A stretch of 64,000 bases of DNA. It comes from Aestuariibius sp. HNIBRBA575. Lineage in GTDB: Bacteria > Pseudomonadota > Alphaproteobacteria > Rhodobacterales > Rhodobacteraceae. Location of the stretch: assembly GCF_040932005.1 (NCBI RefSeq), contig NZ_CP162414.1, positions 337,501 through 401,500 of the forward strand, given 5' to 3'. The notes under the pieces are model-generated. The model was given only the letters and a program-made list of their open reading frames with translations, did no database searches and was not told the DNA's origin. Within the stretch, counting starts at the first letter, position 1. Every line of letters starts with the position of its first letter. Below, piece after piece: positions 1-64,000 of the stretch. The translations under genes were made by a program, and so were the position numbers.

Positions 1-1677
<1,677 letters not shown>

Positions 1678-1750
1678 ATCCAGTAATAGCAAGGCATTAC
1701 TCGGACAAAAGCATACACAAACAATGTACGAAACTTGGAACTGATGTTAA

Positions 1751-1770
1751 GGGCGACCAAAAAGTCGCCC
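1751..1770 (+). other. 23S-5S spacer stem-loop
   Basis: A perfect 7-bp inverted repeat (gggcgac / gtcgccc) with a 6-nt loop lies between 23S and 5S. The position fits an RNase processing hairpin in the rRNA precursor. It is not followed by a T-run, so it is unlikely to be a terminator. Confidence 0.6.
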
Positions 1771-1783
1771 GTGTTCTTTCCTT

Positions 1784-1901
1784 GGTTTGGTGGTCATAGC
1801 ACGAGTGAAACACCCGGCTCCATTCCGAACCCGGCCGTTAAGCACCGTTGCGCTGATGGTACTGCATCTTAAGGTGTGGGAGAGTAAGTCACCGCCAAAC
1901 C
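1784..1901 (+). rRNA. rrf: 5S ribosomal RNA
   Basis: About 118 nt. The terminal helix pairs ggtttgg (1784-1790) with ccaaacc (1895-1901), and the internal block 'ccattccgaacccggccgtt' is the 5S signature. It sits about 107 bp after the 23S end and before tRNA-fMet, the usual order of an alphaproteobacterial rrn operon. Confidence 0.95.
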
Positions 1902-1972
1902 TAGAAAAGAACAAATTCTCTCTAAACGATATCAAAATCCCCAATCAAACACCCTGGGGAATACATCCTTGG

Positions 1973-2049
<77 letters not shown>

Positions 2050-2060
2050 ATGAATAATCT

Positions 2061-2100
2061 TATTACATTCAACACCTTATTATTACATTCAACACCTTAA
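2061..2100 (+). repeat. 20-bp tandem duplication downstream of tRNA-fMet
   Basis: The 20-mer 'tattacattcaacaccttat' at 2061-2080 is repeated at 2081-2100 with a single mismatch at the last base. It begins 11 bp after the tRNA. It could be a simple duplication or a trace of recombination at the tRNA end. Confidence 0.8.
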
Positions 2101-2342
2101 ACGCCCCTTAGGGCGGCATTCGCGTTTGTACCCTAAATCACAGTGCTACAACAGTGCTACGGAAAAGGTGCAGAAAGAAGGGTAAGCTGCGAAACAAGAC
2201 ATGCGCGGTGAACCTCACCAACAGCGGCTATGTGCAACTGGTACCCTTTGCAAAGTCACGCGAACGGCCCAATTCGGACCTTGGCCGGTGATCTGGAACG
2301 CTGCGGCACAACCGCGATTGTATCTTCTGTTCTGGTCATGGT
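2101..2342. other. Intergenic region after the rRNA operon
   Basis: No credible gene. A small stem cgccc-ctta-gggcg at 2102-2115 could contribute to ending the rRNA transcript, but it is short and lacks a T-run. A second short direct repeat, 'cagtgctac' twice, lies near 2141-2160. Confidence 0.4.
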
Positions 2343-3027
2343 TTAGGCTGCCTTTGCTTTTGTGTATTCGAATAGATCACCAGCCAGTTGGCCAACTTGA
2401 CCACGGACGGTTTCAACTGCAAACTCAGGTGCGGTTTCAGGGCCGCCCGAATTGAAGGGGGGCGCAGGGCGGTATTCCAACAAAAGTTGCATGGTATGTG
2501 CCACAGGTTCCCCGATCACTTGGGCAACGATGGTCAAGGCAAAATCAAGACCGGCCGTCATGCCACCGCCCGTAATGCGATTGCCCGAAATGCAAATACG
2601 TTCGTCCACTTGTTCAGCATTGGGGAAGTTGGCCATCACTTCGGTAAATGCCCAATGCGTTGCTGCTTTGTGACCGTCCAGCAAACCAGTTTCGGCCAAT
2701 ATCAACGAACCCGTGCAAACTGATGTGACATAATCCGCGTTTTCACCTGCTTTGCGCAAAAAATTGATGACGTCTTGGTCTTGAATTTGAGCCAGCACAT
2801 TGCCGCCGCCAGCAACAACCAGCACGTCAATATCGGGGCAATCATCAAAACCATATTGCGGCGTTAGATAAACACTCGAGTAACAAAGCAAGGGTTCAGA
2901 GGTTTTTTGCGAAAGTGAACACCTCAATTCCCGGTGTCATGGCGAAGAATTGCAGCGGCGCATAGCCATCGATCATTGTCATATTCTCGAATATGTAGAT
3001 TCCAACTTTCTTAGGGGCATCTGACAT
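2343..3027 (-). pseudogene. DJ-1/PfpI family protein, frameshifted
   Basis: Read from the ATG at 3027, the protein starts MSDAPKKVGIYIFENMTMID and runs about 42 residues, then hits a stop because of an A6 run (T6 on the plus strand near 2899-2904). Removing one base joins it to an open frame of about 185 residues to the stop at 2343, giving about 227 residues, a normal DJ-1/PfpI length. The nucleophile-elbow motif is SVCTGS, with a Cys in the usual place. Members act as glyoxalases, hydratases or sensors in the cytosol. The adjacent gene downstream on the plus-strand map is a GlxA-type regulator with the same fold, so the two may once have formed a sensor/effector pair. A sequencing indel is as likely as true inactivation. 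Confidence 0.75.
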
Positions 3028-3044
3028 CAGTTTTTCCTTTGGTT

Positions 3045-4056
3045 TCAGTTTTGAATGCGAAAGCGTTCGCGGTATTCCTGAGGGTTGACGTTGAGGGTAC
3101 GGTTGAAACTGCGGCGCATCCGATCTGCGTTTTGAAAGCCCGTCGCAGAGGCGATCAGATCGATCGGCATATCCGTTGTTTCAAGATAGGATTTGGCGGC
3201 GCGTACACGCATTTTTTCAATGTATTTGGAAGGTGTATCACCAACCTTTTCGACAAACCGACGTGCAAAATTCCGAGGGCTCATTGCGCTCCGATCTGCC
3301 AATGCTTCGACGTTCAGATCTTTGTCCAGATGATTATGAGCCCAGATAAGGGTTTTGCCGATTGCATCGGTTGCAGCCTCGCTGGGCGGCAAGAAAGAGC
3401 TAAACTGAGACTGCCCACCGGGACGTTTAAGAAACATCACCCACATCTGGGCAACCGAAAGTGCTATCTCGGCCCCAAAGTCCCGTTCTATAAAAGCCAA
3501 AGCAAGATCTATGCCCGCCGTTATTCCCGCGGAGGAAAAAACATTCCCGTCTTGCACAAAGATCTTATCCGCATCGAGCTGAATATCAGGAAAATCGCGC
3601 GCGAGTTTTTCAGACCAGTACCAATGGGTTGTGGCTTTGCGGTTTTTTTAACAGACCTGCGGAGGCAAGTATGAACGCTCCGGTGCAAATGCTCGCCACA
3701 CAATTGGCGCGCTGAGACAACATTCGAACGGCACTGCACATTTCGGGGGTTTGATAAATTTCAACGGCACTTTCCCCTCCTGAAATCATCAGAATATCGA
3801 TGGGACCATTGTTCAAATCTCCAAGAGCCAATGTGTCGATTTTCAATTGTGCCGGGCTTGTAGACACCAGTCCGCCGCCCAGTGAAAACATCTCAACCTG
3901 GTACACCGGATCCGGTGCTTGAAGAGCCATTTTTGCGCCAGCGAGCACATCCACCGGCCCAATTGTGTCCAGCGAGCTGGCACCGTCAAAAGTCAACATC
4001 ACAACCCGTTTGGGCTGGTTAGGAGTACGGGTGCTGGTTTTATCAACGAATTGCAT
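3045..4056 (-). pseudogene. GlxA-type AraC family transcriptional regulator, frameshifted
   Basis: N-terminal half (from ATG 4056, MQFVDKTSTRTPNQ) is a DJ-1/PfpI-like sensor domain with the motif SICTGAF. The C-terminal half carries two AraC helix-turn-helix units (around 'VEALADRSAMSPRNFARRF' and 'IDLIASATGFQNADRMRRSF'). The halves are in different frames, and the break coincides with an A7 run (T7 at 3643-3649). Dropping one A gives a continuous protein of about 336 residues, the usual GlxA-family length. A TTG 45 nt upstream (4101) is an alternative start. The gene ends 17 bp before the start of the DJ-1 gene on the same strand, consistent with an operon. Either an assembly indel or a real lesion. 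Confidence 0.8.
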
Positions 4057-4397
4057 TGCGAAAGTATCGCTACAGTTTGTCTTGGCTGCAATGACGCGCA
4101 ACCGTCATTTTCCGCCAAGATGAAACACGAGATCAACAGGGAACAACGTGAATTTAGGTTAAACTGGTTTTTATACTGAAAACGTCATCGCCACGTTCCC
4201 AGCGATGTTAAGATTTGACCATCAGCTGATGATTAGTTGTTTCTCACTCAGACCGATGCAGACATTGGCTGCAATACAAAAATTCGGCTGTTAGGGCTCA
4301 AACCGGGCATTCGCTGCTTTTGCAGATCTTGTGATATAAAGCGCTGTCAACGTCTGGTTGTCGCTATGGGAGGGAATGGTGGATCGGAGAATCTACC
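4057..4397. other. Intergenic region, no gene seen
   Basis: About 340 bp between the GlxA-type gene and the recombinase. Short frames exist on both strands but none has a convincing start or family resemblance. The promoter of the minus-strand pair probably lies here. Confidence 0.4.
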
Positions 4398-5030
4398 ATG
4401 CAAACACCGAATTTACCGGCCATTCGCGCACTTCGTCCAGCTTGGAACAAGGGTCTCATCGTCGGCCAAAAGCTCCCGCTGCAGCCCAAACATGTCTGGG
4501 CCATCCGCGTTCGGCTCGAATTGGCCGAGAACCATCGCGATCTGGCTTTGTTCAACATGGCAATCGACAGCAAGTTGCGTGGCTGCGACCTCGTCCGGAT
4601 TAAAGTCGTTGATGTCATGGCGTCTGGGCAGATCAAAGCCCGCGCATCCGTTCTGCAAAGCAAAACCCAAAAACCGGTTCGGTTTGAAATCTCGGAGGGC
4701 ACACGGGCATCGGTCGCGACGTGGATGAAAGATCCGCTGATGGTCGGGTCCGAATTTCTCTGGCCGGGACGCTTCCACGAGCGCCTTCATATTTCAACGC
4801 GCCAGTACGCCCGTATCGTGCGGGACTGGGTGTCGTCGATTGGGCTGGAGGTAACTGCTTACGGCACCCATTCAATGCGACGCACAAAGGTCACCCAGAT
4901 CTATAAGAAGACGGGCAACCTGCGTGCCGTTCAGCTTCTGCTGGGTCACACCAAAATGGACAGTAACGTGCGATATCTTGGCGTCGAACTTGAAGACGCC
5001 ATGGCAATCGCGGAAGCTATTGAAATATAA
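4398..5030 (+). CDS. Minimal tyrosine recombinase/integrase
   Basis: 210 residues carrying the catalytic set of the phage-integrase family: Arg61 (SKLRGCDL), His158-x-x-Arg161 (THSMRR), His184 (LLGHTK) and Tyr193 (VRYLG). The length covers the catalytic domain and only a short N-terminal segment; the SAM-like core-binding domain of full integrases is absent. Enzymes of this class cut and rejoin DNA through a covalent Tyr link. No attachment repeats were recognised next to it, so it may be a stand-alone or stranded integrase. Confidence 0.85.
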   Translation: MQTPNLPAIRALRPAWNKGLIVGQKLPLQPKHVWAIRVRLELAENHRDLALFNMAIDSKLRGCDLVRIKVVDVMASGQIKARASVLQSKTQKPVRFEISEGTRASVATWMKDPLMVGSEFLWPGRFHERLHISTRQYARIVRDWVSSIGLEVTAYGTHSMRRTKVTQIYKKTGNLRAVQLLLGHTKMDSNVRYLGVELEDAMAIAEAIEI

Positions 5031-5217
5031 GCGTTTGGGCCGTTCGATATGGACGGCCCTTTCCGGACATTCATCGCGTCAATACACGCCACAGCGCAGC
5101 CTCACCGAACCGATCAATCGCCGCGAGCGCGAAAACAATACCTAGGCCGAGGTCAGGAACGCGGACGAAGTTGCAGTTGATCATATTCGTCTGAATGTCT
5201 GCTTTGGCTTAAGAGGT

Positions 5218-6141
5218 TCAGTTGCTGCGCGGGCGAAACGGTTCCAAGACTTCAACGTCGACTGTCTTGATGCGTGCAAAGCGTTCAGTCGGATCGTTTT
5301 CAACGGTCCAGCTATGACGGGTCTTGGCAACCAGTTCGGACCCATCCGGCACGATGCCCGCCCAGTCAAAATCAACAGTCACCGCATAGGTGTGGGCTGC
5401 TGTTTCTGTAGCGGTAAAATTACTTATGACATGTGTACTAGCAACGACCTGAGAACCTGGTCCTGCAAGCCATTCCTTGAACCCATCAAAGTCGGTGATC
5501 GCACCACTTGAGAAGTTTAGAGAAAATTCGTCAGCAAGAATTTCACGCACGGGTTCGGGGTTTCTGGACGGGTCCTCAATCAGAGCCAACCAGTAATGGA
5601 CAAGACTAAGCATCCGGTTTTCGGCATAGGCGTCTTTAAACGTCTCACCTGTGGATTCACTATTCTGCTCGATCAGCACGTTTGACAGAAGCGGCAGCAC
5701 AGTTGCGCCTTGGACCAATTCGACTGTGTAGCTCAGTTCAGCTTGTCGCACCGCCTCATCGGGTAGCATCCCTTGGTTTTGGTACACGATTTGCGCAGTC
5801 AGCGTCATCGCACCATTTTCGCCATGCGCAATCTCGGTCGATTGGACATGATGGGCGTTTTGCCAAGTATCGGGTAGCTGAGTCACGCGCGCTGCATAAT
5901 CATCATGCCCGTTAGCCGTGCCTAGCCCTGACGTCACCACGACGTCTTCGCTCAGAATATCAATCGCATTTGCAATGCCACCCTGTGGTCGCTCGTAGAA
6001 CTGATACCAACGATGATATTGTGCGAGTGCTGCGTGTTCCTGAAAGCCGTGGCGAATTTCGTCTTGTGTCATCTGTGCAAATCCTTGTGTGACAGAACCG
6101 ACAAAGAGAAATCCGGATAGAAGGACTGTTGACTTACGCAC
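5218..6141 (-). CDS. Exported NTF2/SnoaL-like protein, function unknown
   Basis: 307 residues from a GTG start. Residues 1-22 form a signal peptide (MRKSTVLLSGFLFVGSVTQG, cleavage after FA-Q). The mature protein appears to hold two alpha+beta halves (about 35-155 and 165-300) with patterns reminiscent of NTF2/SnoaL folds (HxWYQFYE..., ...TVDFDWAG). It probably acts in the periplasm. No catalytic motif allows a specific reaction to be named. It is 47 bp from a TetR gene on the same strand, which may control it. Confidence 0.6.
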   Translation of the reverse strand: MRKSTVLLSGFLFVGSVTQGFAQMTQDEIRHGFQEHAALAQYHRWYQFYERPQGGIANAIDILSEDVVVTSGLGTANGHDDYAARVTQLPDTWQNAHHVQSTEIAHGENGAMTLTAQIVYQNQGMLPDEAVRQAELSYTVELVQGATVLPLLSNVLIEQNSESTGETFKDAYAENRMLSLVHYWLALIEDPSRNPEPVREILADEFSLNFSSGAITDFDGFKEWLAGPGSQVVASTHVISNFTATETAAHTYAVTVDFDWAGIVPDGSELVAKTRHSWTVENDPTERFARIKTVDVEVLEPFRPRSN

Positions 6142-6188
6142 GGTGTATCCCTGACTTATCTAAAATGAACCATTGCTCATTTTATAGA

Positions 6189-6764
6189 TCAAGCTTCGAT
6201 GGCCCGCCAGCACAAAGAGAAAATCTCAGCGGAGCGGGCAGGATCTGGCGCTTCTCCGCTAAGTGCAGTGGCCCTACCAAGCTGCATTACTGGCGCAGAC
6301 AAAACTGTCATAATCGAATCTAATGTTATGTCACGTATCACCCCATCGCTGATGGCTGTTTCAATGACGGTGCGAATGTCATGCGCCATTTGCGCAATCT
6401 TCTCACGATCTTCCAAGGTTAAGATCGTATCGTTTACAATCAGTTCCGCGAACAGGAACGACTTTGGCTCCTTGTGCGCAAAATGCAGGTTGGCGAACCA
6501 CATCGACTGAACTTTCGCTTTCGAGTCCGTCACATTATCCGCCGCGTCAATCATGGACTGGTGAATTTCACCTTTGATCGCCATATAGGTCGCTCGCAAA
6601 AGCTGATCTTTGCTGTCATAATATCTGTATATTGTTCCCACAGCGAGACCAGCGCGTTTTGCGATAGCGTTCACAGACGCCGCAGATGAGCCAGAGACAA
6701 CGACCTCAGCAATGGTTGCAGCACGGATATCGCCTAACTTGTCTCCGGTTTTCCGTTTAGCCAT
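6189..6764 (-). CDS. TetR family transcriptional regulator
   Basis: About 191 residues from ATG 6764. The N-terminal DNA-binding domain is clear (residues about 10-55, with ASVNAIAKRAGLAVGTIYRYYDSKDQLL, the TetR helix-turn-helix with the typical GTIYRYY). The C-terminal part is an all-helical ligand domain (including FAELIVNDTI). It likely represses itself and the secreted protein gene downstream. Upstream in-frame starts exist, but they add unconserved sequence before MAKRKTGD. Confidence 0.85.
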   Translation of the reverse strand: MAKRKTGDKLGDIRAATIAEVVVSGSSAASVNAIAKRAGLAVGTIYRYYDSKDQLLRATYMAIKGEIHQSMIDAADNVTDSKAKVQSMWFANLHFAHKEPKSFLFAELIVNDTILTLEDREKIAQMAHDIRTVIETAISDGVIRDITLDSIMTVLSAPVMQLGRATALSGEAPDPARSAEIFSLCWRAIEA

Positions 6765-7175
6765 AGGTCCAGTCGCTAGCGTCATGGTGAGGGGCTTCAC
6801 ATTAGGACTGATGCTGGCATAAGGCCAGAACAGGTTAGAAGGTCTTTGGAGCTTTTGCATCAAGCAACTACACTGTCTCGTTCTGCTGCGGTGCGCGCTT
6901 TCTAAATCACATATCAATTGTGCCTGACCGATTCAGCCGTCGATTACATCGGGGATTTCAGCGTGGCCTCAAAACTATTGTCGACTCCCAATTGGTCATG
7001 CGGGCTGAAAATGTGACCGACACGCTGGACTTAGCGTTGAAGGCATCTAGTCCCGCAATGCAGGCATCGGCGCTGTGTATCCAAGGTTTGGTCTAAACCA
7101 AAATGCCCGGTCGCTGCGCCTTGATCCGGTTTGGACAGGCGCAGCGCTGGGAATTGAGTGTCCTACAATCGCAGT
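6765..7175. other. Gap with IS debris
   Basis: No gene. Apart from the IS3-type scrap at 6997-7052, nothing coding is recognisable. The TetR promoter should lie in the first 150 bp. Confidence 0.4.
6997..7052 (+). mobile_element. 56-bp remnant of an IS3-type transposase
   Basis: The stretch from 'catgcgggctgaaaatgtga' to 'gttgaaggcatct' matches, with a single mismatch, the reverse complement of the integrase-core gene at about 62355-62410 of this window (coding TMRAEDVTDTLDLALKAS). It is a small leftover of the same element, read here on the plus strand. Similarity upstream of 6997 is too weak to claim. Confidence 0.75.
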
Positions 7176-8546
7176 TTAATAGCTGTAATCGCCGTAAATG
7201 CGGCTCAGGTCGCCGTTCCAGTCCCCGTTGTAGCGGTCCATCAATTCGTCCGCTGGGGTTTTGCCTGAATCCAGACTTTCCTTTAATGCGTTCAGGAAAT
7301 GGGTTTCATCCGGGATCAAGCCACCCGCGCCGGGGCGGGCACGGGATTTTAACCCAGCTTCAGAAATGGCGACCACTTCGCGGGCCAAATCGTGCATTTT
7401 GATTTTGCCAACCTCGGCCTGCAACGCATCGACAGACGCGGCCACGCGCAGGGCTTCGCGGGTTTCTGCATCCCAACCTTTGACCAAATCCCAGGCCGCA
7501 TCTAGCGACGATTGATCATAGGTCAGGCCAACCCAGAACGCAGGCAGCGCACAAAGACGACGCCATGGGCCACCATCTGCGCCACGCATTTCCATATATT
7601 TCTTGATCCGCGCCTCAGGAAAGGCGGTCGTCAGATGATCGGCCCAATCCGACAAGGTGGGCGTTTCACCGGGCAATGCGGGCAGTTTGCCCTGCAAAAA
7701 GTCACGGAAACTTTGACCCAACGCATTGATATATTTGCCATCGCGATAGACAAAATACATCGGCACATCGAGCGCATATTGAACGTACCGCTCAAATCCA
7801 AAGCCTTCTTCGAAAACAAAGGGCAACATGCCGGTGCGGGCATCATCCAGATCCCGCCAGATGCGGGACCGCCATGATTTATGACCGTTTGGTTTGCCCT
7901 CAAAGAATGGCGAATTGGCAAACAGGGCCGTGGCAACAGGTTGCAGCGCCAAGGCGACGCGCAGTTTTTGCACCATGTCTGCCTCGGATCCGAAATCGAT
8001 GTTGACCTGAACGGTACAGGTGCGGCGCATCATGGACCGGCCCATCGTGCCAACTTTGCCCATGTAATCGTTCATCAGGGTGTAGCGGCCCTTGGGCATC
8101 AATGGCATCTGATCATGGGTCCAGATCGGAGCCGCGCCCAGCCCGATGAAACCAACGCCAATTTCATCAGCGATATCTTTGACTTCGCGCAGATGCACGT
8201 TCACTTCATCACAGGTTTCGTGGATCGTTTCCAACGGAGCACCCGACAATTCCAACGCGCCGCCCGGTTCCAGACTGACATTTGCGCCGTCCTTTTCCAG
8301 ACCGATCAATTTGTCGGCTTCCAGCACGGGCGACCAGCCGTGGCGATCCCGCAACCCTTCTAGAACGGCCTGAATGGACCGCGCGCCTTCGTAAGGCAGA
8401 GGTTTCAGCGTGTCTTTGCAATAGCCAAATTTTTCGTGCTCGGTGCCAATGCGCCAGTCTTCTTTGGGTTTACATCCATCGGCCAGATATTCAGCCAATT
8501 GTTCGTGCCGCTCAATGGGGCCGCCACCGGATTGTGGAATGGACAT
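7176..8546 (-). CDS. gshA: Glutamate-cysteine ligase, alphaproteobacterial type
   Basis: 456 residues from ATG 8546, which follows a good Shine-Dalgarno (aaggaaacg). The enzyme makes gamma-glutamylcysteine from glutamate, cysteine and ATP, the first step of glutathione synthesis in the cytosol. The family blocks are RIGTEHEKFGY near residue 35, SLEPGGALELSGAPLETIHET near 90-110, and MRRTCTVQVNIDFGSE. Length and blocks match the plant/proteobacterial GCS2-like class rather than the enterobacterial one. A longer in-frame extension upstream is not supported by any ribosome site. Confidence 0.95.
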   Translation of the reverse strand: MSIPQSGGGPIERHEQLAEYLADGCKPKEDWRIGTEHEKFGYCKDTLKPLPYEGARSIQAVLEGLRDRHGWSPVLEADKLIGLEKDGANVSLEPGGALELSGAPLETIHETCDEVNVHLREVKDIADEIGVGFIGLGAAPIWTHDQMPLMPKGRYTLMNDYMGKVGTMGRSMMRRTCTVQVNIDFGSEADMVQKLRVALALQPVATALFANSPFFEGKPNGHKSWRSRIWRDLDDARTGMLPFVFEEGFGFERYVQYALDVPMYFVYRDGKYINALGQSFRDFLQGKLPALPGETPTLSDWADHLTTAFPEARIKKYMEMRGADGGPWRRLCALPAFWVGLTYDQSSLDAAWDLVKGWDAETREALRVAASVDALQAEVGKIKMHDLAREVVAISEAGLKSRARPGAGGLIPDETHFLNALKESLDSGKTPADELMDRYNGDWNGDLSRIYGDYSY

Positions 8547-8714
8547 GAGACGTTTCCTTTGATTTGCGACCCGACGGGTGCGCGCATTTGGGTTCCTAGA
8601 CGCCAACACGTGAAGCCAGAAAACGCCCATGTCAATGCGTGACGCTTTGCGAATATGGCCTCTGGTTGGTAGCGTTTTCGTGATTGAATTCCGTTATCGT
8701 TTGAAAACAGTGGA

Positions 8715-9242
8715 TTAGTGCAGCCGCCGGACGGTTTCGGATTGCCCGGACATCCAGATATTGACGGTTTGGTCTGGGTTTTCTTTTAACGCGGCCAGCA
8801 TCGGTTCTGTGCGGATATTGGGCAGTGCGACAAACAGGTCAAATAAGGCATCTGCGCCTTCTGCATCGACGGGAATCGACAGGATTTCACCGTTTTCGGC
8901 TGTTAAAACCCATTGCGCAGCAAGTTGGCCGCGCGGCATCAGGTCGAGCCGCGCCAATGTGTCCAAATCCTGCGCACCGCCAGAATGCGGCCCAAAATAG
9001 ACCAACCGTCGTTCATCAATTGTCACGACACCTGCACCTCCGCCACCTTGGCGGAACCGCAAACGTTGTATTCCCGCAAAACCCAATGCGCAGGCGATCA
9101 GCACCAAGAGCCAGCCAAGCCCCTGTAGGATCCCAAACGACCACAGCCCCCATCGCAGCCCCATCAGGCCAATCGCAACGGCGAGGATCACTTCGCGCCA
9201 ATTCCACAGGGTAGCGCGGGCTTCTGGGCGGATCAGGCTCAT
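8715..9242 (-). CDS. Conserved membrane protein, function unknown
   Basis: 175 residues. Two adjacent hydrophobic segments (about 16-36 and 38-58) precede a soluble C-terminal domain of about 110 residues with VTIDERRLVYFGPHSGG. The C-terminal domain would face the cytosol or periplasm. It overlaps the acetyltransferase gene by 4 bp (ATGA), so the two are translationally coupled. No family name can be given by eye. Confidence 0.75.
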   Translation of the reverse strand: MSLIRPEARATLWNWREVILAVAIGLMGLRWGLWSFGILQGLGWLLVLIACALGFAGIQRLRFRQGGGGAGVVTIDERRLVYFGPHSGGAQDLDTLARLDLMPRGQLAAQWVLTAENGEILSIPVDAEGADALFDLFVALPNIRTEPMLAALKENPDQTVNIWMSGQSETVRRLH

Positions 9243-10090
9243 GTCAGGACCTCTGGATTGGTGAACAATGTGATGCTGAAATGGCCGATATGTTTGAACC
9301 CGATGGATTCATACGCTTTTTCAGCTGCCGTGTTGGCGGCAAATAGCACGGAACGCGGCACGCCTTGGGCGGCGGCCTGTTGCAAATGCAGGGCAACTGC
9401 GCGGCGGGCATGACCCTGACTGCGTTGTTCGGGCGGGGTAAAGACGCCCCCGATTTGCACCAATTCAGGCAATTGCGCGTTAAATCCGGTCATCGCAACA
9501 CAGGCGCCGTTTTGGATCAACATCTGGTGGGACCCGGCGATGATATAGGCGTCGATTTCGTCCATTGCACGGGGATAGGCCTGATCTTGGGGGGTGCCTA
9601 ATGCCTCTGTCTGATAGGCGGCGCGCCATGGGACCGCAACGTCGCGCATGGTGATGTCCAGCGGGACGATATGACCGGGGTGGTCCGGCACAATCAGGTC
9701 ACACAAGTCCAGCGCATATAGCTTTTCGCGGCTAGCCAGGTTGGTCGGGGCGTGGGTTAAATGGGTTGCAGCCAACAAGGCCGCGCATTGGTCCGCCTGC
9801 CCGATCACCCCTTCGATATGCTGCCCGATCAGCAGGGATGCAACTGCCTGCCAATCCGTGGGACCGGGCAATTGCGGCATGATCATCCCGGTGGTGGAAA
9901 TCCCGAAACACCCGGTGATGTCCGCCCCGACCTCGCGGATGAAATACCGCATGGCGCGCGGATGGGTGCCGCCAAGCGGACCGTGATCACGCAAATTTAA
10001 CAGCAAAAACACCGACGTTTCGATATGGGCGACCAAAAACGCCTCTAGGGCGGGCTGATCGCTCAGACGCGCGGGCCTGAATTGGGTCAT
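9239..10090 (-). CDS. GNAT family N-acetyltransferase
   Basis: 283 residues. The C-terminal third holds the acetyl-CoA binding pattern of GNAT enzymes (IGGVFTPPEQRSQGHARRAVALHL, near 205-230, Q/R-x-x-G-x-A/G type, then AANTAAEKAYESIGFKHIG). The N-terminal two thirds resemble a second, degenerate GNAT fold. The start at 10090 overlaps the rsmE stop (ATGA), so it is coupled to rsmE. The acyl acceptor is unknown. Confidence 0.85.
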   Translation of the reverse strand: MTQFRPARLSDQPALEAFLVAHIETSVFLLLNLRDHGPLGGTHPRAMRYFIREVGADITGCFGISTTGMIMPQLPGPTDWQAVASLLIGQHIEGVIGQADQCAALLAATHLTHAPTNLASREKLYALDLCDLIVPDHPGHIVPLDITMRDVAVPWRAAYQTEALGTPQDQAYPRAMDEIDAYIIAGSHQMLIQNGACVAMTGFNAQLPELVQIGGVFTPPEQRSQGHARRAVALHLQQAAAQGVPRSVLFAANTAAEKAYESIGFKHIGHFSITLFTNPEVLT

Positions 10091-10815
10091 CCCCAATCCC
10101 CGAATTGCTGCTGCCAGAGGGTCATGGCCGCAACAGCCGCCGTATCTGCACGTAAAATGCGCGGTCCAAGGCTGATGCGATGCGCATAATCCTGAGTGCG
10201 CAGACGCACACGTTCAGCTTCGGAAAACCCGCCTTCGGGACCGATCAAAATGGCCCATGGCTGCGCGCGTAATCTTGCCGAGGGCGGCGTGCTGGCATGG
10301 CCGACCAACGCTTCGTCACAAAACATCAATTGCCGCTCGTCAGGCCATTTGTCCAAAACCTGTGACAGTTTCTGCAATGGCATGACTTCGGGCACATATG
10401 TGCCACCGCATTGTTCGGCGGCCTCAACCGCGTGGGCCTGCAGGCGATCCTGCCGGATACGATCGGAATTGGTAAAATCGGTCGAGATCGGACAAATCCG
10501 CGCCGCGCCCATTTCAGCGGCCTTTTCGACGATAAAATCCGTGCGTGCCTTTTTGATCGGTGCAAAAAACAGCCACAAATCAGGGGGGCGCTGCAAGGGG
10601 CGGGTTTGTTCCAGACAGGTCAGAACCCCGCCGCGTTTGCCTGCCTCGGTCACTGTGACGCGCCATTCCCCGTCAATGCCGTTAAACAGCAACAATTCTT
10701 CGCCACGGGCCATGCGCATCACCCCAAACAGGTAATGTGCCTGATCCCGATCCAAAGGAACGGTTTGCTCTTCCCCCAGCGGGTGATCTACAAAAAGTCG
10801 TACAACAGAAGCCAT
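10087..10815 (-). CDS. rsmE: 16S rRNA (uracil-1498-N3)-methyltransferase
   Basis: 242 residues from ATG 10815. SPOUT-class methyltransferase that methylates U1498 of 16S rRNA using S-adenosylmethionine. Family marks are the N-terminal PUA-like part (VRLFVDHPLGEE, DQAHYLFGVMRM) and the C-terminal knot with LIGPEGGFSEAE and LGPRILRADTAAVAAM, which form the SAM pocket. It diverges from ubiA with only 10 bp between start codons, so the promoters must overlap the coding ends. Confidence 0.95.
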   Translation of the reverse strand: MASVVRLFVDHPLGEEQTVPLDRDQAHYLFGVMRMARGEELLLFNGIDGEWRVTVTEAGKRGGVLTCLEQTRPLQRPPDLWLFFAPIKKARTDFIVEKAAEMGAARICPISTDFTNSDRIRQDRLQAHAVEAAEQCGGTYVPEVMPLQKLSQVLDKWPDERQLMFCDEALVGHASTPPSARLRAQPWAILIGPEGGFSEAERVRLRTQDYAHRISLGPRILRADTAAVAAMTLWQQQFGDWG

Positions 10816-10825
10816 AGGCGAACAT

Positions 10826-11791
10826 ATGACCGGCAAGAGCGAGATTCCAAGCCCCAAGGGCCAAGTTTCTGACGCAGTTTCAGGGAATTGGGTGGATCAC
10901 CATGCCCCGGCATGGTCGCGCCCCTATTTGCGACTGTCGCGCGCGGATCGGCCGATCGGGACCTGGCTGTTGTTATTGCCCTGCTGGATGAGCCTTGGTC
11001 TGGCGGCGCTTTATACGCAAACCTTTGGTTTATTTGATCTTTGGATCGTGGTTGGCTGTGCTATCGGCGCGTTTTTGATGCGCGGTGCGGGCTGCACGTG
11101 GAATGACATCACCGATCGCCACATCGACGCCCAAGTGGCCCGCACCCGGTCGCGCCCCATTCCGTCCGGGCAGGTCAGCGTCAAACGCGCGCTGGTTTGG
11201 CTGGCGGTGCAATGTCTGGTGTCGTTGGCGATTTTGCTAAGCTTTAACAGCGCGGCGATCATTCTGGGATTTGTGTCGATCATCCCGGTGGCGATTTACC
11301 CCTTTGCCAAACGGTTCACGTGGTGGCCGCAGGTGTTTTTGGGTGTGGCGTTCAATTGGGGCGCACTGATTGGTTGGACCGCCCATACAGGACGGTTGGA
11401 TGCCCCCGCGATTGCGCTTTATTTGGGTGGGATTGCATGGACGCTGTTTTATGACACGATCTATGCCCACCAAGACACCGAAGATGATGCCCTGATCGGG
11501 GTCAAATCCACGGCGCGTTTGTTTGGTGATAAATCCCCGCAATGGTTGCGCCGGTTTTTGATGGTTGCCGTTGTTTTCATCGGGTTATCCGCCATCAGCG
11601 CCACATCGGAACGATCCATGCTGTCACTGGTTGTCGCCGTTGGCGGTGCTTGGGCGATGGGGATGCACATGATGTGGCAATTGTCGCGGTTCAAAGCCGA
11701 TGACGGGGATCGGCTGGTTCAATTGTTTAGATCCAACCGCGACACAGGGCTTATTCTTGTGCTGTTTTTCGCCGTTGCATGGTTCCTATGA
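10826..11791 (+). CDS. ubiA: 4-hydroxybenzoate octaprenyltransferase
   Basis: 321 residues, an integral membrane prenyltransferase with about eight hydrophobic helices. It attaches the polyprenyl tail to 4-hydroxybenzoate in ubiquinone synthesis. The two Asp-rich motifs are present: GAGCTWNDITDRHIDAQVART (N-D-x-x-D) and DTIYAHQDTEDDALIGVKS (D-x-x-x-D). The arrangement divergent to rsmE and near gshA is familiar in Rhodobacterales. Confidence 0.95.
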   Translation: MTGKSEIPSPKGQVSDAVSGNWVDHHAPAWSRPYLRLSRADRPIGTWLLLLPCWMSLGLAALYTQTFGLFDLWIVVGCAIGAFLMRGAGCTWNDITDRHIDAQVARTRSRPIPSGQVSVKRALVWLAVQCLVSLAILLSFNSAAIILGFVSIIPVAIYPFAKRFTWWPQVFLGVAFNWGALIGWTAHTGRLDAPAIALYLGGIAWTLFYDTIYAHQDTEDDALIGVKSTARLFGDKSPQWLRRFLMVAVVFIGLSAISATSERSMLSLVVAVGGAWAMGMHMMWQLSRFKADDGDRLVQLFRSNRDTGLILVLFFAVAWFL

Positions 11792-11850
11792 TTGAACCCT
11801 GCGCCACAAGGCCCTAGAGAGAGGGAAACATTCATTAAACGCGAGACGCC

Positions 11851-13782
11851 ATGCGCCTGTCTTCTGTTCTGATCCCCTTTTCAGCGTTCGTGATTGCTGC
11901 GTTTGCCTCTGGCATTGCGGGTCGGATCGCTGTTGGTAGCGTTGAGGAACGTTCGGTTGTTGGGGTGCGCGAAGCGTTGGCCGATGAAGGTCAAGGCTGG
12001 GTCAGTGTGCTGGCAGATGGGTTGCAAGTCATCCTAGAAGGCGACGCCCCATCCGAAGCGGTGCGGTTTCGGGTCATCACCATTGCAGGCAAAGTGGTCG
12101 ATGCAAGCCGCGTGATCGACAATATGGACGTGCAGGACACAGCCGGAATTGAACCGCCGGCCTTTGCCATGGAAATTCTGCGCAATGACGGTGGCGTGTC
12201 GCTGATCGGGTTGATCCCCGCAGATACAGATCGCGATGCGCTAAACGCCCGCATTCAGGCAATCGCCGCTGGTTTGCCCGTGACTGATCTGTTGGAAATG
12301 GCGGATTATCCGGTGCCCACGGGCTGGGGCAGCGCGATGGGGTTTGCGCTCAGCGCACTCGAAGATTTGCCGCGATCCAAAATTTCAGTTGATCCCGGCC
12401 ATGTTGCAATCACGGCGATTTCCGACAGCGCCGATCAACGGCGCCAATTGGAAAGCATGCTCAGCCGCAATGCCCCGGATCGCATTACGATGGATCTGGA
12501 AATTTCTGCGCCGCGCCCGGTCATTTCGCCATTTACCACCCGGTTTATTCTGGATGATCGCGGGGCCCGGTTTGATGCCTGTGCCGCGGATACCGCCCAA
12601 GCGCGCGATCAGATTATTGCCGCCGCAACCGCCGCCGGTCTGGAAGGACAGGTAAGCTGTACCTTAGCGCTGGGCGTGCCATCACGCGCATGGGGCGACG
12701 CCGTGGCGATGTCGGTCGCGTCTTTGGGCGAAATGGGCGGTGGCATGGTCACGATTTCGGATGCCGACATCACGTTGGTCGCCCAAGAAGGCGTGCCTCA
12801 GGCCGTGTTTGACCGTGTGGTTGGCGAATTGGAAAACGCCGTCCCGGACGTGTTTGCCGTGGATGCGACCCTGCCGGTGACCCCCGACGCAACCGAAGAA
12901 GGCCCCCCACAATTCACCATCACACTCAGCCCAGAGGGGCTGGTGCAACTGCGCGGCAAGGTAAGTGGTGAATTGTTGAACATCACCGCCGAAAACTACG
13001 CCAAAGCCAGTTTTTCGGGGGCACAAGTGGTGATGGGCACCCGCATGGCCGAAGATTTGCCCGCCAGTTGGACGATCCGCGTTTTGGCTGGCATCGAAGC
13101 TTTGTCGAATTTGGCTGATGGCGCCGTGATCGTAGAACCGACAAACCTATCGGTGCGCGGCAATACCGGCAATGCCGACGCCAACGAAGACATTTCGCGC
13201 CTGTTGATCAGCAAATTGGGCGAAGCGGCCAATTTCAGCGTCGATGTGACCTATGTTGAACGTCTGGACCCAATTGCGGCGCTGCCATCCCCAGAGGAAT
13301 GCATCGAAAAAATCACCCAAGTGTCGGCGGACCGCAAAATCACCTTTGAGCCGGGATCTGCAACCATTGACGCAGGTGCGACGGATGTGGTCGATGACAT
13401 TGCCGAAATTCTGCGCGCCTGTTCTGACCTGCGCATTCGCATTGCCGGATATACCGACAGTCAGGGCCGCGAAGAAATGAACCAGCAATTGTCCAAACAG
13501 CGGGCCGAGGCGGTTCTGACCGCGCTTCGGGTGCGCCGCGTGCCGACAAATGCCTTTGTCGCCGAAGGGTTTGGCGAAGCCGACCCCATTGCGGACAACG
13601 ACACAGAAGAAGGCCGCGAGGCCAATCGCCGGATCGAATTCAGCCTGATCGTGCCCGAGCCGGTCGAAGAAGTCGTCACCGGACTAGAAGCGATCGAAGC
13701 GCCGCTGGCGGATGCCGCGGACACCCCAACGACAGACAATGCCCAAGAGGCCGAAGAAGGGACCAACGATGAACAGAACTGA
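11851..13782 (+). CDS. OmpA family protein with long N-terminal repeat-like region
   Basis: 643 residues. An N-terminal signal sequence or anchor (about 1-25) is followed by about 440 residues that look like successive BON-type alpha/beta units (for example residues 50-130, 140-210 and 260-340). The C-terminal OmpA/MotB peptidoglycan-binding domain (about 485-600) has the FEPGSATIDAGA and GYTDSQGREEMNQQLSKQRAEAV motifs, with the Asp and Arg that bind diaminopimelate. It ends in an acidic tail. It is likely an envelope protein tethered to the cell wall. Its stop overlaps the start of the next gene. Confidence 0.85.
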   Translation: MRLSSVLIPFSAFVIAAFASGIAGRIAVGSVEERSVVGVREALADEGQGWVSVLADGLQVILEGDAPSEAVRFRVITIAGKVVDASRVIDNMDVQDTAGIEPPAFAMEILRNDGGVSLIGLIPADTDRDALNARIQAIAAGLPVTDLLEMADYPVPTGWGSAMGFALSALEDLPRSKISVDPGHVAITAISDSADQRRQLESMLSRNAPDRITMDLEISAPRPVISPFTTRFILDDRGARFDACAADTAQARDQIIAAATAAGLEGQVSCTLALGVPSRAWGDAVAMSVASLGEMGGGMVTISDADITLVAQEGVPQAVFDRVVGELENAVPDVFAVDATLPVTPDATEEGPPQFTITLSPEGLVQLRGKVSGELLNITAENYAKASFSGAQVVMGTRMAEDLPASWTIRVLAGIEALSNLADGAVIVEPTNLSVRGNTGNADANEDISRLLISKLGEAANFSVDVTYVERLDPIAALPSPEECIEKITQVSADRKITFEPGSATIDAGATDVVDDIAEILRACSDLRIRIAGYTDSQGREEMNQQLSKQRAEAVLTALRVRRVPTNAFVAEGFGEADPIADNDTEEGREANRRIEFSLIVPEPVEEVVTGLEAIEAPLADAADTPTTDNAQEAEEGTNDEQN

Positions 13783-14092
13783 GTTGATCATTGCCACGGC
13801 GATCATCCTGTTTGTGGCGTTCTGTCTGGGATGGTTTGCCAGCTGGCTGGTAAATCGGCTGACCCGCGTGACCAAAGCTGAGATCGGCGAATTGGACCGG
13901 ATGGCCCAAGCCCTGCACGAAGCTGAGGAAACACGTGATCAGGCGATCACCTATTTGCAGCAGCGTGAGGCAGAAATGACCAATCAACTGTCCCAAACCG
14001 AAGCCGAACTGCGTGCGGCGATGGATGGTCTGCGGGATGCCCGTCACGAAGCCGAAGAATTGCGCAGCTATATCGAACGGCAGAACAGCTAA
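13769..14092 (+). CDS. Small membrane-anchored coiled-coil protein
   Basis: 107 residues starting at ATG 13769, inside the last codons of the OmpA-family gene (14-bp overlap) and preceded by gaagaaggg. One transmembrane helix (about 6-27) precedes a charged heptad-rich region (about 35-104) that should form a coiled coil in the cytosol or periplasm. The overlap suggests it works with the OmpA-family protein in the envelope. Function unknown. Confidence 0.8.
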   Translation: MNRTELIIATAIILFVAFCLGWFASWLVNRLTRVTKAEIGELDRMAQALHEAEETRDQAITYLQQREAEMTNQLSQTEAELRAAMDGLRDARHEAEELRSYIERQNS

Positions 14093-14106
14093 TTTAGCTA
14101 CTGCCG

Positions 14107-14328
14107 TTAATCGGGGACGTTATCAACGCCCGACCCGCCCCATGGGTGGCAGCGGCCAATGCGCCGGGCGGCCAGATAGCTGCCTTTGATCCCACCATGT
14201 TTGCGCAACGCTTCCATGGCATAGGCCGAACAGGTTGGGTGATAGCGGCAGCCATGCCCGACCCACGGTGAAAACAACAACCGATAGGCCCGCACAGGCA
14301 GCGATATGACATAGGCCAGCGGGGTCAT
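14107..14328 (-). CDS. yidD: Membrane protein insertion efficiency factor YidD
   Basis: 73 residues. The family core is complete: [31 protein letters not shown] followed by [15 protein letters not shown], including the conserved Cys residues. The small amphipathic protein helps membrane protein insertion by YidC. It overlaps rnpA by 4 bp (ATGA), the common rpmH-rnpA-yidD order. Confidence 0.95.
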
Positions 14329-14738
14329 GTATGCACTTTCGTCAGGGCATGACGCAATTCGTGACGCAATTGATCCAAGGGCAATGACGCCGTCAGGTCT
14401 TTGCGCCCGACCAGCACGTAATCCCAACCGGGTTTGCCGTGAACGGTCAGCTCCATCCGTGCGATTTCACGCAGGCGGCGTTTGGCGCGATTGCGTGCCA
14501 CCGCGTTGCCGACCTTTTTGGAACAGGTGAACCCAACCCGCCAGTGATCGTGATCCACCTCATCCGCATCCCGGCGTCGCGCCTGCAGATGTAGCCCGGT
14601 TGTGCCTTGGCGTCGCGCCTTGGCTGCAGCCAGAAAATCCGACCGTTTCTTGAGCACAATCAAACGTGCAAAAACCGCCGCGGGCGGACCCATGGCGGTT
14701 TGCATCTTGTCTTGGTCCTGTGGTGTGGTCCCATTCAT
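14325..14738 (-). CDS. rnpA: Ribonuclease P protein component
   Basis: 137 residues from ATG 14738. It binds the RNase P RNA for tRNA 5' maturation. The signature basic motif is [26 protein letters not shown]. An upstream GTG at 14747 and an internal ATG (14693) are alternative starts, and there is no strong Shine-Dalgarno. It lies 19 bp downstream of rpmH on the same strand. Confidence 0.95.
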
Positions 14739-14757
14739 AGGGCGCACACGCCGACGC

Positions 14758-14892
14758 TTACGCGCTCAGCGACTTCCGACCGCGTGCGCGGCGGTTGTTC
14801 AGGATTTTGCGGCCGGCTTTGGTTGCCATGCGGGCGCGGAAACCGTGGCGGTTCTTGCGAACCCGGTTGGACGGCTGGAACGTACGCTTCAT
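14758..14892 (-). CDS. rpmH: 50S ribosomal protein L34
   Basis: 44 residues, the standard length: begins [19 protein letters not shown] and ends GRKSLSA. It is the first gene of the rpmH-rnpA-yidD group, with the promoter likely in the AT-richer 14.9-15.0 kb region. Confidence 0.97.
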
Positions 14893-15193
14893 CGCGGTGT
14901 CTCCGTATTCATTACGTTGGGCCGTTCCGCGCAAAGGATTCGCTTGGATCAAGGCCGTGATCAATTCGAACCCGGTCTTTAGGCCCCACAACCGAATGTG
15001 TCAACGCATCTGAGCCGAGATTCCCATAAGAAATCTGTTCAGCGGCAATAAATTGTTACAGTTTCATGTGCCAAGCCTATCAATACTGAAACATCCACCG
15101 GTTTGCCATCAACCGCGCGTGATCAGGGTGGGACTTTGCCGGTGTCACCTCCATGTAATGTGCAGAATGGAAAACATCCAAAGGGACAGGACA

Positions 15194-15925
15194 ATGACTG
15201 ATATGGTTGATCGCCCCACAAATCCGATCCTGCGCCGCCTGCCGCTGATTACGATCCTAGTCGTGGCTGTGCTGGGCGCGTTTTTTCTACGTGATTACCT
15301 AAGCTTCGATGCATTGCGCGAAAATCGTGAGGCGTTATTGGCCATTCGCGACGCCAATTATCTGCTGACGGTGATGGCGTTTGTTGGTCTTTATATGGTG
15401 GTGGTTGCGTTTTCACTGCCCGGCGCCACAGTGATGACGCTGACGGGTGGTTTTTTGTTCGCCACCTTCCCCGGGGCGCTGTTTAATGTCACAGGCGCCA
15501 CATTGGGTGCGACGGCGATTTTTCTGGCCGCACGCTGGGGGCTGGGCGCAAAATTGGGCGCAAAGTTGGAAGGCTCCGAAGGGGCGGTAAAGAAAATCAA
15601 AGACGGGATTGATGAGAATCAGTGGTCGATGCTGTTTCTGATCCGGCTCGTGCCGGCGATTCCTTTCTTTCTCGCCAATCTGATCCCTGCCTTCCTAGAG
15701 GTGCCCCTGCGTCGGTTCGTCATTTCGACCTTTCTGGGCATCATCCCCGGCGCGGTTGTCTATACATCCGTCGGTGCCGGCCTGAGCGAAGTGTTCGCCC
15801 GTGGTGAAACCCCAAATCTGGGCATCATATTTGAACCACACATCCTGTTGCCGATCCTTGGCCTATGTGTGCTGGCTGTCCTACCCATTCTGATCAAGGC
15901 CATGACCGGCCGCAAAGGAGCGTAA
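15194..15925 (+). CDS. TVP38/TMEM64 (DedA-like) family membrane protein
   Basis: 243 residues from ATG 15194 after aagggacagg. There are about five hydrophobic segments. The SNARE-associated/DedA core is visible as FSLPGATVMTLTGGFLFATFPGALFNVTGATLGATAIF, and the second half has LVPAIPFFLANLIPAFLEVPLRRFVISTFLGIIPGAVVYT. Relatives are proposed lipid or ion transporters in the inner membrane. It sits 3 bp before the flavoprotein gene, so the two are cotranscribed. Confidence 0.85.
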   Translation: MTDMVDRPTNPILRRLPLITILVVAVLGAFFLRDYLSFDALRENREALLAIRDANYLLTVMAFVGLYMVVVAFSLPGATVMTLTGGFLFATFPGALFNVTGATLGATAIFLAARWGLGAKLGAKLEGSEGAVKKIKDGIDENQWSMLFLIRLVPAIPFFLANLIPAFLEVPLRRFVISTFLGIIPGAVVYTSVGAGLSEVFARGETPNLGIIFEPHILLPILGLCVLAVLPILIKAMTGRKGA

Positions 15926-15928
15926 TCC

Positions 15929-17347
15929 GTGACCCATATTAAGACTGACATCTGCATCATTGGTGCAGGCTCTGGTGGCTTGTCTGTTGCGGCAGGGGCC
16001 GTGCAAATGGGCGCTGACGTGGTTCTGCTCGAAGGGCACAAAATGGGCGGGGATTGCCTGAACTTTGGCTGTGTCCCGTCCAAGGCTCTGATTGCGGCGG
16101 GCAAACAGGCGCATGTTTTGTCCCATGGTGCTGAATTGGGCGTGTCCGATGTCGCCCCACAAGTGGATTACGCCAAAGCCAAGGATCACGTGGCCGATGT
16201 GATCGCCGCCATTGAACCCATGGACAGCCAAGACCGGTTCGAAGACATGGGCGTGCGGGTGATCCGCGAATATGGCGTCTTTACCGGTCATAATACGGTG
16301 CAAGCCGGGGACCACACGATCACCGCGCGCCGGTTTGTGATTTCCACCGGGTCTGGACCGTTTGTGCCGCCGATCCCCGGATTGGACGATGTGCCGGTCT
16401 ATACCAACGAAAACATTTTCGATCTGCGCGACCAGCCGGACCATTTGATCGTGGTTGGTGGCGGTCCCATCGGTATGGAAATGGCACAGGCGCATCGCCG
16501 TTTAGGGTCCAAGGTCACTGTGATCGAAGGGGCCAAGGCGATGGGCAAAGATGACCACGAATTGGCCGCCATTGTGCTGGAAAACCTGCGCGCAGAAGGC
16601 GTCGAAATTTTAGAAGACGCGCTGGCCGAAAAGGTCACAGGCAAAGCGGGCGACGTCACGGTGCATACCACTCAGGGGCCTGTCACCGGGTCGCATCTGT
16701 TGATGGCTGTGGGCCGCAAGGTCAACGTGGACAAGCTGGACCTGCACAAAGCGGGCGTAAAGTTTGACCGACGCGGCGTTGGGGTCGACGCGTCCCTGCG
16801 GTCTGTATCCAACCCCAAAATTTATGCAATCGGCGACGCGGCGGGTGGCCTGCAATTCACGCATGTGGCGGGCTATCATGCGGGTGTGATCATCAAATCC
16901 ATCCTGTTTGGCCTGCCCAGCAAAGCCAAAACCGACCACATCCCATGGGCGACCTACACGGATCCTGAACTGTCCCAAGTGGGCCTGACCGAGGCGCAAG
17001 CGCAGGACAAATACGGCGATAAACTTGAAGTGGCGCGGTTTGATTTTCACCACAATGATCGCCTGATTGCCGAACGCAAAAACAAAGGCCTGATCAAGGT
17101 GATGGTGGTCAAAGGCCGCCCTGTTGGCGTGTCCATTGTTGGGCCCATGGCAGGCGAATTGATCGGCATGTGGGCCATGGCCATCGCCAATAATATGAAA
17201 ATGTCTGCCATCGCTGCGACGGTATTGCCCTATCCCACCGTAGCAGAGATTAACAAACGCGCAGCGGGCGCCTATTTTAGCCCCAAACTGTTTGAAAGCG
17301 ACAAAGTGAAAAAAGTGGTACGGTTTGTACAGAAATGGCTGCCGTAA
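15929..17347 (+). CDS. FAD-dependent pyridine nucleotide-disulfide oxidoreductase
   Basis: 472 residues from a GTG with a strong aaaggag site. The FAD fold is IIGAGSGGLSVA (about 10-21), the redox-active disulfide is GGDCLNFGCVPSKAL (about 41-55), the NAD(P) fold is VVGGGPIGMEMA (about 175-186), and the second FAD motif is IYAIGDAAGG. The C-terminal segment reads LPYPTVAEINKRAA: the His of the usual HPT..E dyad is a Tyr, as in MerA-like proteins, but the MerA heavy-metal domain and C-terminal Cys pair are missing. The substrate is therefore open. It follows the TVP38 gene directly, a pairing that suggests a membrane-linked redox task. Confidence 0.85.
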   Translation: MTHIKTDICIIGAGSGGLSVAAGAVQMGADVVLLEGHKMGGDCLNFGCVPSKALIAAGKQAHVLSHGAELGVSDVAPQVDYAKAKDHVADVIAAIEPMDSQDRFEDMGVRVIREYGVFTGHNTVQAGDHTITARRFVISTGSGPFVPPIPGLDDVPVYTNENIFDLRDQPDHLIVVGGGPIGMEMAQAHRRLGSKVTVIEGAKAMGKDDHELAAIVLENLRAEGVEILEDALAEKVTGKAGDVTVHTTQGPVTGSHLLMAVGRKVNVDKLDLHKAGVKFDRRGVGVDASLRSVSNPKIYAIGDAAGGLQFTHVAGYHAGVIIKSILFGLPSKAKTDHIPWATYTDPELSQVGLTEAQAQDKYGDKLEVARFDFHHNDRLIAERKNKGLIKVMVVKGRPVGVSIVGPMAGELIGMWAMAIANNMKMSAIAATVLPYPTVAEINKRAAGAYFSPKLFESDKVKKVVRFVQKWLP

Positions 17348-17368
17348 GCCACGAAAAGGAAACGCGCC

Positions 17369-18766
17369 ATGCTGAATTCCCTATCCGGAAGGTTCCTGAT
17401 CCTCACCACCGTCTTTGTGATGCTGGCCGAGATCTTGATCTTTGTGCCTTCTGTGGCGCGGTTCCGCGAAGATTACCTGCTATTGCATCTGGAACGGGCG
17501 CAAATCGCGTCATTGTCCCTGCTGGCCGACGACATGATCGACGCCGATTTGGAAGCAGAGCTGCTCAGCAATGCTGGGGTGTTCAACGTGGTGTTGCGCC
17601 GTGATGAAATCAGCCAATTGATGCTGTCTTCGACCATCCCCGCGCCGATCCACAAATCCTTTGATATGCGCGATGCCACGGCCTGGGTGCTGATCCGCGA
17701 TGCAATGATGCGGCTGGTCGATACCGAAGATCGGATTATCCGCGTGATCGGCAATCCGGTGCAGGACGGTGGCCTGCTGATCGAAGTGACGATGGAAACG
17801 GCAGGTCTGCGGGCGGCAATCATTGATTATGGCCTGCGCATTTTGATCCTGTCAGCGGTCATTTCCGTGTTCACAGCGGCATTGCTCTTTATTGCTGTGC
17901 GGGCATTTTTGGTGAAGCCCATCAAATCGGTTGTGCATCAAATCCAGCACTACGCCGCCGCCCCAGAGGATGCGCGCCGCATCATCATGCCATCCGCTGG
18001 CGTGACTGAACTCCGCGAAGCCGAACTGGCCCTCGCCACAATGGAAGAAACGCTGACAGGTGCCTTACGTCAAAAAGATCGGCTGGCCCAACTGGGCGAA
18101 GCCGTCAGCAAAATCAGCCATGATTTGCGCAACATCCTGACATCTGCACAATTGTTTACCGACCGGATGCAGATGGTCGACGATCCGACAATCCAACGTC
18201 TGGCCCCCAAATTGGTCGGCTCGATCACGCGGGCGGTGAACCTGTGCGAATCCACCCTGGCCTTTGGCAGCGTCAACGAACCTGCCCCGCGCCTGACCCG
18301 CGTGCTGGTCAGTGATTTGTTCAGCGATGTGATCGACAGCGAACGGCTGGCGGTTGGCGACTATGACCTGTCCTTTTCCGAAGATGTTGCGGCCAATTTG
18401 TTGGTGCGCGCCGACGAAGAACAATTGTTCCGTGTGGTCGCAAATTTGGCCCGCAATGCGCGTCAGGCTATCGTTGCGTCTGGCAAACCCGGCGAAATCT
18501 GCCTGTCCGCCTACGAAGAAGACGACAATTGGTGGATCAAAATACGCGACACCGGCCCCGGCCTGCCACCCAAGGCACAGGAATTTCTGTTTCAGCCCTT
18601 TCAAGGTGGGATTCGCAAAGGCGGGTCTGGGCTGGGTCTGGCCATTTCAGCAGAGCTGATCCGCGGTCATGGCGGCGTATTAGAGCTAAGCCGCACGGAT
18701 GAAACCGGTACAGAATTCGCAATTTGCCTGCCCAAAGGCGATGCAATGATAATTCCTTCCGATTAA
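17369..18766 (+). CDS. Sensor histidine kinase
   Basis: 465 residues. Two transmembrane helices (about 8-28 and 155-178) flank a periplasmic sensor domain of about 125 residues. A linker is followed by the DHp helix with KISHDLRNILTSA (phospho-acceptor His) and the HATPase domain with NLARNARQAI (N box), DTGPGLPP (G1) and KGGSGLGLAIS (G2). No response-regulator gene is adjacent, so it is an orphan in this window. It follows the flavoprotein gene by 21 bp with a good aaaagga site and may be cotranscribed. Confidence 0.9.
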   Translation: MLNSLSGRFLILTTVFVMLAEILIFVPSVARFREDYLLLHLERAQIASLSLLADDMIDADLEAELLSNAGVFNVVLRRDEISQLMLSSTIPAPIHKSFDMRDATAWVLIRDAMMRLVDTEDRIIRVIGNPVQDGGLLIEVTMETAGLRAAIIDYGLRILILSAVISVFTAALLFIAVRAFLVKPIKSVVHQIQHYAAAPEDARRIIMPSAGVTELREAELALATMEETLTGALRQKDRLAQLGEAVSKISHDLRNILTSAQLFTDRMQMVDDPTIQRLAPKLVGSITRAVNLCESTLAFGSVNEPAPRLTRVLVSDLFSDVIDSERLAVGDYDLSFSEDVAANLLVRADEEQLFRVVANLARNARQAIVASGKPGEICLSAYEEDDNWWIKIRDTGPGLPPKAQEFLFQPFQGGIRKGGSGLGLAISAELIRGHGGVLELSRTDETGTEFAICLPKGDAMIIPSD

Positions 18767-18821
18767 TGCAATTTCGCTCTTGCAATGGATTACCGTGGGG
18801 GCTACATCCGCCACACCCCGC

Positions 18822-18898
18822 GCGCTGGTAGCTCAGTTGGATAGAGTACTTGACTACGAATCAAGGGGTCGGGGGTTCGAATCCTCCCCAGCGCGCCA
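18822..18898 (+). tRNA. tRNA-Arg (ACG)
   Basis: A 77-nt cloverleaf: acceptor gcgctgg/ccagcgc, anticodon loop 'ctacgaa' (ACG), T-loop 'gttcgaatc', encoded CCA at 18896-18898. Its 3' end is exactly where accessory DNA begins, so it is a plausible integration site, although no matching att repeat was found. Confidence 0.97.
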
Positions 18899-18904
18899 TT
18901 ATCC

Positions 18905-19160
18905 AATTGTGAAGCGACACATAGTTGTGCCTTTTGCGACAGAGTCTTTCCATTTTCGACGCATAGGTTTGCCTTTGGCGGGTTCTGCTTCTCGTGATCA
19001 TGTTTCCCCTTTCAACGCTGGTTTTGAGCAAAGCGCTTTAGCGCGCCTGCCTCTGAAACCTGCTCCCGGCGAGGGTTGGGGGTAGCAAGTGCAATACAAT
19101 TCGACTGGGTAGGTGCGGCCCGCAGGCGCAGCCGAGGACACGGCCCTGCCTAATTGTGTT
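18905..19160 (+). repeat. Diverged repeat, copy A (pairs with 29686-29945)
   Basis: Starting 6 bp after tRNA-Arg, blocks shared with the second copy occur in the same order: 'ttgtgaagcgacacatagtt', 'tgccttttgcgaca', 'cgacgcatag', 'cgctttagcg', 'ctgaaacct', 'gcggcccgca' and 'gaggacacggccct'. The spacing drifts between blocks. No open frame is conserved between the copies. The rest of the gap to 19325 holds no recognisable gene. Confidence 0.7.
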
Positions 19161-19325
19161 GTAGGTGCGTGGGGACAACGTCCCCTAGCTCTTGTTCAAA
19201 GAAAAGGGCGGATTGCGGTCGTTCGCTGCGGATGCGAGGTCGCATCTTAAAACTCGAGAGAGCGGACGTTCAAGACAGATGATGGAAACTTTTGCTTTGC
19301 AAATGGAACGAAAGGCGTCATCGGT

Positions 19326-20080
19326 TTGGCGCTTGATGCAGTAGGCGTTGTGGTTATGAAAATGGCTCAGGAAAACATGAGATCGATCAACTATGCATAT
19401 GATGAGTTTTGTCGTGCGCTTCGTCGATTGCCAGATACTATTTTCGGCTTCTCGAGTTTGGCGAAGGTCGACCTCGATGAAGCAGTTGGAAACCTCGATA
19501 GTGCTGTCTATCAAGTCCTTTCGTGTTATCACAGTCTTGCTGACGCATCGCGAGATACATACGACTGGATGGACCAACCGGGCGCTAGAACCCTTATCGG
19601 CATTCGTAACGCGCGACATCACAATCTTGGGTCTCGGATTCGTGGTTTTGTTTCAATGGCTTTCAGGGGGCAAATCAGCAGCACTCAAAGTTACTGGACC
19701 GTAGCTTATCAGCCCGAAAGCCAAAGCAGTCTGCCACATTATCTACCGGATATCGTCGAGTTTTTGGAACACAAAGAAAACCGGCTTTCGAAGAAACGGG
19801 CTCTGAAATTTTGGATTATTTGCAAGTCCGCGAGACTGTGGAACACTTCAAGTCTCGGGGCATCGAACCATCACGTCTGTTCTTCAATTTAATGCCAATA
19901 ATCAGCAATGGAGCCAAAATAGCCATCGATGCGGTGGGATCTGAGTTAGAGGTTCTATCGTTCGATGGAGAGGTCTATCTGGATCACTTCCTTTCGATTG
20001 ATTACATCGACATGGCTTCTGGCTTGTACAGTTGTCTGCCCTCGACGCTTGCAGGTAAGCCCTACGGAGATTTTTCGTGA
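19326..20080 (+). pseudogene. HEPN-like protein, frameshifted
   Basis: The first frame (TTG 19326 or ATG 19356) reads about 150 residues and contains TLIGIRNARHHNLGS, which fits the R-N-x-x-x-H motif of HEPN RNases in a predicted helical protein. Near 19778-19782 the homologous-looking reading moves to another frame (PAFEETGSEILDYLQVRE), which continues to the stop at 20080; one extra base would join them into about 251 residues. HEPN proteins often act as RNA-cutting toxins in abortive infection and toxin-antitoxin systems. It precedes the AAA ATPase/protease pair on the same strand. The HEPN assignment rests on one motif and is tentative. It could be an assembly indel or a truly broken gene. 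Confidence 0.5.
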
Positions 20081-20325
20081 AATGGTTCTCCACAAGCGAT
20101 TACACTGGCCCTAAATTGCAAGTAGGTGACATGCATGTCAGGCGGCGCTATCTGTGTGTGAGCTTAGGGAGATGTAGCTCGGCTCTCGAATAATCCTTTA
20201 ATAAATTGATATAATTGTAAATTTTTTATTGATGCGTAGGTCCACGACTTGCTCAACTTGTGCAAATGAAATGTTTCCGTTTTTGGCTCCCGAAGTGTAG
20301 AGTAGAACAAAACAGAGTTGTCATC

Positions 20326-21372
20326 ATGGCCCGCAGCGACCTTCTTTTATCCCTTGTAAGCGCCGGAGTGTCTGGCGATCAAAAAAAGTTGCGCTCAGCA
20401 ACCGAAGCGTTGATCGCTGAGGAACGCGCAAAAAATCACAATATTCTTGCTGACCGTATAGAGCGAACGCTGTCTAGCATTCCTGTTGCCGCACCGGCTT
20501 TAATGACCTCCAGGAAGCCAGCAGGAGACGAAAAAGAGGCGATCTTGGAAGTTGAAGCGAGGGTTCAACTTGATGAGCTGATGCTTCCGCTGCCAGTGCG
20601 TGAGAATGGCCGTCAGCTTATTGAAGAGCACATGCGCGCCGACGTGTTGCGCGCACATGGGTTTGAACCGAGACACCGGGTATTGTTGTCTGGACCGCCA
20701 GGCAACGGGAAGACCTCTTTTGCAGAATCCATTGCGGAGGCATTGGGACTTCCCTTCTTCGTAGTTCGCTATGACGCTTTGATTGGAAGTTACTTAGGTG
20801 AGACCAATGCGCGACTGCGGAAATTATTCGACTATGTCCGCACACGACCATGTGTTCTATTCTTTGACGAATTTGACGCTATTGGTAAAGAACGAGGGGA
20901 CAACCACGAAACTGGTGAAATAAAGCGTGTTGTTTCGTTCTTGTTGATGCAGCTCGATCAGCTTCCAAGTTATGTCGTGACTATTTCGGCAACCAATCAT
21001 GCTGAATTATTGGACAAAGCGGTCTGGCGAAGGTTTCAAATCCGCTCAGAGTTTCCTACGCCTAGCGCAAGCCAAACGAAAGCGTTCCTAGAAAAAATCC
21101 TAGGGCAGTGGCCGGATCGCCCCAAGTTAAGCACCGCTACGTTGTCTAAGAAGCTCCGAGACTCCAGCTTTTCAGAAATAATTGATTTTTGTCAAAATGT
21201 TCGACGGAGACAAATTCTTGGATTGGGTGAAGTCTCTGTCGACACCGCCCTTAAAGTTGAGTTAGAACTTTGGGATAGTAGAGTAAAGCCAAGGGTAATT
21301 GATGCCGACGAATTTGGACATGCCGCTCCTGAGGCTAAAGGCAGGGCGCGCGCAAAGAAGGCAACCAGGTAA
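20326..21372 (+). CDS. AAA family ATPase paired with a subtilisin-like protease
   Basis: 348 residues from ATG 20326. The N-terminal helical region (1-80) is followed by an AAA domain: Walker A GPPGNGKTS (123-131), Walker B VLFFDEFDA (Asp181, Glu182), sensor-1 TISATNHAELLD, and arginine-finger region VWRRFQIR. It resembles FtsH/p97-type classic AAA modules and probably remodels or delivers a protein. The downstream protease start lies 71 bp inside this gene, which implies coupled translation and a joint complex. Related AAA-subtilase pairs occur in many bacteria and have been suspected of defence roles. Here that is inference. Confidence 0.88.
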   Translation: MARSDLLLSLVSAGVSGDQKKLRSATEALIAEERAKNHNILADRIERTLSSIPVAAPALMTSRKPAGDEKEAILEVEARVQLDELMLPLPVRENGRQLIEEHMRADVLRAHGFEPRHRVLLSGPPGNGKTSFAESIAEALGLPFFVVRYDALIGSYLGETNARLRKLFDYVRTRPCVLFFDEFDAIGKERGDNHETGEIKRVVSFLLMQLDQLPSYVVTISATNHAELLDKAVWRRFQIRSEFPTPSASQTKAFLEKILGQWPDRPKLSTATLSKKLRDSSFSEIIDFCQNVRRRQILGLGEVSVDTALKVELELWDSRVKPRVIDADEFGHAAPEAKGRARAKKATR

Positions 21373-23824
21373 TTCACAGTTTGTGCCTCCACCGGAATCA
21401 TTTGACCAAAATAGGCAAGTTGAGCGGATAGGCCCTAAGTTCGATCAATTGGCGGCACTTATGGATGCTTCCTCCAGCGGCTTGGAGGTTCGATCAGATC
21501 CCACAGCACTCGCACCAGAAAGGCTTCTGGTTTTTGAAGTTCGTGGGGCCATATCAAGTTTTGCAAATGCTATTCGCAACGTCCCGGGCCTGGAGTTGAT
21601 CGACGAAGAGGCCTTTCCTGAAGATGACGACGACAAAAATCCTGCCGCTTACTTGCTTGTTCCTAACGACGCAGCATTGAGACAAGTTATGAGTTTGTGG
21701 CGCCGTTGGGTAAGCGGTCGAAGCATGGCGACGGGATTTACGCCTTGGCGGGATGTTTTCAACACTCTTAAAGATATAAGAGCTTGGGGGCCTCAAGATC
21801 GGATATCAGAGCCAGAGCGGAGTATACTTAATGAAGAAATTCAAGGCCGCGCCGACACAGATCTAGTTTCCATAGAAATCGAACTCGTTTTTCGCCTCGA
21901 TGGTGATTGGCCCGAAACCTCAGTTTCACAGTCAATTGTTGGAGTTGGGGGTAGAGTGATTTCTCGGGCGCGAATAGATGACATCGCCTATCATGCAATT
22001 TTGGCTGAATTGCCAGTCCAGGCCATCCGCGCGATCATTGAACTTGATCAGGATAGCATCGGTGGTCTTGAGCCAATTCAGCATATCCGTCCTCAAAGCC
22101 TCGCGACTGAAGCCGGAGTATCTGAGGTCGAGGCAGCCACCGGCGGTAATGCCGAAGGTGAGTTTGGCGAACCAATTTTGGCATTGATTGACGGTGTCCC
22201 TGTGCAGCGACATCCTTTGCTAGGACGACATGTAGTTGTTGATGATGTTTTTGAGCTAGAACCGAGTACACCAGTGGACGGTCGATCACATGGCACAGCA
22301 ATGGCCTCGCTGATTGTTCATGGCGATAGAAATAATAACGAAACACCTATCCGTCGAAAAATAATTTCGGTCCCTGTCCTTGGAAGATATGACCGATTTC
22401 CTACAAACCAATTGGTTGTTGATCTGATATATCGGGCAGTCTTGGCATTGAGGGAGGGTTCAGAGCCGTCTGGGCGCTTCATTACGATTGTGAATATTTC
22501 GCTGGGAAATAGGCGGCGGCAATTCCATGGTCAACTCTCACCATGGGCACGCTTGCTAGACCGCCTTGCTTACCGGCTAGGAATCTTGTTTCTAGTAAGT
22601 GCGGGGAATATTTCTGATGAATTCTGTGTAGAGGGGTTTATCACTAGGACAGCCCTCGAGGATGCCGACGAGCTCGAGCGGTCCTCTGCGATACTCAAAT
22701 CAATGGATGCGCTAAAGGCAGAGCGAAGGCTTCTTTCCCCCGGGGAGACAGTCAATGGGATCACAGTTGGGGCTCGGAATTTCGATTGGGTGCCCATGAC
22801 AGAAAGAGGGGCTGCATCTGTCAACATTGAGCCATATTCAGGGTTAGTTCTTGCAAATCCTTCAAGCGCAATGGGTCCTGGCTTTGCAAAATCAGTAAAG
22901 CCAGATCTACTTTATCCCGGTTCACGCGAATTATTGAATGTCATTGGCTCTGGTGCGGATGCACTTCGAGTTAAGCCTCCTAACCGCGCAATACGTGCAT
23001 CAGGGCTAAAAGTTGCTGCACCGCCAAGAAGTGGATTAGAGGCCGCATTGGGCTACACCAATGGGACGAGCGCAGCGGCCGCGCTTGCGTCACGTACCGC
23101 GCATAGAATTCATGATGCTTTAGAAGATGAATACGGGCAGGAATTCTTAGAGCTTTCAAGCTTGCAGCGCGCAACTTTGTTGAAGGCTCTATTGGTGCAC
23201 CCAGCAACTTGGGATAAGCGGTCCGTCTCGCTCATTAAGCAAACTGTTGGGCCTTCAGATGGTCGGCAGCATATTAAGCAAAAAGACAATATTCGACGCT
23301 TCCTTGGTTACGGTTCCTACGACTTGGACGACGCTGTCTCCTGCGCAACTGACAGGGCGACTTTTTGGGCGATTGGCGAAGTTGGCCCCGACCAAGTTGT
23401 GCCAGTTCAAGTACCAATTCCCGCTGCTTTTGGCGGGAGGGCTCTGCAGCATTCAATTTCTGCAACTCTAGCGTGGATGACGCCAGTTAATGCGGGACGC
23501 CAGGGATATCGTACGGTGCGTCTTAGACTAACTGAGCCAACATGGCTTGGTTCATTGGCTTTAGGTGGTTGTTCTGATCAACCAGATAAAAATCAAATGA
23601 ATCGTGGAACAGTCGCTTCACGGCGATGGTCCGGAGAGAATGCCGCCGTAGTTGGTGAGAATGAAACTGTTGATTTTGAAGTTTCACGGATGCCAGATAC
23701 CGGGTCAGAAGCTTCAGGGGCAATAACTTTCGCCTTGGCGGTCACGATATCGATGCCAACCGTAAATGAGATTTACCAACAAGTTAAAGAACGGGTCAGA
23801 CCGGAGTTGCGACAGCGTGTCTAG
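21302..23824 (+). CDS. S8 family (subtilisin-like) serine protease
   Basis: 840 residues from ATG 21302 (a TTG directly upstream and ATG 21320 are alternatives). The catalytic triad is complete: Asp297 (LALIDG), His330 (GRSHGTAMA) and Ser590 (NGTSAAAA), with oxyanion Asn436 (SAGN). There is no signal peptide, so it should act in the cytosol. The first 290 residues form an uncharacterised N-terminal domain with an acidic stretch (FPEDDDDKN) that may recognise targets or inhibit the enzyme. About 200 residues follow the Ser block and look beta-rich. It overlaps the AAA gene by 71 bp, suggesting an ATPase-controlled protease. Confidence 0.9.
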   Translation: MPTNLDMPLLRLKAGRAQRRQPGNSQFVPPPESFDQNRQVERIGPKFDQLAALMDASSSGLEVRSDPTALAPERLLVFEVRGAISSFANAIRNVPGLELIDEEAFPEDDDDKNPAAYLLVPNDAALRQVMSLWRRWVSGRSMATGFTPWRDVFNTLKDIRAWGPQDRISEPERSILNEEIQGRADTDLVSIEIELVFRLDGDWPETSVSQSIVGVGGRVISRARIDDIAYHAILAELPVQAIRAIIELDQDSIGGLEPIQHIRPQSLATEAGVSEVEAATGGNAEGEFGEPILALIDGVPVQRHPLLGRHVVVDDVFELEPSTPVDGRSHGTAMASLIVHGDRNNNETPIRRKIISVPVLGRYDRFPTNQLVVDLIYRAVLALREGSEPSGRFITIVNISLGNRRRQFHGQLSPWARLLDRLAYRLGILFLVSAGNISDEFCVEGFITRTALEDADELERSSAILKSMDALKAERRLLSPGETVNGITVGARNFDWVPMTERGAASVNIEPYSGLVLANPSSAMGPGFAKSVKPDLLYPGSRELLNVIGSGADALRVKPPNRAIRASGLKVAAPPRSGLEAALGYTNGTSAAAALASRTAHRIHDALEDEYGQEFLELSSLQRATLLKALLVHPATWDKRSVSLIKQTVGPSDGRQHIKQKDNIRRFLGYGSYDLDDAVSCATDRATFWAIGEVGPDQVVPVQVPIPAAFGGRALQHSISATLAWMTPVNAGRQGYRTVRLRLTEPTWLGSLALGGCSDQPDKNQMNRGTVASRRWSGENAAVVGENETVDFEVSRMPDTGSEASGAITFALAVTISMPTVNEIYQQVKERVRPELRQRV

Positions 23825-23919
23825 GGGGCCAACGTTGGTGAATGTCCGCTAAGCGGGTTGCGGTCTCAGCAATGCGGCTGATGAGTTAAAGTCCGGTTAG
23901 GGCCGTTTGAAACCAAAAC

Positions 23920-24402
23920 CTAGGAACTGTTGATAGTTTCTTTGTACAGCTTGTACCGTTGAAACGGTTTGCGAATTTCATGGGCTTGCAGCAATCCCGC
24001 TTCAGTGAGGAGCTTCTTTGCTGTTTGCCAATGTACGCGGAAATGCCGCGCAACTGAGACCACTGGTGCTTCTAGCTCAGCAACCTTTTTAACTTCGCTA
24101 TGATTTGCCTCGGTACGTCGTCGCCCACGCTTCAGCACATATCCATTCCTTTTGAACATTTGCCCTAAATGTTGGGCTTTCATCCCTATTTTCTTCGCGA
24201 CTTGAGCGCATGTGATCTCTGTTTTCCATAAGGAAAAAAGGTCTTTCAGATAGTCGATACCTGCCAGTTCGAACATCTGACGGACGTGCCTTGGGCTGAT
24301 GTTGAGCCGTTGGGACCAGCGCAAATGATCTTGGCATCTTTTATAGCCGCTTTTGATCTCATCAATGCAGTAAAGCTCGCCGCCACACGTGTTGTTGCGC
24401 AC
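23920..24402 (-). CDS. Helix-turn-helix-like protein, possibly a 5'-truncated fragment
   Basis: 160 residues from GTG 24402. It has a Cys pair near the start (TCGGELYC) and up to three helix-turn-helix-like segments (RLNISPRHVRQMFELAG, TCAQVAKKIGMKAQHLGQMFKRNG, VVSVARHFRVHWQTAKKLLTEAG). The frame stays open about 50 nt upstream of the GTG without a better start, so the N-terminus may be missing. The pattern recalls the DNA-binding C-terminal part of transposon-associated proteins, but no family can be named. Confidence 0.5.
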   Translation of the reverse strand: MRNNTCGGELYCIDEIKSGYKRCQDHLRWSQRLNISPRHVRQMFELAGIDYLKDLFSLWKTEITCAQVAKKIGMKAQHLGQMFKRNGYVLKRGRRRTEANHSEVKKVAELEAPVVSVARHFRVHWQTAKKLLTEAGLLQAHEIRKPFQRYKLYKETINSS

Positions 24403-24596
24403 GTGAATCGTGGGGCTACCCTGCCAGTCAATAAGTCTATTTTTGAGTAGAAACGCGCTTCATGCGCTTTCATACAGTGGGCCGATATGCGGACAAAGGG
24501 TGAATTCGCTGCACTCGCACCAAAGACCGCTTTTTTTGTGCACACGACTTGGATCGAACAACGGCCTTCGTTCAGGTCGCGGCTATTTTCAGGATT

Positions 24597-24878
24597 CTAA
24601 TAACCGTCAATTTCGGGGACATTGCCAAGCCTTACAAGGAAGCTTGGGTCGCCGACTTCTCCACTCGTTGGATCTTCAGTAACCATGTAAGCGTCAGCAC
24701 CTGCGCAATCCTTAGATAGAGCCTCTCGTTCGGCTCTGTTTTGCGCTTCTGACGCTGTGGAATATTCAAATTGCTTGGCAATTTTCAGGTCGGTCTGCCC
24801 GTTGCGCCCAGCCGTCGTTTCAACATAAGTCTGGCAAATATAGTGAATCTTTTCTGGGGAAGACTCCGGGTCTGTCAT
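24597..24878 (-). CDS. Small hypothetical protein
   Basis: 93 residues, soluble, no signal peptide. It contains CQTYVETTAGRNGQTDLKI and a run of Ala/Glu suggesting one long helix (SEAQNRAEREALSKDC). An adequate ribosome site (aagggaacc) precedes ATG 24878. Function not recognised. It may be cargo of the accessory region. Confidence 0.6.
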   Translation of the reverse strand: MTDPESSPEKIHYICQTYVETTAGRNGQTDLKIAKQFEYSTASEAQNRAEREALSKDCAGADAYMVTEDPTSGEVGDPSFLVRLGNVPEIDGY

Positions 24879-25008
24879 GGATGGTTCCCTTTTATCGGCT
24901 GGGGCGATTGGAATATCTGGAAACAGCGCAGGCCGATTTCAGCCTGATTGTAGTGCCTATTGCCAAGCGGAGCACTCAACGCAAAGCAATTTCGCCGAAG
25001 CTCAATCA

Positions 25009-25242
25009 TCATTTTGAAACGGTTCTAGAGGGTCGCGTTTTGCGCGCTGTTTTCGCTGTCATTTCGGATGGCGTGTTCGCTTCTCTTTCAAGGCGGGTAT
25101 TGCGTAGCCGAGAGATCTTAGCAAGTCGTTGTTCCGTTTCTTCCTCGACCATTTGCCTGACAACACGCGTCGTTTTATCCATCGGGGTTTCCGGTTTGGA
25201 GTCATACACCTTGAACAGATTGCTTTTTGTGAGTTTCGTCAA
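25009..25242 (-). CDS. Small basic hypothetical protein (TTG start)
   Basis: 77 residues. An aaggag site 8 bp before TTG 25242 decides the start in favour of LTKLTKSNLFKVYDSKPETP. The second half is a charged helix rich in Arg, Lys and Glu (MVEEETEQRLAKISRLRNTRLERE). It might bind nucleic acid, but nothing more specific can be said. Confidence 0.55.
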   Translation of the reverse strand: MTKLTKSNLFKVYDSKPETPMDKTTRVVRQMVEEETEQRLAKISRLRNTRLEREANTPSEMTAKTARKTRPSRTVSK

Positions 25243-25291
25243 TTTTGCGTCTCCTTTGTGATTTAGGGTGGTCTGGACCAAGCATGGTCAT

Positions 25292-26413
25292 TCAAACCAG
25301 CGCCAAGTAGTCGGACTTGCCTTGAGTGTCCTGTGATGGTGTTGTCGGGGGAGTGCCCAAGAGTTTTACTTTGACGTCGGGCGCGGCCATGCCGTGCATC
25401 AACGCATTGTAATTCATCTGGAACCTCACCTCGGAACCCACCTTTGGCAGAGGTCGGGACGTTCCAATGACAAGATGATCGCTGGTCGCCCCGATCAATG
25501 TGCTTCCATCGGGCATTGAAATCCCCAGAATGTCGGTGTCCTGATGTCCTATCGCGGCAATAAAGCGCTTGGAAACACCGCTGACTTGCGCGATGCGACG
25601 TCTTGCCAAATTTGGACCGACTAGGGCGATGGCGGCGGGCGCAGGTTTTGCATCCGATTCGATAACTTCGGCAACAAGCGTGAAGGCGTCGGTGTGCATC
25701 CCACCGATCTGGTTCCCAGACACCGGCTCAACACCCAGAAGGATCGCCTCACCCAGGCGGAGGTCGTTGACACGACCGGTCGCGCGTTCACCAAGCGCCC
25801 AGGGCAAATTGGCTGAGTTGCCACCGGAAACGACTTTGAGCAACGGGCCGCATGCCCCCTCGATCTCATTCGCGAGGTGGCAAAAATTGGACATTTGCAA
25901 CGTAGTCGGGGCAAGCCCGCTCAGACAGGCAAAGTTCGCACCGATCCCTATCAACGCTAACCCAGGCATTTGCATGACCCGCTGGGTAATGTCTGCCAAG
26001 TTCTCAGGCAAAATTCCTTCCCGCTGATCGCCCATCTCGACCATTAGGATGATACCGTGGACTGAACTGTTGCGGATCGCGGCGGCGGCCAGTGCGGAAA
26101 TGACCAATATTTCTGTGTTATAGCTCGCTTCACAGGACTGAGCGACCTGATCGGCCTGACTTGACATCGGTGTACGGATCAGAGTGATAGAGCCTGTCAT
26201 TCCCGCCGACCGTAGCCTTTGCACATTGCTTATACGTGCATCTGCAAGCCCTGAGGCCCCGCCATCGAGCATAGCCTGAGCAATCGCAGGATGCCCGCAT
26301 ACAGCCTTGGTCACGCCAGTTACTCTGATCCCACGCGGGCCTAAACGCCCAACAAGTGTCTGCGTGTTGCGCCGTATCTTGCCAAGATCCACTTCAATGC
26401 GCGGGCAGCTCAT
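25292..26413 (-). CDS. Alanine racemase-like (fold III) PLP-dependent amino acid racemase
   Basis: 373 residues. Begins RIEVDLGKIRRNTQTLVGRL and carries GVTKAVCGHPAIAQAMLDGG, where the Lys of TKAVCG is the expected PLP lysine. The second signature HxxVSGGNSAN-type block reads LKVVSGGNSANLPWALG. It belongs to the alanine/ornithine racemase group rather than classical Alr. Its start overlaps the DUF1611 stop by 4 bp (ATGA), so the two act together, probably in D-amino acid metabolism. Confidence 0.85.
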   Translation of the reverse strand: MSCPRIEVDLGKIRRNTQTLVGRLGPRGIRVTGVTKAVCGHPAIAQAMLDGGASGLADARISNVQRLRSAGMTGSITLIRTPMSSQADQVAQSCEASYNTEILVISALAAAAIRNSSVHGIILMVEMGDQREGILPENLADITQRVMQMPGLALIGIGANFACLSGLAPTTLQMSNFCHLANEIEGACGPLLKVVSGGNSANLPWALGERATGRVNDLRLGEAILLGVEPVSGNQIGGMHTDAFTLVAEVIESDAKPAPAAIALVGPNLARRRIAQVSGVSKRFIAAIGHQDTDILGISMPDGSTLIGATSDHLVIGTSRPLPKVGSEVRFQMNYNALMHGMAAPDVKVKLLGTPPTTPSQDTQGKSDYLALV

Positions 26414-27609
26414 ATTGCTGCCGTTGCAGGCCTCTGCGTCAATGCGGGGTATGCAGCGACCACCATAGCAAGCAGATGTGCAACTGGCCTTGCCAATGCA
26501 TCGGTGACCGGCAGCCCGAGTTTGAGTGATTGGCCCGCAATGGTGGCGGTGATTTCGTCCTCAGACATCCCCTCGTGATTGAGAGTCACGCCAATGACCT
26601 TTGTGTCGGCAAAGGCTTCGATCAGGGCAATCTCACTTGACGGCGTGGGCATCGGTAAATTGGGAAAGTCGCAGCGATGTGCACGTTTTGGCGCGTGCTG
26701 CAGGATGACAGCATCCGGCTGGCTACCGCGCAGGATAAACGCGGATGTGCAAAACGCGGGGTGGCTTAACGCGCCTTGGCCTTCAATCAAAATGACATCG
26801 GGTTGTTCGGCTTCAGACGCTGCAACAATCGCACCTTCAAGCTCGCCACAGCAGAACTGGGGTGGCACGGCATCCATTGCAACACCATATTTCGCACCTT
26901 GCATCAGGCCGGTCTGGCCTGTGCCGACAAGCACCGTCTTGATGCCCTTTGCATTCAGGACTCGTGCCAAAACGGTCGCCGTTGTCCGCTTGCCAATGGC
27001 ACAATCTGTCCCAAGAACTGCAATGCGCAGCGCTTTAACACCAGCGACACTGCCATCGAGCAGCCGCATGTCCTTGCTGGGTTTCGGCTTGCGGATGTCC
27101 CGAATGGTAACATTCCGTTCGGATGCGGCGGTGGCTATCTCATGGTCGTCGCTCAGATATTCATGCAGACCGCTCACGATGTTCATGCCAAACTCTATCG
27201 CTTGCAGAACAACACCTCGATCTACAGCTGAGAGCCTTCCCGTAGAGGGGGCCATCCCATAGATTAGCGTATCGGGGACTACAGCTTGATGTGCAACTGT
27301 AGCATCCAGATCAGCAAAGATAGGGATGTGGTTTATCGCATCGTCGAGAACGGATCCGCTGTCTTTTCCGCTATAGGTGCTGTCGATAACAGAAAGGATC
27401 CGATAGGCCTCTGAATGGCGCACAAGGCCGTTCGCTGTCTTGCCATCGATTTGCGCGAAGTTCCCCTCGCAATAGACGACTGCCGAGGGTGGCGTTGTGA
27501 CCTGTCTGAATGAAGTAGAACGTGTGCGTTCGCTGTGGGCCTTTGGTGGCGCTTGGGCGCCCCTGACCGGACGGCGGATAGTGTTGACAGCTTCGGATTT
27601 GGTTTCCAT
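26410..27609 (-). CDS. DUF1611 protein (DgcN-like, P-loop), D-amino acid metabolism
   Basis: 399 residues. The N-terminal Rossmann-like part (about 40-190) is followed by a P-loop domain: AVLGTDCAIGKRTTATVLARVL (about 195-215) and ILIEGQGALSHPAF. This is the DUF1611 pattern; a member called DgcN has been reported as a D-glutamate N-acetyltransferase acting with DgcA. The partner here is instead an alanine-racemase-fold enzyme encoded with a 4-bp overlap. The likely task is interconversion or degradation of a D-amino acid. The first 45 residues are low in conservation, but ATG 27609 has a reasonable aagaga site. Confidence 0.8.
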   Translation of the reverse strand: METKSEAVNTIRRPVRGAQAPPKAHSERTRSTSFRQVTTPPSAVVYCEGNFAQIDGKTANGLVRHSEAYRILSVIDSTYSGKDSGSVLDDAINHIPIFADLDATVAHQAVVPDTLIYGMAPSTGRLSAVDRGVVLQAIEFGMNIVSGLHEYLSDDHEIATAASERNVTIRDIRKPKPSKDMRLLDGSVAGVKALRIAVLGTDCAIGKRTTATVLARVLNAKGIKTVLVGTGQTGLMQGAKYGVAMDAVPPQFCCGELEGAIVAASEAEQPDVILIEGQGALSHPAFCTSAFILRGSQPDAVILQHAPKRAHRCDFPNLPMPTPSSEIALIEAFADTKVIGVTLNHEGMSEDEITATIAGQSLKLGLPVTDALARPVAHLLAMVVAAYPALTQRPATAAI

Positions 27610-27694
27610 TGTGGTTCTCTTTTATAGGTTGGCACGAAGGGCAGAATTGCCTTCAAATGCGCATTTTGAATGGAGGTGGTGCCGTGGCTCGCGC

Positions 27695-28543
27695 CTAGTT
27701 GTTCAGCACGCACAGCCCCTTTGATTTTTGGAAGTTCCTGTCGCACTCCCAACGGTTACCTGACCTGTCCAGATGCGCATTTTCGGGAACGTTTATGAAT
27801 TCGCATGTCTCGGCGGAGGCGGCGTATCCCCGATCGCACTTCCACCCTGTGCCGTAGGTTGCGTCGTCGAAGTATGCATTTGCAGGGATCGCGACGGCTT
27901 CGCACAGACCAGCCTGTTCAAAGAAGCCGCGCTCACATGTCCAAGGCTGGCCGTATCCTGGTCCATTCAGATAGGCGTTGGCCGGAACCGCTATTGCGGT
28001 ACACAGATCGCCAGTTGCTTCAAATCCACGTTCGCACGTCCACGAGGAGCCATATGAGGCGTATGTGGCATCTGCCAAGTATGCATTCGCTGGCAGCACG
28101 ATTTCCTGACATGTGTCATCGACCTCGATGTAGCCGCGTAAACAACGCCACCGTTCGCCTGACGGGTCCAAATACCCGCCCTCAGGCACATCTACCGCAA
28201 CACATTCAGTTTCGTCGGTTCTGCGAAACCCGTGCAGACATTCCCATCCGGAACCGTAGGACCGGTTCGTGTCGTATGCGTTTTGCGGAACAATCACAGC
28301 GACGCAGGCATTCTCGTCCAACCGGAATCCAATGTTACATTCCCAGCCATCGCCGTAACTTTTAGCACTGGCATTATCAGGCATTGGCGGAGCGACGGTT
28401 TGAGCAAAAGCTGGTATCGCAAGCAGCAAGACTGCGGCAATCAAACTTATGAATAGGCCGCGATTGTTGGTGAGCCTGCAGAGATATTGGGCAATCATGG
28501 AATGCGCCCGGCGAGGCTCTGTTAATTGTGATTTACGATCCAT
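27695..28543 (-). CDS. Exported protein with seven Cys/Trp-rich repeats
   Basis: 282 residues. A hydrophobic export segment (about 30-48, ending AIPAFA-Q) is followed by seven units of about 32 residues of the form G-x-x-W-x-C-x-x-G-F/Y-x(7-9)-C-x-x-I/V-x-V/I-P-x-N-A-Y/H; the last unit ends CDRNFQKSKGLCVLNN. Two Cys per unit suggest one disulfide each, typical of an extracytoplasmic scaffold. The start at 28543 overlaps the upstream gene by 11 bp; an internal ATG at 28498 gives a shorter signal peptide and is equally possible. Function unknown, perhaps adhesion or surface binding. Confidence 0.8.
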   Translation of the reverse strand: MDRKSQLTEPRRAHSMIAQYLCRLTNNRGLFISLIAAVLLLAIPAFAQTVAPPMPDNASAKSYGDGWECNIGFRLDENACVAVIVPQNAYDTNRSYGSGWECLHGFRRTDETECVAVDVPEGGYLDPSGERWRCLRGYIEVDDTCQEIVLPANAYLADATYASYGSSWTCERGFEATGDLCTAIAVPANAYLNGPGYGQPWTCERGFFEQAGLCEAVAIPANAYFDDATYGTGWKCDRGYAASAETCEFINVPENAHLDRSGNRWECDRNFQKSKGLCVLNN

Positions 28544-28886
28544 CTAACTCAAGCCCCGCAAGGCACGCATCTGCCAGATCCCGGCTTGGGGCATCAGTGC
28601 CCGGCAGCGTGGCCCAGCCTGTTTCCATCATCGCGGTGCGCCGCTGAAAGCTGGAAGCTTCTTGAAGTGTTGCTAGTTTTGCAGTGCGTTCCACATCAGA
28701 TTCCGACAGATTTAGGCAAACTGGCACCATCGCCAATGTGACTTCCTCTGCCGCAAGGTTTTGGGCCATCTCGGCCGCCCTGCCTGCAGTTGTCCAGCCG
28801 CCCCAGGTGAAGCCAAGAATAGAGATAGCAACTGCGCCAACCAAGGCGCCGTAAACACCGGGTTTCGTCCATTCGGGAAATGTCAT
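28533..28886 (-). CDS. Conserved membrane-anchored protein, function unknown
   Basis: 117 residues. One transmembrane helix (about 10-30, VYGALVGAVAISILGFTWGGW) is followed by an extracytoplasmic part with two conserved-looking Cys (MVPVCLNL, ADACLAGL). Cotranscribed with and overlapping the Cys/Trp repeat gene. Proteins of this shape are common in Alphaproteobacteria but uncharacterised. Confidence 0.75.
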   Translation of the reverse strand: MTFPEWTKPGVYGALVGAVAISILGFTWGGWTTAGRAAEMAQNLAAEEVTLAMVPVCLNLSESDVERTAKLATLQEASSFQRRTAMMETGWATLPGTDAPSRDLADACLAGLELDGS

Positions 28887-28975
28887 TTTTGATCCTCTGA
28901 CGGAGAAAGCGCCGCCGCACTGTTTTTTTGATTACGTTAGTAGTCGCGTTGACCTGATCCTGCGCCAGAGCCAAC

Positions 28976-29194
28976 TCAAGGTCTCAGTGATCCACTGCGC
29001 GCAGCTCTGGCTTTCCTGCGTGCCATTTGATCAATATAAACGTCGCCGTAGTCGGTATGCCGCAAACAGCGGCTCAGCATGACGTCATCGTCTGCCGACA
29101 CTTCGTATTCACCCGCGGGCAGTTCATCCGTGTATCCCGCGACAACAAACGGATGAAGAAATGTCACAACTGACGTGGTCGTGCGCGATAACAT
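28976..29194 (-). CDS. Small hypothetical protein
   Basis: 72 residues from ATG 29194 (an upstream ATG at 29209 adds MGRLP). The core TFLHPFVVAGYTDELPAGEYEVSADDD looks like a small beta domain, and it ends in a basic tail (ARRKARAARSG). Unknown function; it is 89 bp upstream of the membrane-anchored gene on the same strand. Confidence 0.6.
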   Translation of the reverse strand: MLSRTTTSVVTFLHPFVVAGYTDELPAGEYEVSADDDVMLSRCLRHTDYGDVYIDQMARRKARAARSGSLRP

Positions 29195-29209
29195 CGGCAA
29201 CCTTCCCAA

Positions 29210-29661
29210 ACATCAGATCCCTGCTACAGGACGTGACAGCTGAATTTTTTTGATAGAGGGTTGTGGTTCGCTCTGGCAGGCGGATGCGCCTGTGCCGCAG
29301 AGAACCGCAACTTTCGTATCACTCACATAGTCTCTTAGCGTTGGAAATGCAACGTTGGTGACTCTGGATCCATTTATGAGGCCACCTATACTCTTAAGAA
29401 GGCCAAGGTTGGCAAGCCTCCACGCTGAGCATTGGAAGATCTTTGCCAGCTACGTCCTTTTTTGCTTCGCCCGCCCAGAAGCCGACTTTCGCCGCGTCAC
29501 AGAAAATTGGCAAAGAGGGCTCAAAGCCGCCGTTGGCTGTATAATCCATGAACGGCCGCTTTGCCGACGAAGGCAAAGCTATGAGTCGCAAAAGGTAAGA
29601 GTGGTGTGTCGCCCATTTTGTGGGGTGCGCAAAATCAATGACTTAGCGATGTGAAAATGGA
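29210..29661. other. Non-coding accessory DNA
   Basis: About 450 bp. Short frames on both strands overlap one another without a credible start. The promoter for the minus-strand genes to the left is expected in the first 100 bp. Confidence 0.4.
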
Positions 29662-29708
29662 AGAACTATGTGTCGCTCCACACAAATTGTGAAGCGACAC
29701 ATAGTTCT
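29662..29708. repeat. Perfect 16-bp inverted repeat (hairpin)
   Basis: agaactatgtgtcgct (29662-29677) and its exact reverse complement (29693-29708) flank a 15-nt loop that holds the palindrome cacaaattgtg. The right arm is the same sequence that opens repeat copy A next to tRNA-Arg, where the left arm is absent. It could be a transposon-end or MITE-like structure or a bidirectional transcript end. Confidence 0.85.
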
Positions 29709-29945
29709 GCCTTTTGCGACAGACCTTTGCCTTTCACGACGCATAGCCTTTCCTTTTTCGATGATTTTGGCGCTGACGCTCATTCTTTTCTTCTTTCAAT
29801 GGTGCAGGTTTTCAAGACAACCGCTTTAGCGGCTTGCCCTGAAACCTTGCCGCGTGGCGAACGCGGATGGGGGCGAGGCAATGCTATTCGATAGGGGTGG
29901 AGCGGCCCGCAGCGCAGCGAGGACACGGCCCTATCTAATGGGGTT
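29686..29945 (+). repeat. Diverged repeat, copy B (pairs with 18905-19160)
   Basis: Same ordered blocks as copy A, ending 'gcggcccgcagcgcagcgaggacacggccctat'-like sequence split as 'gcggcccgca' + 'gaggacacggccct'. Copy B starts in the right arm of the 16-bp inverted repeat and is cut on its right by the IS5-type remnant. Confidence 0.7.
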
Positions 29946-30765
29946 GCCCGAGGGGGAAAGTACTGTTCGGGATGCCACTGAGGCAGACGACGGGCTTCGT
30001 GCAAAGCCTTCCGCGGCTGGTCAGTCTGGACTGGGCCGTGCCGGACTTCAGTACACTGTGTCGCCGCCAACGAAAGCTGAACGTGGCTATCCAGCATCGT
30101 GGCGGCGTGGGTCCGCTGAATCTGCTGATCGACAGCACCGGCATCAAGGCCGAGGGTGAAGGCGAGGGCGAGTGGAACGCCCGTAAGCACGGCGGCCCTA
30201 GGCGGCGCATTTGGCGCAAGATACACATCTGCGTCGATGAGGAAACGCTGGAAGTTCGGGCCGTCGAAGTCACAGGAAGCAACATCGGTGATGCGCCCGT
30301 TCTGCCTGATCTCCCTCACCAAATCCCGGCGACGAAGAGATCGGTTCCGTGACCGCCGACGGGGCCTACGACACTCGCAAATGCCACGAGGCGATCGCCG
30401 CCCGTGGTGCCGCCGTTGTTATCCCGCCCTGCAAGAATGCCACGCTCTGGAAGCCGACGAGCCCGGGCGCGGTGGCACGAAACGAAGTCCTGCGCGCATC
30501 AAATTATCTCGGCCGCGCCATCTGGCTTCGGTGGAGCGGATATCACCACCGGAGCCGGGTCGAGTCAAAGATGAACTGCATCAAGCTGCTCGGCAAATCC
30601 CTGATGGCAAAAGACTTCGAACGCCAGGTTGCCGAGCTGCAAGTTCTCATCGCCGTTCTGAACGGCTACACCGCTCTCGGTATACCTGTCACACTGCCCG
30701 TAGAGTAAATCCGTCCGGGGAATGGGGCCCTGCGATCAGACCCGGATTTGTGCAACAGCGCCCCC
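29941..30765 (+). mobile_element. Truncated, frameshifted IS5-type element
   Basis: The transposase C-terminal two thirds is present: LLIDSTGIKAEGEGEGEWNA (first catalytic Asp), TADGAYDT (second Asp) and RSRVESKM (Glu) are all readable. The frame breaks near 30330-30345 ('ccggcgacgaag'; restoring one base gives DEEIGSVTADG). The N-terminal third and left end are missing at about 29940. The probable right inverted repeat is 'ggatttgtgcaacagcgcc' near 30745-30763, ending 54 bp after the stop at 30708. It borders the G+C-rich island on its left. Confidence 0.85.
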
Positions 30766-30820
30766 TTCGTGCGTACTGTGCCTTATGGGAGAATTATCCG
30801 TTGTCAGCTCTCATTTCGCG

Positions 30821-30839
30821 TGCTACAACAAATTTGTTA
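30821..30839. promoter_or_regulatory. Candidate GntR operator, copy 1
   Basis: tgctacaacaaatttgtta, containing the perfect palindrome aacaaatttgtt (30827-30838), lies 70 bp before the oxygenase start. It matches 17 of 19 bases with a site before the leuC-like gene (40622-40640), inside the same island. This suggests both operons answer to the GntR/FCD regulator encoded at 39785-40486. Confidence 0.6.
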
Positions 30840-30909
30840 ACGAATTCTTTGTCGGGTACGGCAAAAAATTTTACTTGTCCGAAACCGCTCATTCATCGAG
30901 GAGCGACCC

Positions 30910-31980
30910 ATGCTGACCAACACATTCTCCTTTTCCGACACAGACCGACTGGTCTCGCGGTTCGAACGCATCCATGCGAGCCCGTACCGCAACTATGGTG
31001 CGTTCCGAGCTAAAGTGTCCGAAATGATCGCAACCGAGCCGTTCCTTCGTGAAGAAATGGCAGACATTGCGCGCCTGTTCCGTGAAACCCGCGTCGATGA
31101 GCGCAAGGTGGCACTGGTCAAGAACTGCCCGATCGACCGCGATGTTCCGGTCTACGATCCCGACGATCCGGTTCGCTCGAAACACATGGTGAAAAAGACC
31201 TTCGTGGGCGAGGTTCTCCTCGAGGTTGTTTCGCAAGCCTGCGGCCTGCCGATTCTGTCCTACACCACACGCAATGATGGCGACTTCTTTCAGGACGTCT
31301 ATGCTCAGAAGAAATACTCGGACACCCAGACGCAAAAGACCGACTCCGATCTCTATTTCCACAACGACCGGACGGCCCACCGGGTGCGCGCGGACGTCCT
31401 GTGCCTGCTTGGGATGCGTTCGGACCCCGCCAACGTGATCAACACCAAATACGTGCACGGTACCGACCTGTTGCGCTTGGTCGATCCGGAACTGCACGAC
31501 ATTCTGCGTCAGCCCAACTTCGCGACGCCTTTCGATCTGATTTCGCAGGACTCGAATGAGTTTCAGGTCAATTCAGACAACCATCCGATCCTGATCGGCG
31601 AAAGCGCGTTCCGCTACTATGACGTGCGCACGACGGTTGCCGCCTCGGCCCCGGCGATCGCATGGCGCGCGCTGGCGGCGGTCAAGGACGCGATTACCAA
31701 AGCCCCGAAACTGAACGTGCCGATCCAGACCGGCGAGTTGTTCATCTTCCCGAACCTCGAAGGCCTGCACAGCCGCGACAAGGCCCACGTGCCGAAGCCG
31801 GAAGCCGCCCGCGAGCGTTACCTGTTGAAGACCTACAACTTCTGGGATGAAAGCCGCCGCGATGCCTTTGCCGATCTTTACGTCGAAGGTCTGCCCGGTC
31901 TCGTCGATGACGCCCGGATCGACGGCGCTCGGATCGACGACGCCCGGATCGGCGGCAAGCCCGAACTCGTCTTGGCCTGA
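30910..31980 (+). CDS. Fe(II)/2-oxoglutarate-dependent oxygenase (TauD/clavaminate synthase-like)
   Basis: 356 residues after a gaggagcgaccc ribosome site. The iron triad is His151-x-Asp153 (YFHNDRTAHR) with distal His287 (LEGLHSRDK), and Arg301/303 (RERYLLKTY) is placed to bind 2-oxoglutarate. Enzymes of this fold hydroxylate or desaturate amino acids and small acids in the cytosol. The C-terminus carries a 15-bp repeat (see 31906). First gene of an operon with PEBP, two YrdC-type and transporter genes. The substrate is unknown. Confidence 0.85.
   Translation: MLTNTFSFSDTDRLVSRFERIHASPYRNYGAFRAKVSEMIATEPFLREEMADIARLFRETRVDERKVALVKNCPIDRDVPVYDPDDPVRSKHMVKKTFVGEVLLEVVSQACGLPILSYTTRNDGDFFQDVYAQKKYSDTQTQKTDSDLYFHNDRTAHRVRADVLCLLGMRSDPANVINTKYVHGTDLLRLVDPELHDILRQPNFATPFDLISQDSNEFQVNSDNHPILIGESAFRYYDVRTTVAASAPAIAWRALAAVKDAITKAPKLNVPIQTGELFIFPNLEGLHSRDKAHVPKPEAARERYLLKTYNFWDESRRDAFADLYVEGLPGLVDDARIDGARIDDARIGGKPELVLA
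31906..31950 (+). repeat. Three 15-bp repeats in the oxygenase 3' end
   Basis: gatgacgcccggatc, gacggcgctcggatc and gacgacgcccggatc follow one another and encode three D-x-A-R-I units near the C-terminus. In-frame slippage would change tail length without breaking the enzyme. Confidence 0.85.
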
Positions 31981-32007
31981 GTTACGGTCCATTCAAGGAG
32001 AGATACG

Positions 32008-32478
32008 ATGAAACTGAATTCAGTCGATTTCAACGATGGCGATACGCTGCCGTCCAAGGCGGTCAACGCGCAGATCGGTGGACAGGACAAATCCCCGGTT
32101 CTGAACTTCGACGGCGTACCCGCAGGCACCAAGAGCCTTGCGCTAACCTGCTATGACCCGGATGCGCCGACAGGGTCGGGCTTCTGGCACTGGATCGTGG
32201 TGAACATCCCGGTTCAGACCAGCGGCCAGTTGTGCAGCGAAACCCTGCCTGAGGGCGCGGTTGTGGTGCCGAATGATGCAAACATGCAGGGCTTCATGGG
32301 GGCGCTACCGCCCGCCGGAGACCCGGCACATCGCTATGTGTTCACCCTGCACGCCCTGTCCTGCGATAGCATCGATGCAGGGGCCATGCCGCAGGCCTTT
32401 GTCCGCTTCACCATCAAGACCAATGAACTCGCCAGCGCCAGCACAACGGCTGTCTTTGCCAATACAGCGCCGGCGTAA
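32008..32478 (+). CDS. PEBP/YbhB-YbcL family protein
   Basis: 156 residues. The phosphatidylethanolamine-binding fold signature is complete: LTCYDPDAPTGSGFWHWIVVNIP (anion-pocket Asp-Pro-Asp and His) and GALPPAGDPAHRYVFTLHAL. No signal peptide. It starts 27 bp after the oxygenase with a strong aaggaga site. The bacterial role of the family is unclear; here it may bind a pathway intermediate or a phosphorylated ligand. Confidence 0.9.
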   Translation: MKLNSVDFNDGDTLPSKAVNAQIGGQDKSPVLNFDGVPAGTKSLALTCYDPDAPTGSGFWHWIVVNIPVQTSGQLCSETLPEGAVVVPNDANMQGFMGALPPAGDPAHRYVFTLHALSCDSIDAGAMPQAFVRFTIKTNELASASTTAVFANTAPA

Positions 32479-32501
32479 CACGCAAGAATTGGAGACCTCC
32501 C

Positions 32502-33140
32502 ATGAGTATCCCGCCGATCCTCGATCCAACACCTGAAGCCATTGCCAAGGCCGTGGCCCATCTGCGTGCCGGAGAGATCGTGATCTGTCCGTCAGATGCC
32601 AACTATGGCATCGCGGTCGATCCCTTCAATCCCGATGCCGTGGCATCCTGCTTTGAGTCCAAGAAACGTCCGGGCATGAAGCCGCTGACGCTGTTCGTGG
32701 CTGAGCCGGGGGACTGGCGACGCTTCGGCACCGCCAACAACGAACGTCTGATCGACTCGCTGGCCAGCCTCTACTGGCCCGGTCCGCTCAACATCGTGAT
32801 GGACAAACGGGACGGCGCGCCGAACCTTGCGCTGCACGAAGACGCAACGATCTCGGTGGCCTGCCACGCCAACCCGGTGGTGCGCAGCCTTGCCCGTGCC
32901 TTTGGTGGGGCCATCGCCATGACTTCGGCCAACCTGTCGGGCATGTCCGATGGCGTGCTCGTCGATGTCGATTCGGCGGTGCAACACGTGGGCAAATCCG
33001 TCAGCCTCGTGCTGCGCGGGGGGCCGGTCGAGACGACCACATCGACCACAATCCTGCGTGTCGAACACACCATGTCTTTGCTCCGCGAAGGCGATCTGAC
33101 GTTCGACCAGATCAAGTCCGACGTTCTCGAACTGCAATGA
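32502..33140 (+). CDS. YrdC/Sua5/YciO-type protein 1
   Basis: 212 residues. The YrdC core is clear: ICPSDANYGIAVDPFN, SKKRPGMKPLTLFV (nucleotide-binding basic motif) and AIAMTSANLSG (S-x-N-x-S-G). True Sua5/TsaC makes threonylcarbamoyl-AMP from Thr, bicarbonate and ATP for tRNA t6A. This copy lacks the C-terminal Sua5 domain and sits in an accessory operon with a second, different YrdC protein, so it may activate another amino compound. Function inferred only from the fold. Confidence 0.82.
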   Translation: MSIPPILDPTPEAIAKAVAHLRAGEIVICPSDANYGIAVDPFNPDAVASCFESKKRPGMKPLTLFVAEPGDWRRFGTANNERLIDSLASLYWPGPLNIVMDKRDGAPNLALHEDATISVACHANPVVRSLARAFGGAIAMTSANLSGMSDGVLVDVDSAVQHVGKSVSLVLRGGPVETTTSTTILRVEHTMSLLREGDLTFDQIKSDVLELQ

Positions 33141-33195
33141 CTCTTTCCGGATGCGGCCCGTGCGGTCGCATCCGGAGCTGACCATAGGTATTCCA

Positions 33196-34419
33196 ATGCT
33201 TTCGTTCCCGACCCTCGTGTCGCGGTTCCTCCTGTACCGGGTGGTGTCGCGCTTCTCATTCTACGTGCCGATTTTCGTGGTCGCGCTGCTGGCGGCCGGG
33301 TTCTCGTTCGGTGCCGTGGGCGGCATTCTTTTCGTCTATGGCGTGGCGACCATGCTGTTCGGCGGTCTGGCGCGCCGGGTGCTGAGCTCTGGTGGTCCGG
33401 CGATGACCATCGCTCTGGGTGAGGTTGCAAAACTAGGCTCGAATGCGCTGATCGGCGGGGGGCTCCTGGCGGGCGATGCACTGACCGTGTCGCAGGCCGT
33501 GGGTGTGCTGATTGCGGCGCAGGTGCTTGGCGGTGTTGGCTATTGCCTCGCCGCCGTCGGGGATGGCAGCTTTCTGGCCCATGCCGGTCGGTTGACCGAC
33601 GCCCCGTCCGAGGTGCAGACCCGCGCGCAGGCCCGATCGTCAAGCTACATGTTCATGTCCTTCCTTGCGGCGGGCTGCGTGGGCGCGGTGGTGTTCCAGA
33701 TCAATCCGGCGCTGCCTTTCTTCATGACCAGCGCTGCCAACCTTGCGGCTGCCCTCGTTGCCATCGCGGGCTTGCGCCTTGCCGCACCGGCCAAAACCAC
33801 GGCTGGCACACAGAAGGCGGATGCCGGGCGGCTGACCTTCGCGGCATGGCTCGAACTGGTCAGCTACAGCTTCATGCGGGCCGTGGTTCTGACGCTGCAA
33901 CTGCTCATCCTGCCGGTGTGGTTCTTTCTCGACCTCAAGATCGAGGTTGCCTTCTTCGGCGTGCTCTTTGGCCTGTATACCTTCTCGGGCTTTCTTGGCG
34001 GGCGGTTTTTCCCGCGTCTGGCTGAACGGTTCGGCGCGCGCGGTGCGCTGGCGGCGGTGGTTGGCGTGACGCTGGCCTCGATGCTGGGCTTGGGTCTTGG
34101 CTCGACGCTCTGGGTCACGGTTCTCGCGCCGGTCGGCATGTTCTGCGCCGCCGGGATGCTGCGGCCCGCCTACCTGCCGCTTCTGACACAGGCTCCGACC
34201 GCAACCGGCGGAACAACCAATGCCGTCCCGCAAGCAGAGCAGGTGTTCGGGGCGCTCAGCGCGGCCGCCTATCTGGCCTGTGGGCTGGCCTTTCAATCGG
34301 GGTGGACGCCGCAGCAGCTTGTGCTTGGCTCTACCGCTTTCGTCGCGGGCGTCTTTGCGCTGCGCGCCTTTCTTTCCACCGTCGGTGCGCCCGTGGCGCA
34401 ACCGGACTCCATCGACTGA
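33196..34419 (+). CDS. MFS-type transporter
   Basis: 407 residues from ATG 33196, with about twelve hydrophobic segments. The polar loop between halves (about residues 200-215: APAKTTAGTQKADAG) divides two six-helix bundles. The gene lies between the two YrdC-type genes, so it probably exports or imports the pathway compound. No substrate signature is visible. Confidence 0.8.
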   Translation: MLSFPTLVSRFLLYRVVSRFSFYVPIFVVALLAAGFSFGAVGGILFVYGVATMLFGGLARRVLSSGGPAMTIALGEVAKLGSNALIGGGLLAGDALTVSQAVGVLIAAQVLGGVGYCLAAVGDGSFLAHAGRLTDAPSEVQTRAQARSSSYMFMSFLAAGCVGAVVFQINPALPFFMTSAANLAAALVAIAGLRLAAPAKTTAGTQKADAGRLTFAAWLELVSYSFMRAVVLTLQLLILPVWFFLDLKIEVAFFGVLFGLYTFSGFLGGRFFPRLAERFGARGALAAVVGVTLASMLGLGLGSTLWVTVLAPVGMFCAAGMLRPAYLPLLTQAPTATGGTTNAVPQAEQVFGALSAAAYLACGLAFQSGWTPQQLVLGSTAFVAGVFALRAFLSTVGAPVAQPDSID

Positions 34420-34456
34420 CCTTCAAAAGACACCTGATACCAAAAGGACTTACCCT

Positions 34457-35239
34457 ATGACCGGCAACAAGAAAATTCAGTGGGACGGCGGCGTGCAGGC
34501 CGAGACCATCGCGACCCTATCGCAGCCCGGGCACGTCATCGTCAGCCCAACCAAGGTTGGCTATATCATCATGACGACCGACGCCGCAGGCCTCGAGCGC
34601 AAGTTCGACTGCAAGATGCGCAAGCGGAACAAACCGGGCGTCGTGCTTTGTGGCTCGATGGAACAATTGCGCGAACTGGCCGAGATGAACGACGAGGTCG
34701 AAGCCTTCTATCAGGCGCATTGGGACCACGATATCCTGCTTGGTTGCATCCTGCCGTGGAAGGCGGAAGGCAAGCGTCATATCCCCGACGACGGCTCGGC
34801 GGAGTTGATGATGGACGGGCGCGGCACCAGCTGCTTTGTAATCAAGTTCGGCACCCCTTCCGAAAATGTCGTACGCACCATGTGGGAAGAGCAGGGCAAG
34901 CTGGTCTTCGCGAGCTCGGCCAACCCCTCGGGCCAAGGCAACCGGGGCCTCGTCGAAGGCATCGGTGATCGCATCGAAGCCGAAGCGGACCTGATCGTGG
35001 AAGCCAACGATTACGTCGCTTCGATCCAGCCGGATGCCGACGAATCCACCCGCTATGAACAGGGTGTGATGGTGTCCATGGTTGATGATGCCGGTCGCCT
35101 CGTTCCCGAGCAGAAGCAACAGCGCGGCGTATCGCCGGTGCCGGTTCTTATCCGCAAGGGCCTGAGCGTGGATTCCATCGTGAGCCATCTGTCGACCAGC
35201 TTTGCAAGCTGGGATTTCCGCCACGGTCAATATTACTGA
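34457..35239 (+). CDS. YrdC/Sua5-type protein 2
   Basis: 260 residues from ATG 34457 (caaaaggactt upstream). YrdC motifs are VIVSPTKVGYIIMTTD, KMRKRNKPGVVLCGSM and LVFASSANPSGQGNRG. It is clearly distinct in sequence from YrdC-type protein 1 and longer at the C-terminus (QKQQRGVSPVPVLIRKGLSVDSIV). Two paralogues in one operon argue for carbamoyl-adenylate-type chemistry on a dedicated substrate, or a heteromeric enzyme. Confidence 0.8.
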   Translation: MTGNKKIQWDGGVQAETIATLSQPGHVIVSPTKVGYIIMTTDAAGLERKFDCKMRKRNKPGVVLCGSMEQLRELAEMNDEVEAFYQAHWDHDILLGCILPWKAEGKRHIPDDGSAELMMDGRGTSCFVIKFGTPSENVVRTMWEEQGKLVFASSANPSGQGNRGLVEGIGDRIEAEADLIVEANDYVASIQPDADESTRYEQGVMVSMVDDAGRLVPEQKQQRGVSPVPVLIRKGLSVDSIVSHLSTSFASWDFRHGQYY

Positions 35240-35276
35240 CGCCCGCATTCTCGCGATTTCAAACGAAGTAGATCCA

Positions 35277-36496
35277 ATGAAAACCTGTATTTTTTCACGT
35301 CTTCCCAATTGCTGGCCGCCGCCCCGCTGGCCGCCGAAGGGATGAAATTCGGCGTCGCCATTCCGATGACGGCCGCATCGCCTTTGTTGGCGAAAACCTT
35401 CGCGCAGGGGGCCGAAGTTGCGTTGTCGACGATCAATGCCGCTGGTGGCGTGATGGGCGAACCGGCTACGCTGGTTATTCAGGACACCAAGGCCAATGCG
35501 CAATCCTCTACCGCCGCGATTTCCTCGCTGGTCGGCGTGGACAAGGCCCATGCCATCCTCGGGCCGACCTCGGCCACGGTGATGAGCGTGATCGACAGGG
35601 TTCAAGCTAGCGGCGTGCCTGCGGCTTTCATCGGCTCTACCGCCTCTCTGGATGCCACGGTCAAGGGCAAGACCACCTGGCGCCAGACCAATTCAGACAG
35701 TGAATTCGGCCCCGCAATGGCGCCTTATGCGGCGGATCAGGGCTATAAGAACTATGCGGTTGTGGTGGACTCGCTGGAGGGCGCATAGTCGCTCAAGGTC
35801 ATGATCCTTCCCGCCTTCGAAGCGCAGGGCGGCACCGTCACGCGCAATATCGACGTGGCGCTGAACCAATCCAGCAATCGCTCCGAGCTGATGGACCTGA
35901 TGGCCGAACCGCGCCGGAATGCGCTTTCTTCGAGCTGTCGCCGGATTCCGCCGCGCAATTCTGGCAAAACGCGGCAGAACTCGACGGGCTGGAGGACATC
36001 ACCTTCATCGCGACCGATTTCGCGATTTCCGATGACGCATTGTCGGCCATGGCGCCGGTCGCGGATCGCGTCAACATGGTGGCGCTTGCCGCCGCGTCTA
36101 TCGGACCGGGCCGGGATCACTATCGCGATGCCTTCGCCGCCGTCTTCCCCGATGCAAAGAAGCCTGCACTCTATTCGGATTTCATGTTGGATTCAATCAA
36201 TGTTCTGGCGCTGGCCGCGGAAGCCGCCCAAAGCCTGAAGCCCGAGGATATCGCCGCGCATGTGTCCGAGGTGGCCAACGCCCCCGGGGGAGATCTGCAT
36301 GGATTTCAGCAGCTGCAAGGCGCTGCTCAGTGCGGGCAAGGCGATCAACTACGACGGTGCGGCAGGCACCAATGACGTGGATGCCACCGGCAATGCCCAC
36401 AGCGGGTACGGCGTGTTCCGGGTGGGACGCGCGGCAACCGGCATCGCCGCCGTGGATGAAGCGCGCATCAGTACGCTGATCGCAACGCTGCACTGA
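35277..36496 (+). pseudogene. Branched-chain-type ABC transporter substrate-binding protein, degraded
   Basis: The LivK-type protein is readable in pieces: AEGMKFGVAIPMTAASPLL, then GPTSATVMSVIDRVQASGVPAAFIG, ending STLIATLH. There are at least four lesions: a frameshift in a T6 run in the signal peptide (35292-35297), an in-frame TAG at 35786-35788, and frameshifts near 35925 and 36290. The intact protein would be about 406 residues and periplasmic. It opens the five-gene transporter block, all of which is broken. Confidence 0.88.
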
Positions 36497-36520
36497 CGCA
36501 ACGGCCAAGGGGGACCTGCA

Positions 36521-37394
36521 ATGGAAGATCTTCTCGTTCGTTTGGGACTTGGCATCCTGTCCGAGATTGCCATTGCGGTGCCCACCCTTGGCATGACGCT
36601 TATGTGGACCTCGGGGCGGGTGCTCAACCTTGCCTTTTCCGAGGTGCTGACCCTTGGCGCCTTCATCTCGCTGACCTTGTGGCATCTGGTACCGGTTCCG
36701 GCGGCTATCGCCCTGACCACGCTGGTCACCGGGCTGTGTTCGATGTTGATGTATGCTCTGGTGTTCCAGTGGCTCAAACAGCGCGAAACCTTCGTGTCGC
36801 TGATTGCCTCGCTGGGCATTGCCCTCCTGCTCAACAACCTGATCATTGCCATCTGGGGCACCAAGATCGGCCGGTTCGATTTGCCAGACTCGGTGTTGCG
36901 GGCGGTCCAGTTTGTGCCAGTCCGCCTGACCCCGCTTCTCGAAGTACTGGCGGTACTGGCGATCCTGACCATGGCCTTAGTCGCTCTGCTGATCTACCGG
37001 TCCGATTTTGTCCTGCAAGCGCGCGGCCTCGCAACACGTCGATCTGGCCGAGGTGACGGGCATTCCGGCACTGCGCGTGACGCTTGCGATCTGGGCTTTG
37101 GCCGGGGCGCTTGGCGGGCTTGGCGGCATGGCCATTGGGATGAGTGCGACCGTGTTCCCGTCCGTGGGCGCCAACCTGTTGCTCATCATCGGCGCGGCGG
37201 TCCTGCTTGGCGGGCTTGGCAGTCCGGTCGGCGCGGTCTCGGGCGCTCTGACCGTAGGGATCGCCGCTGAGCTGTCCACGCTGTGGATTACACCCTCTCT
37301 CAAACCGGCTGTAGCCTTTGCCATGATCGCACTTGTGCTGCTGGTGCGGCCGGGTGGCTTGACCAATCAGAAGGTTGTTTTCAAACATGACTGA
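36521..37394 (+). pseudogene. LivH-type ABC permease, frameshifted
   Basis: Frame 1 (MEDLLVRLGLGILSEIAIAV...) gives helices up to YRSDFVLQA; near 37015-37030 homology passes to another frame (VDLAEVTGIPALRVTLAIWA...), which ends at 37394. The joined protein would be about 290 residues, the usual LivH length. No homopolymer marks the break. Confidence 0.85.
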
Positions 37395-38346
37395 TTTCAT
37401 CTGGGTGGCCTCCGCTTTGGCCGGGTATTTTTCGCTTTTGGCCATTGGTCTGAATATCCAGCACGGGCTGGCGGGCCTTGGCAACTTCGGGGTTGCGGGC
37501 TTCATTGCGCTCGGCGCTTATGCGTCGGCGCTGCTGCACAAACACCCGATGACGCTTGGCATTACGGAAACCGTTGTGGCGGCGTTCGGATTGCCTTACG
37601 GGCCGACCGTGGCGCTGACGTTGTGCATCGGAGTTCTGGTTGCCTAGATGCTGGCGCGGATGCTGGATGCCTCTAATCTCGATCCGCTTTTTGTCAAGGT
37701 TCTGACGCTGGTCTTTGCCGAGATCCTGTTTCTGGTGCTTTCCACCCAAAAATCGCTGGCCAATGGCTTTAACGGCATTCGCGGGCTGGACCGGCCGTTT
37801 GCCGAGTTGATCGGTAGTTATGAAAACTACGACTGCGCTTTGGCGATTGTCCTGATCGTGCTCAGCCTTCTTGGTGCGCTGGGTTTCCGCAGCCTGTCGG
37901 CCAGCCCCTATGGCCGCGCCCTGCGCGCCATGCGTGACGATCCCGATGCCGCTGAAAGCCTTGGCTATGATATCCGAGCCTTGCGCACCGCGGCCTTCGT
38001 TTTCGGCTCGACCGTCATGGTTCTGGCCGGGGCGCTCTGGCCGCTGATGACCACGGCTGTCGAACCGTCGGCCTTCAAGTTCGATGTCACGCTTTTGGTA
38101 TGGGCGGCACTGATCATGGGCGGAACCGGCAGCGCCTTTGGGCCGCTGATCGGCAGCGTTCTGCTGTTCGGGATCGTGCATGAAGGCGCGCGCATGATCC
38201 ATTTCGGGCCGCTTCCGCCGCAGGTGATCCCTTTGATCGAGGCGGGCGGCATCGGTGTGCTGATGGTGCTGTTCATCCTGTTCCGTCCCGATGGTCTGTG
38301 GCGCGAAACTCCCCTGAAACTTTCCCCGCTGTGGCAGGAGGCATGA
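37387..38346 (+). pseudogene. LivM-type ABC permease with internal amber stop
   Basis: Starts ATG 37387 inside the end of the LivH-type gene. An in-frame TAG at 37645-37647 splits it, after which the same frame continues (MLARMLDASNLDPLFVKVL...) to 38346. The conserved permease segment ESLGYDIRALRTAAFVFGS is in the second part. A full protein would be about 319 residues. Confidence 0.85.
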
Positions 38347-39123
38347 TGCTGGACGTCCAGAATATTTCGAAATCCTTCGGTGGCTTGCCAGCGGTCAAGG
38401 ATATGTCGATGCAGGTGGCCGAAGGTGAGATCGTAGGCCTGATCGGGCCCAACGGCGCCGGCAAAAGCACATGCTTCAACCTCGTGGCCGGAGAGATGCC
38501 GGTTGACAGTGGGCGCATCACATTTCGAGGGCAGGACATTACGGCGCTGCCGCTGGCGGATCGGGCCAGGCTTGGGCTGCGCCGGTCTTTCCAGATTCCG
38601 CGCCTGTTCGGGCGAATGACGGTGCTGGAAAACCTGCTGGCTGTCATGGATCAGGGCCAGGTGGGTTTGGCGCGGCTGGTGCGCGTTCCAGGCCGTCGCG
38701 CGGCTTGGTCAATCTGTCACCAGAGGCATGGACACGCATGACCGCTTCGGCCTTACTCATATGGCGGACGCCTGGGCGCAGGGGCTTTCGGGCGGGCAGC
38801 AGAAACTCCTGACGTTGGCCATGCTGGCGATCAGCGACGCGCCGCTGATCATTCTGGATGAGCCCGCCGCCGGGGTGAACCCGTCGATGATCAACAAGCT
38901 GGTCGATCACGTCCTGGCCCTGAACGCCGAAGGCAAGACCATCGTTGTCGTCGAACAAAACCTGAGCTTCATCGAACGCGTTGCGCCTCGGGTTTTGGTC
39001 ATTGTTGCGGGTGAAAAGCTGTGTGAGGGGTCCATGGCGGAAATCCGTGACACTTCCGAAGTGCAGCGCGCTTATGTCGGCAGCATGGCCGTGCCGGTCG
39101 CCAAACGGACGGAGGTTGCCTGA
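38343..39123 (+). pseudogene. LivG-type ABC ATPase, frameshifted
   Basis: Walker A GPNGAGKST is in the first frame. The signature LSGGQQKLL and Walker B LIILDEPAAG are in a second frame that is open from about 38728. The break lies between about 38650 and 38730, where the reading becomes unlike the family (VPGRRAAWSICHQ). Total length equals 260 codons plus one base, so a single-base change would restore it. The start overlaps the LivM-type stop (ATGA). Confidence 0.85.
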
Positions 39124-39124
39124 C

Positions 39125-39734
39125 ATGTCCGCGTCCACATTGCTGAGCTGTGACGATTTGGATGTGGGCTATGGCGACATGACCATCGTCAATGGCGTGT
39201 CGATGACCGTGGCCCCGGGCGAAATGCTGGCGGTGGTCGGGCCGAACGGAGCCGGAAAATCGACCCTGATCAAAGCCGTGTCGGGCCTGCTCCGCCCGCG
39301 TGGCGGGCGCATCGTTTTGGACGGCACCGACATCAGCGTCTGGGCGCCACACCGCAGCGCCCGGTCCGGGGGGGGCGTATGTGCCTCAGGTGCGCAACGT
39401 TTTTGGCGCGTTGACGGTCTGGAAGAACCTGCGCCTTGGCACCCAGCATCAGATGCTGACGATCTCGCGTGCGTTGCTGTTGTGGCCTTCGCTTCTGGTG
39501 GTGGATGAGCCGACAGCGGGCCTGTCGCCGCTGTATTCCCAGATGGTGGTTGACAAACTCGAAGAAATTCGCACCGCAGGCACCGTCATTTTGTTGGTTG
39601 AACAGGACATCGACCTTGCGCTGCGGTCCGCAGATCGGGTCATGGTTCTGGAGACTGGCAAAACCGTGTTCGACGGTTTGCCCGGCGATCTCATGGGCAA
39701 TGAAACGCTGATGAGGCTTTACCCGGGCGGTTAA
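39125..39734 (+). pseudogene. LivF-type ABC ATPase with frameshift and internal deletion
   Basis: Walker A GPNGAGKST and Walker B LLVVDEPTAG remain, but a G8 run (39368-39375) shifts the frame, and the reading jumps from VWKNLRLGTQ to HQMLTISRALL. About 35-45 residues, including the LSGGQ signature, are missing. Unlike the other lesions, this deletion cannot be a sequencing indel. Confidence 0.85.
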
Positions 39735-39784
39735 GGGATCGGCCTGCAATGCGCCGGAAAGCGTCCGGCGCCCGACGTCTTCCC

Positions 39785-40486
39785 CTACAGTTCTTTCAGA
39801 GAAAACCGCTCGAAGATGGCCGCGATTTCTTCAAGGCGTTTCTGGGCGTGGCGTTTGTTGGTCTGCAAAGCCCCGTCGAGATTGCCATCGCGAATGGCCT
39901 CGGCCAGCGCACGCTGACTGGCGTTCACGTTCAGTGGCTTTTCCCGCATCCGCAGCGTAAAGATACGCACGCGGTGCGACTGATCCAGCAAGTTCTCGGC
40001 CAGCTTCTCCACCCGCTTCATTCCAGTCTGCCCCACAAGAGTGCGGTGAAACAACGAATAGGCCGCGGCCCATGTGTCGAGCTGGTTATCCTTCAGGGCT
40101 GCGTCCATCTCGCCGACCAGACCAACCAATATTGCCCCGGTTGCGGCATGGTTGTCAGCCTTGACCAGAACCTCCACCGCCAAAGCTTCCACCGCTTCGA
40201 GCAGGCTGTAGATCTCGAACAGATCGTCGAGGGTGACCGTCATGATGCGGATGCCGCGCCGGGGGATGATGGTGATCAGGCCCTCATTCTTCAGCTTGGC
40301 GAGCGCGGCGCGCAGCGGAGTGCGGCTCATGCCGACCAGTTCGTTCACCTCGTCTTCGAGCATGTAGCGACCGCCCTGAAGCTCATTCGACAGAATCATC
40401 GCCTTGAGTTGGGCATAGGCCCTTTCGCTCAGCGGCTGTGAGCGGCGACCGGCTGCCGCTTTGGACTGGTTCGTTGTGTGGATCAT
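39785..40486 (-). CDS. GntR family (FCD) transcriptional regulator
   Basis: 233 residues from ATG 40486, which follows ggaggaga. The winged helix is residues about 18-80 (AYAQLKAMILSNELQGGRYMLEDEVNELVGMSRTPLR, split here in text only), and the FCD ligand domain is about 90-220 with the metal/acid-binding pattern typical of regulators of organic-acid pathways. It diverges from the leuC-like gene and probably binds the repeated 19-bp motif at 30821 and 40622. Confidence 0.88.
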   Translation of the reverse strand: MIHTTNQSKAAAGRRSQPLSERAYAQLKAMILSNELQGGRYMLEDEVNELVGMSRTPLRAALAKLKNEGLITIIPRRGIRIMTVTLDDLFEIYSLLEAVEALAVEVLVKADNHAATGAILVGLVGEMDAALKDNQLDTWAAAYSLFHRTLVGQTGMKRVEKLAENLLDQSHRVRIFTLRMREKPLNVNASQRALAEAIRDGNLDGALQTNKRHAQKRLEEIAAIFERFSLKEL

Positions 40487-40621
40487 GGTCTCCTCCACTT
40501 TAGGTTGAAATTAAGCCTGAAGTTTCACTTGCTTACCAAGTCGCAGTCCTTTGGAATGCGTAACGCTACCTATGTCAATCGGTATCGCCGACGACGTTTC
40601 GTAACGTATCAGAAAACCGAT

Positions 40622-40640
40622 TGCTATAACAAATTTTTTA
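40622..40640. promoter_or_regulatory. Candidate GntR operator, copy 2
   Basis: tgctataacaaatttttta, 17 of 19 identical to the site at 30821-30839. It lies in the 200-bp gap between the divergent gntR and leuC-like genes, 47 bp before the latter. The right half-site is degenerate compared with copy 1. Confidence 0.6.
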
Positions 40641-40687
40641 TCGTATCCGTTGCCCATGACATAAACGACCGATGGTAGGAGGCTCCC

Positions 40688-42094
40688 TTGGCCAAGACGC
40701 TTTACGATAAAATATGGGACACACATGTGGTGGCCCAGAACGCCGCCGGGGCTACAATTCTGTACATTGACCAGCAGTTCCTGCACGAGGTGACCAGTGC
40801 GCCCGCCTTCGACACTATCGAACGCGAAGGCCATGCGGTTCGCCGCCCCGAAGCAACGCTCGCCGTGGCTGATCACAACATTCCGACCCATGTTGGACGC
40901 ACCGACGAAACCGACGATCCGGAGGCGGCTTTGCAACTGCAACTGATCCGCCAGTACTCGGCGCGGCATAAACTTGATTATTACGGGTATGACGATATCC
41001 GGCAGGGTGTGGTGCATGTGGTGGGCCCAGAGCAGGGGCTGACTCAGCCGGGCATGACCATCGTCTGCGGCGACAGCCACACCTCGACCCATGGCGCCTT
41101 CGGGGCGCTGGCCTTTGGCATCTGTACCTCGGAAATAGAGCACGTTCTGGCCACGCAGACGTTGATTCAGCAGAAATCGAAGACCATGGCGATCTGCATC
41201 GAAGGGGCCTTGCCGCACGGTGTGACCGCCAAGGATGTGATCCTAAACGTGATCGGCCGCATCGGGGCTAACGGGGCCACAGGCTATGTCATCGAATTCT
41301 GCGGTCAGGTGATCCGCGACATGTCGATGGAGGCGCGCATGACAGTGTGCAACATGGCCATCGAGGCCGGAGCGCGCTCGGGTCTGGTCGCGCCGGACGA
41401 AAAGACCTTTGCCTACCTGCGCGGTCGTCCACAGGCGCCCGGAGATCAGGACTGGGATGCGGCTTTGACCTATTGGGCCCAGTTCCACAGCGACGATGAC
41501 GCAGCATTTGACCGTGTGGTCGAAATCGACGCAGCCGATATCGTGCCCATGGTCACATGGGGCACCAGCCCGGAAGACGTGGTGCCGGTGGTCGGGGCCG
41601 TTCCCGAAGCGACTACGGACATGGCCGAGGCTCGCCGCTTTTCGCTGCGCGACTCACTTGATTACATGGGACTGGAGGAAGGTCAGAAGATCACCGAGAT
41701 CCCGCTTGACCGCGTCTTCATCGGCTCTTGCACCAACAGCCGGATCGAGGACCTGCGCGAGGTCGCCCGCGTGGTGCGCGGGCGCAAGGTTGCCGACAGC
41801 GTCAAGGCCATCATCGTGCCGGGCTCAGGTCTGGTGAAGCTTCAGGCCGAAGCCGAGGGTCTGCACGAGGTCTTCAAGGACGCCGGTTTCGACTGGCGCG
41901 AGGCCGGATGCTCGATGTGCCTTGGCATGAACGCCGACCGTCTGCAGGACGGCGAGCGCTGTGCCTCTACCTCGAACCGCAATTTCAAGGGGCGGCAGGG
42001 TCTGGGTGGACGGACCCACCTTGTCAGCCCGGCCATGGCCGCCGCCGCTGCGGTTGCAGGCCATTTCGTAGACATCCGCAACTGGGAGGCCTGA
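40688..42094 (+). CDS. LeuC-type (3-isopropylmalate dehydratase-like) large subunit
   Basis: 468 residues from TTG 40688, chosen because a strong taggagg precedes it. Aconitase-family [4Fe-4S] ligands are present in GSCTNSR and CSMCLGMN, with the substrate block [27 protein letters not shown]. Canonical LeuC isomerises isopropylmalate. The accessory setting next to a GntR gene, with no leuA or leuB nearby, points to a catabolic relative acting on a 2- or 3-hydroxy diacid. The product is unassigned. Confidence 0.88.
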
Positions 42095-42097
42095 GCC

Positions 42098-42742
42098 ATG
42101 GAAAAATTCAGCAAGGTTACCGGGATCGCGGCACCGATGCCGTGGGACAATGTCAACACCGACATGATCAGCCCCAAACATGTGATGAAAGCGGTCAAGA
42201 AGACCGGCCTCGCCTGGGGGTTCTTTCAGGAGTACCGCTTTGGTCGAGATGGTGCGGTGAAGCCGGACTTCGTTCTGAACAAAGCCCCTTGGGACAAGGC
42301 GTCGATCATTGTGTCGCTTGAAAACTGGGGCTGCGGCTCGTCGCGGGAACACGCACCTTGGGCAATGCGCGATTATGGAATCCGCAGCGTGATCGCGCTG
42401 TCCTTCGCCGACATCCATTACAACAACTGCTTCAAGAACGGCATTCTGCCAGTGCGCCTCCCTGTCGAAGAGCTGAATCGCGTGATGCAGGCCGCCGAAG
42501 CCGGGGAAGCGGTGACGGTTGATCTGACCACCTGTCAGGTCACATTGGCGGATGGCACGGCCTTTGGCTTTGAGGTCGACGCGGTGCGCCGCGATGCCCT
42601 GCTGAACGGTCAGGACGAAATCGACCAGACCAAGACGCAGATGACCGAGATCGAAGGCTTCGAGGCACGTCATCGTCGAGACGTGCCGTGGCTCTTTGAC
42701 CGGCACCCAAAGGTTGTGGCCAAGGTTGAGCCGGTGGCCTGA
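42098..42742 (+). CDS. LeuD-type dehydratase small subunit
   Basis: 214 residues, 3 bp after the large subunit. The swivelling-domain motifs are NVNTDMISPKHVM, NWGCGSSREHAPWAM and FADIHYNNCFKNGILP. It forms the heterodimeric hydro-lyase with the LeuC-type subunit. Confidence 0.9.
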   Translation: MEKFSKVTGIAAPMPWDNVNTDMISPKHVMKAVKKTGLAWGFFQEYRFGRDGAVKPDFVLNKAPWDKASIIVSLENWGCGSSREHAPWAMRDYGIRSVIALSFADIHYNNCFKNGILPVRLPVEELNRVMQAAEAGEAVTVDLTTCQVTLADGTAFGFEVDAVRRDALLNGQDEIDQTKTQMTEIEGFEARHRRDVPWLFDRHPKVVAKVEPVA

Positions 42743-42890
42743 CGGCCTCTCGTCAAACGCGGCCGCATCCCAGTGTTTCATGGTGTGCGGCCGCACCGGT
42801 CGTGGTCGGGCACAGTGATTGCAGACCGTGACGAATGCCTGCCGCTCCGTTTGTAGCGCTGTCGAACTGGTGGGAGACCAAGCCGCTATT

Positions 42891-43776
42891 TCATAGCTTT
42901 TCCTTAAGCGCTTCGTAAGGCGTTTTGCCGTTGTGAGCGCCTAGCAAGGTTATAAAACCGCTCCCATTCTTCACGTTTGGCTTAGGGATCGACATCGTCT
43001 TTGTAGCTGAGAAGTTGGTAGAACTCCAGCTGGTCGGACCGGTGTAATCGCTCGACCTTCCCGTTGAGCCTTGGTGAGCTTGGCTTGATGTTGGCGTGAC
43101 GGATGCCCTTGTCCTCGACATGCCAGTGGAACTTGGCCTGGAACTCATGGCCGTTATCGGTCCTGTTCTCGCGGATCCGAAACGGAAACTTCTCAATAAC
43201 GTAATCGACAAAATTCAACGCATTTGCCTGAGTATGCCGGTCATAGATTTTGAGCGCGCGAACACGGGTTGCGTCATCGATTGCAGTGAATTGAAAGCGC
43301 CTGATCTTCTTGCCATGGTTTCCTTGTAACGTCAGGAGCTTAACGTCCATCTGGATGTGGTGACCAGGGACCTGTTTGTTGTAACGCTTGGTGTGGACCT
43401 TGCGCACCCTAGTTCCGTGTGGGAGTCGGTTCAGTCCATGGCGCCGGAGAATGCGGTAGACGCCTGCATCGGAAATTTAGATGCAGTGATCGCGCGCCAG
43501 ATACTAGACGATCAAAATAGGCCCGATATGGTAATTGCGGCGCAGGTACAAAACTTTTTCAACGATCTCGGGTGGCGTTTGATTGACTGGGTTCTTTGGA
43601 AAGGTTTTGGCATTCTTCAGCCCTTCCTCTCCTCGGGACCGATACGCAGCCCGCCATCGATAAAAGCTGGGCTTACCGATCCCAAAATAGCGGCAGCTCT
43701 TGCTCACACAGCCGATCTTATCAGCATGTTGCAGAACCCGAAGTTTACGTTGGATCTCTCATTGATCGTCTGTCAT
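42891..43776 (-). pseudogene. Degraded IS481-type transposase
   Basis: Read on the minus strand from ATG 43776: codon 6 is TGA, then EIQRKLRVLQHADKIG and CRYFGIGKPSFYRWRAAYRSRGEEGL (helix-turn-helix part). After a frameshift near 43510-43400 comes the DDE core (HIQMDVKLLTL, ENRTDNGHEFQ, NGKVERLHR). A further frameshift precedes the C-terminal HNGKTPYEALKEKL. Non-functional. It borders the island on its right. Confidence 0.85.
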
Positions 43777-44137
43777 GAAAACTTCCTCCCTCCCAAACTT
43801 GGGATGCTATCGGAAGTCTCCCGCGAGCCCGTACATTTCTACACGAGTGGCAATAACATGATTTTTCAAAGCTGACATTGGTTTATTGTGCAGCATTGGT
43901 CAAAGTGGGCTCGAAAACAGTTTTCGTCGCCTGCGGCGCGGATGTCCGTACCTGGGCTGCGAACGACAGCTCATCAGCCAAGACCGAAGAAGCTCAAGAG
44001 TTTGCCCCGCTTCACCGATTTCCTGTTCCGAAGCGCGCACACCAAGGTGATTGCGGCACCGGCATTCGGCGGCTCCGAGCCCATAACGACTGACGCTGCA
44101 CGACGCACGAATGTCAGCTCCTGACCTGCTGAAAGAG
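43777..44137. other. Non-coding DNA, nothing recognised
   Basis: No frame with a family resemblance. It may include the outer end of the IS481-type element. Confidence 0.35.
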
Positions 44138-44347
44138 CTAGCTTGCCAACAAAGATATTTCGTCCGTCGCGACGTTCTCGCTTCGCACGATCGATCCGTG
44201 GCACGGGATGATCATTGGGGGTTTATCCGCAGCAGAACGATCCCGTAGCCATGCGGCATACACATCCTTGTCTTTGATCCCATAGGTTGGGAATGTGCCC
44301 AGCATTTCGACTGCCTGTCCGACGTGTCCCACTTTAGCAACGGCCAT
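44138..44347 (-). pseudogene. Possible C-terminal fragment of a metallo-beta-lactamase-fold protein
   Basis: 69 residues. The segment PPMIIPCHGSIVRSENVATD resembles the last metal-binding His strand of MBL-fold hydrolases; everything before VAKVGHVGQAVEMLG is missing. This is a scrap beside mobile DNA, and the assignment is weak. Confidence 0.35.
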
Positions 44348-44494
44348 CTAAAGTCGTGGTAGCCCCCACATTTCAGACGAAAATCGACTGAAAGCACATC
44401 AGAAGGATATTAGGCGCGATGAACGGAAAGTTCGCTTTGAGCGATTGCGCCACAGACGAGATACCGGCATGTCTAAGCGAACTTACATTGCCAC

Positions 44495-45505
44495 CTAGGC
44501 TGGCGCTATATACTCGGTGTCCGCGATCCCGGCCATCCGAGTTAGGACGTCGTCGCCCAGCTGCATCAACCAGTAAAGCAAGTCGATGAAAACCCAGTTC
44601 TCGGCCAGTTTTTCGCCCTCGCGGCGGTAGATATCAATCACGCGGAATTCACATGCCTTGTCTGTTCCCGGCATCCCCATGAACCCACCATGTAGTTTGG
44701 CCGTGAAATTCGGCCAGCCAAAGAACCCGCCGTAGTGTCCCTCAGCCAGACGTGCCACATGGCCCGTGGACGAGCGATCATAGAACGCTGCGCGAAACGG
44801 GCCCGAATGTTGCTTGGCATAGCGTTCGATCGTGTAGGCCGCTCCGATACCTGTTGGGCCCCACCAAATCATGTCGTCGTGCCAAGTACGCGCCAATTCT
44901 TCCTCCAAGGGAAGACCCAATTGCCATGTTCCCAAATCGCCAATCATCGCATTGATCGCGGCCAACGTCGCCTCGCCCTCTGCCACGGGCTGCACGTTAT
45001 GCAAAAGCCCGCCATGGGTCATCGGACCGGGCTGGACCAATTGCGCCGCCGTTTGCGGCGGAAACGGGTTTTGGCCCGCCTGCACCATCAGATGGGGGAT
45101 ATCGACGTGCAGCATTGTCTCGGCGATCTTGCCGTTCTCGATGCGGTTAAACTCGCAATAGCGCAGCATGGTGATCTTGTTGTTTGGCCGAATGCCCAGC
45201 CAAACCGCATCAAACAGCCCCATCAGATGCCCCATGGACACGACCCAGACCCCTTTGCCCACGGTGTTTTCGCCCGCAAAGAAGACATCCTCGCGCCGCT
45301 GCAAACGTGTGAGGGATGCCAATAATGGCCCCCAAAACACCCGCGCTACGTCGCCAGCACCGTGTTGCTCATAAAAGGGGTGCATTCCGCGCCAGTGCCA
45401 ATCGGGGGTCGTATGGGTGGCAAGCACGTCCCCGATCGTTTCTGGGCTCGCACCTTTCATGTCCGCGTACAGCGCGCGCACAACTGCCTTTTGGTCCTGA
45501 AACAT
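44495..45505 (-). CDS. Tandem NTF2/SnoaL-like protein 1
   Basis: 336 residues. Two halves (about 1-150 and 170-330) each show the NTF2-like pattern: a Trp-rich first helix/strand region (TPDWHWRGMHPFYEQHG; WHDDMIWWGPTGIGA) and a later FRIEDGKI-type strand (FNRIENGKIAETML; IYRREGEKLAENWVFIDL). The family binds or transforms small hydrophobic rings and acids. It is the last gene of the transporter operon (3 bp after the MalG-type permease) and a homologue of the proteins at 51454 and 54262. The reaction is unknown. Confidence 0.75.
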   Translation of the reverse strand: MFQDQKAVVRALYADMKGASPETIGDVLATHTTPDWHWRGMHPFYEQHGAGDVARVFWGPLLASLTRLQRREDVFFAGENTVGKGVWVVSMGHLMGLFDAVWLGIRPNNKITMLRYCEFNRIENGKIAETMLHVDIPHLMVQAGQNPFPPQTAAQLVQPGPMTHGGLLHNVQPVAEGEATLAAINAMIGDLGTWQLGLPLEEELARTWHDDMIWWGPTGIGAAYTIERYAKQHSGPFRAAFYDRSSTGHVARLAEGHYGGFFGWPNFTAKLHGGFMGMPGTDKACEFRVIDIYRREGEKLAENWVFIDLLYWLMQLGDDVLTRMAGIADTEYIAPA

Positions 45506-45508
45506 CTC

Positions 45509-46393
45509 TTATCCCTTAACAGCGCCTGCTGTCAGACCTGACACGATCTGGCGTTGGAAGAACAGGATCAACACAAACAATGGCGCCGTAGCCGACACAA
45601 CGGCCGCGACCGCAAACATGACGTTGCCTTTGGTTTGCGTGGTGCCAAGGAAGGACGCAATTTTCGGGATCATGGTCTGGTTTTCCTGATCCAGCAGCAT
45701 CGCCGCCACAGGAAAATCGTTGTACGCCAACAAAAAGCTGAACAGCCCCGTCGTGATGACACCGGGCCACATCACCGGCAGAATAACATGGCGGAACGCC
45801 TGAAGCCTGTTACACCCGTCCACCATTGCGCTTTCATCAAGATCTTTTGGAATATTGCGGAAAAAGGACGTCATCATCCACAGGCTGAACGGCTGGTTGA
45901 TGGCGACCAGAACGATGATTGTGGTCCCCAATCGCCCCCAAAGGTTCCATTCATAAAACGGCAAAAGATAACCGGACACCAGTGTGATCTGCGGCATAGC
46001 GCGGAACATCAACGCCGCGATCAATATCCAAAACGCATAATTATATGTGGACCGTGACAGCGCGTATCCGGCAAGGGTGCTCAACGTTAACGAAATCGTC
46101 ACCACACAGAAGCAGACGATCGAAGTGTTCATCACGGCGCGGCCGAATTCTTCGGTGACCCAAGCGCCGTAATATCCGTCGCCGGTAAAGGACCCACCGG
46201 TCTCGATCCTCGTCGACTCTCCTGTCAGGGCATATGCCCAGTTCGCCTTTGAAAAGAAATCACCCTCGACTTTGAAGGATCCCCAAAGGGTCCACAAGAA
46301 TGGGAAGGCCGCCATAATCACCCAAAGGACCAAAAACCCTGTCAGGATTATCCGAAGTGACGTCGGCTGTTTACGGGGGTTGGCTGTGCTCAT
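45509..46393 (-). CDS. ABC sugar-type transporter permease (MalG-like)
   Basis: 294 residues, six membrane segments. The EAA loop reads ESAMVDGCNRLQAFRHVILPVMWPG, the ATPase contact. It sits 3 bp from the companion permease. With the binding protein at 47522 and the ATPase at 49029 it forms a complete CUT1-type importer. Confidence 0.92.
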   Translation of the reverse strand: MSTANPRKQPTSLRIILTGFLVLWVIMAAFPFLWTLWGSFKVEGDFFSKANWAYALTGESTRIETGGSFTGDGYYGAWVTEEFGRAVMNTSIVCFCVVTISLTLSTLAGYALSRSTYNYAFWILIAALMFRAMPQITLVSGYLLPFYEWNLWGRLGTTIIVLVAINQPFSLWMMTSFFRNIPKDLDESAMVDGCNRLQAFRHVILPVMWPGVITTGLFSFLLAYNDFPVAAMLLDQENQTMIPKIASFLGTTQTKGNVMFAVAAVVSATAPLFVLILFFQRQIVSGLTAGAVKG

Positions 46394-46396
46394 CGG

Positions 46397-47419
46397 TCAG
46401 GCTCTCTTGAAATCGCGCCACGTGCGCACAAGGACAGGGAAAAGAAGAATACCGACGCACAACACTGTCAAAAGTGAGGTCGTCGCGGCCGAGTTCAGCA
46501 AACGCGTCTCTCCACCAAGATCCGAAAAAATATAGGTCGAAAGAGATTGCGCATGCGCTTCTGCATTGAACGAAATCAGCGGTTCAAAGACGCGAAAATT
46601 ATCCATAAGCTGGATCAGCGCCACAAACGTCACAAGCGGCATGATGTGCGGGATCGTCACAAACCGCACCCGTTGCCAACGGTTCGCACCATCAATCATC
46701 GCCGCTTCGTCTGCGTCCTGACTGACCGATTGCAAGCCGGCGTAAAACACCACAAAGGCGAAAGGCGCCGCATGCCAAATTCCGTAGACCATCAGCATGA
46801 TCCACATCATTGGCGTTGATGCTTTGACACTTAAATCAGGGTTGCCTGCTAACGCCTGGATTGCATGCCCCAAAACACCGCGTGCGTCTACCATCCAGAA
46901 CAATACCAGCGACCCGACCAGCGGGGTTATGATGAATGGAAGCAATGACACAAAGATCAATGGACCTTTGATCGCGCGCGACGCGGAGTTCACTGCAATC
47001 GCGATTGCAAATCCAAGAACAATCGTCAGCGGCGTAACAATGAAGGTAAAAGTTAGAGTGAAAACAATGGCACTGTAGAATGGCAGGTTCATCACCTTAG
47101 TCCACCAGTCGCCCCATCCAGTTGATGTGCGCCAGGCTTCTCCCATTTCGGAAAACGCCAAATGTCCACGGTTGGTGTAGTTCTCAAAGCCTACGAAGCG
47201 GCCCAGCGGTTGTGCTTCACGAAGGGCAAGGGTCTGCTCTTGATTGACAGAAGTTGTCTGGGTGCACCCAAACGGCCCGCAGGTTTCAACGACCTCCATG
47301 ACTTGTTCATGCTGTGCGTGAAAAGACTGCAAAACAACCGAGATGACCGGGAAAACGATTAATAGCAGCATAGCCAGAAGCGACGGTGCGACGAATGTCA
47401 GGAATGTTCGATGGTTCAC
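46397..47419 (-). CDS. ABC sugar-type transporter permease (MalF-like)
   Basis: 340 residues from GTG 47419, placed by the cgaggg site 7 bp upstream; a GTG at 47443 is also in frame. There are six to seven membrane segments and an EAA motif, DEAAMIDGANRWQRVRFVTIPHIMP. A periplasmic loop with two Cys (VVETCGPFGC) follows the first helix. Confidence 0.9.
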   Translation of the reverse strand: MNHRTFLTFVAPSLLAMLLLIVFPVISVVLQSFHAQHEQVMEVVETCGPFGCTQTTSVNQEQTLALREAQPLGRFVGFENYTNRGHLAFSEMGEAWRTSTGWGDWWTKVMNLPFYSAIVFTLTFTFIVTPLTIVLGFAIAIAVNSASRAIKGPLIFVSLLPFIITPLVGSLVLFWMVDARGVLGHAIQALAGNPDLSVKASTPMMWIMLMVYGIWHAAPFAFVVFYAGLQSVSQDADEAAMIDGANRWQRVRFVTIPHIMPLVTFVALIQLMDNFRVFEPLISFNAEAHAQSLSTYIFSDLGGETRLLNSAATTSLLTVLCVGILLFPVLVRTWRDFKRA

Positions 47420-47479
47420 GACTTGCCCTCGGTTATCTCGCACGCAAACGTGCTTGAGTTAGTACGTTTCTCGTGGTGT

Positions 47480-47504
47480 GAGCGGCGCACACCGTGCACC
47501 GCTC
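47480..47504 (-). promoter_or_regulatory. Intercistronic stem-loop after the binding-protein gene
   Basis: gagcggcgcac - acc - gtgcaccgctc, an 11-bp stem with one G:T position, in the gap between the binding-protein stop and the MalF-like start. It has no T-run on the transcribed strand. Such hairpins often protect the upstream mRNA and raise binding-protein levels relative to permeases. Confidence 0.6.
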
Positions 47505-47521
47505 TTTCTTTTTAGGATCGC

Positions 47522-48766
47522 TTACTGGGTTACGAAGCCAGCTTCGACAGCCGCAGCGGTGTAGGCTGCTTCGACATCGGCCAGTGCCTGCTCAGCAGAC
47601 TCGTTACCTTGCATAAAGTCAGCCAGTTCCGCACCCAAAGCAGTGTGAAGCAGGCCTTGGAATGGAACCATCGGGTATGGCTTGGACCCAGCGGACACGG
47701 CAGCAAGAACGCCTTCGTTGATCGGCTGTGGTTCAAACCCGTCGATCAGCCAAACGGCTTGCCCCATGGTTTCATCGTTCAGCAATGCAGGGGATACCCC
47801 GTATGCCATTGCCTGGAACGTCGCAGCAGCATCTTCGTCGCTAATGTTCTTGGCCACGGTCCAGCCGTCCCACCACAATGTCGTCGCTGGAATGCCGCTG
47901 TCGCCAACCATCAATGGGCCGGCCACTTTGGTGTTTGAATAAACTTCTTCGGCAGAGCCTTCGTCGTCCATCAATACGCCCGTACGTGAGCCCCACATGT
48001 TCATCAGCGCCACGTTGCCTGCTTCCCATTCCGCAGACGTCGCGTTGGAGTCATGCGTCAGGAAGTCAGGACTCATGTATTCAGACAGCGCCTTCATCAT
48101 TTCCAGCGTGGCAACACCAGCTTCGTTGTTGACGGAAACATTCGCTGTGCCTGGCTCAAAGAATTCACCGCCGTGGCCGATATACATGTTGTTGAATTCC
48201 TGCGCGAGGTTCCAACCCGAAGCATAAGCACCACCCAATGGGTTTTCCATGATGCCCGCATCCCGGATCGCCGCGGCTGCCGTTAGCATTTCTTCGTATG
48301 ATGTTGGGATTTCCAGACCGACCTGCTCTAGTACGTCTTCGCGATACACAAGCGTCTGCGCGTTCGCCATGAACGCAATCGCCATTACATTTCCGTCTAC
48401 CGAAATCTGCATATGGTTTGGGATATCCGCACCGTATTCAGCAACCAAATCATCAAGCGGGCGCACAACATCTTCGTTGATCAGTGCAACAATAGACGAG
48501 TTCGCAACAATCGCTGTTGTGTACGCCGCGGGGTCGCCCTGCATACCAGGCAAGTTTAGTGTCTGGTGATCGGCAGTAAGGTTTGCCTCTGCGTCCAGAC
48601 CGTCACATGTCTGGGCCAAAGCAGCTATAGAATGGATGGCTGGAAATTCGTTTCCGATGATGCTTAACCGGCCTTCCGCGGTACATCCATGACCATCCGC
48701 AAATGCTACCGTGCCCATTGTCAGGGCGGCAGCTGTGGCCCCCATCAGTTTGGTAAATTTGGTCAT
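47522..48766 (-). CDS. ABC sugar-type transporter substrate-binding protein
   Basis: 414 residues with a signal peptide (1-23, ending VAFA-DG). Extracellular solute-binding family 1: typical blocks are VYREDVLEQVGLEIPTSYEEML, WEAGNVALMNMWGSRTG and a C-terminal hinge helix. It captures the substrate in the periplasm for the MalF/MalG-like permeases. The large number of acidic residues is usual for a marine bacterium. Substrate unknown. Confidence 0.92.
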   Translation of the reverse strand: MTKFTKLMGATAAALTMGTVAFADGHGCTAEGRLSIIGNEFPAIHSIAALAQTCDGLDAEANLTADHQTLNLPGMQGDPAAYTTAIVANSSIVALINEDVVRPLDDLVAEYGADIPNHMQISVDGNVMAIAFMANAQTLVYREDVLEQVGLEIPTSYEEMLTAAAAIRDAGIMENPLGGAYASGWNLAQEFNNMYIGHGGEFFEPGTANVSVNNEAGVATLEMMKALSEYMSPDFLTHDSNATSAEWEAGNVALMNMWGSRTGVLMDDEGSAEEVYSNTKVAGPLMVGDSGIPATTLWWDGWTVAKNISDEDAAATFQAMAYGVSPALLNDETMGQAVWLIDGFEPQPINEGVLAAVSAGSKPYPMVPFQGLLHTALGAELADFMQGNESAEQALADVEAAYTAAAVEAGFVTQ

Positions 48767-48842
48767 TATAGTCTCCCTAATGGTTCAGATCGTATTTCGC
48801 TTTTCGTTGGGCGCACTGATTCTAGCGAATCAAAAAACGCCA

Positions 48843-48856
48843 TGCATACGTTTGCA
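48843..48856. promoter_or_regulatory. Candidate LacI operator, site 1
   Basis: tgcatacgtttgca, a near-perfect palindrome centred on CG (one mismatch) of the LacI-family type. It lies 76 bp upstream of the binding-protein start. The same 14-mer recurs at 49001. Confidence 0.7.
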
Positions 48857-49000
48857 ATCAAATGACCATCATGACCACAAAGCAAGTGAAAAATAGGGCG
48901 AGTCAGAAAAAGCCAAAAATGCTGCGACTGCGAAATAGACTTAATGAAATAAGGGGAAAGAAAGAACTTGCGCAGACAATAGAATCAGAATTACACCTGT

Positions 49001-49014
49001 TGCATACGTTTGCA
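49001..49014. promoter_or_regulatory. Candidate LacI operator, site 2
   Basis: Exact second copy of tgcatacgtttgca, 14 bp before the ATPase start codon and about 158 bp from site 1. Together they could form a repression loop over both divergent promoters. The likely regulator is the LacI protein at 53252. Confidence 0.7.
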
Positions 49015-49028
49015 AGAAAGGCGCTCAC

Positions 49029-50075
49029 ATGGCCGAAATTCAGCTCAAGAATGTTCACAAACGCTGGGGCAGTTTTGTCGGCGTCGAGGACTTCGACCTT
49101 ACCATTGCGGATCAGGAGTTCCTCGTCCTTCTTGGCCCGTCAGGTTGCGGCAAGACAACGACTATGCGGATGATCGCAGGGCTAGAAGACCCTACTGAGG
49201 GCGACATCCTCGTGGATGGGAAGCGTATCAACGACCTTGAACCCAAAGACCGCGATTGCGCCATGGTGTTCCAGTCATACGCGCTCTACCCCAACCTCGA
49301 TGTCTACGAAAATATCCGCTTCCCGCTGCGCATGCGCAAGGTTCCTTCGTCCGAACATAAAGAACGCGTCATGCGTGCTTCGGCGATGGTCGAGCTTGAC
49401 GATTTCCTGCACCGTAAACCCGCAGAACTCTCTGGTGGTCAACGTCAACGCGTGGCCTTGGCCCGTGCTATCGTGCGCCAGCCCAACGTTTTTCTGATGG
49501 ACGAACCGCTGTCCAACCTCGACGCCAAGTTGCGGGTTTCTACCCGCGCCCAGATCAAGAACTTGAGCCACGAATTAAAAGTCACCACGATCTATGTGAC
49601 ACACGACCAGATCGAAGCCATGACATTGGCGGATCGTGTTGTCGTCATGTCAGCGGGTGTTGTTCAACAGGTCGGCTCTCCGACGGAAATATACGACAAT
49701 CCAGCCAATACCTTCGTAGCCAGCTTCATCGGCTCGCCCGCAATGAACCTGCTTGAGGGCACGATTGAGGGGGGCACTTTCACAGGTAAAGACGTCACAG
49801 TTACCGGCCTCGACAGCACCCACTCTGGCCCAGTCACACTGGGCTACCGCGCCGAAGATGCCGCTATTGGTGGTGATGCACCATCCGTGAACGCGCCGGT
49901 CTATTCCATGGAGTTGCTGGGCGATGCCACAATGGTCACATTCCGCATCGGCGGCACAATCGCGACCGTGAAGGCCGACAAAGAGTTTCGCGCCGAGATC
50001 GGCGAAACTGTCGCCGCGACAATTCCTGCTGCGACCTGCCATCTCTTTGACGCCACAACAGGTGAGCGGCTGTAA
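49029..50075 (+). CDS. ABC transporter ATP-binding protein (UgpC/MalK type)
   Basis: 348 residues. Walker [11 protein letters not shown]-loop region FQSYALYP, signature LSGGQRQR, Walker [14 protein letters not shown]-loop VTHDQ, then a TOBE domain (about 240-348). It is the energy unit for the divergently encoded permeases and first gene of the catabolic operon, with site 2 at its promoter. Confidence 0.93.
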
Positions 50076-50125
50076 GCCGCTCGACCCGACAAACCTGTAA
50101 CTGCCACGCCCGAGGAAACCCGCAC

Positions 50126-51457
50126 ATGACGATCCGCCATTTGAAAACCGCCCGCTCTGCCGCCGCCCGCGCCGAAGACGACGCCAAAACCCGCGCTATC
50201 GTCGAAGCTGGCCTGAAGGAGATCGAAACCAAAGGCGACGCGGCTGTACGCGAGATGTCGGTGAAGTTCGACAATTACGACCGCGAGAGTTACCGCCTAA
50301 CGCAGGCCGAGATCGACGCCCTTATCGCGAAGGTATCTCCGCGGGAAATGGCGGATATCAAGTTCGCCCAAGAACAGGTACGTGCCTTCGCGCAACACCA
50401 ACGCGACTCCATGTTGGATATCGAAGTTGAAACCATGCCTGGCGTGATCTTGGGGCACAAAAACATTCCCGTTCAGTCCGTTGGCTGCTACGTGCCCGGT
50501 GGCAAGTTTCCAATGGTCGCTTCTGCCCATATGTCCGTCGCGACCGCATCTGTCGCCAAAGTCCCGCGCATAATCGCCGCAACCCCCCCGTTCAAAGGCG
50601 AACCCAACCCGGCAGTGATCGCCGCCATGCACCTTGGTGGGGCGCACGAAATCTATGTCATGGGCGGTATCCAAGCGATCGGCGCCATGGCCATCGGAAC
50701 CGAAACAATTGACCCCGTCCACATGCTCGTCGGCCCCGGTAACGCCTTTGTCGCCGAAGCCAAACGCCAGCTTTTCGGGCGCGTCGGCATTGATCTTTTT
50801 GCTGGCCCAACTGAAACCATGGTCATCGCGGATGAGACCGCCGCCGATGGTGAACTCTGCGCGACGGATCTTCTGGGCCAAGCTGAACACGGCTACAACT
50901 CTCCCGCCGTTCTACTCACCAACTCCGAAAAACTCGCAAACGACACGCTGGCCGAAATCGACCGCCTCCTTGCCATCATCCCAACCGCTGACACCGCTGG
51001 CAAAAGCTGGGAAGATTACGGTGAGGTCATCGTCTGCGACACCTATGACGAGATGCTGCACGTCGCCGACGACATCGCGTCCGAGCATGTGCAAGTCATG
51101 ACCGACCGCGACGACTGGTTCCTCGAAAAGATGACCTGCTACGGCGCCCTGTTCCTCGGCCCACGCACCAACGTGTCCAATGGTGACAAAGTCATCGGCA
51201 CCAACCACACCCTCCCCACCAAAAAAGCGGGTCGTTACACGGGCGGCCTTTGGGTTGGTAAGTTTTTGAAAACGCACAGCTATCAGAAAATCACCACGGA
51301 CGAAGCGGCCACATTAGTTGGCGAATACGGTTCACGCCTTTGCATGCTCGAAGGCTTCGTGGGGCACGCCGAACAATGCAACATCCGCGTGCGCCGTTAC
51401 GGGGGGATCAATGTCCCCTACGGCACCGGCGCGCCTTACCGCGAGGCCGCCGAGTGA
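50126..51457 (+). CDS. Histidinol dehydrogenase-family protein (HpsN-like alcohol dehydrogenase)
   Basis: 443 residues. HisD-family marks are present: [38 protein letters not shown] (Gln and His zinc ligands), [15 protein letters not shown] (Asp ligand) and a C-terminal FVGHAEQ His. It is not near any his gene. Homologues such as HpsN oxidise a primary alcohol to an acid in sulfopropanediol breakdown, so a two-step NAD-dependent oxidation of an alcohol group is the best guess. Follows the ATPase gene by 50 bp. Confidence 0.88.
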
Positions 51458-52491
51458 CAAACCATCCCATCCTCCAACCCTTCCAGAACGCCCTGACAAG
51501 CGTCACAGAAGAGGCCCGAGCAGCCATCACAAAAGTGGTCGCACCTGACGCGCGAATGAGCCTTTGCCATCCTTTCGGCGAGATCAAAGGCGCCGACCTT
51601 TACGATACCCTCTATGCGCCTCTCCTAAACGCGATGCCCGACCTTGAACGCCGCGATATGATCGTACTTTCCGGCACGACGCCGGAAGGTCAGGACTGGG
51701 TCGGTTGCATGGGCAACTACATGGGCACGATGACAAAGGCATGGTCGATCAACGGCCACCACATCCCACCAACCGGCCACCTTACCCATATGCGCTATCA
51801 CGAGTTCTTCCGCATTGAAGACGGCCTTGTGACCGAAGCGCAAATCATCTGGGACATTCCCGAATTGATGATGCAGGCGAATGCATGGCCAATGGCCCCG
51901 CAATTGGGCAAATTCCTTTGCACGCCCGCGCCCATGACGCAAGATGGGCTTACTGTGACGGGCGATGGCCAAGCCACAATGGACCACGTCATCGCGATGC
52001 TCACAGACCTGTGCAAACATCCAGCCCAAGGCGGCCCCGAGGTCATGAACCTCGAAACGTACTGGCACCCGCGTTTCAACTGGTACGGACCCGCAGGGAT
52101 CGGCACCGGACGCGGCATCGCGGGCTTTCGAAACTGGCATCAGATCCCATTTTTGCGCGCCATGCCGGACCGCAAACTCGACGCATTGGGTGATCTTATG
52201 TCCCACTGGTTCGCCCAAGGGGACTATGTCTGTGAAACAGGCTGGCCCAATATGCGCCTGACCATTACAAATGATGGCTGGATGGGCATCGCGCCCGCCA
52301 ACACCGAAGTCCTGCTGCGTTCCCTCGACTTCTGGCGCATGGAAGACGGCAAAATCCGCGAAAACTGGGTTCTGGTCGATCTCCTCGATCTCTACGCCCA
52401 ATGTGGTGTTGACGTTCTCGGCCGAATGTCTGAATTCAATAAAGCCCGAAACCTGGGCCCCATCATCCTACCAGAATGCGAATTCGTTTGA
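51454..52491 (+). CDS. Tandem NTF2/SnoaL-like protein 2
   Basis: 345 residues from GTG 51454, which overlaps the dehydrogenase stop (GTGA). It contains two NTF2-like halves with [24 protein letters not shown] in the first and [23 protein letters not shown] plus [21 protein letters not shown] in the second. The WYGPAGIG motif parallels WWGPTGIG of the protein at 44495, so these are paralogues. Confidence 0.78.
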
Positions 52492-52511
52492 CCTTTCCCC
52501 GCACACCTTCC

Positions 52512-53252
52512 ATGCGCCTTGACGGAAAACGCGCGCTCGTCACCGGTGCCACTTCCGGCATCGGCGAAGGTTGCGCCGTGGCACTGGCCGAGGCCGGCGC
52601 CCACGTCACGCTGGTGGCCCGCACTGCGGCAGCGGTCGAGAAACAGGCGACGGCGTTCCAGTCGAACGGTTGGGATGCCGCGGCGCTACCGCTCGATATT
52701 TCAGACATCGCCGCGAGCGAAGCCACAATTGCTGCCCACGGTCCATTCGACATCCTCGTCAACTCTGCTGGCCTCGCCCGTCACAGCCCCTCGACAGACA
52801 CAACTCAATCCGATTTCGACGCCGTCACCGACCTCAACGTCAAGGCTGCGTATTTCCTCACCCGCGCTGTGGCCAAAGGCCTAATCGACGTGGGAAAACC
52901 TGGCTCCCTCATCAACATCTCGTCCCAAATGGGTCACGTCGGCGGCGTTGACCGCGCTGTTTATTGCGCCACCAAACACGCACTCGAAGGCATGACGAAA
53001 AGCATGGCCATCGAATGGGCCCCGCACCAAATCCGCGTCAACACCATCTGCCCAACCTTCATCCGCACACCCCTAGCCGAGCAAACCCTTGCTATCCCTG
53101 AACGCCGTGCCTGGATCGAAGAAAAGATCAAACTTGGGCGTGTCGGTGAGGTGACCGATATCATGGGCGCGACCACCTTTCTTGCCTCCGACGCCGCCGC
53201 GCTGATCACGGGCACACATCTCATTATCGATGGAGGTTGGACAGCTGACTAA
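52512..53252 (+). CDS. Short-chain dehydrogenase/reductase
   Basis: 246 residues. Classical SDR: cofactor motif TGATSGIGEG (about 12-21), NSAGLA, catalytic Ser in NISSQMG, YCATK (Tyr and Lys), and C-terminal SDAAALITGTHLIIDGGW. Cytosolic NAD(P)-linked oxidoreductase, probably on a hydroxy or keto intermediate of the pathway. Its stop shares one base with the LacI start. Confidence 0.92.
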   Translation: MRLDGKRALVTGATSGIGEGCAVALAEAGAHVTLVARTAAAVEKQATAFQSNGWDAAALPLDISDIAASEATIAAHGPFDILVNSAGLARHSPSTDTTQSDFDAVTDLNVKAAYFLTRAVAKGLIDVGKPGSLINISSQMGHVGGVDRAVYCATKHALEGMTKSMAIEWAPHQIRVNTICPTFIRTPLAEQTLAIPERRAWIEEKIKLGRVGEVTDIMGATTFLASDAAALITGTHLIIDGGWTAD

Positions 53253-54265
53253 TGGGTGCAAAGATCACCTCACTTCAAGTTGCTAAACTGGCAGGTGTCA
53301 GCCAATCTGCGGTCAGCCGCGTTTTTTCGGGCGCATCGGCCAGCCCCGAAACCGCCAAGAAAGTAAAAAAAGCCGCCAAGCAGCTCGGCTACCGCCCCAA
53401 TGTATTGGCCCGCGCCATGATTACCGGCAAGTCGCGCATCATCGGGCTGATCGTTGCCTACCTCGATAACCAATTCTACCCCGAAGCCCTCGAACGCCTG
53501 TCCAATGCTCTTCAGGCGCAGGGCTATCACATCCTGATATTCACGGTCCCCAATTCCACCGACGGCATCGAAAGCGTCGTACAAGACCTGCTCGATTATC
53601 AGGTCGAAGGCATCATCGCCGCTTCTGTCTCGATGTCCTCGGGTCTCACCGATCTCTGTGTCAAAGCGGGTATTCCCGTGGTCCTATTTAACCGTGGACA
53701 GCCCGGTAGCGGTCTTTCGGCGGTCACCTCGGCCAACATGAAGGGCGCGGCGATGGCAACGCAAGCGCTCATCGACGCAGGGCACCAACGCATCGCCCAT
53801 ATCGCAGGCTGGGAAGGTTCTCTTACGGGGCGCGACCGCCAGCAAGGGTTCGAAGAGGCCATGTCCAACGCTGACCTGACGCCTTTCGCAATCATCGACG
53901 GCATGTATAAGCGCGACATTGCAGCCGCCACCGCGCGCCAGCTGATGACGGGCGAAACCCATCCTGACGCGATTTTCGTGGGCAACGACCATATGGCCTT
54001 CGCCGTTATGGATGAGATCCGCCAAATGGGCTTTTCGATCCCCAATGACGTCGCGATCATCGGCTACGACGATGTGCCTCTCGCCTCTTGGCCAGCCTAT
54101 GACCTCACAACCGTGCGTCAGCCCGTCAACCGCATGGTCGAGGCCACAATCGAAACACTTCTGTCTTCGATCAACGGTCAGGAAACCTATGCCCAAACTA
54201 TTGAAATAGAAGGGCCTCTGATCCAAAGAGGTTCCTCACTTCCACCCAAAGGATCATCGCAATGA
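53252..54265 (+). CDS. LacI family transcriptional regulator
   Basis: 337 residues. The N-terminal helix-turn-helix and hinge are SLQVAKLAGVSQSAVSRVF and LGYRPNVLARAM; the sugar-binding-like core follows (IIGLIVAYLDNQFYPEALERL). It is embedded in the operon and probably binds the two tgcatacgtttgca sites at 48843 and 49001, releasing them on binding a pathway metabolite. Confidence 0.92.
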   Translation: MGAKITSLQVAKLAGVSQSAVSRVFSGASASPETAKKVKKAAKQLGYRPNVLARAMITGKSRIIGLIVAYLDNQFYPEALERLSNALQAQGYHILIFTVPNSTDGIESVVQDLLDYQVEGIIAASVSMSSGLTDLCVKAGIPVVLFNRGQPGSGLSAVTSANMKGAAMATQALIDAGHQRIAHIAGWEGSLTGRDRQQGFEEAMSNADLTPFAIIDGMYKRDIAAATARQLMTGETHPDAIFVGNDHMAFAVMDEIRQMGFSIPNDVAIIGYDDVPLASWPAYDLTTVRQPVNRMVEATIETLLSSINGQETYAQTIEIEGPLIQRGSSLPPKGSSQ

Positions 54266-55263
54266 AGGGGTTTTCGAGCCGCTGGAAAGACTTTCCCGAC
54301 TACATCATCGGCATTACCAAAGAGATTTGGGAAGACCGTGGTGTTGGTACTTTGCACGACTATTACGCCAAAGATATCGTCATCCGTACGCCCATGGGCA
54401 TCTCGCGGGGGAACGACGGTGTAATGGCCGCCACCATGGCGACGATCAACGAATTTCCTGATCGCGAACTTCTCGGTGATGATGTAATCTTCTCTGATGA
54501 TCCCAAATTCGGACTTCTTTCCTCCCACCGTATCATCACGCGCGCCACCCACACCCAGGACGGTCAATTCGGCACAGCAACCGGCAGGCCGTGGACCGTG
54601 CGCGTCATCGCTGATTGCGCCGCCAAGAATGACTGCATTTACGACGAATGGCTGGTGCGCGACTATGGTGGGATCGTGCGCCAACTAGGGATGGACCCAC
54701 GCACCTACGCGGCTCAACTCATCGAGGCTGAAGGCGGGCCCGACGCGGCGTCCAGACCGTTTACCCCGGACCAAGACATCGACGGTGGCTACAACGCACG
54801 CGGCAACGACAACGCTTGGGGCCAACGCTACGCGGACACCCTGACACGTATCATGAACCTCGATTTTCACACGATTCCAAGTGACTACGATCGCGCTGTG
54901 AACTGCGAATACGCGGGCGCGCAAACCGTTCTGTCCCATGACAGCGTTACCAAATTCTGGCTCGGTCTGCGCTCCTCTTTCCCTGATGCCAAATTCACGA
55001 TCCACCACCAGATCGGCATGGACAGCGACATGCTGCCACCCCGCGCCGCGATCCGTTGGTCGCTCGATGGCACCCATTCCGGTTGGGGCACTTTCGGCAA
55101 ACCGACAGGCGCCAAAGTTCACGTGATGGGCATGTGCCACGCCGAATACGGCCCCTTCGCCAACGCGGACGGCCCGCAAGATGCAACCATCCGCCGCGAA
55201 TGCGCCCTCTATGACGAAATCGCGATCTGGAAACAAATACTGATGCAAGGAGCACACCAATGA
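54262..55263 (+). CDS. Tandem NTF2/SnoaL-like protein 3
   Basis: 333 residues, start overlapping the LacI stop (ATGA). The two halves (about 1-150 and 185-325) contain YYAKDIVIRTPMGISRG and VLSHDSVTKFWLGLRSSFPDAKFTIHHQI. It is the most divergent of the three. A shared fold in three copies suggests successive or heteromeric steps on related ring compounds. Confidence 0.75.
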   Translation: MKGFSSRWKDFPDYIIGITKEIWEDRGVGTLHDYYAKDIVIRTPMGISRGNDGVMAATMATINEFPDRELLGDDVIFSDDPKFGLLSSHRIITRATHTQDGQFGTATGRPWTVRVIADCAAKNDCIYDEWLVRDYGGIVRQLGMDPRTYAAQLIEAEGGPDAASRPFTPDQDIDGGYNARGNDNAWGQRYADTLTRIMNLDFHTIPSDYDRAVNCEYAGAQTVLSHDSVTKFWLGLRSSFPDAKFTIHHQIGMDSDMLPPRAAIRWSLDGTHSGWGTFGKPTGAKVHVMGMCHAEYGPFANADGPQDATIRRECALYDEIAIWKQILMQGAHQ

Positions 55264-56225
55264 CACCGGTTGAAATGGAATCCCGCATCGTTCGCTACGG
55301 CGACCTGCAACCCTGCAAAACCGCCTTCATCGACGCCCACACACCGGGCAGTGACCAGAAGGAAAACTTCACGATCATTGGCGGCGGCGTCTCTGAGTCC
55401 CCTGACCAACATGTCCACATCTCAATCCCGCACGGCTTCAACATTGGCGCAGCTGGCCAGCCGCCGCGTGTGACAAATTCCTTGCACGACCATCACACGG
55501 CCGAGGCCTTCTTCGTGCTGTCGGGCAAATGGCGTTTCTTTTGGGGCCGTTGGGGTGACGCCGGTGAGATAACGCTGGCAGAGGGCGACATTTTCAACAT
55601 CCCCACGGGTATCTTTCGTGGGTTTGAAAACATCGGCACAGACTACGGGATGATCATGGCGATCCTTGGCGGCGACGATGCAGGCGGTGGCGTTATGTGG
55701 GCTCCACAAGTTATCGAGAACGCCGCCGATCACGGCTTGATCCTTGGCGAAAACGGGAAACTCTACGACACCAAGCGTCAGCAAAAACTCCCTGAAGGCG
55801 TCGCGCCCATGCCGCTTATGTCTGACGAGGAACTCGCCAAACGCCCCGAACCAACCACGGCTGAAGTGCTTCCCAACCACATCGCGCGCTACTGGGATCT
55901 CATGGCATTGGCCGACAAATCCCCCGCCAAAGTTATCGGCGAAAACGGCCTGCTGCGCGACAAGCCGGGCTTCGAGGTCGATTTTATCACGCGCGCCTCA
56001 GCGTCCGAGGCCAAAACAGCGGCCAAATATCCCACCGTCCTAATGCCTATGCGCGGCTATTGGCGCGTAATTTGGGATGGCGGTACTGCAACTTTGGCTC
56101 CCGGCGATACCATGTCGGTTCCCGAAAACCTCGCCCACTCCGTCGTGCCATCCATGACCGGCGAGGCCAGCCTTTACCGCATCGTTGCCACTGGCGACCC
56201 TGCGGGCCTCACGTGGCAGGGCTGA
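55260..56225 (+). CDS. Bicupin protein
   Basis: 321 residues, ATGA overlap with the previous gene. The first cupin (about 60-145) has the metal set HDHHTAEAFFVLSGKW and a later H-less strand. The second (about 230-310: GYWRVIWDGGTATLAPGDTMSVPENLAHS) keeps only the final His. The layout recalls gentisate-type dioxygenases and isomerases, but one centre is degenerate. Cytosolic; the reaction is undetermined. Confidence 0.8.
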   Translation: MTPVEMESRIVRYGDLQPCKTAFIDAHTPGSDQKENFTIIGGGVSESPDQHVHISIPHGFNIGAAGQPPRVTNSLHDHHTAEAFFVLSGKWRFFWGRWGDAGEITLAEGDIFNIPTGIFRGFENIGTDYGMIMAILGGDDAGGGVMWAPQVIENAADHGLILGENGKLYDTKRQQKLPEGVAPMPLMSDEELAKRPEPTTAEVLPNHIARYWDLMALADKSPAKVIGENGLLRDKPGFEVDFITRASASEAKTAAKYPTVLMPMRGYWRVIWDGGTATLAPGDTMSVPENLAHSVVPSMTGEASLYRIVATGDPAGLTWQG

Positions 56226-56320
56226 TTTTCTAATCCGGCGTAAATCCTCTAACCTCAGCAGGTTAGGGGACTACCGCAGAAATTAACCTTACCCGACCCA
56301 CACGCCCCGAAAGGACCGAA

Positions 56321-57445
56321 ATGCCCAAAATCCTAACGTCCCACGTCGGCTCTCTCCCGCGCACACAAGAGGTCGTAGATTTCATATTCGCACGCGAAAA
56401 TCGCGAGGACTACGACCAAGCCGCATTTGATGCCGCGATGACCAAAGCCGTGTCAGAAACTGTTGCCAAACAAGCGGCTGCAGGCGTTGATATCGTCAGC
56501 GATGGTGAAACCTCCAAGATCAGCTATGCCACATACGTCAAAGACCGCTACACAGGTTTTGACGGCGATAGCCCCCGCAACGCGCCTGCTGACTTGAAAA
56601 AATTCCCGACTTTTCTCAAACGCTTAGCGGATGATGGCGGCACCCCGCAATACGCTCGCCCTATGTGCGTCGGCGAAGTGAAATCCAAAGGTCAGGGCGA
56701 GCTGGAAAAGGACATCGCCAACCTGAAAGCAGGCATGGCCGAACAGGGCATTGATAAAGGTTTCATGAACGCCGCCAGCCCTGGTGTTATCTCTCTATTT
56801 TTGCAGAATGATTTCTACGCGACGCGCGAAGAATACCTCGCCGCTTTGGCCGACGCGATGCGTGATGAATACCGCACGATTGTAGACAGCGGCCTTGATC
56901 TGCAACTGGACTGTCCCGACCTCGCGCTGTCCCGTCATATGCTGTTTAACGACCTCTCTGATGACGAATTCCTCAAGATCGCTGGCTCCCACGTTGAGGC
57001 TCTCAATCATGCGTTGGAAGGCATCGATCCATCCCGCGTGAGGGTCCATATTTGTTGGGGGAATTACGAAGGGCCGCACGTTTGCGACATCCCCATGTCC
57101 AAGATGTTCGACACGCTTATGTCGGTGGGGGCGAAGAAGCTGCTCTTTGAAACCAGCAACCCCCGTCACGGCCACGAATGGGTCGTCTTCCGCGACCGAA
57201 AGGCGGACATTCCCGCCGACAAAATTCTGGTTCCTGGCGTTGTCGACACCACAACCAATTTTGTTGAACATCCCGACCTTGTTCAACAGCGCCTTGAACT
57301 TTTCGTTGATATCGTTGGACATGACCGCGTGATCGCTGGATCAGATTGTGGTTTTGGAACCTTCGCCGGATTTGGGGCCGTTGACCCTGAAATTGCCTAT
57401 GCGAAGCTTGCCGCGTTGTCTGCAGGGGCCGCACAAGTCAAATGA
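56321..57445 (+). CDS. MetE C-terminal-like (cobalamin-independent methionine synthase family) protein
   Basis: 374 residues. TIM-barrel family with zinc-ligand candidates HICWGNYEGPH (His, Cys), LLFETSNPRHGHEW (Glu) and AGSDCGFGTFAG (Cys). The N-terminus ILTSHVGSLPRT is family-typical. Stand-alone members transfer methyl or other thiol-linked groups and are often not methionine synthases. A 95-bp gap separates it from the bicupin gene. Confidence 0.85.
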   Translation: MPKILTSHVGSLPRTQEVVDFIFARENREDYDQAAFDAAMTKAVSETVAKQAAAGVDIVSDGETSKISYATYVKDRYTGFDGDSPRNAPADLKKFPTFLKRLADDGGTPQYARPMCVGEVKSKGQGELEKDIANLKAGMAEQGIDKGFMNAASPGVISLFLQNDFYATREEYLAALADAMRDEYRTIVDSGLDLQLDCPDLALSRHMLFNDLSDDEFLKIAGSHVEALNHALEGIDPSRVRVHICWGNYEGPHVCDIPMSKMFDTLMSVGAKKLLFETSNPRHGHEWVVFRDRKADIPADKILVPGVVDTTTNFVEHPDLVQQRLELFVDIVGHDRVIAGSDCGFGTFAGFGAVDPEIAYAKLAALSAGAAQVK

Positions 57446-58110
57446 CCCTTGTTCTCTTGCCCGGAATGATGTGTGACGGGCGGCTGTTCCAACACATGCC
57501 GCCCCACCAATGCATGGCCATTTCTCAATATGACACCGTTCAGGAACTGGCTGCAGATGTCCTCCAGAACGCCCCAACGTCCTTCGCCTTGGGTGGGTTG
57601 TCGATGGGCGGCATCGTCGCAATGGAGGTCATCCGGCAGGCACCTGATCGCGTCACGCGCTTGTGCCTGATGGACACCAATTGTGAGGAGGAAGCTGACA
57701 CAGCAAAGGCGATGCGTCAGCCCCAAATTGACAAAGCTTTGGCTGGGCGGTTGGACAGCGTCATGCGAGACGAAATGAAACCAAACTACCTCGCCGACGG
57801 CCCGCGCCATGCAGAAATTCTAGACCTCTGCATGGAGATGGCGTTAGACCTTGGCCCTGAGGTATTCGCTCGCCAATCTGCGGCATTGCGTGATCGTCCA
57901 GATCAGAAGAAAACTCTTGAAAGCTGGGACAAACCCACGCTGATCCTTACCGGAGCTCAAGACCGACTTTGCCCGCTGCATCGTCACGAATTGATGGCGG
58001 AACTGATGCCTCAAGCAGCGTTAACTATTATTCAAGACGCCGGGCACCTCCCCACACTAGAACGCCCCAATGAAACCCGTGCCGCGCTATCGCGTTGGCT
58101 AGAGGAGTAA
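57442..58110 (+). CDS. Alpha/beta hydrolase
   Basis: 222 residues, ATGA overlap with the MetE-like gene. The catalytic triad is readable: nucleophile Ser in LGGLSMGGIVA, Asp in LTGAQDRLCP, and His in DAGHLPTLERP. It is likely to hydrolyse an ester, lactone or enol-lactone made earlier in the pathway. Confidence 0.88.
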   Translation: MTLVLLPGMMCDGRLFQHMPPHQCMAISQYDTVQELAADVLQNAPTSFALGGLSMGGIVAMEVIRQAPDRVTRLCLMDTNCEEEADTAKAMRQPQIDKALAGRLDSVMRDEMKPNYLADGPRHAEILDLCMEMALDLGPEVFARQSAALRDRPDQKKTLESWDKPTLILTGAQDRLCPLHRHELMAELMPQAALTIIQDAGHLPTLERPNETRAALSRWLEE

Positions 58111-58115
58111 TTCAC

Positions 58116-58808
58116 ATGCAAGCCTCACTACATAAGCTGCTGACCTCGGTCGACACGCCAACGGTCTGCAATGCGATCGAAGTGGCACAAGGCAAGCGCG
58201 GCTTTAACGATTTTACGCGCGGCACGATGTTGATTAACGAGCCGACCGGAGTGGTCGTCGGATATGCTAGCACCGCCAAAATCGCCGCTATCTCCCCGCC
58301 AACAGAGCCGCCCGAAATCGTGCGCGCGCGCCGCATGGCCTATTACAAACAAATGTCCGAAGCCCCACAGCCCGCAATCTGCGTCATTGAGGACGAAGAC
58401 TATCCAAATGCAATCGGTGCGTTCTGGGGTGAAGTAAATACAACGATCCATAAAGGATTTGGCGTTGCTGGTACGCTGACCAATGGCGTCATGCGTGACT
58501 TGGGCGACATGGCACCCGATTATCCGGTGGTGGCAGGATCGGTTGGCCCGAGCCACGGCTTTGTTCACGTGACGGAGCTGGACACTCCGGTTCAGATTTT
58601 TGGGCTAACGATCAACCCCGGCGATCTGGTGCACGCTGATCGACACGGCGCTGTTGTGATCCCACCAGAGATTATCCCCGATCTGGAATCCGCTATCTAC
58701 AAGATGCAGGAAACCGAACGATTGGTCCTTGATCCTGCCCGCGAGCCCGGCTTCGACTTCGCCGCCTTTGAGGCTGCTTGGGAGGCGTTTGAAAAGGCGC
58801 GGACTTGA
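58116..58808 (+). CDS. RraA-like/HMG aldolase family protein
   Basis: 230 residues from ATG 58116 with an agaggag site. The RraA fold is marked by GTLTNGVMRDLGDM (Arg and Asp of the active site) and GDLVHADRHGAVVIP. Related enzymes are metal-dependent 4-hydroxy-4-methyl-2-oxoglutarate aldolases or oxaloacetate decarboxylases, fitting a final carbon-carbon cleavage to central metabolites. Confidence 0.85.
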   Translation: MQASLHKLLTSVDTPTVCNAIEVAQGKRGFNDFTRGTMLINEPTGVVVGYASTAKIAAISPPTEPPEIVRARRMAYYKQMSEAPQPAICVIEDEDYPNAIGAFWGEVNTTIHKGFGVAGTLTNGVMRDLGDMAPDYPVVAGSVGPSHGFVHVTELDTPVQIFGLTINPGDLVHADRHGAVVIPPEIIPDLESAIYKMQETERLVLDPAREPGFDFAAFEAAWEAFEKART

Positions 58809-59649
58809 AAGGTGATATGGACTAGACAGCTCTGTCCACAGTTGGTGGCAACAATGAGTCTGATAATCTCACTTAAAACGCTCTTAGGTTCCTGAGCACT
58901 GATATTAGACGCTTTTACGGTACTATTGGGGGCCTTCACCGAGAAAACGGTGGGGTTTGAAAAAAGCCAGAACAGCCTACGGCGGCGTTGTCCGCGCCCC
59001 GATTGATTGAGCCCTGCGCGGCGAAACTGTGGTTTGGGAATACCAATTTTCTGACCCTCTCAATGGCCGCTTTGGTGAATCCGCTGCGCTGCAAGAAGCG
59101 TGCCGCTGCGCGTGCGAGGAAATGCTACGTCAGCAATATCCGCAACCGCAAAAGTCCGGTTGGTCCCGCCAAGTGGACCTCTAGCATCCTATTGATTTCG
59201 CGGACGCAGCGAATGGCCGGTTCTGTGAAACTGCGCTGCGGCGTGATCGAACCCGATGAACGTCCGCTTTGGGCCGTCCTTGTTGGTGGCCGGATGCGTT
59301 GAACGGTGAATGCTGCGCTGCATCCGACGTCCGCAAAGAGCCTGTGCCGGTCATTGTGATTTTGTGCTGCGTGTGCTCGCAGCGTGAAAAATGCGGCATG
59401 AGCGAAAAAGTTCGTGCTGCCGCGCAGCGGTTCAACCAACCATTCGTGGATGTCTCAGCACAGATCAGGCGTCGAATTTACGAAATGCGGGACGAAGCCG
59501 ACAATAACAGTGACATCGCCAACGTCCGGCTTTTTTGCGTTCCCAAGCAATTTCCTCGGTCGGCGAAGTCGGCATTTCAACAACGCGAACCGCGAATGCA
59601 CTTTCGAAGACATCGCAGTAGATCCGTACCCTCATGTCCTGATTGGAAG
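58809..59649. other. Non-coding region, decayed DNA
   Basis: About 840 bp without a supportable gene. Small frames on both strands overlap and share no family signature. The terminator of the operon should be near 58.8-58.9 kb, but no clear hairpin plus T-run was seen. Confidence 0.4.
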
Positions 59650-60964
59650 TCAACGACTGATTTGCACCAACGTTCTCCAACGATCAACGTAATTCAGTAA
59701 ATCCTCGCCAACGTGAGGGTTTTCCGCGGAGGAGGCGTTCGGCAATTTCTCATGGTGATCAAAGAGCAAGGCTGCGCCAATACTTGTTCCCGTCACCGCT
59801 TCACTTGTGAAGACGGGCCGGTGAGTGACTGCCTTCAGCATCGCGATGAACTCTGCATTGCGCGCGAAAGGGCCTTCAACAATCGTGGGGCCCGCGCCCT
59901 CAATTAAGTCCAGACATGTCCCTGTCATTAAGGCGAGGTAGTAAGACAGTGCCACCGATCGCTGGCCCGAACCTACTGGTGGCTCCGTATCTCGCCATTG
60001 CATTTTGCAGCGCTGGAATGGACCCGTGCCGTATTCAACCGATGGGAGAAGCATCAAAGGCCGCTCCAGCACCGTGGTGACGTCCTGTCGGGTTGGCGCA
60101 TAGCTGTATGATCTCATATTCGCGGCCACCCATGAACCGCGCGCTTGGCGCCGCATCATCTCCTGTCAACGACATCGCGATCACCCATGTTCCGGTCGAA
60201 ACCACACAGGCTGGTGCATGCTGGGAAAGTAAATGTGGGTAAAGCGAGGCGTTTGAATCGTGGATACCAACGCAAACCGGCGTATTCGGGTCAAGTCCTG
60301 TGGCCTCTGCGATATCCGGTAAAATCGGACCGAGGATATCACTTGGGTGGCGCACTGTTGCCATCTTATCCTGGACGCGCAGGGCCGCAGCGAGGTTAGA
60401 AAATGCGCCCTTATGAGGATCCCAAAGGTCCGTATGACAGCCCAGCGACGTCACATCTGTCGCGGCAATGCCGGTCAGACGGTGCCCCCAGAATTGTGGA
60501 TACGTGACGATCTGCGCCGTACGATCCCTAAGCGTTGGATCGGTGGTGAACTGGTAATGCAACTGTGCACCGATGTTCAAACCACCCACCATTCTTGGCG
60601 ATCCGGTCAAGGCGAAATCAGGCTTTAAGGCATCATAGGCCGTGGCGATATCGGAAGGGTATTCATATTCGTAATCAAGGATCGGCGCGGCAAGAGAGCC
60701 GTCGGCCGCCAGCAACGCGGCACAGGCGCCATGGGTCGTGATCGAAATCGCGTCAACTCGGTGGTTGCGGTGGAAGGTTGCGAGCGCATCCAGCAAGAAG
60801 GCCCAATGCCCCTCTACATCATAGTGCGGCCAAGGCGGCCCCGCCTGAACGATATTGGGACGGGTGACGACTGCGATCTCGGTCAGCGTTGCGAGGTCGA
60901 CAAGCGCGAGTTTTGCGTTGGTTTTGCCGATATCGATGACGGCGATGTGCTTCGGTTCGGTCAT
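59650..60964 (-). pseudogene. rhaK: FGGY-type rhamnose kinase, frameshifted
   Basis: From ATG 60964 the N-terminal FGGY domain (IAVIDIGKTNAKLALVDL, then YPQFWGHRLTGIAATDVTSLG) and the nucleotide part (VVSTGTWVIAM) are intact up to GGREYEI near 60115. Homology then continues in another frame (SYSYAPTRQDVTTVLERPLMLLP) to 59650. A one-base change would restore about 438 residues. It overlaps rhaU by 4 bp, the rhaQ-rhaU-rhaK order of rhizobia. Confidence 0.8.
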
Positions 60965-61278
60965 GGCATATGAAACAGCGGTGTCAGCGCCACGGCAACG
61001 GGTTCGTTGTTTAGCGCGGTTTCCATGATGTCGGCCATGTGGGCCCACCATTTTTGCATGACCGGATGGTTTGGAAGGTCGTCCATCCTGTGCCCGCCCG
61101 TGCGTGTCAGCACACCGATCAAATGGCCCGTTTCTGCATCCAGATGGATCGAATAATCGCTGACACCGGCATCGTGCAAAAGATCGATAAGGTCCGGCCA
61201 GATCGCATCATGGCGGCGTTTGTATTCATCCGCCATGCCGTCGTTCAGGGTCATGCGGAACACGTAACGCGCGCTCAT
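60961..61278 (-). CDS. rhaU: L-rhamnose mutarotase
   Basis: 105 residues from ATG 61278 (overlapping the permease stop). RhaM/RhaU family: [44 protein letters not shown] and [12 protein letters not shown], including the active-site His and Trp-Trp. It interconverts anomers of rhamnose. The operon around it is broken on both sides. Confidence 0.92.
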
Positions 61279-61883
61279 GCCTTGCGCCTCGCGGCGGCCA
61301 TCGCCCAAAGGCGCGGCAAGGCGATTACGCCGATCAGCAGCAGACCGATGAAGATCGACATCACGATGCCCGGCACGTTGAGCAGACCAAGGCCGAACGT
61401 CACAAGACCCATGACAAACGCCGCGATGACAACGCCCGGTATGGTGCCCGATCCGCCAAGGATGTTGACGCCGCCAAGGACGACCATTGTGACGACCTCA
61501 AGCTCCATCCCCGTGGCGATGCTGGGGCGGGTCGACCCAAGGCGCGAGGTTAGGCAGACCGCCGCGATGCCCGACATCAGACCTGTCAGCAGGAAGAGGA
61601 TGAATTTCACCCGCTGCACGCGGATACCGCTAAACAGCGCGCCGGTCGGGTTGTTGCCAATGGCATAGACTGCGCGGCCAAAGTTGGTTTTGTGCAGCAG
61701 CACCGCATAGATCACCGCGATGATCACAAACAGCAGCATTTCCACCGTGAACACCCAGTAGATATAGCCCTGCCCGAACCACGAAAAGCCGGACGGATAG
61801 CCGCTGAATGACCCGTCCCCAAGGATGATATAGCTGATTCCGCGAAACAGGCCCATGGTACCGATGGTCACGACGATGGACAC
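61275..61883 (-). pseudogene. rhaQ: Rhamnose ABC transporter permease, 5'-truncated
   Basis: About 200 C-terminal residues (SIVVTIGTMGLFRGISYIILGDG to [13 protein letters not shown]) with five membrane segments of an RbsC-type permease. The first third is missing because the IS3-type fragment starts at 61884. A GTG at 61883 makes an open frame, but the true start is lost. Confidence 0.85.
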
Positions 61884-62478
61884 TGTCCGTCGTCAGGTTT
61901 TAGGGAACCAATGGCGGGCTAATTTAAGAGAGCGTTTGGCTCATCTGATTAGTTTGATTATGCGGCTTGCTGGCGGTGATGCAAGCGTCGCGCTTCGATG
62001 GTATTTCGTTTGATCCTTTCCCTTTGTTTTAGAATGGCTTTGTCACGCCCATAGTAGACATCGGCAGGTGTGACGTTATTCAAGCTCTCGTGATAGCGCA
62101 GGTGATTGTAATGATCGACGAAGTCTGCGATCTGGGCCTCCAGATCACCCGGCAGGAAGTAGTTTTCCAGCAGGACGCGGTTTTTCAGGGTTTGGTGCCA
62201 TCGTTCGATCTTACCTTGGGTTTGTGGATGATATGGCGCACTACGGGAATGCTTCACGCCTTTGTCTTGCAACCATTCTGCCAGATCGCCCGAGACGTAA
62301 CTGGAGCCGTTGTCGCTGAGCAGGCGTGGCTTGTGAACGACATGAACTTGATCGCAGCCAGATGCCTTCAACGCTAAGTCCAGCGTGTCGGTCACATCTT
62401 CAGCCCGCATGGTCGTGCAGAGTTTCCAAGAGACGATGTAACGGCTGTAATCGTCGAGAACCGTACTGAGATAAGCGC
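61884..62478 (-). mobile_element. Truncated IS3-type element (integrase core, right end)
   Basis: The transposase C-terminal part on the minus strand reads from YLSTVLDDYSRYIVSWKLC (Asp) through LLSDNGSSYVS (Asp) and GKIERWHQTLKNR (Glu), ending at 61958. The terminal sequence tgtccgtcgtcaggttttag abuts the broken rhaQ at 61884. The reading stops resembling the family near 62478, so orfA and the start of orfB are gone. A scrap of the same gene lies at 6997-7052. Confidence 0.85.
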
Positions 62479-62826
62479 TGACGTCAGACAAACGAAAGCA
62501 GCTCTCCGCTAGGAAACGCAGCATTGTTCACGAAAGGCTTCCTCGGCACTTTGTCAGAACTATCGTGCCTCGGACAAAGCTGTCGAGGGTGAGCCGCGTG
62601 CTGCATCCACGAAACAATCTGAACGCCACCATTTCGAAGTTTGATCTGAATATAGTTCTAAAACGCGATCTCGTACTGGAGGATACTTGCAAGCTCCGAC
62701 GAATGTGGCGTTAAATGCCGATGGCATCATTGCCTTGCGTGTAAAAAAGCTCCGATGATCAGCACCTGAAACGTTACGAGGCATCGCATCTATTACGCTT
62801 GAAGACCTAATCTGAGGAATACCACT
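62479..62826. other. Non-coding gap
   Basis: About 350 bp between the IS3-type fragment and the AraC-type gene. No gene recognised. The promoter of the regulator is expected at its right end. Confidence 0.4.
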
Positions 62827-63894
62827 GTGAGCACGGTTCCTACCTCTTGGCTCATTTCAATTCTTGCGGTTTTCATCGCAGCTGCGGTTGTGAGCAGACC
62901 GCTGCTGCCTGTTGCGGCGCGCGTTTTGTTTGGCATTGCACTTAGCCTCGTCGCATTGGTCACCGTCTTTGTGGGATTGAGATCGGAATATGGGTTTGAT
63001 GTTCTGAGCCAAATACAACCTCACATAGCGATACTTATCGCCCCGACGCTCTGGCTTGGTTTTCAATCACTTGCGTCAGCGACTGGATCGCCGCCACGAC
63101 AGAGGCTTGTGATAACGGCCATTGGTCTTATCGTTGGGCAGCTTGCACTCTTGTTACCAAGGGCATGGTCCGCTGATTTGGTCGTGATCGGCACCAATGC
63201 CATCTGTGCCATTTTGCTGGCAAGGATGCTGTTCCAACCGCCGGAAACATTTGTTCAGGTCGCGCCGGGCAAATTTCGCATGACCAGAGTTGCACTGCTC
63301 TTTGCGCTCCTCTTTATCGTTCTGATCGTTGCGGCTGATCTGATCTTTGTTGCGGTGCTGTCTGCGGGCAATACAGGGATTATCCAGCTTCTAACCGGCG
63401 TATCTGGCGTGATTGTTATGGTTGTCTTGCTGAGCGCTCTTATTGGTGTGCCACTTGTCCTTGGGGGGCAGCCGCGGCAGGCGACGCGCGATCCCGCGAC
63501 AGAGACACCTTTGGAAGAGGACCAGGACCTGTTGCGTAAGCTCGATCAACTGATGGCCGAACAGAAAATGTTTACGGACCCGGATCTGACGCTCGCGCGG
63601 TTGGGGCGGCGACTTCATTGCCCTGCACGGAGCGTGTCAAAAGCGGTCAATCGCGTTCACAGAGAGAATATTTCGCGCTATATCAATGGCTTTCGCGTAC
63701 GCCATGCAGCGATGCTGCTGACAACCACTGATCTGCCCGTGACAGACATCATGCTAGAGGCAGGTTTCCAAAGCAAATCCAGTTTCAACACAGAGTTTCG
63801 TCGCCTGACCGGCCAAACGCCGTCTGACTATAAACGCCATGAAAGTGGTGACAAAAACGTTCGCAATCGCGATTTCAAACGTTCGCAAACGTAA
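62827..63894 (+). CDS. Membrane-anchored AraC family regulator
   Basis: 355 residues from GTG 62827. The N-terminal 215 residues hold about six hydrophobic segments; a linker (ATRDPATETPLEEDQDLL) precedes an AraC DNA-binding domain (about 250-340) with LTLARLGRRLHCPARSVSKAVNRV and LPVTDIMLEAGFQSKSSFNTEFRRLTGQTPSDYK. It is likely a membrane-bound sensor that regulates a neighbouring gene, perhaps the one starting at 63978. Confidence 0.88.
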   Translation: MSTVPTSWLISILAVFIAAAVVSRPLLPVAARVLFGIALSLVALVTVFVGLRSEYGFDVLSQIQPHIAILIAPTLWLGFQSLASATGSPPRQRLVITAIGLIVGQLALLLPRAWSADLVVIGTNAICAILLARMLFQPPETFVQVAPGKFRMTRVALLFALLFIVLIVAADLIFVAVLSAGNTGIIQLLTGVSGVIVMVVLLSALIGVPLVLGGQPRQATRDPATETPLEEDQDLLRKLDQLMAEQKMFTDPDLTLARLGRRLHCPARSVSKAVNRVHRENISRYINGFRVRHAAMLLTTTDLPVTDIMLEAGFQSKSSFNTEFRRLTGQTPSDYKRHESGDKNVRNRDFKRSQT

Positions 63895-63977
63895 ATCCGG
63901 GCGCAGCTTTTGCGCTTTTCGCCTTTCTTGGTTCCAGAGCCCACATGCGTGGGACAGCAACCATCAAAGGAAACGTC

Positions 63978-64000
63978 ATGAAACTCAGAACGCTAAAAGA
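63978..64000 (+). CDS. Start of a further gene, cut by the window end
   Basis: ATG 63978 after a good aaaggaaacg site, reading MKLRTLK. Only seven codons are visible, so no product can be named. Confidence 0.5.

Follow-up and report, generated by a model that had tools for sequence, protein, structure and literature searches.

We have identified in Aestuariibius sp. HNIBRBA575 a group of 14 genes (positions 44495-58808 of the window, by which we mean the whole 64,000-nucleotide stretch of DNA that was analysed) that belongs to a real and widely shared bacterial gene cluster and that is probably a catabolic regulon under LacI control. Its substrate would be a small natural compound of polyol type, such as a sugar-, cyclitol- or cyclohexenone-like molecule. 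This reading builds on the gene set, its co-occurrence across genomes, a conserved operator motif, the retention of zinc-binding and catalytic residues in a dehydrogenase and the loss from that enzyme of a sulfonate-binding His. The first-pass annotation had regarded the regulon as undescribed and, in keeping with this, searches of one open-access library gave no assigned substrate for this cluster; the main text of a survey of LacI regulons (PMC4052901) mentions neither histidinol, SnoaL nor cupin.

The genes form two divergent units on either side of a single 262-bp gap. The leftward unit, on the minus strand with spacings of 3-78 bp in its three gene pairs, comprises a CUT1-type ABC solute-binding protein (SBP, 47522..48766; PF01547, 1.2e-15), a first and a second CUT1 permease (46397..47443 and 45509..46393; PF00528, 3.8e-10 and 5.7e-14) and, as its last gene, ntfA (44495..45505; PF07366, 9.1e-18), which encodes a two-domain SnoaL/NTF2-like protein. 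The rightward unit, on the plus strand with 6 of its 9 adjacent gene pairs overlapping by 1-16 bp, begins with a MalK/UgpC-like ABC ATPase (49029..50075; PF00005, 7.5e-35, with OB_MalK and TOBE_2) and continues with a HisD/HpsN-family Zn alcohol dehydrogenase of a separate subfamily (50126..51457; PF00815, 2.6e-130), the two-domain SnoaL/NTF2-like protein ntfB (51454..52491; PF07366, 1.5e-18 on the longer ORF), an SDR dehydrogenase (52476..53252; PF13561, 1e-57), a LacI-family regulator (53252..54265; PF00356 and PF13377), a third two-domain SnoaL/NTF2-like protein, ntfC (54262..55263; PF07366, 6.3e-16), a bicupin (55260..56225; PF07883, 2.4e-10), a MetE-like protein of 374 aa (56321..57445; PF01717, 6.4e-12), an alpha/beta hydrolase (57442..58110) whose best NCBIfam models, PcaDC and the enol-lactonase PcaD, score far under their cut-offs, and an RraA-like class II aldolase candidate (58116..58808; PF03737, 1.8e-19). 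The listed ORFs at 51340 and at TTG 58095 have surplus 5' codons, and GTG 51454 and ATG 58116 are the likelier starts of ntfB and the RraA-like gene. Pfam bears out the families named by the first-pass annotation for the importer (permeases, SBP and MalK-like ATPase), regulator, HisD/HpsN-family and SDR dehydrogenases, bicupin, MetE-like protein, alpha/beta hydrolase, RraA-like protein and three NTF2-like proteins. Other details had to be amended, as the three NTF2-like genes described as tandem paralogues are present but dispersed over both units, and paralogy is detectable for ntfA and ntfB (35% identity) but not for ntfC, which gave no BLAST match to either better than E 0.5. Similarly, there is one MetE-like protein rather than several, and the importer said to diverge as a complete set has its permeases and SBP on the minus strand but its ATPase at the head of the plus unit. 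All parts of a CUT1 importer (SBP, two permeases and MalK-like ATPase) are nonetheless present by Pfam, and the SBP weakly matches solved sugar binders such as MalE3, GacH and SmoF (3.5e-07 to 5.1e-06).

The sequence TGCATACGTTTGCA, a conserved CG-centred palindrome placed before the units, occurs twice in the window, with both copies inside the divergent gap (48843..48856 and 49001..49014, the latter 14 bp ahead of the ATPase start). Allowing up to two mismatches gave 4 strand matches in the window versus 0.62 expected from shuffles. The motif is present in 61 and missing from 17 of the 78 related loci that have an ATPase match above 65% identity, and 92 of the 93 sites in these 78 loci lie 400 bp or less from the start of a cluster gene, defined here as a match to ATPase, SBP, ntfA, ntfB, hisD or ntfC. 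All 120 loci taken together contain 96 sites versus 1 for a reversed control pattern. A promoter scan found 5 sites versus 7.7 expected, which is under chance, and a terminator scan 22 versus 19.0 expected, which is near chance. The operator and the co-occurring gene set support the catabolic regulon that the first-pass annotation had proposed, with the 14 genes forming one catabolic-type regulon under a conserved LacI-type operator that is presumably bound by the cluster's own LacI protein.

The gene set was found again in Rhodobacteraceae, Rhizobiaceae and relatives, and a reduced core, accompanied by transporters of other kinds, extends to Enterobacterales, Deinococcus and Priestia. Carriers of the cluster include Yoonia litorea (L088) and, with no MetE-like gene, Roseibium algicola (L205) and Paracoccus alcaliphilus (L198). 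Among 144 loci read, 126 have a cupin match and 102 combine a cupin of the window type with a HisD match, counted at E <= 1e-15 whatever the identity, on contigs many of which are cut, and with several duplicate or near-identical records included (L035/L093, L039/L124, L041/L138 and L129/L130). These 102 loci also contain matches to the SDR (95), LacI (95), MetE-like protein (82), ATPase (82), ntfB (81), SBP (80), hydrolase (68), RraA (55) and ntfA (33); ntfC is found in all 102, largely by construction because 120 of the 144 loci were found through it. Within 40 fetched stretches, a HisD family member was not found near ntfC in 5 and the cupin family was absent in 8. Transporter class differs among loci, which variously carry CUT1, TRAP, SSS and MFS systems, with an MFS_2 sugar-transport-type symporter in 2. 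C-N hydrolases adjoin several loci and FAD-GcvT genes adjoin 3 of 80 named loci. One locus, L135, additionally contains UROD-family and pterin methyltransferases, a corrinoid protein, a fucose-isomerase-like protein and a creatininase-family hydrolase whose best model, IolN, is under its cut-off. The binning of this locus as Desulfofustis is tentative, since dsrA was not found in its 2.9 Mb MAG. OtnK and related 3-oxotetronate genes adjoin a distant cupin-aldolase-hydrolase group; these OtnK/OtnC/OtnI loci (L186, L187, L197, L201, L202 and L203) resemble the window cluster in having a related cupin (31-42% identity to the window cupin over the matched part), an HpcH/HpaI aldolase and an alpha/beta hydrolase near each other, but have no HpsN-like, SDR or MetE-like match.

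Aligned with CpHpsN, the HpsN-like dehydrogenase keeps the Gln/His/Asp/His zinc ligands and the catalytic Glu-His (in GQAEHG, SEH, GDK and a C-terminal His), with residue roles taken from PMC11382572. For the SDR, none of the 25 NCBIfam rows listed reaches its cut-off. Each of the three NTF2-like proteins has two SnoaL stretches, and an AlphaFold2 model of ntfC (pLDDT 89) has IdmH (6hnn) as its best solved match over about 140 residues (TMt 0.78), with other polyketide cyclases also among the best matches; the PF07366 and IdmH matches together place ntfC in the SnoaL fold, which is best known from polyketide cyclisation. Canonical metal cupin dioxygenases have a 3-His/1-Glu site, formed by HxH...E and a third His in the second motif. 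The bicupin has invariant H76, H78 and E82, but an invariant R120 at the expected third-His position (26 of 26 aligned), and the dioxygenase assignment was set aside for this reason; its model (pLDDT 87) best matches quercetinase YxaG among solved structures (TM 0.5). The MetE-like protein retains the zinc ligands of the MetE superfamily (H-x-C and C) as H243, C245 and C343, invariant in 14 of 14 sequences with a mean column identity of 83%, and differs from cobalamin-independent methionine synthase in its length of 374 aa and its location in a catabolic-type unit; its best NCBIfam score is 90.7 against a cut-off of 406. The best 120 of 8000 scored candidates in a search with this protein are all close relatives, and those with names are methionine synthase or methyltransferase, apart from one "hypothetical protein". 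Epoxyalkane:CoM transferase also belongs to this superfamily. The MetE-like protein would be a lineage-specific extra whose plausible function is to methylate or alkylate a thiol. Its gene was sought in 18 distant or plasmid loci and found in none and, as it stands beside the corrinoid methyltransferase set in L135, it may have a role other than that of a demethylase. In a search of solved structures, the matches to the RraA-like protein, the cupin and the MetE-like protein were all weak.

The Arg-Asp pair that lies in the active site of class II pyruvate aldolases of the RraA fold (PMC5065237) is conserved in 58 of 58 aligned RraA copies, and an HpcH/HpaI aldolase replaces RraA in distant loci, both of which point to a retro-aldol release of pyruvate as the final step. 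This exchange is not strict, since the 126 cupin loci comprise 55 with RraA without HpaI, 18 with HpaI without RraA, 2 with both and 51 with neither, the last partly from cut contigs. An RraA-family protein may alternatively be a 2-keto-3-deoxy-glucarate dehydratase/decarboxylase (PMC8563752). The protocatechuate 4,5-cleavage and gallate lower pathway, with its HMG/CHA aldolase, likewise combines an RraA fold and Arg-Asp pair with an adjoining hydrolase gene, but Pfam scans of the window cluster found no ring-cleavage dioxygenase or hydratase family, and the RraA-like protein scores 32.6 bits against a cut-off of 304.5 with the LigK/PcmE model.

The pathway that we infer, in its substrate class, order of steps and individual reactions, would begin with uptake by the CUT1 importer. 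The HpsN-like Zn enzyme would then use NAD+ to convert a CH2OH group beside a hydroxyl into a carboxylate, with the SDR oxidising or epimerising a neighbouring secondary alcohol. The two-domain SnoaL proteins and the bicupin, which is probably not a classical 3-His/1-Glu dioxygenase, could catalyse isomerisation, dehydration or cyclisation-type steps, after which the PcaD-like hydrolase would open a lactone or 1,3-diketone and the RraA-like protein (elsewhere the HpcH/HpaI type) would split a 4-hydroxy-2-oxo acid into pyruvate and a second central metabolite. Counting against this reading, the TRAP and AEC-type transporters of other loci are more in line with an acid than with a neutral sugar as substrate. 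Alcohol oxidation by the HpsN-like enzyme and a final aldol cleavage, both foreseen by the first-pass annotation, are thus supported in kind by the conserved residues, whereas its methyl-bearing substrate gains weak support from the corrinoid set of one locus and the few FAD-GcvT neighbours.

Naming the dehydrogenase HpsN by similarity would instead make the cluster a degradation locus for DHPS (sulfopropanediol) or a related sulfonate, which we regard as very improbable. The closest solved structures are sulfopropanediol or (R)-DHPS dehydrogenases (8.6e-109 to 1e-106), and the SDR lies two genes away in the same unit, so that a Zn/NAD HisD-fold dehydrogenase with retained catalytic residues is paired with an SDR as in the DHPS front end of HpsN and HpsO. 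However, the motif GRY[AS]H that carries the sulfonate-recognising His of HpsN (PMC11382572) is replaced by GKFPM in the window enzyme, and a DHPS locus was rejected on this basis. Among 116 copies with at least 60% identity the motif is GKFPM in 101, GKYPL in 9, GKFPL in 1 and GKYPM in 1, with 4 lacking coverage of the motif; Met or Leu therefore occupies the His position in 112 of 112 readable copies. More distant HisD genes of Deinococcus and Priestia (58%, 48% and 41% identity) have GRYPM, GRYPI and GRFPL rather than GK[FY]P[ML]. Additionally, the genome encodes a separate GRYAH enzyme (L002), the importer and downstream enzymes differ from those of DHPS loci, and Pfam scans of the window cluster found no sulfonate-specific gene. 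With sulfoquinovose importers the cluster shares the CUT1 architecture and a weak SBP match to SmoF (5.1e-06), but the same scans found neither a glycosidase nor an SQ isomerase nor any Entner-Doudoroff gene. The enzyme was also rejected as HisD, which has the motif GSAPL (PMC11382572), despite a TIGR00069 (hisD) score of 419.1 against a cut-off of 243.8 by which profile-based naming would give HisD. The genome's own HisD-like enzyme (L003) has GLASY at this position, so GSAPL is not a sharp HisD marker.

Other substrates can be envisaged. The cluster might serve to degrade an O-methylated cyclitol or sugar, for instance pinitol or another O-methyl-inositol, or else an O-methyl sugar acid, which would be imported, demethylated, oxidised to an intermediate resembling a sugar acid and finally split by aldol cleavage. 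We regard this reading as possible but unlikely. It would fit the CUT1 importers with their weakly sugar-binder-like SBP, hosts such as Sinorhizobium medicae (L194) and Microvirga (L123), the methyltransferase, IolN-like (under cut-off) and fucose-isomerase-like genes of L135, and the OtnK-type genes beside the distant cupin group. However, the inositol dehydrogenase, IolE and IolD families were not found in Pfam scans of the window cluster, L194 has no MetE-like match among those listed, and the HisD-family step and neighbouring C-N hydrolases are left unaccounted for. Degradation of mycosporines, mycosporine-like amino acids or gadusol, which we consider rather improbable, would start with loss of the amino substituent, in line with the C-N hydrolases located beside several loci. 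What is left is a 2-methoxy-1,3-diketone ring that bears a CH2OH group and a tertiary OH. Oxidation of the CH2OH to COOH would fall to the HpsN-like enzyme and demethylation to the MetE-like (or a corrinoid) system, with the cupin, SDR and hydrolase responsible for oxidising and opening the ring; the C7 skeleton would, on paper, give 4-carboxy-4-hydroxy-2-oxoadipate and, by the RraA or HpaI aldolase, pyruvate and oxaloacetate. A single scheme would thereby cover oxidation of a CH2OH next to a tertiary alcohol, loss of the methyl, opening of a 1,3-diketone, the C-N bond hydrolases and the possible fate of a C7 skeleton, and hydrolysis of mycosporine-glycine does yield a 1,3-diketone and glycine (PMC3083659). 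Nevertheless, this scheme is built on chemical reasoning with no direct tie to a mycosporine producer or enzyme, and the MetE-like gene is missing from the 18 distant or plasmid loci. To our knowledge, no route for the breakdown of mycosporine or gadusol sunscreens has been described, and none for mycosporines appeared among the papers listed by the one open-access library searched. Finally, the match of ntfC to IdmH and other cyclases could indicate that the cluster is not catabolic and instead makes or detoxifies a small compound of polyketide type, but the importer genes, LacI control and aldolase, the lack of a synthase gene in the units (Pfam) and the unrelated importers of related cores make this highly doubtful.

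A catabolic regulon for a polyol-like compound thus remains our preferred reading. In a sample of 149 genomes from the family to which the window belongs, 60 gave a match to the ntfC probe (E <= 1e-10, counting partial matches). With related cores also present in other phyla, it is likely that the cluster represents a carbon flow of some size that has so far gone unrecognised. The cluster also constitutes a naming trap. Its dehydrogenase matches the genome's own GRYAH-type HpsN with 342 BLASTP bits, beyond the 167-bit cut-off used for HpsN counts in ocean transcripts (PMC11131964), yet lacks the sulfonate-binding His. Of 68 HpsN-like sequences (42-47% identity) taken from the matches listed, 47 lie within 7 kb of a cluster ntfC. 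Consequently, estimates of DHPS made by similarity alone may be inflated.

The catabolic gene cluster at 44495-58808 is composed of 14 genes arranged in two divergent units. The leftward unit encodes a binding protein (SBP), two CUT1 permeases and the two-domain SnoaL protein NtfA, while the rightward unit encodes, in order, a MalK-like ATPase, a dehydrogenase of the HpsN/HisD family (50126-51457), NtfB, an SDR, a LacI regulator, NtfC, a bicupin, a MetE-like protein, an alpha/beta hydrolase and a RraA-like protein. Genes overlap by 1-16 bp at six of the nine junctions of the rightward unit, and the widest spacing there is 95 bp, located 5' of the MetE-like gene. The first-pass annotation had named these gene families correctly and its observation is sound once corrected: the ATPase of the importer, which it had placed with the diverging genes, lies in the rightward unit; the three NTF2-like genes are not in tandem, as ntfA belongs to the leftward unit and ntfB and ntfC are non-adjacent in the rightward one; and the several MetE-like proteins reduce to a single gene. 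Directly left of the cluster is an integrase-core (rve) fragment (42982-43407, minus strand) that is perhaps an insertion-sequence remnant. Elsewhere in the window, an FGGY-type sugar kinase has its N- and C-terminal domains in overlapping frames (60035-61051 and 59650-60159, minus strand) and adjoins a rhaM-like mutarotase (60961-61308, minus strand), so that 59650-61308 is a rhamnose-type locus whose kinase is apparently broken. Additionally, a DUF1611 protein beside an alanine-racemase-N protein (25292-27609, minus strand) may resemble the DgcN/DgcA pair named on a Vibrio pelagius record.

The gene set is shared by many related genomes. With an ntfC probe, 60 of the 149 genomes searched in the same family gave matches, partial ones included, and 40 stretches of up to 20 kb contained ORFs of the LacI (37), HisD (35), SDR (32), cupin (32), MetE-like (30), hydrolase (26) and RraA (17) families, with L070-L072 among the few stretches that were nearly devoid of the set. 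The same neighbours occur in Yoonia, Octadecabacter, Leisingera, Ruegeria, Paracoccus, Microvirga, Rhizobiaceae MAGs and others, as judged from 80 named loci that are the best of 574 confirmed, many of them on cut contigs. Among 144 loci read for comparison, 126 have a cupin match and 102 have both a window-type cupin and HisD. Thus the genes do co-occur across genomes, in keeping with the first-pass proposal of a regulon.

The two units also appear to be controlled together. Two exact copies of TGCATACGTTTGCA are present at 48843 and 49001, inside the 262-bp divergent gap, and the looser pattern TGCAWNCGNWTGCA, which is above chance in the window, has five sites in the whole genome (one in the control), comprised of the two in the gap and three elsewhere of other sequence. 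Across 120 related loci there are 96 occurrences of the looser motif, compared with a single one of its reversed control. Of the 78 loci whose ATPase match exceeds 65% identity, 61 contain the motif, and 92 of their 93 sites are no more than 400 bp away from where a match to a cluster gene starts, namely the ATPase (44), SBP (24), ntfB (12), ntfA (8), hisD (3) or ntfC (1). Both units thus have one conserved LacI-type operator in common, to which we infer that the cluster's own LacI binds. A LacI regulon survey mentions Rhodobacterales, and its main text lacks the words histidinol, SnoaL and cupin (PMC4052901). As far as searches of one open-access library reach, this is a conserved and undescribed catabolic regulon.

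A cupin probe gave a match in 24 of 398 Pseudomonadota genomes. Distant loci and plasmid records keep various parts of the set and differ in the importer, which may be of the CUT1, TRAP, SSS or MFS type, with TRAP and CUT1 together in Roseibium and a symporter in L062 and L064 (the L062 copy matching MFS_2, MFS/sugar transport). For example, Enterobacterales-type loci combine an HpsN-like enzyme, SDR, hydrolase, HpaI aldolase, cupin, LacI and MFS; Sinorhizobium medicae has importer, HisD, SDR, LacI, cupin and RraA matches plus an amidase; Deinococcus sp. KNUC1210 has two HisD-type genes and three ester cyclases, as SnoaL proteins are called in annotations, together with cupin, hydrolase, aldolase, LacI, SDR and CUT1 genes; and in Priestia filamentosa an ester cyclase, an SDR-type gene and a HisD-type gene accompany LacI, cupin, hydrolase, aldolase, MFS genes and an amidase. 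The core was not seen in Cupriavidus and Rhodococcus plasmid records with weak cupin matches, nor in Roseomonas apart from cupin, hydrolase and aldolase. A related cupin with an HpaI aldolase and an OtnK-type kinase lies behind TRAP or CUT1 importers in six loci (L186, L187, L197, L201, L202, L203); these represent a sister pathway, possibly for a tetronate-yielding acid.

The final step may be an aldol cleavage. The Arg-Asp pair is kept in 58 of 58 RraA copies, and in the HMG/CHA aldolase this Arg is required for activity and the Asp is a metal ligand (PMC5065237). Distant loci have an HpcH/HpaI aldolase (PF03328) in place of RraA, and 126 cupin loci contain RraA only (55), HpaI only (18), both (2) or neither (51). 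These two aldolase families would do the same job, releasing pyruvate from a 4-hydroxy-2-oxo acid; one RraA-family protein is a 2-keto-3-deoxy-glucarate dehydratase/decarboxylase (PMC8563752), which calls for caution. The cupin is modelled as a bicupin (pLDDT 87), and among solved structures its best matches are to quercetinases and oxalate decarboxylases (TM ~0.5). Its residues H76, H78, E82 and Arg120 are kept in all 26 aligned copies, the canonical cupin motif having a His at the position of Arg120. Over 14 loci the MetE-like protein has a mean column identity of 83% and invariant Zn ligands, but all 18 distant or plasmid loci searched for it gave no match, including those of the Enterobacterales type, Deinococcus, Priestia, Roseibium and Paracoccus alcaliphilus. 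NtfA and NtfB are 35% identical, and BLAST yields no match of NtfC to NtfA or NtfB better than E 0.5; Pfam places two SnoaL stretches in NtfC, and the NtfC model (pLDDT 89) aligns over ~140 residues with single-domain polyketide cyclases such as IdmH.

Several neighbours bear on the substrate. The SBP has weak matches to sugar binders. L135, a single contig with an unconfirmed bin assignment to Desulfofustis, carries partial HisD, SDR, ntfC, cupin and MetE-like genes together with an HpaI aldolase and, at 602-8820, a UROD-family protein, a corrinoid protein, a pterin methyltransferase (PRK07535 above cut-off), a creatininase-family hydrolase (best model IolN, its score of 150.4 being below the 245 cut-off) and a fucose-isomerase-like protein. 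This set suggests a methyl group on the substrate and perhaps a 1,3-diketone-like ring. FAD-GcvT proteins near L084, L095 and L139, an amidase match in 9 of the 102 loci with window-type cupin and HisD, an M19 dipeptidase in L081 and L095 and a carbon-nitrogen hydrolase in Deinococcus weakly hint at methyl and C-N bonds. Because of these hints, and because mycosporine-glycine hydrolysis yields a 1,3-diketone and glycine and hydrolysis of mycosporine-like amino acid substituents has been suggested for Vibrio harveyi (both from a review, PMC3083659), degradation of mycosporines, mycosporine-like amino acids or gadusol can be put forward; this is chemical reasoning and not a result, and we consider it improbable.

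The nearest solved relatives of the cluster dehydrogenase are sulfopropanediol 3-dehydrogenases, whose GRY[AS]H motif has a sulfonate-binding His as its last residue, HisD having GSAPL at that position (PMC11382572). The window enzyme instead has GKFPM, and we therefore reject its identification as HpsN, the DHPS dehydrogenase. Of 128 aligned copies, the 116 with at least 60% identity to it have GKFPM (101), GKYPL (9), GKFPL (1), GKYPM (1) or no coverage of the motif (4), and the remaining 12, all below 50%, have GRYPL (5), GRYPI (3), GRFPL, GRYSH, GRYAH or GLASY (one each). The GRYAH and GLASY copies come from the genome of the window itself and are its other two HisD-family genes, an HpsN candidate of the GRYAH type (L002) and a HisD-like gene (L003), and three HisD-family enzymes thus coexist there. 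A second HisD-family type, with GRYP[LI] or GRFPL, is found in L054, L065, L110, L115, L189, L191, L192, L195 and L199, in several of which an amidase and either an RraA or an HpaI gene lie nearby. The HisD genes of Deinococcus and Priestia have 41-58% identity and GRYPM, GRYPI or GRFPL motifs, and therefore encode a related enzyme of another subfamily. Since Zn-binding and catalytic residues are kept, the window enzyme probably still oxidises an alcohol, and its substrate need not carry a sulfonate. It is HpsN-like in its working without being an HpsN, and counts of HpsN made by similarity deserve re-examination.
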